From positions 1 to 24,034 of the IMG/VR virus record IMGVR_UViG_3300033571_020595: a stretch of 24,034 nucleotides of DNA; one strand, written 5' to 3'. The number at the start of each line of letters is the position of its first letter. Position 1 is the stretch's first letter. This document shows positions 1-24,034 of this stretch, in pieces. A program made the translations under genes and the position numbers. The DNA comes from a virus. The notes beneath the pieces were generated by a model, which was given only the letters and a program-made list of their open reading frames with translations, was not told where the DNA came from and did not search any database.

Positions 1-404
1 AACATGAAATTCTTGCTTTCTAACGCTTTCATGATACCCAAATACTTGTTGCGTAGTAAGGCTACTTCATTGATTAATACTTCAAAGTCGATAACCTCAT
101 CTTCTCCATCAGTATACTTTTCCGCGTCACGACTTGTCAATGCTCTGTTATAGCCTTCTAAATACTTTTGGAAAAACTTTCTACGCAACTTACGCAATTG
201 AATATTAAGATAGTTTAATACTGCTTCAATCTCTTGCAATTGGTTGAACCTTAGTTCGGTAATTCCCGGCAAATCACTTATGTTTTTTTCTACTTTACCG
301 TATACTCTACAATCAGATTTGGCTTTTTCCAATTCATTTTCATAAAATGTAATGAAATCGGGCAAAGCACTAAGGTCCGTGGTAATTTTACTGTACCAAG
401 TCAT
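1..404 (-). CDS. uvsY: UvsY-like recombination mediator (N-terminal part; cut by window edge)
   Basis: Reading from the ATG at 404, the frame stays open to base 1, so about 134 residues are present and the C terminus lies outside the window. UvsY in T4 is a small (about 137 aa) mediator that helps UvsX displace gp32 from single-stranded DNA. The visible protein starts MTWYSKITTDLSAL and is predicted helical. Its central part is rich in Lys/Arg (QLRKLRRKFFQKYLEGYNRA), followed by TSRDAEKYTDGEDEV, a pattern I recognise from UvsY proteins of marine T4-like phages. It starts 3 bases after the stop of the small acidic gene, two genes downstream of uvsX. That is the expected partner context. The identification is from family resemblance, not an alignment. 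Confidence 0.85.
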   Translation of the reverse strand, partial: MTWYSKITTDLSALPDFITFYENELEKAKSDCRVYGKVEKNISDLPGITELRFNQLQEIEAVLNYLNIQLRKLRRKFFQKYLEGYNRALTSRDAEKYTDGEDEVIDFEVLINEVALLRNKYLGIMKALESKNFM

Positions 405-407
405 CTA

Positions 408-662
408 TCACCAATTTTCGTCATAACTATCTTCATCATAGTCATATTCTTCATCTTCTTCCTCTTCTTCTTGTAAAGAAGTATGTGACTTCAATGCGTC
501 CATAACATGACTATCTCTACGAAATTCGCTTTTGATTTCGTCTGCTTCATAATCATTATCAATCAACACAGTTACCAACGACTCTGCTGCATCTGGTAGG
601 TTTGCATCATCGATTTCTGTTTTGATTGCCTTCCATACTTCTGCTACGATACCAATAGACAT
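408..662 (-). CDS. Small acidic protein of unknown function between uvsX and uvsY
   Basis: An 84-residue protein. The first 55 residues look helical (MSIGIVAEVWKAIKTEIDDA onward, then a VTVLIDNDYEADEIKSEF segment). The last 20 or so residues are almost all Glu/Asp/Tyr (QEEEEEDEEYDYDEDSYDE). There is no Cys, signal peptide or membrane segment. The start is supported by GAGGAGG about ten bases upstream, inside the end of uvsX. The gene sits 5 bases after uvsX and 3 bases before uvsY, so it is translated within the recombination operon. An acidic tail in this setting could contact a ssDNA-binding or filament protein by DNA mimicry, but that is conjecture. I do not recognise a named family. Confidence 0.8.
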   Translation of the reverse strand: MSIGIVAEVWKAIKTEIDDANLPDAAESLVTVLIDNDYEADEIKSEFRRDSHVMDALKSHTSLQEEEEEDEEYDYDEDSYDENW

Positions 663-667
663 TTGTA

Positions 668-1723
668 TTATTCCTCCTCAGTAGAATTATTACTTATCTG
701 TGTATTATTTGCCATAACTTCTGACATTACTATATCTAAACAGTTATCTTCGTTGCGTTCCCAATTCTTTCTGAACTTTTTGATAACTTGTCCATCTTTT
801 GTATTATACACTAGACTGTTGCCTTCTTTTGTTAACAATCCCTTAGTTTCTGCTAAATCAACTAATCCTGAATAGGGATTCATACCTTGGTCATATGGAA
901 TCTTGATTTGTACAGTTTCAAACGGCTTTGCATAGCGTGTTTTCATTACTTTACATGCACTACGAATACCGCGTACCTCAGTAATCTTGTTGCCATCTTC
1001 ATCTTCCTTGAGTTTAAGTTTCTTCATAGCAACAACAATGCTGGAAGCATAAATGAAGCCTTGACCACCCGAAATCTTATCATCGGGGTCAAACATGTCC
1101 TGACTGGCATATGTATGATTAGTTGCTACTAATCCAACATTATGACTACCAAACATATTGACACAATTACGAACAAGTGATGTCAATGCCTTAGGCTTAC
1201 GGCCCATGTCACCCTTCATTTCACCTGCTTCAAATTGATTGACATCAGTTGGAGTCAATAACATACCAAGACTGTCAATGATGAACAAAACCTTAGGTCT
1301 TGAGTCTTCGGGCATTGCTTTATAGCCCTTCATGAATTCGCTTATAGTTTTGGCAACATCGTCAATCATTGCCATATTAAGTTTGAGCATCTTGTCTTCA
1401 CTTGTATCAACATCAAGTGCCTTTAGCCATTCTTCATCTAACGCATTTTCACTATCTACTAGAACAACAAACATTCCCTGTTGCTGTGCATGTCGAATCA
1501 AGTTACCTGAACAGATATAACTCTTACCTGAACCACTTTCACCTGCAAATACAGTTACTTTACCTAGTGGAACTCCCTTATTAAAATCACCACTGATAAG
1601 ATAGTTAAGCGTGTAGTTTCCTGTGCTTACCCAATCAGTTGGGTCATTAAACCCTATGCTCAATCCTTCAATACTTTTTGTTATGTCTTTTCTAAATTTA
1701 CTTATATCAAACGGTTTTGTCAT
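668..1723 (-). CDS. uvsX: UvsX RecA-like strand-exchange recombinase
   Basis: A 351-residue RecA/RAD51-superfamily ATPase that forms the presynaptic filament for recombination-dependent replication and repair. The Walker A motif GESGSGKS is at residues 61-68 and the Walker B strand VLFIIDSLGML at 145-155. A Glu-containing segment VDSENALDEEWL at 89-100 follows the second core strand, as in UvsX. The SGGQGFIYASSIVVAMKKLK stretch fits the L2/ssDNA-binding region. Length is slightly under the roughly 390 aa of T4 UvsX. The ATG at 1723 has GAGGT at suitable spacing. The start overlaps nothing and lies 3 bases after the preceding small gene. It belongs to one co-directional run with gp32 and UvsY, its working partners. 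Confidence 0.95.
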   Translation of the reverse strand: MTKPFDISKFRKDITKSIEGLSIGFNDPTDWVSTGNYTLNYLISGDFNKGVPLGKVTVFAGESGSGKSYICSGNLIRHAQQQGMFVVLVDSENALDEEWLKALDVDTSEDKMLKLNMAMIDDVAKTISEFMKGYKAMPEDSRPKVLFIIDSLGMLLTPTDVNQFEAGEMKGDMGRKPKALTSLVRNCVNMFGSHNVGLVATNHTYASQDMFDPDDKISGGQGFIYASSIVVAMKKLKLKEDEDGNKITEVRGIRSACKVMKTRYAKPFETVQIKIPYDQGMNPYSGLVDLAETKGLLTKEGNSLVYNTKDGQVIKKFRKNWERNEDNCLDIVMSEVMANNTQISNNSTEEE

Positions 1724-1726
1724 ACA

Positions 1727-1963
1727 TTACCTCATTATATTTTTTTTGTATATTCTATCGTTGAACGATAATTTATCAAGCATATCAGGACAACTATCTG
1801 CAATGGTATCTAGTTCATAATCACTTGGATAATGCCTTAATGCACCACGCGCTCGTTCACGAACAATACCTGGAACCCTAGGAGTTTTTCCTGGATCACA
1901 CAATTCTTCTAATAGTTTCTTACCTTGCTTGATAGCACGGTATCTTTCATCGGCGGTAGTCAT
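1727..1963 (-). CDS. BPSL0761-like small protein of unknown function
   Basis: A 78-residue protein. The segment LLEELCDPGKTPRVP followed by RERARGALRHYPSDYEL matches, from memory, the small BPSL0761 family known from Burkholderia and other proteobacteria and also seen in phages. That family has no assigned function that I know of. The protein looks helical and basic in the middle, with no membrane segment. The ATG at 1963 overlaps the stop of the upstream homing endonuclease gene as ATGA, and GGGAG lies about nine bases upstream. It ends 3 bases before uvsX. It separates the endonuclease from uvsX. The family name is a recollection; the existence of the gene is well supported by spacing and ribosome-binding site. 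Confidence 0.75.
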   Translation of the reverse strand: MTTADERYRAIKQGKKLLEELCDPGKTPRVPGIVRERARGALRHYPSDYELDTIADSCPDMLDKLSFNDRIYKKNIMR

Positions 1964-2580
1964 TTGTAATACTCCCTAAAAGATTCACCTTTATTTTTTA
2001 TTCGGCGACGAATAGTACACTCATTTACTTTATGTGCTTTGGATGCTTCAAGAATACTATTAAACCAGCCTAACGGGGTGTGGCATTTGACTGAGTTTGG
2101 ACTATTGCCTTCTCTCTTTCCAAACATCGGATTATTTGGTCCAGTCATTGAAAATTTCCAACTCTCAGACCTTTTTTTACCGTACATTGGATTTTTATCG
2201 CCGAATAATCCTTTGTTAAACATAGGATTATTTTTCCCCGAAAATCGCTCAGATTGAATTTTTCTCCATTCAGGTCGCTTCATATAATGATTTAATTTTT
2301 GTTCATCAGATGCTTTCCAACCTGAATTGCCTCTGCCACCCTCACTTTTGTTTCTCAATATACCGGTGCCAATGTCTTTTCTACCGAAAAATTTAATCAA
2401 AATAATTTCAAATTTAAAGGCATCATCTTCTGATAGATGATCCTTCAATATGACTATTCTAGATTTATCATTGGGAGGTCTTATTTCTCCCCTACATTTA
2501 GAAAAGGCTCTTTTACCTGAACCTTTTCCAATGTAGTACGGTGAATAATCCAACCTAAGATAGGCGTAGATATAAAACAC
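1960..2580 (-). CDS. GIY-YIG free-standing homing endonuclease (Seg-type) with NUMOD3 repeats
   Basis: A nuclease of about 206 residues. The GIY-YIG module opens with FYIYAYLR and PYYIGKGSGKRAF, which gives the two signature tripeptide positions and the conserved Arg. A candidate catalytic Glu lies in KFEIILIKFFGRKD and a conserved Asn in ILRNKSEGG. Three NUMOD3 DNA-contact repeats follow (NNPMFNKG, KNPMYGKK, NNPMFGKR), then a C-terminal NUMOD1/IENR1-like helix-turn-helix (SILEASKAHKVNECTIRRRI). I chose the GTG at 2578-2580, because Seg-type proteins begin almost directly with the YIY strand. A TTG at 2592, adjoining the gp32 stop, would add four residues. Neither has a strong ribosome-binding site. 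It lies immediately downstream of gp32, a position like that of T4 SegG. Confidence 0.92.
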   Translation of the reverse strand: MFYIYAYLRLDYSPYYIGKGSGKRAFSKCRGEIRPPNDKSRIVILKDHLSEDDAFKFEIILIKFFGRKDIGTGILRNKSEGGRGNSGWKASDEQKLNHYMKRPEWRKIQSERFSGKNNPMFNKGLFGDKNPMYGKKRSESWKFSMTGPNNPMFGKREGNSPNSVKCHTPLGWFNSILEASKAHKVNECTIRRRIKNKGESFREYYK

Positions 2581-2592
2581 AATGACCGCCAA

Positions 2593-3573
2593 TCAAGACT
2601 TCTTACGATTTTTAATCATGTTCAAGATGTCTTGTGCCTTATCGCTTGATACTGTCTTATTGACAGTTGCAGTTGTTGCCTGCGGTTCAAACGGTAAGTC
2701 ATCATTATCGTTGCTATTTACAGTAGTATTAGTAACGACTTGAGGAACAGTAGTTGTATTATTACTATTTCCACTATTTGGATTGTCTAATCCATATGGA
2801 CGGTAGTAATTACCCCAACGGTCATTGTCGTATGGCCTGCCGTCAACACTAGCCTCAAACATTTCCTTGATAGCGGCTAATTCACTATCGTTGGGCTTCT
2901 TTGGTAAGAACTCAGATAGATTGAACAATCCATGTGCTTCTACTGCTGCTAATTCTGCCTCAGTTAGTGGACTTTCACGACGAGCCCAGTTACTAGTTGA
3001 ATAGTCAGCATATCCACCCTTGCTAGTCTTCTTGATGTTGAAGTCAAGACCGCGAACATAATCAGTTGGCATTTCTTGAATTTCAGGGTCCATCAAACTT
3101 GACTTGATGATTGTGAAAATCTGCGGGCTGATGATAAAACGACGAATTGGATTTGGTGGGGTAACATCGTCACCCATTGGGTTCTGCCTTACAAATCCCT
3201 GATATAGATATGTACGCTTCTTCCAATACTTGTTTGCCATATCCTTAAGAGTATCATCCTTATACCATGGACGAACTTCTGCCAATATTGGGCAAGTTTC
3301 TCCATACATTTCCATGCATGGAACCTGAACTATTACCTGCCTGATATTTGTGTCACCCTTTACACCATTAAAGGGCAACTTAATCATTTGCTTTTCTACC
3401 CAGAAAAATGTGTTATTGGTATCACCGTCTGGAAGAAAACGAACTGTTGCAGTTGTTCCTTCTTCTGCGTTCCAATGTGGGTAAACTGAATTATCTGATT
3501 GCGTTTTAGTAGGCTGATTTTTCTTTTGATCTTGCTTTGCCAAACGCGCACGAATGTCTGCTAAACTTGCCAT
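2593..3573 (-). CDS. 32: gp32 single-stranded DNA-binding protein
   Basis: A 326-residue T4-type ssDNA-binding protein that protects replication intermediates and works with UvsX and UvsY. The N terminus ASLADIRARLAKQDQKK resembles the basic cooperativity region. The core carries YPHWNAEEGTTATVRFLPDG and the zinc-site region with PCMEMYGETCPIL (Cys86 and Cys94); the classical CPxC second cysteine is absent. KKRTYLYQGFV and RRFIISPQIF follow. The C-terminal third is a low-complexity Asn/Thr linker with DNDDLPFE at 289-296, then a helical KAQDILNMIKNRKK end. The start is the ATG at 3573, since a perfect AGGAG sits 7 bases upstream. A longer frame to 3630 would swallow this site. A structured leader and late-type promoter precede it. 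Confidence 0.95.
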   Translation of the reverse strand: MASLADIRARLAKQDQKKNQPTKTQSDNSVYPHWNAEEGTTATVRFLPDGDTNNTFFWVEKQMIKLPFNGVKGDTNIRQVIVQVPCMEMYGETCPILAEVRPWYKDDTLKDMANKYWKKRTYLYQGFVRQNPMGDDVTPPNPIRRFIISPQIFTIIKSSLMDPEIQEMPTDYVRGLDFNIKKTSKGGYADYSTSNWARRESPLTEAELAAVEAHGLFNLSEFLPKKPNDSELAAIKEMFEASVDGRPYDNDRWGNYYRPYGLDNPNSGNSNNTTTVPQVVTNTTVNSNDNDDLPFEPQATTATVNKTVSSDKAQDILNMIKNRKKS

Positions 3574-3580
3574 ATTTTTT

Positions 3581-3585
3581 CTCCT
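3581..3585 (-). promoter_or_regulatory. Ribosome-binding site that fixes the gp32 start
   Basis: Minus-strand AGGAG, seven bases upstream of the ATG at 3573, in an otherwise A/T-only stretch. It is one of the strongest Shine-Dalgarno sites in the window and shows that the upstream in-frame start codon at about 3630 is not used. Confidence 0.85.
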
Positions 3586-3625
3586 ATAAATTAAGATGGT
3601 CTTTGTTTTTACCTTATTATAATTC

Positions 3626-3646
3626 GCCAACTCCCTATGAGTTGAC
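3626..3646 (-). promoter_or_regulatory. Hairpin in the gp32 leader (possible autogenous operator)
   Basis: On the minus strand GTCAACTC, loop ATAGG, then GAGTTGGC forms an eight-base-pair stem (one G-T pair) with a five-base loop. It lies 53-73 bases upstream of the gp32 ATG. An A/U-rich unstructured stretch runs from it to the ribosome-binding site. In T4 the gene 32 mRNA has a folded element (a pseudoknot) at a similar distance upstream that nucleates gp32 binding and self-repression. The position and layout agree; I found no convincing pseudoknot partner for the loop. Confidence 0.5.
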
Positions 3647-3648
3647 TA

Positions 3649-3688
3649 ACATATACATTGTAGTGTATTACACTTGCGGTGTATATGT
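3649..3688 (-). promoter_or_regulatory. Nested inverted repeats in the gp32 leader
   Basis: Two perfect nine-base arms (ACATATACA and TGTATATGT, at 3680-3688 and 3649-3657) enclose 22 bases. That interior itself contains the palindrome AGTGTAATACACT at 3662-3674. The element begins just downstream of the late-promoter-like motif, so a transcript starting there would open with this structure. It could be part of a gp32 operator, a 5'-end stabiliser, a transcription-factor site, or the 3' end of the upstream module transcript. There is no U-tract typical of an intrinsic terminator. Confidence 0.45.
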
Positions 3689-3694
3689 CAAAAG

Positions 3695-3702
3695 TATTTA
3701 TC
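3695..3702 (-). promoter_or_regulatory. T4-type late promoter motif upstream of gp32
   Basis: Minus-strand GATAAATA matches the T4 late consensus TATAAATA at seven of eight positions, and the degenerate NATAAATA form reported for marine T4-like phages at all positions. It sits in the largest gene-free gap of the window, 122 bases upstream of the gp32 ATG. It is the only such motif I saw correctly placed before a gene. A TTGACA at 3686-3691 overlaps the downstream repeat but has no good -10 partner at normal spacing. Confidence 0.5.
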
Positions 3703-3725
3703 CCTGTTTATCAAAATTTATTTTT

Positions 3726-4700
3726 TTATTTTGGTACTTTGTTGCCCGATCTAATTTGTTGACGCAACAATTCAAATAATTCCAACTTACTTTTGTATAC
3801 TCTGATAATAAATTGTATGCCGTGGGTCATGGTAAAAAAATATTCTGCTTTACCCGGGGTACCTTTAAATTGAGTTCTTACAAAAAACTCATTTTTGTCC
3901 AATCCTCTATATGTATTATTGGACATAGTGCCAATAAGTTCATTATTTGCATATACAATAATAATTCTTTCACCATAATCACTATGAGTAGAACTTTCTT
4001 TTCTAGTTATTTTAGTGGTATAATTTATAGAAGTTTTATGATTGTTTGAATTTTCAGCGACTAGATTGTTTATCGCACGGTAATTCTTTATTATTTCTTT
4101 AATGCATTCCATTTTTGAATTACTAAATCCTTCTGTAAAATGCGTATCTACAAATTTTCCCATAAGCCAATAATAAGTTTTGTCTTCATTGAAACTATGT
4201 AAGTCAAGCGTACCACCTACATAATTAGCGTAAATACTTCCAATATGTATTGAAGTACTTGGGTAATCTGCCCATACTTTTGTAACTTCTGCACTTTTTC
4301 CTAGTCTATTTTCTGCACCAAATTCTGTAGTTATTGAAAATTTAATTGGCTTTGAATTGACTTGTTTTTTGTTTTCTTTTAATAGACGATTTTGAAAATG
4401 TGCCAAAATGAGTTTGATACAGTCTAGTGTATTATTAGAATAGCCATATACTACTGTATTATTTGGGGTTTTTGCTTCCCATCTATAAGAATGCCATGTG
4501 TCTGAAGAACTAGGGTATGAGCCCGTAATTAATGTCCCGTTGGTGTAATAAGAACCTATATCACCTATTAAATGACTCGTTCCATTGTAATTTGCATAAA
4601 CCCTTATAACTTCAAAGGTTTTTTTATCTCTACCCCGAGTATTAAGTTCGTAGATTGTTTTCTCGGTATGATAAGTTATGTTTGAGGTATCTTTTGTCAT
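3726..4700 (-). CDS. Module-repeat protein, three copies (324 aa), function unknown
   Basis: Last gene of the module array. Three units lie at about residues 1-116, 117-224 and 225-324. Each has the Y-x-N-x-x-IG type core (YANYNGTSHLIGDIG; DYPSTSIHIGSI; VYANNELIGTM), a Trp/Tyr strand (SYRWEA; TYYWLMG) and a closing helix (NTLDCIKLILAHF; SKMECIKEIIKNY; THGIQFIIRVYKS). The third helix is the most degenerate. Linkers LLKENKKQ and LVAENSNN resemble those of neighbouring genes. There is no signal peptide or transmembrane segment. It starts 3 bases after the 1277-aa gene with a weak AAGAAG ribosome-binding site and is followed by the structured gp32 leader. I recognise no named domain. Confidence 0.85.
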   Translation of the reverse strand: MTKDTSNITYHTEKTIYELNTRGRDKKTFEVIRVYANYNGTSHLIGDIGSYYTNGTLITGSYPSSSDTWHSYRWEAKTPNNTVVYGYSNNTLDCIKLILAHFQNRLLKENKKQVNSKPIKFSITTEFGAENRLGKSAEVTKVWADYPSTSIHIGSIYANYVGGTLDLHSFNEDKTYYWLMGKFVDTHFTEGFSNSKMECIKEIIKNYRAINNLVAENSNNHKTSINYTTKITRKESSTHSDYGERIIIVYANNELIGTMSNNTYRGLDKNEFFVRTQFKGTPGKAEYFFTMTHGIQFIIRVYKSKLELFELLRQQIRSGNKVPK

Positions 4701-4703
4701 TTT

Positions 4704-7700
4704 TTATTTCTTCTTATCTTTTAACATTTGTTTATGACTTTCAATTATCCATTTAGATGCAGAAGCAATGTCATCGAACCCTTTTCTAATCAATGTTTCT
4801 CTACCATAGTTTTTTATTGATTTATAAAATATAGCCCGAACGAGAGGTTCAAAGGTTAAGTCTATGGTTTTATCTTTTGTAAGATACCAAATAATGCTAC
4901 CTATGAGGTTTTTGCCAAAAAATATTTCCATTCTTTTTACATAACTTTTTTCTAGTGATACTGGTAGTGATACTAGGTCTTCTGCATAAACTTTTGTTGA
5001 GTATATCTTATTTTTCATTGCTTCATTCATTGGTGACGATTTTTTGTCTTTACTAGTCGAAAGTTTTTTATGATTTTCAATTATCCATTTAGATGCAGAA
5101 ATAATGCTATTGAAATATTGGTGAGAAATGTTCTTTGATCTTTGTACAATGTCATCAATTTTATTAACATCTGCTTTAAAGAATCTAGCCTCAAAGGGAG
5201 GTTCAATGGTCATATCTAATATTTTATCATTTGTAAGACCCCAATTGATTTCACCTATAAGTTCTTTACCAAAATATATTTCTATTGTGTTTAGATAACC
5301 TCCATTTGGTAATGGGTCTTCCCTATAAACTTTTGTCGAATATTTCTTGTTTTTCACTGCTTTATTAGTTTGTGACGGCTTTTTATCTTCGTTAGCAGGA
5401 ACTTTTATAAGTAAACTTATAACCTTATGATTTTTAATTATGTTAGAAATAGCCTCATGCAGACTATCAGTGTAGCCATGAGAAATGCCAGCTATATATT
5501 TACCATGTACATACCAGTTATATGTTGACTTTCCGTTCCAATACACAGGATTAATTATTTTATCAACTGATACTCTTACCGCTGAACCAATTGTTTTACC
5601 GTCACAAAATACCTCAAAATTATTAATTTCTTCATTACCTCTTTTTATATCTGTTTTTACTACATGGTACTTGTTGTTTGTGGTTACTTCTTCTGTATTT
5701 TCTGTGATTGTTTTGTTTTTTCTATGAGTATCTATTATTTGTTGTATACCGTCAGTCAACGAATTGGTATTACCGTAGCCTAAAGTAATATCTACCCTAA
5801 GTTTAGCGACCCATCTGTACATATATTTGTCATCTGTTTCTGGAGGACCATATATCCAACCAGGTGCAGGTTTTGCTGCATATGCGTCAGGAATTGGCAT
5901 GCCGGTAGCTTTATCTAGTACAGATATAACTTCTCCTAAATATTTGCCATTATAAAAAACAGTTCTATATTGCAAGTCAGATGTTTCAAATTTTTCTACC
6001 CATGTGTTTACTCTAAAACCTGTATTATTTTTTTCGTTATTTGAGTTTTCTTTTAATGTTTTATTTGCTCTATGAATCTCTAATATTTTTTGTATAGCAA
6101 TAGTCAATGAATTGGTAAACCCAGAACTTATTGAAGAATGATTATTGTCAACCATCCATCTGTACTGATACACAGTACCGTATGTATCAGGAATTGTAGT
6201 ACCTGTATCTTTGTTCAGTTCAGATTGAACTTTTCCTAAATATCTGCCATTATAATAAACAGATCTAGTCTGCAAATCAGTTTTTGGGCCGTTTTCTATT
6301 TTTGAGTATATTTTAAAAAAACCTGTATTATTTTTTTCGTTGTTTGAGTTTTCTTTTAATGTTTTATTTGCTCTATGACTATCTAATATTGCTTGCATAG
6401 CAAAAGTCAATGAATCAGTATTACCAGAGCGTAATATTATTGGACCTCTAAAATCACTATCTACCGCCATCCATTTGTACTGATACCTATTATCGAATGC
6501 ATTTGAAATCGCAGTACCATCATTTTTGTTCAGTTCAGATAAAATTCTTCCTAAATATTTGCCGTTATAATAAACATTTCTAGACTGCCCATCAGTTTTT
6601 GGACCGGTTTCTATTGTTGAGTATATTTTAAAACCTGTAGTATTTTTTTCTTCATTTGAATTTTCTGTTATTTTTCTATGTGTGTTATATATAGACAATA
6701 TTTTTTTAACTGCGTCATTTAAAGAATCCGTCGTGCCAAGCGTATTAATTATAGCCAAATCAGTAGCAATTATTTGCCAAATATACATCTTATTTTGCCA
6801 ACGGTCTGTTTGAGGTACACCTTCTTTTTGTGCGTACTGAATTCTGGCTATAGGAGTGTTATTATGATGTATAGTATAATACATAGTTTCCCAGCCACCG
6901 CCATCATTTACAACACTTTTTTCAACACGAAATTCTGATTTGTTATTTTGCTTTTTATCGCTTTTAATTTCGTTAAGATTTTGTAAGTTTTTATGATATT
7001 CAATGAACTGCCTAATCAAATCGTTTAGAGAATTTGAGAACTTTGTTTTAGTGCGCAGTTCGGCACCGTGATCATCTACTGGGTAACCCCTGTACATATA
7101 GGGATCGTATGGTGGTATGTTCGAAACAAAATAATTAGCATCTATTGTATTACCCTCTAAAATATAAGATTCTATTTTTCCTATAAGTTTATAACTATTA
7201 TGGTCTTCTCTAAAATACAATTTATAAACAACACTACCAATATGTTTATATTGGCTTAATGACCATACTTTGTTATTTACTTGTCTTGTGATACTGTATT
7301 CTGGATTGTTGTTTTCTACTAACTCTATTGATTCTCTCAGACGACCCGTACGGCTTGGACAATTGTTAAACGCATTTGTACATATTTTTATTGCTTCTAT
7401 TAGTGTCTTTGCTTCACCTACATCATTTAAATGATGTTCTTCGGTGCGCTCTGAAAACAGACTTGCTTCAACACGGTAGTGATCGCCTGATTCACCTATT
7501 GGTAACGGAACATCATATTTATCAAAGTTTGCATATATCTCTCCCATTAATTCTCGACCATAACCATGTTCTATAAAATATTTTACCTCTGGGCTACTAC
7601 TGCTCTTCCATTTCAACCTGTCGAAATAATTTAAACTAATGGGGTCGCTAGGGTCATTAAGTTTGTAATAACGGTAAAGAGCCCATGTTTTTCTGCGGTT

Positions 7701-8537
7701 CCCATCAGTATCAAGTTGAAATATATTAGGACCAACAAGTGCAATTTTAGTTGGCATGTTATCTGTCTTTGAAATATTGTTTTCTGCTAACTCTATTGAT
7801 TCATCAGTTTTTGAAAATTGTTTATACCAATTTATGATGTCTTCTATTGCATTATATATTGTAGTTGCAGTATTTCTGATTTTAGTGCGTCTGTTATGTA
7901 ATACTTGATAATCATAATAATGTGTTTTTTCGGTATCATTCGCAAGTACCGTCGCAAGTACCGGCACTATAACTCCATACTTATCAAATTCTGCTTTAAT
8001 TATGCCAATGGTTTCATGACCATAATTTAATAACCAAGTATCTACACGACCCGCAAAACTTCCCCGAATGCTCGTTATTGTTGAGGTTGATTTGTCAATT
8101 GTGTATTGTAAATCATTGTTTTCTACTAAATCTAGTGATTCGTTTGTGTCGCGCCAACGGTTATATCTTTTAAACCGGTGTATAATTTCTTTTATTGCTT
8201 CATGAATTGTCTTTACATTTCTTGGAGCGGATGAAAGTTCATATTGCATTACTTCAAAAGTATAGTAATTATCGTACATATCTAACGGTAATATAACTCC
8301 GTCTTTATTAAATAATGCCCTTATTGATCCCATAAATTGTTTACCGTAACCATGCTTATTGACAAATTCTTCCTGTGGGCTGCCGGGCCACATATTTTGA
8401 AAAAATCTTGCATTACCAGGGTCGTTAGGGTCAAGGTTGCAGTAAAGCTTCCATGTTTTACTCTGAATGCCGCCAGCTGAACTTGCATTTGTCACAGGGC
8501 CAGAAATTATAATTTTAGATGGAATATTGTCTGTCAT
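4704..8537 (-). CDS. Giant module-repeat protein, eleven copies (1277 aa), function unknown
   Basis: About eleven tandem units, at residues 1-140, 141-258, 260-410, 411-533, 534-633, 634-738, 739-838, 839-954, 955-1063, 1064-1175 and 1176-1277. Units 6-8 are closest to one another (YYNGKYLG, YYNGRYLG, FYNGKYLG; linkers LKENSNNEKNNTGF). Units 1 and 3 form a second, longer subtype sharing a GYG(K/R)xxMG core. Units 10 and 11 form a third (KYSTKVYxED, ending ISASKWII). Helix ends follow SLxxAIxxIIxxHR. Most linkers hold LVEN, LAEN, LNE, ITEN or LKEN. The protein is hydrophilic and rich in Asn, Lys and Tyr, without signal or membrane segments. The start overlaps the upstream gene's stop as ATGA. 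A structural or packaged virion role is inferred only. Confidence 0.88.
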   Translation of the reverse strand: MTDNIPSKIIISGPVTNASSAGGIQSKTWKLYCNLDPNDPGNARFFQNMWPGSPQEEFVNKHGYGKQFMGSIRALFNKDGVILPLDMYDNYYTFEVMQYELSSAPRNVKTIHEAIKEIIHRFKRYNRWRDTNESLDLVENNDLQYTIDKSTSTITSIRGSFAGRVDTWLLNYGHETIGIIKAEFDKYGVIVPVLATVLANDTEKTHYYDYQVLHNRRTKIRNTATTIYNAIEDIINWYKQFSKTDESIELAENNISKTDNMPTKIALVGPNIFQLDTDGNRRKTWALYRYYKLNDPSDPISLNYFDRLKWKSSSSPEVKYFIEHGYGRELMGEIYANFDKYDVPLPIGESGDHYRVEASLFSERTEEHHLNDVGEAKTLIEAIKICTNAFNNCPSRTGRLRESIELVENNNPEYSITRQVNNKVWSLSQYKHIGSVVYKLYFREDHNSYKLIGKIESYILEGNTIDANYFVSNIPPYDPYMYRGYPVDDHGAELRTKTKFSNSLNDLIRQFIEYHKNLQNLNEIKSDKKQNNKSEFRVEKSVVNDGGGWETMYYTIHHNNTPIARIQYAQKEGVPQTDRWQNKMYIWQIIATDLAIINTLGTTDSLNDAVKKILSIYNTHRKITENSNEEKNTTGFKIYSTIETGPKTDGQSRNVYYNGKYLGRILSELNKNDGTAISNAFDNRYQYKWMAVDSDFRGPIILRSGNTDSLTFAMQAILDSHRANKTLKENSNNEKNNTGFFKIYSKIENGPKTDLQTRSVYYNGRYLGKVQSELNKDTGTTIPDTYGTVYQYRWMVDNNHSSISSGFTNSLTIAIQKILEIHRANKTLKENSNNEKNNTGFRVNTWVEKFETSDLQYRTVFYNGKYLGEVISVLDKATGMPIPDAYAAKPAPGWIYGPPETDDKYMYRWVAKLRVDITLGYGNTNSLTDGIQQIIDTHRKNKTITENTEEVTTNNKYHVVKTDIKRGNEEINNFEVFCDGKTIGSAVRVSVDKIINPVYWNGKSTYNWYVHGKYIAGISHGYTDSLHEAISNIIKNHKVISLLIKVPANEDKKPSQTNKAVKNKKYSTKVYREDPLPNGGYLNTIEIYFGKELIGEINWGLTNDKILDMTIEPPFEARFFKADVNKIDDIVQRSKNISHQYFNSIISASKWIIENHKKLSTSKDKKSSPMNEAMKNKIYSTKVYAEDLVSLPVSLEKSYVKRMEIFFGKNLIGSIIWYLTKDKTIDLTFEPLVRAIFYKSIKNYGRETLIRKGFDDIASASKWIIESHKQMLKDKKK
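6019..6378 (-). repeat. Near-identical DNA repeats inside the 1277-aa gene (linkers of units 6-8)
   Basis: Copies at 6019-6075 and 6322-6378 match at 56 of 57 bases, 303 bases apart. They encode the end of the helix and the LKENSNNEKNNTG linker. A further degenerate copy begins near 6634. As in the larger gene, DNA identity is concentrated at the helix-linker junction rather than in the strand core. Confidence 0.85.
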
Positions 8538-9220
8538 GGTAAATAATACTTTACTCTTAAATAGTTTTTGTGTCTGTCTATTATCTTTAAAATAGAGTCT
8601 TTCAATGTTTTGGTTACTCCCCCGTTGTATAGATTATCTATCTCGTTCCCGTCTATTTTCCATGGATTAGGATTAATTTTCCAATTATAAGGCTCCTCAG
8701 TATTATTCCAATAATTATTAAGAATAGTACCATCTTTTTTATTGACTACAACTAGTACTGCACCTAACATCGTGTCTTTATAATAAACTATGTAATATTT
8801 ATGTCTAATATTAGGATTGTCAATCTCGCTCCAAGTACCATAATCGAAATCAGATAGTTTAGTAACTATATTGAACCCAGTGTTTGATTTGTCATCTTGT
8901 TCTCTTATATTTCTTTTTTCATTGTCGATTTCTATTATTATTTTTATTGCTTCTTTCAAGTCATTTGCTAGTCCATACTTACTTTTTCTAATCATTGATT
9001 TCCAATAATAGTATCCGCTACCTATATTGTCTTTCCAATAACTTGACCTAACGCCTATTTGACTCCAGGGCATATTTACTATTACATTTTTTGCTCGTAC
9101 AAAACCTATTTCTCTGGTACGGCGAAAAACTTTGTATGTAACATACTCATTTCTAGGGTGCTGAACATAGATTTCTCTTACAACACTATAGAGTGGCGGT
9201 TTTTTAGTAATATTACTCAT
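8534..9220 (-). CDS. Module-repeat protein, two copies (228 aa), function unknown
   Basis: Two units, about residues 1-113 and 115-228. Cores are FRRTREIGFV and YYKDTMLGAV. Tyr/Trp strands are GYYYWKSM and PYNWKINP. Helices are NDLKEAIKIIIEID and KTLKDSILKIIDRHK. The linker is IREQDDKSNTGF, with the same NTGF entry into the next unit as in the 1277-aa protein. I use the ATG at 9220, which has AAAGGAA nine bases upstream. A TTG two codons earlier would leave too little spacing. It begins 2 bases after the stop of the 586-aa gene and overlaps the next gene by four bases, so the genes are probably translationally coupled. It is the shortest member of the array. Confidence 0.85.
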   Translation of the reverse strand: MSNITKKPPLYSVVREIYVQHPRNEYVTYKVFRRTREIGFVRAKNVIVNMPWSQIGVRSSYWKDNIGSGYYYWKSMIRKSKYGLANDLKEAIKIIIEIDNEKRNIREQDDKSNTGFNIVTKLSDFDYGTWSEIDNPNIRHKYYIVYYKDTMLGAVLVVVNKKDGTILNNYWNNTEEPYNWKINPNPWKIDGNEIDNLYNGGVTKTLKDSILKIIDRHKNYLRVKYYLP

Positions 9221-9222
9221 GT

Positions 9223-10983
9223 TCAATATTCCTTTGTTGATGAATCTTTTAAGTGCCGGCGGGGACTTTTGTTGAGATAATCAGGGTGGTTCATGACATA
9301 TTCATATATTTCAATGATTTTTTGAAATCCCTCTTTTATTGAATTACATCCTCCCCGTACTTTACTACGAGTCGGTAGGACCATTAAATCCCAATGTAAA
9401 TCAGTTCCTATATCCCATATATAAGGTGTGTTATATTCATTATCTACTGGGATGACATCCTTATCTGACTCATGCACATGGTAAACTACTGAACCCAAAT
9501 AATAAAGATCCTTATATAATTGATATGTATATATTGTTAAATCCACGGGGTGTGTGTAATTTTTTGATCTTACTTTGTGTTTGCTTGTTTTTACAAAAAA
9601 ACCAGAATTGTTTTCAATATTTTCTTTGATTTTGCGTTTCTTTTTTGCAATTTCTATTATTTTAGTTATGCATTCTTTCATAGAATTTGAATGACCAGAT
9701 ATATGGTCATCCCAAGTAGAACTTGCGCTCCATGTAAACATTTTATCATTGAACCAATTAGGAACAGCAGTGCCATTTATAGTTTTATAAGAAAAACGCC
9801 CAATTTTTTTATTTTTATAATAAATGTCAAAAAATATTATAAAATCGGTAGATTTACTGTAGGGTCCCTCAAGTGGAAAATTTGTCTTAATTATATTAAA
9901 GTCTGATTTTTTATTTTTGCTGTCGTTTATAATATTTTCTTTAATTTTGCGTGTCTTTTTTGCGTTTTTTATTATATTGGCTATACATTCTGACATAGAA
10001 TTCGAATAGCCACCTGTGTTATTATTTCGATTCATCAGCCAAAGAAACATTTTGTTGTTTTGCGCATCAGGAATAGCGATACCGTCGTAATTTTCAATAT
10101 AAGCAACATATCCTAATAATTTTCTTTTATAATAAATATAAAAAAGAATTACAAATCTGTTGTCAGTCGGACTAAGTCGTTCCCTCTTTCTAACTACTTT
10201 AAAGTCTGATTTGTTTAATTTTTCATCTTCGCTTAAGTTTCTTTTAATCCAATCGGGGTCATCAGAATTACTTATTTCAGACATTTCAGTGTTGAATGCT
10301 TGTAATATGTGTTGTATTGCTTTGTTTAAACCATCTTCAGACCCATATCCTAATAATTTCATAGTTTTTGGACCAAGTGCTTCCCAATCATATTGTATTA
10401 ATGGTACCTTTTCTCCTGGTTGCGGCGATGTGCCTCGCCCTGGCCTGTTAACAGATGCATGGTATGTAAACTCTCTTTTACCTACAGTAGGCATTATGAG
10501 TCCAATTCTATACTTATTTTTATAGAATACTTCATAATAAAGATATTGTAATTGTGTGTGTCGATGTTTGCCTGCTCTTTTTCGTACTTTAAAATCGGTT
10601 TTATTTTTTCTACTAGATGCTTGTTCATTTGTTTTACTTAAGTCAGGTAAATGACTGTTAATTACTTTTTGTATTCCGTCTTTTAGCGAATCTGTCGCAC
10701 CACCGTCTCGCAGCTGTGTATGTGTCATTTTAAGAGATACCCATCCGTACATATAGCCCATAATTGCTAGGGGATCAATGGTGCCGTCTTTTCTTAAATA
10801 ACAGTAAACCATACCTATTTTTTTATCTTTAAAATATATATTATGCGTTCTTTTTATATATTCATAGGTATCATCGATAGGAGCATACGGGTTAGTACTT
10901 AGTGTTATTGGAACAGGCACATCTACTATCTTAATTTGATAGTCTGATGTATTTTGCATGTTGTTTTCGTTAGTATGTGTCAT
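9223..10983 (-). CDS. Module-repeat protein, five copies (586 aa), function unknown
   Basis: Five units at about residues 1-129, 130-259, 260-360, 361-460 and 461-586. Cores are YFKDKKIGMV, FYKNKYRIGLI, YYKRKLLGYV, YYKNKKIGRF and LYKDLYYLGSV. Units 3 and 4 are close paralogues sharing IPDAQ/VPNWF turns, SNSMxECI helices and a RKIKEN linker. Entry to units is mostly (S/T)DF or SGF. I chose the ATG at 10983, which overlaps the preceding stop as ATGA and has AGG nine bases upstream. An in-frame ATG at 11028 would overlap the upstream gene by 49 bases and has no ribosome-binding site. The C terminus is a basic tail (NKSPRRHLKDSS). Function unknown; no membrane or secretion signal. Confidence 0.87.
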   Translation of the reverse strand: MTHTNENNMQNTSDYQIKIVDVPVPITLSTNPYAPIDDTYEYIKRTHNIYFKDKKIGMVYCYLRKDGTIDPLAIMGYMYGWVSLKMTHTQLRDGGATDSLKDGIQKVINSHLPDLSKTNEQASSRKNKTDFKVRKRAGKHRHTQLQYLYYEVFYKNKYRIGLIMPTVGKREFTYHASVNRPGRGTSPQPGEKVPLIQYDWEALGPKTMKLLGYGSEDGLNKAIQHILQAFNTEMSEISNSDDPDWIKRNLSEDEKLNKSDFKVVRKRERLSPTDNRFVILFYIYYKRKLLGYVAYIENYDGIAIPDAQNNKMFLWLMNRNNNTGGYSNSMSECIANIIKNAKKTRKIKENIINDSKNKKSDFNIIKTNFPLEGPYSKSTDFIIFFDIYYKNKKIGRFSYKTINGTAVPNWFNDKMFTWSASSTWDDHISGHSNSMKECITKIIEIAKKKRKIKENIENNSGFFVKTSKHKVRSKNYTHPVDLTIYTYQLYKDLYYLGSVVYHVHESDKDVIPVDNEYNTPYIWDIGTDLHWDLMVLPTRSKVRGGCNSIKEGFQKIIEIYEYVMNHPDYLNKSPRRHLKDSSTKEY

Positions 10984-12830
10984 GTCGTTGCCTGCATATC
11001 CTGAAAAGTAACCTGCCCGTGATGCCATGAAAGTATACGATATAATGCTCTTTCTTTGGTATCTGCTGAACCTTCTCTTTCACGGCCATATAGAATTCTG
11101 TTTTCTAATGTGACTTTCCAAAAATAAGGTTCATCAGCAATGTCCGTTTTAATTATTTTTCCTATAAGTGTATTTTTGTAGTAGACTCCTTCTGTGGTTT
11201 GGTCTACTCGTTCGTTACCTCGCAGAACCTTTTTTGTTTCTAATTGTTTAATGGTTATATTGGGTGATGATAGTGTAACACTATCAAATTCTTTGTGCCA
11301 ATCAATGACTTTTGCTATACATGTATTTAGATTTTTACAAAAACCTAATCCATAATACATGTTTTTGCTATCTATTACATTGCAGGACCAAAGATTGTTT
11401 TCCGTATTGTATGTTACTATGCCAAGTTTGTTATTTATAATGGCACTGCTGCCTTGTTTTTTCGTTGTTTTATATATATGATAAAAAGTATTGCCCCAAT
11501 TATCTGAATCTCTTTCTACATGATAGTTGCCTGAAGTTTCTGATGCTTCGTTGAGTTCGTCGTGTGGATTTTTATGAAAATTTAATATTTTTTTAATTGC
11601 CTTAGGCAATGAATCAACATAGCCAGCAAGATATAATTGTTTATCAATTAGCCAAGCATCCCATTTAAAGAAATTTGGATAGTTAAACATACCAGTATGA
11701 ATCGTATTATCCATATTATAATGACAAGTTACCTTACCTAATGTTATTCCATTTCTTTTGATAGTTATAATTTTTTCGATAACGGGCTTTAGTGTAGTAT
11801 GAGCGGAGATTATTTGTGTACTAACTGACGCTGTTGTTGTATCCGAAAAGTTGTTCGATGCATTTTCTTTTACCGGCTTGGTCTTATAAAGACTTTTGTG
11901 ATACTTCTTTATGATATTTTGTATCGCTAGGTTCAATGACTGTGCGGCTTTGAGACTAAAAGGGTCATATCTCACATCAATAGGGCCATAATATTTATAT
12001 AGATATGAACCTTCCGGTAAGTCTAGCATTGCATTATTTAGAAATAAAGTAGTGACATATCCAAGTTTTTTTGAACCAAAATATATCTGATAATTTACTT
12101 GTTTGTCAAAATGAATAAGTATACCGTCTCTATATCGTGCGAGTGCCCTTTCATGATTTACTTCTACTCTGTTTACTCTATAATTATTGTTTTGTGTATT
12201 ATCAATTGATTCTTCTACTTGATCAGACTTATTATCATTTTCGAATTTTTTTATAAGATGTTGTATCGCTAGTTTCAATGAGGACAAACTTCCGTAATCT
12301 ACAACCTGAGAATTTTCATCAATATATGTATACAAATAACCATGCGGTGAACCTAACATTTCATTATTTAGAAATAGAGTATTGACATAGCCCAAATTTC
12401 TTGAACCAAAATATATTTCATACTTTATTTGTTTGTCCCATTTTATACTATAAAGGTGTCTTGGTACAGGATAATTTTTTTCTACTCTGGTTATCTTATA
12501 ATTATCGTTTTCTGTATTATCAGTTGATTCTTCTTTTATTAAATGTTTGTCTCGCCAAGATACTAAATAAACAAGTTTTTTAATAGCAGTGTGTAAAGAA
12601 TGTTCTCGTCCTGCTTTAAAAGCGTCTTGGCTAGGTTCCCAAAAATAGGGCCTTGATACAGATAATAGATTCTCGCCTTTATAGTAATTTTGCACTACTC
12701 CTATTTTTTTATTATTCATGTACACATTATAAAATACTATTCTATCATAGCCTACCCAATGGTCGAAGTCAGGATCAAGTATACTACCCTTCATGAAATG
12801 TCTTTCTTTATCTATATGTAACTTAATCAT
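10980..12830 (-). CDS. Module-repeat protein, six copies (616 aa), function unknown
   Basis: Six units at about residues 1-110, 111-216, 217-332, 333-435, 436-524 and 525-616. Cores are YMNNKKIGVV, YFGSRNLGYV, YFGSKKLGYV, IKRNGITLGKV, INNKLGIV and YYKNTLIGKI. Units 2 and 3 are near neighbours by sequence (TLFLNNEML and TLFLNNAML, with linkers EESxDNTxN), which points to a local tandem duplication. Units 5 and 6 are more diverged and shorter. Helices include SLPKAIKKILNFHK and NLNTCIAKVIDWHK. The start overlaps the end of the 1507-aa gene by eight bases, which implies coupling; no strong ribosome-binding site is visible. Hydrophilic, without signal peptide or transmembrane segment. Function unknown. 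Confidence 0.87.
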   Translation of the reverse strand: MIKLHIDKERHFMKGSILDPDFDHWVGYDRIVFYNVYMNNKKIGVVQNYYKGENLLSVSRPYFWEPSQDAFKAGREHSLHTAIKKLVYLVSWRDKHLIKEESTDNTENDNYKITRVEKNYPVPRHLYSIKWDKQIKYEIYFGSRNLGYVNTLFLNNEMLGSPHGYLYTYIDENSQVVDYGSLSSLKLAIQHLIKKFENDNKSDQVEESIDNTQNNNYRVNRVEVNHERALARYRDGILIHFDKQVNYQIYFGSKKLGYVTTLFLNNAMLDLPEGSYLYKYYGPIDVRYDPFSLKAAQSLNLAIQNIIKKYHKSLYKTKPVKENASNNFSDTTTASVSTQIISAHTTLKPVIEKIITIKRNGITLGKVTCHYNMDNTIHTGMFNYPNFFKWDAWLIDKQLYLAGYVDSLPKAIKKILNFHKNPHDELNEASETSGNYHVERDSDNWGNTFYHIYKTTKKQGSSAIINNKLGIVTYNTENNLWSCNVIDSKNMYYGLGFCKNLNTCIAKVIDWHKEFDSVTLSSPNITIKQLETKKVLRGNERVDQTTEGVYYKNTLIGKIIKTDIADEPYFWKVTLENRILYGREREGSADTKERALYRILSWHHGQVTFQDMQATT

Positions 12831-15800
12831 TTTTAAATTGCTCTAATTTAGCGTTTAACTTGCTATAATCGATTTTTTCATCTGTTAGGTCGTATTCTTT
12901 TTTGAATATTTTTACTATGCTGGTGACTGCATCATGTATCGTTCTAACATGTTGTATTGACGGGGAGTCAGTTAATCCATAAACATAGTATATTTTTTTA
13001 AGGTCGTTAGCATATCTTGAAATAGTTGCTATAGTATTATTATTTGCGCTAACTTTATAGGTAGCACTATAGGTAGACCCAAAATCTTGTTTTAGATCTA
13101 AATCTACAGTAAATTTTTCTCTAAAGTTTTTATAAATGTCTATAATGAATTTTATAGCATGAGTTAATTTATTAAACTCTTCTTTTTCTTTACCAACATG
13201 TCTATGTATATCAATGCTATATTCTTTTGGGTCTTTTGTATAATAAGACCTAGCGTAGTACGCATTATCTTCCTCTCTTGCAAGAACATTACCTATTTCT
13301 CTTCCGTTTGCATACACAAAATAGGGCGGATTGTACAGAGGCGATGTAGTTTTATTTGGGGTTGTTCTATATACTGTGTATTTGACACTCTGATCAGAAT
13401 TTTCAGTCAATTCTTTGTGTTGATTCGAACCAGACAACAATTCATCTATTTGCCTTTTGATACCATCATAATCTATGTTGGCTTTGATTTTAAATTTATC
13501 TAAGAATTTTTCGATGCTGACTATAACAGCATCATAAAGAGTGTTTCCTGTAAATCTTTGTTTAGTAACAGTATTGTATTGCCAATCTACAGTGTATTTA
13601 TTTTTACCAGTTCGATAGTTGAACCAGCAACTTATTTGTGTAAAAACATTGTAGTGATAATATCCATCAAAATCTGATGCTACTTTAACTACAAATATGT
13701 CGTTATGTTGTTCGACAAGAAACTGTGGGTTAAAATTATTTATAAACTCTTTATATCGATGAATCAAGAACTTAACACCGTCAAGTAAAGAATCGAAAGT
13801 TTGCCAAGTTGCAGCAGCTTTGCCCCATACTGGCAAAGTATAAGTATTTTTACTATAATAACCAGTAGCGTGTGTTTTCCCGCCCTTTATATCTCTAAGT
13901 AATTCTCCTATTATCTTATTATTAGCCATAAGATAAGATTTCGTATTAGATATATGTTTAACAGTGTAAGCAACATCGTTGTTTGATTTATTTGATTCTG
14001 TCATGAGACCAAGTTTTTCTTCTTGCCTTTTGCTAATTTCTTTCCATTTTTTGTTTGTTGGATCTAGTATCATTTTTATTGCATCTGTTAAATTGTCAAA
14101 TATTTTCGTACTTTCCCCTATAAGTGTTGCCCGCGATGATCTGCTGTAATAACAATTTGAATTTTTAATATAATCTATTTTTCCAATTTCTATACTATTT
14201 TTCTTAACACTATAAATTATATGAAATTTATTTTCGTGCCAGCGTTCTACACTAAACTTTGACCGAGTATCAGATTGAGAATTTTCTTTTGATTCTGTTA
14301 TACGATTAGCCTTTCTAAGTTTTTCTTGTTGACTTCTACTAATTTCTTTCCATTTTTTGTTTGTTGGATCTAGTATCATTTTTATTGAATCTGTTAAATT
14401 GTCAAATATTTTTGACCCTAAATGATATGCATTGCTGAGATAAAAAGTAGTGCCTTTAAAATATTCTATTTTTCCAACTATTACATTGTTTTTATAAACA
14501 TAGTAAGCAACTTCATCTTTATCTTCGTAATAGCGTTCTATCCTAAACTTTGGTTGAATATCAGATTCAGAATTTTCTTTTGATTCTGTTATACGGTTAT
14601 TTTTGAAAAGGTTTTTGTGTTGACTTCTACTAATTTCTTTCCATTTCATGTTTAATGGGTCTAGTATCATTTTTATTGAATCTGTTAAATTGTCAAATAT
14701 CATCACAGGAGTACCATGCGCTGTGAGATCACTATATGTTCTGCTAGAATAAAAATTTTCATATTTTGAATATGTTATTCTTCCGATTCGTTGTTCATTT
14801 TTTCTAACTACATAAATTATATCTTCATCGTTTTCGTGGTAGCGTTCTATCCTAAACTTTGGTTGAGTATCAGATTGAGAACTTTCTTCGATGTTTTTAT
14901 TTTTGGATTGTTTATTCATATCTCTCAATCTTTTTTTCAATTGATTTGTATTTATTGTTGCGTCTATATTATGATGTTCTAAAAATCTTGATATTAGGTA
15001 CAGTGCTGCATCAATTTCTTTTCTAAAATTATTTTCTTTAGGTTTATAATCATCCATATTGTAATAAGTACGATATAGATTCCCAACTTTATAAAATCTA
15101 CCTATTTCATCGTCTGATGCATGAACAGTTTTTATAATACCAGGTACACCTGACTGAATAAAATCTATGAAAAAATATGGCTTATAAATACGCCTAAATT
15201 CATTATATGAATCAATAACATCTTTTATTGCGTTCTTTAAACTATCATGTCGCTTAAAGCCTACAGCCAAACTTCTTATCCCGGACATTAGACGCATTGG
15301 GTCATAATTATACCGTTTGTTTGTAAAAATTGTATTTGTTGCATGCGGTCTAGTAAGTTGTCCTATCAGAGCATCGTTAGCAAATATATCAAATTTATCT
15401 CCAAATGAATCTTTGCCTGCAGGAACTACTCTGTAATCCACACTTTTTTTGTTGCTTTCACTTATGTTTTCAGTAGTCTTTTTTTCGCTATGTTTGGATT
15501 CTAACTCTATTAATTTTTGTACTGCTTTAGCAAAAGTCTCAAATCCACCATAATTATAAATTGTATCTATGGGACCATGGTATTTGAAGACTATAAACGA
15601 TGGATTAAGACTATTTTCATTCCATTTTTTGATACGACCAATTTGTAATCCATTCTTATATATGATTGTTTCGGTGGGAAATTTTTCATCTCTCTTCGCT
15701 GTATATGTAGAACTTTCGTCATTTTCATTTGTGTTTTCAGTGAATGGTTTTTTACCATATTTGTATCTGGGTTCTAAGTCTATTAATTTCTGTACTGCTT

Positions 15801-17346
15801 TAGCAAAAGTCTCAAATGCGCCATAACTATCGTATTGATATTCGAACGGGTATCTCTCAAAATCAGGAGCATAGTTTTTGAATACCATGTATAACGGGTT
15901 AGGACCATAGATATGTTCATTTACTTTTTTGATACGCCCAATTTCTAACCCGTCCTTATATATTATTGTATAGTTATCGTCAAGGGTATCTTTTTTTGCT
16001 TTATAGGAATTATAGTCAGAATTTTCATCTATAATAACTCTATCGGGTGGTGTATTTATTATTATTATAGTTTTTATAGCCTTATTAAGAGTTGAATGGA
16101 GACCTATATATATATCACCATCTTTAGGAGATAGGTAAGCCCAATAATGAGTTTTATTATCTACTGGGTCTATAGATCTTCTTACATAACCAATTTCTAC
16201 ACCGTTATCGTATACCCTTACTATATCTTCTTGTGTTTTAGTAGTATATCTATTAGCATTTTCAGCAATATCTGTTTTTGAACTATCTTGTCGTTTATGC
16301 CAATCTAATATTTTTTTGATTGCTACATTTAAAACCTTTTCTCCACCTAAATAATGGAAGCCATAATTATGGCTGCCATAACCGCTATGTTTTACAACTC
16401 TATCATCTTTTGCAACTACGAAAGGACCATACCGTTTTTCACAATTTTCTTTTACTCCTACTATCCCAATCCATTCAAAGTCATCGTATATCCTAAATTC
16501 ATAATGAGATCCAAATGTAAAATCTCTTGGATCATTGACTTTTACTGCTCTTATCTTTCCTTCATTGATATATGGTACTGACTCAGATATATCAGTGTGA
16601 TTTTCTTTAATATTATACCTATCTTTATACCAGTCTAATACATTTTTGATTGCTTGATTTAACACACCCTCTGGTTTTAACATTGTCCAAAAATGTTGAT
16701 TGATATTTTTGTTTAGATGTAAACCATATGGAACATAACGATATTTACCATTTAAAAAAATGATACTAATTGTTCCTATAGTTGTATCATCATATGTTAC
16801 TTTAACAGTAGTATCACTTACTTTTTCTGCACTAAATTTTGATTCACTCAAGTTTGTATTAGGCTTGTTTTGAGTAATAATTGCTTGAACAGCCTGACTA
16901 AAAGATTCAAAGTTTCCTATTTTTCTAAGATGTTTTGCTCCGCCGCCTTTCTCGTTAGGTAAAGCACTAAATGCCATATACACGGGTCTATCTGACCCTT
17001 CAAATTTATCAAATTTTGAAACAAGTCCTATTACTGAATCATTTTTTAAAATTCTAATATCATTTTGTAGGGAAAGGGAATAAGTAACCTTTTCTCCTCT
17101 ATAGACTGGAAAGTGATATTTTTGTATTGCGTTGATCGCTTCATCGTGAGTTTTGTAGTAACCCAAAGTAGAAAATTCATCTCCATCATAAACATAGGTT
17201 TTAAAATAAAGTTGTTTGTTTTTGTAATCATCATTCGAAATATATCCGTGTCCTTTGGCAATGGATCCAATTTTTTTATTATTATAAAAAACACCTGTCA
17301 GATTAGGAACATGTTCAGATGGTATTTCGATTAGATCGGGATACAT
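12823..17346 (-). CDS. Giant module-repeat protein, sixteen copies (1507 aa), function unknown
   Basis: The largest gene. Sixteen units lie at about residues 1-86, 87-169, 170-264, 265-366, 367-444, 445-545, 547-636, 637-723, 724-829, 830-932, 933-1029, 1030-1124, 1125-1208, 1209-1320, 1321-1415 and 1416-1507. Typical cores are FYNNKKIGSI, YDNGVEIGYV, YKDGLEIGRIKK and YKNGLQIGRIKK. Helices include SLKNAIKDVIDSYNEF and TLNKAIKTIIIIN. Units 6-7 and 10-12 are recent-looking duplicates. Units 8+9, 13+14 and 15+16 are pairs joined without a linker and ending in a lengthened helix (KIDYSKLNAKL type). The ATG at 17346 has AGGAA nearby and begins 18 bases after the 733-aa gene. No signal or membrane segments; function unknown. 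Confidence 0.88.
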   Translation of the reverse strand: MYPDLIEIPSEHVPNLTGVFYNNKKIGSIAKGHGYISNDDYKNKQLYFKTYVYDGDEFSTLGYYKTHDEAINAIQKYHFPVYRGEKVTYSLSLQNDIRILKNDSVIGLVSKFDKFEGSDRPVYMAFSALPNEKGGGAKHLRKIGNFESFSQAVQAIITQNKPNTNLSESKFSAEKVSDTTVKVTYDDTTIGTISIIFLNGKYRYVPYGLHLNKNINQHFWTMLKPEGVLNQAIKNVLDWYKDRYNIKENHTDISESVPYINEGKIRAVKVNDPRDFTFGSHYEFRIYDDFEWIGIVGVKENCEKRYGPFVVAKDDRVVKHSGYGSHNYGFHYLGGEKVLNVAIKKILDWHKRQDSSKTDIAENANRYTTKTQEDIVRVYDNGVEIGYVRRSIDPVDNKTHYWAYLSPKDGDIYIGLHSTLNKAIKTIIIINTPPDRVIIDENSDYNSYKAKKDTLDDNYTIIYKDGLEIGRIKKVNEHIYGPNPLYMVFKNYAPDFERYPFEYQYDSYGAFETFAKAVQKLIDLEPRYKYGKKPFTENTNENDESSTYTAKRDEKFPTETIIYKNGLQIGRIKKWNENSLNPSFIVFKYHGPIDTIYNYGGFETFAKAVQKLIELESKHSEKKTTENISESNKKSVDYRVVPAGKDSFGDKFDIFANDALIGQLTRPHATNTIFTNKRYNYDPMRLMSGIRSLAVGFKRHDSLKNAIKDVIDSYNEFRRIYKPYFFIDFIQSGVPGIIKTVHASDDEIGRFYKVGNLYRTYYNMDDYKPKENNFRKEIDAALYLISRFLEHHNIDATINTNQLKKRLRDMNKQSKNKNIEESSQSDTQPKFRIERYHENDEDIIYVVRKNEQRIGRITYSKYENFYSSRTYSDLTAHGTPVMIFDNLTDSIKMILDPLNMKWKEISRSQHKNLFKNNRITESKENSESDIQPKFRIERYYEDKDEVAYYVYKNNVIVGKIEYFKGTTFYLSNAYHLGSKIFDNLTDSIKMILDPTNKKWKEISRSQQEKLRKANRITESKENSQSDTRSKFSVERWHENKFHIIYSVKKNSIEIGKIDYIKNSNCYYSRSSRATLIGESTKIFDNLTDAIKMILDPTNKKWKEISKRQEEKLGLMTESNKSNNDVAYTVKHISNTKSYLMANNKIIGELLRDIKGGKTHATGYYSKNTYTLPVWGKAAATWQTFDSLLDGVKFLIHRYKEFINNFNPQFLVEQHNDIFVVKVASDFDGYYHYNVFTQISCWFNYRTGKNKYTVDWQYNTVTKQRFTGNTLYDAVIVSIEKFLDKFKIKANIDYDGIKRQIDELLSGSNQHKELTENSDQSVKYTVYRTTPNKTTSPLYNPPYFVYANGREIGNVLAREEDNAYYARSYYTKDPKEYSIDIHRHVGKEKEEFNKLTHAIKFIIDIYKNFREKFTVDLDLKQDFGSTYSATYKVSANNNTIATISRYANDLKKIYYVYGLTDSPSIQHVRTIHDAVTSIVKIFKKEYDLTDEKIDYSKLNAKLEQFKND
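14033..14701 (-). repeat. Near-identical DNA repeats inside the 1507-aa gene (units 10-12)
   Basis: Copies at 14033-14106 and 14339-14412 match at 73 of 74 bases. A third at 14630-14701 is more diverged. The spacing is 306 and 291 bases. They encode the FDNLTDxIKMILDPTNKKWK helix of units 10-12. The intervening strands are less conserved, so the helix and linker segments are the youngest or most homogenised part. Confidence 0.85.
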
Positions 17347-17364
17347 ATTAATTCCTAAATATAG

Positions 17365-19566
17365 TTATGAACCACCGACCAACTTTCCTTTGAAAGGATG
17401 CTGTTTTGGTTTTTTGCCTAATACAGGACTAATATGCCTTGCAGGTTGTGTAGGTCCTAATTGACCTACTCTTTTTTGTGACTTGCTTATGTCTTCAGAA
17501 ACATACAAATGGTCTTGTTTTTTATCTCTTAACTTGTACCATTTAATGATTGCATTTGTTGCTTTAAATTTATCTGGAAAATTTCCTAAAAAAGTCTCAT
17601 TGTGAAGGTCATAAAGTTCTTGGTCTTCTTCTTCGTATGGATGAGTATATATATCAATATGACTTAGGGGCGGGGGTTCGAGGTAACCGTCGGCGATTTG
17701 TAATTTTTTCCAATTATCATCTAACTCATTATAAAAACTTTGCTGTGCCGGTGATTTTTTATATTTGGGGTGTTGGAAAACCCACGCGCCCAAATTATCA
17801 GAAATTCTCCCCTCTTCACCCCACTCTTCTAACATACCAATTAATTTATTATTATCAAATATTACAATTTGTCCGGTATATGAGTCGCGTTTTGCACTAA
17901 TAGATTCAGTAATATTATCATAAGAATTAGCAATATTTTTTTCTGGTGTTTTGCTTATATCTTCAGAAACATCTTTTAACTTGTCTTTTACAAGTTGCAA
18001 AACCCCTAAAGTATCAAAGTTGCATTTTGAGCCAGATAATAATTTTTGAGTTTTGTAGTTTTCTATCTCATCGATGATGTCAGTAGATGTCAGACCTTTT
18101 TTTTTACTAAGCCTGCTGGCAACATCTGTTGCGCATTGCTTATCATCTACTACTTTATTTTTCTGTTCACCTATGTGCTGTGTAGAATGTTTTACATCTG
18201 CCAAATGAACATCGATGCCTGCTGTAGACTTCAATTTCCAGTTTTTCGCAGCCTTTTGTGCTGCTTCATGTGAAGAATTAGCACTGCACTCATACTTACC
18301 CTTTTTAGCATGTACACACACATATGGTCTTTCTGACTTTGAATTTTCTTCTAAACCTATTTTTCTTAGACCAAGTTGTCTGTCTGTGACTGGGCCACCT
18401 GCATAATTTACTTTGCTACCTGCAGGAATACTGTCACTATCTCTAAATTTGTAAATGGTTCTATCAAAAGGAGTAAATTTTTCTCCATTCCATGTGCCAA
18501 TGGCTCTTCCGTTTTTAATTACTTCATAATCATGATATTTGACATCATCAAACTTACCTAAGGATGCCTCAGATATTGGTTCTTCTGGTATATCACCTAT
18601 CAATGATTTAGTCCAGTCTTTCAATTCATTTACTTCTGCCATCTCTACTATGTTTTTGCTTAATCTGTTTAATATTGGCATTACAGATTCTATTCTTGGG
18701 TCTAGTTTTTCCTGTACGAAAAGTTCATTGATACTGTAGTTTTCTTCAGTTTCTTCATTTAGTACAGGTGTATAAGATTCGAAATACTTATTATAACCTC
18801 TTTGTGAGGTCAATCCCTGTAGTGTCATCTTTAGACTATTATAATGTTTTAAACCTTCATTAACTAATTTAACTGCTTGTTCATTAAATTGGCCTCTTCT
18901 TGTGGCGCGCACAAACCCAGCCATTTTAGTATATTCTTCTACCAATCCTTTGATATGATTCCACTTATCATCGTTTGGCACCCCGCCCTCAGCAACATGT
19001 CTTGCATAAACTCTTGCTATTCCGGGTCTTTTTGTTGGTAGTAAAAACCTCTCTCCGTTTGTATTTTCTAAAAATATTTTATCTACATAACGAAAACGCT
19101 GTTCGTTTTCGTCTAGTTGTCTTGTATGATTAATGACAATTTTTACCTGAGGTATATTATCGTTGTAACTTGTTTTCTTATTGATAGGATAATATCCTTC
19201 GCCCAAATTTTCTTTTTGTTTTGCATTGGTTCTTTTTTGCATGTCATACCTCAAATGGTCTTTATTGGTAATATTAAAACCTAGTAATTTTCGTTGTGCC
19301 CAATTTTTCATATATCTAACGAAAGAGTCAAAATCAACTACATCAGAAAAGTTATCGTCTGTATATAACACTAGTTCAGGACCTTCGATTGTTGCCCAAG
19401 CAGGAACTAATTTACCCTCATTGTTCTTTACTGAAAATCGAAAAACATCTGCTTTTTCTACTTCGTTGCTAGGATTTCCCTTGCTGTTTAAAGAAATAGG
19501 GTCATATCCTCTAGATCTTAGAGCATCATACAAATGTTTGTTTAGTGTCTCGTTATTAATAGGCAT
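17365..19566 (-). CDS. Conserved 733-aa phage protein of unknown function with a module-like C terminus
   Basis: Follows the terminase gene after 21 bases. Residues 1-330 form a conserved-looking core (LGEGYYP, HTRQLDENEQRFRY, NGERFLLPTKRPGIARVYAR, EYTKMAGFVRATRRGQFNEQ) of a kind I associate with large marine myoviruses, probably virion-related. Residues 331-410 hold a half-module (DYEVIKNGRAIGTW). Residues 415-470 hold a small domain (KYECSANSSHEAAQKAAKNW, then KSTAGIDVHLAD). Residues 560-685 resemble the array module (VIFDNNKLIGML; KATNAIIKWYKLRDKK). The tail is basic and Pro/Gly-rich. VSEDISK occurs at both 533-539 and 689-695, flanking that unit. It could be a head or scaffold component; no function is assigned. 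The ribosome-binding site is weak. Confidence 0.85.
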   Translation of the reverse strand: MPINNETLNKHLYDALRSRGYDPISLNSKGNPSNEVEKADVFRFSVKNNEGKLVPAWATIEGPELVLYTDDNFSDVVDFDSFVRYMKNWAQRKLLGFNITNKDHLRYDMQKRTNAKQKENLGEGYYPINKKTSYNDNIPQVKIVINHTRQLDENEQRFRYVDKIFLENTNGERFLLPTKRPGIARVYARHVAEGGVPNDDKWNHIKGLVEEYTKMAGFVRATRRGQFNEQAVKLVNEGLKHYNSLKMTLQGLTSQRGYNKYFESYTPVLNEETEENYSINELFVQEKLDPRIESVMPILNRLSKNIVEMAEVNELKDWTKSLIGDIPEEPISEASLGKFDDVKYHDYEVIKNGRAIGTWNGEKFTPFDRTIYKFRDSDSIPAGSKVNYAGGPVTDRQLGLRKIGLEENSKSERPYVCVHAKKGKYECSANSSHEAAQKAAKNWKLKSTAGIDVHLADVKHSTQHIGEQKNKVVDDKQCATDVASRLSKKKGLTSTDIIDEIENYKTQKLLSGSKCNFDTLGVLQLVKDKLKDVSEDISKTPEKNIANSYDNITESISAKRDSYTGQIVIFDNNKLIGMLEEWGEEGRISDNLGAWVFQHPKYKKSPAQQSFYNELDDNWKKLQIADGYLEPPPLSHIDIYTHPYEEEDQELYDLHNETFLGNFPDKFKATNAIIKWYKLRDKKQDHLYVSEDISKSQKRVGQLGPTQPARHISPVLGKKPKQHPFKGKLVGGS
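17483..17972 (-). repeat. 22-bp direct repeats flanking the C-terminal module of the 733-aa gene
   Basis: Copies at 17483-17504 and 17951-17972 share 21 of 22 bases (ttgctta, then t/a variation, then tcttcagaaacat). They encode the repeated peptide VSEDISK and lie exactly 468 bases (156 codons) apart, in frame. The segment between them encodes the module-like unit, which looks like an insertion or duplication bounded by short homology. Confidence 0.75.
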
Positions 19567-19587
19567 ATTGTATTTAGTCCATTATAC

Positions 19588-21135
19588 CTAACTTAGTACA
19601 GCAAAGAAGGGCAACGGTTGTATGATTTCTTCATGGTCTCGTAAATGTGCTTCAAGACTATAATGAAAGTCTGATAACTGTTGTATCATCCGTACTACTA
19701 ATAAAGTAGCCATGACCAAATCGTCTGTTTCCCCTATTTTAGCACTATAACTTCCACCTAGTGCAACAAAAGTCTTAAGTTCGCTGATTAACGAGCGACT
19801 ATACAATTTCATTTTTTTAGTTTCTAATAATGTCTTGAATTTAGCACATGATGTGAGTTTGACCTTGTGACTGGTGTTGAACCCTTTTCGCTTTTTACCA
19901 TATTCACTAAAGAATATACCCGGAATGTTAGTTTCACCAAATTCATTAAGTGATATTAGTGCTGCTTCACCTATACTGTTGTTTTCTAAACTATAGTATA
20001 AATTATTGGGTTCGTTGGTGCATTCAACGATATACTTGTTTATTTCTGCTAGTAGTTTTATTTGCTGAGGTATCTCAGTTTTATTGTGTTTCCATTCCCC
20101 GATCTGTTCTGTAGTGTTTGCTTCGAAAATCTGTATAGCAGCGGGGTCACTGCCTGTACCAAGACTTGGGTCTAGCCCAACTACATAGATATTGCCCTTT
20201 GTGGGCTTCTTATACCAACGAACTTGACCCATACGGTCTACGGGTTCTGTTCCCTCAAGTTGTATTAGTGTGTTTGGATTGATCAAGGTTTCATCGGCGA
20301 TAATGAATTCGCAACCGATTTCACGATTGAAACGGTCAAGGCCCAGTTGACTGCGCATCTGTTCGGCCCATGCTTCATCACGACCGGGCTGTTCATTCCA
20401 ATATGATCTATATGCTTTGAATCCGTTGACACCCACATCTGTTTTATTACCATAATCATCTTCACACTTGTTAGCACCTTTCCATATCAATGCAAACTGA
20501 TCTTCGTCACTGTTTGGGGTAGAGGTAATGATAGCCTTACCACCAGTTGCTAATGTTGGTGTAATAGATGTCCAAAACTGTTCTGCTATTGTTGGTCTTA
20601 CGAATGCGAACTCGTCAAGATATAACAATGTGATACTCATACCACGACCAGTATTTTCAGTTGTCGTAGCTGATACAATACGGCTACCATTATCAAAGAA
20701 CAAACTGCCTTTATTATATGTTGCTACCCCTGCTTTGATATGCATAGGACAGTTTTCATAGGCATAGCGTATGCGTTGCATGATTTCTTGCGCACCAGCA
20801 TATTTGTGTGCCGCAATTAGTATTGTGCTGTCTGGCACGAACATAGCATACCACAATAGATAGCCAGCAGCACTTGTTGTCTTACCACTCTGACGAGGCA
20901 TGAGTGCGATGCTATAACGATAATTGTGATATGTATCAATTAGTCGTTTTTGATATTCATATGGATGATACAACATGCTACCCCTAGTAGGATGTTGTAT
21001 ATAGAAAAAGTTATCCATGAAATATAGATAACCTGTTTGTGGGTCGCAACACTTCCAAAAATCATCAAGTTCTTGACTAGTTTGAAATATCGTTTTTGTG
21101 TAGGCTGTTTTTATTAAGGTATTCGTATCCGCCAT
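19588..21135 (-). CDS. 17: Terminase large subunit (gp17-like ATPase-nuclease)
   Basis: A 515-residue DNA-packaging motor subunit that pumps DNA into the prohead and cuts concatemers. The Walker A-like motif MPRQSGKTT is at 79-87. Walker B LLYLDE is at 170-175, with the catalytic Glu next to the Asp. The coupling motif region TSTPN is at 205-209. In the RNase-H-like nuclease, acidic residues are visible at D322 (GLDPSLGTGSD), E384 (YSLENN) and D471/D472 (GETDDLV). It is shorter than the roughly 610 aa of T4 gp17, mainly at the N terminus. It starts 7 bases after the endolysin gene with GAGTG upstream. No small terminase subunit is in the window. Confidence 0.95.
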   Translation of the reverse strand: MADTNTLIKTAYTKTIFQTSQELDDFWKCCDPQTGYLYFMDNFFYIQHPTRGSMLYHPYEYQKRLIDTYHNYRYSIALMPRQSGKTTSAAGYLLWYAMFVPDSTILIAAHKYAGAQEIMQRIRYAYENCPMHIKAGVATYNKGSLFFDNGSRIVSATTTENTGRGMSITLLYLDEFAFVRPTIAEQFWTSITPTLATGGKAIITSTPNSDEDQFALIWKGANKCEDDYGNKTDVGVNGFKAYRSYWNEQPGRDEAWAEQMRSQLGLDRFNREIGCEFIIADETLINPNTLIQLEGTEPVDRMGQVRWYKKPTKGNIYVVGLDPSLGTGSDPAAIQIFEANTTEQIGEWKHNKTEIPQQIKLLAEINKYIVECTNEPNNLYYSLENNSIGEAALISLNEFGETNIPGIFFSEYGKKRKGFNTSHKVKLTSCAKFKTLLETKKMKLYSRSLISELKTFVALGGSYSAKIGETDDLVMATLLVVRMIQQLSDFHYSLEAHLRDHEEIIQPLPFFAVLS

Positions 21136-21142
21136 ACATCAC

Positions 21143-22303
21143 TCATGCCAAAAAACCCGGTTTGTAAACAGTTTTTCCCTTTTCTGTTACTGCTGTAAGT
21201 GTTTGTTTACGGTTCGTACCAGTACTGGTATATGATGCATGAACCCACCCGCTATTTGGTCCTTCTTTGGGATCATAAAACTCAAGTATTATTTGATCAA
21301 ACTCACAATTATCTGCTACCCAACGAGCCAATACAGGATTGGCTAATCCATCTATTTCAAAATCAACCGCTTCACCATTGCAATGTTGACTCTTACTACT
21401 ACCACCAACTGCTGCGTTTAATGCTGGGCCGCGATAGCCACTGTTTATACGAACGGGTTTGCCAAAATGATTACGCACGGGTTCTAATATTTTCTCACAG
21501 ACTTTGCGTAGATTTTCTATATGTGCGGGGCTAGGTGTATTATCTATGCGTCTTCTCATGGCAGTTTCACTTCTAGTAAACTCACTGAGTTTAAAGTGCG
21601 GGCTAAGTTGCATGTTTGGTGTGATAGTAACAGCAGGTTTTGCCGGTATAGATGGAGCCACTGTTGTTGCTGTTGCTATAACAGGTGCACCCGCTGTCCA
21701 TAAGAAATATTTTTTAGTCTTTTCACTACGGTCAGCAAGACCATGTGTGCCGCCATTGATTCTTTTAGTCAATGCTAATATAGAACTATCGCTTATTCCT
21801 TGATCGCAAATAGCCCATAACTTATTTCTTTCAAAGAAAAACATAGCACTTTCAAATGCCAGTTCTGTAGCGACTAAATCAGGGTTACTCATGACATCGG
21901 GACGATTAGCATATTTGGCAAAAGCCGCATAATTATCACGACCAGTCAACTGTAATGCGCCTCGACCACGATAACGCCAACCATCGCCGCTAGCCTCTGG
22001 ACCATTGCCCATGCGATTACCATAAACACGGTTGGCTATCTTTTCTGGTTGTCTAGCATAGCGATTTGCTGTAGCCATATCTGGGAAATATTTTTTAAAT
22101 ATACCCATTAGTCCGGCAGCATTATAGTTTAGATTTTCAGTAAACGCTTTAAATCCGCCTGTTTCATGTGCAGTTTGTGCAAAGAAATGTGCGGCTCTAG
22201 CAGGCGTAAACTTATAATACGCCATAGCGGCTTTAAAAGTATTTTGTTCCCATACTCCTGTAGCCGCTACACCTATTTTTTGCTGTAATGATTTTAGACT
22301 CAT
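21143..22303 (-). CDS. Two-domain endolysin: GH19 glycosidase plus M15 peptidase
   Basis: A 386-residue peptidoglycan hydrolase for host lysis. Residues 1-200 are a GH19 chitinase/muramidase-like domain, with AQTAHETGGFKAFTENLNY at 42-60 (candidate catalytic Glu47 and Glu56) and YRGRGALQLTGRDNY at 111-125. A Pro/Ala/Thr linker runs from about 205 to 230. Residues 232-360 are a peptidase M15_3-type domain (SPHFKLSEFTRSE; RINSGYRGPALN). Its expected zinc ligands are His307 and Asp314 (QHCNGEAVDFEI) and His355 (GWVHASY). It would cut both glycan and peptide bonds. No signal peptide is seen, so release would need a holin. The holin-like gene lies 5 bases upstream. No clear ribosome-binding site. 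Confidence 0.93.
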   Translation of the reverse strand: MSLKSLQQKIGVAATGVWEQNTFKAAMAYYKFTPARAAHFFAQTAHETGGFKAFTENLNYNAAGLMGIFKKYFPDMATANRYARQPEKIANRVYGNRMGNGPEASGDGWRYRGRGALQLTGRDNYAAFAKYANRPDVMSNPDLVATELAFESAMFFFERNKLWAICDQGISDSSILALTKRINGGTHGLADRSEKTKKYFLWTAGAPVIATATTVAPSIPAKPAVTITPNMQLSPHFKLSEFTRSETAMRRRIDNTPSPAHIENLRKVCEKILEPVRNHFGKPVRINSGYRGPALNAAVGGSSKSQHCNGEAVDFEIDGLANPVLARWVADNCEFDQIILEFYDPKEGPNSGWVHASYTSTGTNRKQTLTAVTEKGKTVYKPGFLA

Positions 22304-22308
22304 AGTGT

Positions 22309-22629
22309 TTATGCTATTGTATCTTCGTTATCTAATTCTCTAGGTTCTTTAGCAGGTTCTAATTCAGGTGTATCATTCTTCTTTTCACCGTCTTTATGAT
22401 CGGTTTTACCGAGCATAATACCTGATAGTATACCAGTTAAAAATGTTGCGATTGGTGTAATCAACTTAAAGAATTCAGCATCATTAGGACTTTGCTGACC
22501 AATTGGTTGAGTTACAAAAATCAATGAATATAGAACTACAAATACTATACCAACTAAACAAGTGGCAAGCAATATGCCAATTGTAAAGCGCATTCTAGCG
22601 TTTAGTTCTTGTTCTGTATATCTTGACAT
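22309..22629 (-). CDS. Two-TM, holin-like membrane protein
   Basis: A 106-residue protein with two hydrophobic segments, about residues 15-40 (FTIGILLATCLVGIVFVVLY) and 54-74 (FKLITPIATFLTGILSGIML). A short loop with QPIGQQSPNDAEF lies between them, and a highly charged C-terminal tail (KTDHKDGEKKNDTPELEPAK) follows. The N terminus is soluble. The topology, charged tail and position directly before the endolysin gene are typical of holins. Similar proteins are common in marine T4-like phages, to my recollection without experimental proof. The start has GAGGT at good spacing. It could instead be a structural membrane protein. Confidence in the gene is high and in the holin role moderate. Confidence 0.8.
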   Translation of the reverse strand: MSRYTEQELNARMRFTIGILLATCLVGIVFVVLYSLIFVTQPIGQQSPNDAEFFKLITPIATFLTGILSGIMLGKTDHKDGEKKNDTPELEPAKEPRELDNEDTIA

Positions 22630-22639
22630 AAAATACCTC

Positions 22640-23047
22640 TTATTTTATTGCTTCGTTATGTTCTGTCGTTTCAACTATAGTATCCATAGTTACAGGTTGT
22701 TCTGCTGATTCGAATCCTATCATGTCTCGTTCAAGTTCACTATTACCAGCAGCAATTTCTTGTTTTTCTTCCTGCATATCTTCTACTTTATCTACTCGAC
22801 TTTGTTTAGTACTTATGCTTGGTTGCTCTTCTGCTTCAGAAACCTGTTCCTGTGAATCAGATTTTTCTTCTGGTGTTAATACCGGTTTACGACCAGTTAC
22901 ATTTTCTGTGCAGACACCTTCAGCAGCACAAACTTCGTTGTTACATTCAGTTTTATTCCAATTAGCAGGGTCTTGGCATGGATAACGATAATGTCCTTCA
23001 CATCCTGCTAATAATATCAATGGTATAATTATCAAAAACTTCTTCAT
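22640..23047 (-). CDS. Predicted lipoprotein (SPII signal), lysis-linked
   Basis: A 135-residue protein with a short N-terminal signal MKKFLIIIPLILLAGC. The lipobox LAGC predicts lipidation at Cys16. The mature N terminus is EGHYRYPCQDPANWNKTEC followed by a cluster of further cysteines (NNEVCAAEGVC) that may pair outside the cytoplasm. The rest is acidic, Gln/Glu/Ser-rich and probably extended. The start is the ATG at 23047, because AAGGTG sits five bases upstream; a GTG three codons earlier would overlap that site. It ends 10 bases before the holin-like gene. An outer-membrane spanin-type role would suit the place, but spanin lipoproteins usually have a partner with a TM anchor, which I do not see. 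Confidence 0.85.
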   Translation of the reverse strand: MKKFLIIIPLILLAGCEGHYRYPCQDPANWNKTECNNEVCAAEGVCTENVTGRKPVLTPEEKSDSQEQVSEAEEQPSISTKQSRVDKVEDMQEEKQEIAAGNSELERDMIGFESAEQPVTMDTIVETTEHNEAIK

Positions 23048-23095
23048 TTTTCTCACCTTATAGTTATTATTTGTTGGTAAGTCTTATGCTCCCCA

Positions 23096-24034
23096 TCAAG
23101 TCAATTCTTGCCAGCCTAATTGTGATAATACATCAGCGTTGTTTGATGTCGCAGCCAGTGCCAGTGTCACTACATCGCTGACACCTGCTAATGTTCTGCC
23201 TAATTGGAATTGGAAGAAATCAATCGCACTCAACTCTACTAGTTCTCTGGAACTAGCATATCCTGACTGTATTTCTATACCCCCACTTATAGCAGTGGCC
23301 GCCAAATCGTATTGGACTGTTCCGGTTGGACTTGTGCCTGCCCAAGTTGCACCAGTCAATGTGGGATTGAGTAGTAATGTCCAACGATAATAATTTACTG
23401 TAGGACTCAATACATCTATTTGTCTAGGAAAAACAATACTATCCAATCTAGTAGGTGCTAATCTTATACTCACGATAGGATAGTAAGTGTTGGCACTTGC
23501 TAGTCTTTTTGTTGTAGTACCAGTACCTGCTGTTTGAGTAGTACCAAAACTGTTATATCCACCTTCACTGATCACTGTGCTACAAATCTGTGTCATCATG
23601 CTAGCACCACTGGTAGCACCTGTGTTTGTGATTTCATAGCGTACGGGCAATGTAGCAGTAGTCATATAGACTTTAGTGTTGCCAGTTTGGTTAGCATGTT
23701 GGAATGTATGGCAAAGTATAAATTGACCGTTTATCACGAACCCTACACGAACATTACCTACACCTAACCATTCAACATCAGCATAATAAATCTGTGTGCG
23801 GTCTGGATATAAAGTGATGCCTGATGGATTGTTTGCTCCACCGGCGCCATTCAATCTATCACCATTCCAAGCATCTTGTCTTACTCTTTCTTCTACACCA
23901 GTAGATGCTGAACGAATGACCATATAGTTATATGTGCCATCGTTTTCAAAGAATACACCATCATTAGCACCAAACAATCCCACACGCTGGCGTAGATTTG
24001 TTTTTGGTGTGTTCATACAGAATGTAAGCAATGT
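23096..24034 (-). CDS. Virion/tail-associated protein (C-terminal part; 5' end outside window)
   Basis: The frame is open to the window edge at 24034, so only the last 312 or so codons are present; no convincing start is visible. The protein is Gly/Thr/Ser/Asn-rich and predicted to be beta-rich, without charged clusters. It contains RQRVGLFGANDGVFFENDG, IYYADVEWLGVGNVRVGFVI, NGQFILCHTFQHAN and LPVRYEITNTGATSG, then ICSTVISEGGYNSFGTTQTAG. I recognise this as a type recurring in marine myovirus genomes, where it is annotated as a structural or tail-fibre-like protein. It is more G+C-rich than the module array. It ends 48 bases before the lipoprotein ATG. Confidence 0.8.
   Translation of the reverse strand, partial: TLLTFCMNTPKTNLRQRVGLFGANDGVFFENDGTYNYMVIRSASTGVEERVRQDAWNGDRLNGAGGANNPSGITLYPDRTQIYYADVEWLGVGNVRVGFVINGQFILCHTFQHANQTGNTKVYMTTATLPVRYEITNTGATSGASMMTQICSTVISEGGYNSFGTTQTAGTGTTTKRLASANTYYPIVSIRLAPTRLDSIVFPRQIDVLSPTVNYYRWTLLLNPTLTGATWAGTSPTGTVQYDLAATAISGGIEIQSGYASSRELVELSAIDFFQFQLGRTLAGVSDVVTLALAATSNNADVLSQLGWQELT

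Follow-up and report, generated by a model that had tools for sequence, protein, structure and literature searches.

Organisation of the locus

The window analysed here is the whole 24,034-base IMG/VR record, which is itself a fragment of a phage genome. Its minus strand encodes, in order, a lysozyme-like protein, the terminase large subunit, a protein designated g7, six genes designated g6 to g1, a gp32-like single-strand DNA-binding protein, a homing endonuclease and UvsX (Table 1). The terminase is 49% identical over 99% of its length to those of PA5oct and Paride, which are jumbo phages of the Arenbergviridae, and 78-91% identical to those of many relatives in IMG/VR. Genes g1 to g6 lie on the same strand and neighbouring genes overlap or almost abut. 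They form an island bordered by g7 on the 5' side and gp32 on the 3' side, with g7 itself outside the array. The first-pass annotation had placed this block next to the terminase and lysis genes; the terminase is indeed close, with g7 in between, and the lysozyme-like gene lies beyond it.

Judging from the sequence, g4 probably starts at the ATG at 10983 rather than at the listed position 11028, which would give an ATGA overlap with the stop codon of g5. The start of gp32 is likewise probably the ATG at 3573 (MASLADIRARL, matching relatives) and not the TTG at 3630, and a TTGACA promoter-like element is found upstream. The candidate late-promoter motifs TATAAATA and CTAAATA occurred only at chance frequency in our promoter-motif counts. 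The gene directly after gp32 encodes the homing endonuclease, which is NUMOD3/GIY-YIG-like.

Table 1. Features of the window, with the repeat units of g1 to g6 and the motifs in the linkers between them (arrows follow the Glu residue), and gap-filling proteins of three relatives (coordinates of the relatives' records)
Feature	Position	Strand	Description
Terminase large subunit	19588..21135	-	similarity to Paride/PA5oct; places the phage
g7	17365..19566	-	733 aa; virion structural protein (phrog_13484, E 3e-7)
g6	12823..17346	-	1507 aa; 16 units (28-43); linker motifs LSE↓S, IKE↓N, ISE↓S, IAE↓N, IDE↓N, FTE↓N, ISE↓S, IEE↓S, ITE↓S (twice), MTE↓S, LTE↓N
g6, first eight units	17104-17337, 16855-17088, 16615-16839, 16285-16557, 16039-16254, 15757-16011, 15484-15711, 15190-15441	-	
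g6, last eight units	14962-15180, 14641-14859, 14350-14550, 14044-14259, 13738-13974, 13483-13728, 13117-13386, 12892-13107	-	
g5	10980..12830	-	616 aa; 6 units (22-27); linker motifs IKE↓E, VEE↓S, VKE↓N, LNE↓A
g5 units	12546-12764, 12231-12503, 11886-12185, 11562-11831, 11283-11528, 11010-11258	-	
g4	9223..11028 (as listed)	-	5 units (17-21); linker motifs TNE↓Q, LSE↓D, IKE↓N, IKE↓N
g4 units	10639-10944, 10282-10596, 9946-10206, 9631-9903, 9292-9603	-	
g3	8534..9226	-	230 aa; 2 units (15-16); linker motif IRE↓Q
g3 units	8912-9196, 8558-8878	-	
g2	4704..8537	-	1277 aa; 11 units (4-14); linker motifs LVE↓N, LAE↓N, LRE↓S+LVE↓N, LNE↓I, ITE↓N, LKE↓N (twice), ITE↓N, MNE↓A
g2 units	8157-8522, 7812-8111, 7359-7754, 6984-7304, 6675-6935, 6363-6632 (unit 9), 6060-6320, 5712-6017, 5415-5672, 5058-5348, 4722-5009	-	
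g1	3726..4700	-	324 aa; 3 units (1-3); linker motifs LKE↓N, VAE↓N
g1 units	4386-4682, 4068-4346, 3744-4028	-	
gp32-like protein	2593..3630	-	single-strand DNA-binding protein (phrog_1192, E 9e-65)
Homing endonuclease	1960-2592		NUMOD3/GIY-YIG-like
Gap protein, L014	7451-8923		490-520 aa
Gap protein, L017	3186-4742		490-520 aa
Gap protein, L018	11599-13080		490-520 aa

Six genes built from one repeated domain

Genes g1 to g6 are built from a single domain family. Splitting the proteins by eye and with a profile gave 43 units between positions 3726 and 17346, matching the roughly 43 copies, and exactly the counts per gene (3, 11, 2, 5, 6 and 16 from g1 to g6), that had been read from the sequence at first pass. 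The domain is about 90 residues long (range about 70-130) and the units carry a mean net charge of +2.6. A profile built from 15 seed units recovered 37 of the 43, seeds included, at E<0.01; the remainder (u6, u29, u31, u36, u41 and u43) were assigned from position and pattern. When a 14-unit profile was run on the DNA of the window it found 25 places, 11 of which are outside the profile. The sequence marks proposed earlier are likewise present in the 39 aligned units, in which the G of x-x-I/L-G is conserved at 90% or more and is accompanied by a Y/W strand and a closing A-I-x-x-I-I helix. Units 35+36, 40+41 and 42+43 of g6 form two-domain pairs in which the second domain has diverged.

The highest identities (45-61% at the amino acid level) are between adjacent units (u9/u10, u13/u14, u19/u20, u23/u24, u33/u34 and u37-u39), which indicates tandem duplication and bears out the expansion suggested previously. 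Most of the differences within recent duplicate pairs are amino-acid replacements; the pooled dN/dS is 0.73 (95% 0.57-0.94), a value that is high for a folded protein and reflects weak constraint or fast change. The accompanying suggestion of selection for copy number or diversity fits this value in part, but positive selection on the units is unsupported since dN/dS is below 1. No relative with a different number of units was found among 70 g7-gp32 loci, 36 whole records and phage Paride.

Profile searches of Pfam, PHROGs and the PDB with the six whole proteins and with single units, including a Pfam search with 39 single units, gave nothing above the cut-offs. These searches revealed neither a sequence relation of g1 to g6 to a known internal protein family (Pfam, PHROGs) nor a match to a peptidase domain (Pfam, PHROGs), and nothing resembling a fibre, Ig-like or decoration family was found in Pfam, PHROGs, the PDB or BFVD. 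A tblastn search of 50,697 phage records with g6 and g2 returned no match, as did five scans of IMG/VR (g6, g2 and three alignments of close units) and two of GTDB (g2 and one alignment); these scans require near-exact short peptides and so may miss distant relatives. At the search sensitivity used, the results support the view that the module is one unrecognised domain, as the first-pass annotation had held.

Unit 9 of g2, modelled by AlphaFold2 with the 39-unit alignment, is predicted with high confidence (mean pLDDT 95.3, pTM 0.86) as five strands followed by a C-terminal helix. In the model of a diverged tandem pair from g6, strands followed by one helix occur twice and the segment between the domains (residues 84-99) is coil with pLDDT <50. 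The pair appears to share the general order of elements of unit 9, at a lower confidence (mean pLDDT 67). With unit 9 as query, the best Foldseek E values were 0.65 in the PDB and 0.16 in BFVD, neither of them significant, and the g6 pair had no significant match in the PDB. Weak matches to the PUR repeat and ThermoDBP folds, which bind single-stranded nucleic acid, recurred; we regard these as a lead only and do not assign nucleic-acid binding to the units.

A conserved aliphatic-x-E motif in the linkers

The most informative feature of the block, which the first-pass annotation did not notice, is the conserved aliphatic-x-E motif of the linkers, which is present in 30 of the 37 inter-unit linkers when V, M and F are allowed besides L and I. 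It is absent from six, and one further linker has T-x-E only. The strict form, L/I-x-E, occurs in 24 of the 37, compared with 6.7 expected and a maximum of 15 in 2,000 within-linker shuffles. Among 640 motif classes scored on the 33 linkers left after removal of redundancy, aliphatic-x-E ranks first (z 6.7, the second class having z 2.9); it is found in 25 of them, against 7.3 expected and no more than 13 in any of 400 shuffles. Sites are also denser in the linkers than in the domains (36 per 672 and 46 per 3850 residues respectively; odds ratio 4.7, p 2e-10) and differ in the residue that follows Glu, which at linker sites is N in 17 cases and S in 8 of 34, whereas at domain sites it is mostly I, L or A and in few cases N or S. 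An excess of L/I-x-E over whole proteins was rejected as a marker: because the terminase and gp32 also show about twice the composition-based expectation, only the contrast between linkers and domains and the shuffles were used. The motif is short, and copies of it in other proteins are probably uncut.

The Glu and the aliphatic residue at -2 are retained even though the domains fall to 15-25% identity, whilst the rest of the linker varies in length and letters. Between the closest pairs of units, the linkers around the site are better kept than the domains; for example, the linkers following u9 and u10 are identical at 17 of 17 residues but the domains are only 60% identical. Because the linkers arose from one another by duplication, shared descent accounts for part of the motif's conservation. 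Three of the six linkers that lack the motif are the inner junctions of the g6 pairs, and these are unusually short, as if the pairs should stay joined.

Phage surface proteins often carry tandem repeats of one domain, and g1 to g6 could on this model remain whole as virion proteins of the bead-on-string type, serving in capsid decoration, a fibre or the baseplate, the repeats adding length or binding sites and the motif representing a helix cap plus an Asn/Ser-rich flexible linker inherited by duplication. The linkers are indeed low-complexity and homologous. We nevertheless consider this unlikely, since two linker positions outlast the divergence of the domains they join, the searches gave no likeness to fibre, Ig-like or decoration families, and the three motif-less junctions within the two-domain pairs are so short.

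Protease, capsid protein and g7 in relatives

The prohead protease of T4, gp21, cleaves after L/I-x-E (PMC9026906), and that of SPN3US prefers Ser at P1' (PMC10052503). Five relatives of the phage studied here encode a Peptidase_S77 prohead protease (PF03420) together with a gp23-type capsid protein (PF07068); the 24-kb window contains no protease gene, and the enzyme is known from these relatives alone. The N-terminus of the relatives' capsid protein carries a string of candidate cut sites, MSKVLLE↓SRW..ALLE↓GLKG..VLLE↓NTRKQLLAE↓STAG, and such strings end in LLAE↓S or LLKE↓S right before the shell domain. In four of the five relatives the N-terminus of the protease contains L(R/K)E↓N, as in MALYLRE↓NLTF.

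The g7 protein has 77 distinct homologues, in which the N-terminal part is conserved and the C-terminal part is variable. Among those shown, the C-terminal modules APGAxTL and DLDxxQKRxGQLG are nearly always preceded by aliphatic-x-E. Across g7 and its homologues (L019-L098) we observed short modules, such as APGAETLKHNQ, DLDANQKRxGQLGP and SGLQAYLG, that are shuffled and mostly follow L/I/V-x-E. These strings suggest that the clade uses such an arrangement elsewhere too, and g7, too, may be a head polyprotein that undergoes processing. The modules of this family resemble g1 to g6 in standing behind aliphatic-x-E, but they differ in sequence from one another and are present in one copy each. 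A candidate for an ancestral unit in g7 (17452-17844) aligned weakly to the unit family (hhalign probability only 6%) and is not claimed as such.

Upstream of the terminase in four relatives (L034, L041, L057 and L062) are two adjacent small open reading frames of differing sequence with a similar MRAxEFIxE leader, which resembles the capsid-targeting sequences of T4.

The island is absent from relatives

The genes for g7 and gp32 lie close together in all 70 relatives that carry both, separated by 81-4,181 bp as opposed to 13,738 bp in the window. In some relatives this gap is empty and in others it contains fibre-like genes, a coiled-coil protein or a homing endonuclease; in none of the 70 does it hold a unit. 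A search with the unit profile of 36 whole relative records and phage Paride also found no unit, the positive control being the window itself, with 25 places found. Since both flanking genes are present and the units absent in 70 of 70 cases, the 13.7-kb island appears to be private to this phage. Misassembly of the contig is unlikely, as the genes on either side (terminase-g7 and gp32-uvsX) have the order and orientation seen in the relatives and diverge from them to a matching degree. In one relative (L044) a GIY-YIG-like gene lies between g7 and gp32, at the place taken by the island in the window; together with the similar gene after gp32, this suggests a possible hotspot for insertions. 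In more distant relatives the gap is filled by an apparently coiled-coil protein of 490-520 aa, the N-terminus of which (MREILEFESWANGMLNE) is like a targeting leader.

Absence from relatives and a dN/dS of 0.73 would both fit an arms race in which g1 to g6 are cytoplasmic multi-domain proteins that are never packaged, for example multivalent inhibitors or sponges directed against host defence. The block sits between late head genes and the early gp32, so that its position allows either timing. However, its place after the terminase and g7 with no clear promoter of its own tentatively suggests late expression, and a cytoplasmic role leaves the protease-like linker motif unexplained; we therefore judge this explanation improbable. 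It is highly improbable that the array merely expanded in tandem of late, non-adaptively and without any role under selection: although it is private, low in GC and relaxed in dN/dS, its 43 units occupy six open frames over 13.6 kb with no internal stop, the fold core and linker motif are conserved, and dN/dS is less than 1.

A candidate system of processed head cargo

From the units, their predicted fold, the linker motif and the occurrence of protease and motif in relatives, we infer that g1 to g6 are probably polyproteins that are cut in the head by a T4-gp21-type protease, releasing single domains that are packaged, probably injected, and may act on the host. This reading is further supported by the location of the block, on the same strand, after the terminase and a virion protein. 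The polyproteins, consisting of folded domains strung on disordered linkers with aliphatic-x-E sites, would be expressed late together with the terminase and g7 as part of the head gene block and would enter the prohead. There the protease would cleave after the Glu of each linker to yield some 37 individual proteins, small, mildly basic and mostly single-domain. These would remain in the head alongside the DNA and probably be injected, after which the diverged copies may, like IPI* of T4, target host factors, of which defence systems are the likeliest.

Cleavage of T4 IPI gives a 76-residue protein (IPI*), which enters the host by injection and inhibits a restriction enzyme there (PMC3012670). 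The internal head proteins of T4 that are cut by gp21 (IPI, IPII, IPIII and Alt) share L/I-x-E sites with g1 to g6 and have small basic mature domains, to which the units, near IPI* in size, are similar. Their content likewise varies between relatives, they share the head gene context, and a T4-type protease and capsid protein also occur in the clade of this phage (five relatives). In T4, however, there is one gene per internal protein, and each product is cut once or twice and carries at its N-terminus a capsid-targeting leader of 10-19 residues that ends in the site, whereas a single chain of g1 to g6 can hold as many as 16 copies of the domain, with a site in most linkers. A clear shared leader of this kind is not evident, which is the main weakness of the proposed reading: an early LIE (residues 5-7) is found only in g6, IYE of g1 and VRE of g3 sit within the first strand, and g2 and g5 have no early site. 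By analogy, g1 to g6 may work like the T4 internal proteins but are not members of that family.

The inner-body (ejection) proteins of phiKZ and SPN3US are also abundant inside the head and are cut at several x-x-E sites, and the Ser after the cut in SPN3US matches the frequent Ser after the linker Glu. In contrast to the aliphatic-x-E described here, their motif is S/A-x-E or A-x-E; the cuts remove propeptides instead of releasing many repeat domains, and no arrays of a single domain are described for them. Polyvalent proteins, which occur in phages and conjugative elements (Iyer et al. 2017, PMC5512222), have many domains per chain and a head-gene context, and are thought to be packaged and sometimes processed. 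They comprise 2-15 different, often enzymatic, domains and often their own peptidase, unlike g1 to g6 with a single repeated domain type and no peptidase match, although some polyvalent proteins also have no peptidase. The first-pass annotation knew of no described system of this kind; we found none with so many copies of one domain, but these three groups of proteins work along similar lines.

More tentatively, the locus may represent a capsid-maturation protease turned polyprotein processor, in which some 40 diversified copies of a new fold, still expanding in tandem, serve as multiplexed injected inhibitors; we see this as possible, with the balance somewhat against it. If g1 to g6 are processed as proposed, they would constitute a phage head cargo system with a true polyprotein logic, which would explain how dozens of related small proteins can be loaded without dozens of genes or targeting leaders. 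The locus offers a panel of some 40 naturally occurring versions of a single new small domain, the targets of which, possibly host defences, could be screened. As g7 suggests, the linker test may also provide a simple, purely sequence-based means of recognising head cargo that is processed in other large phages.
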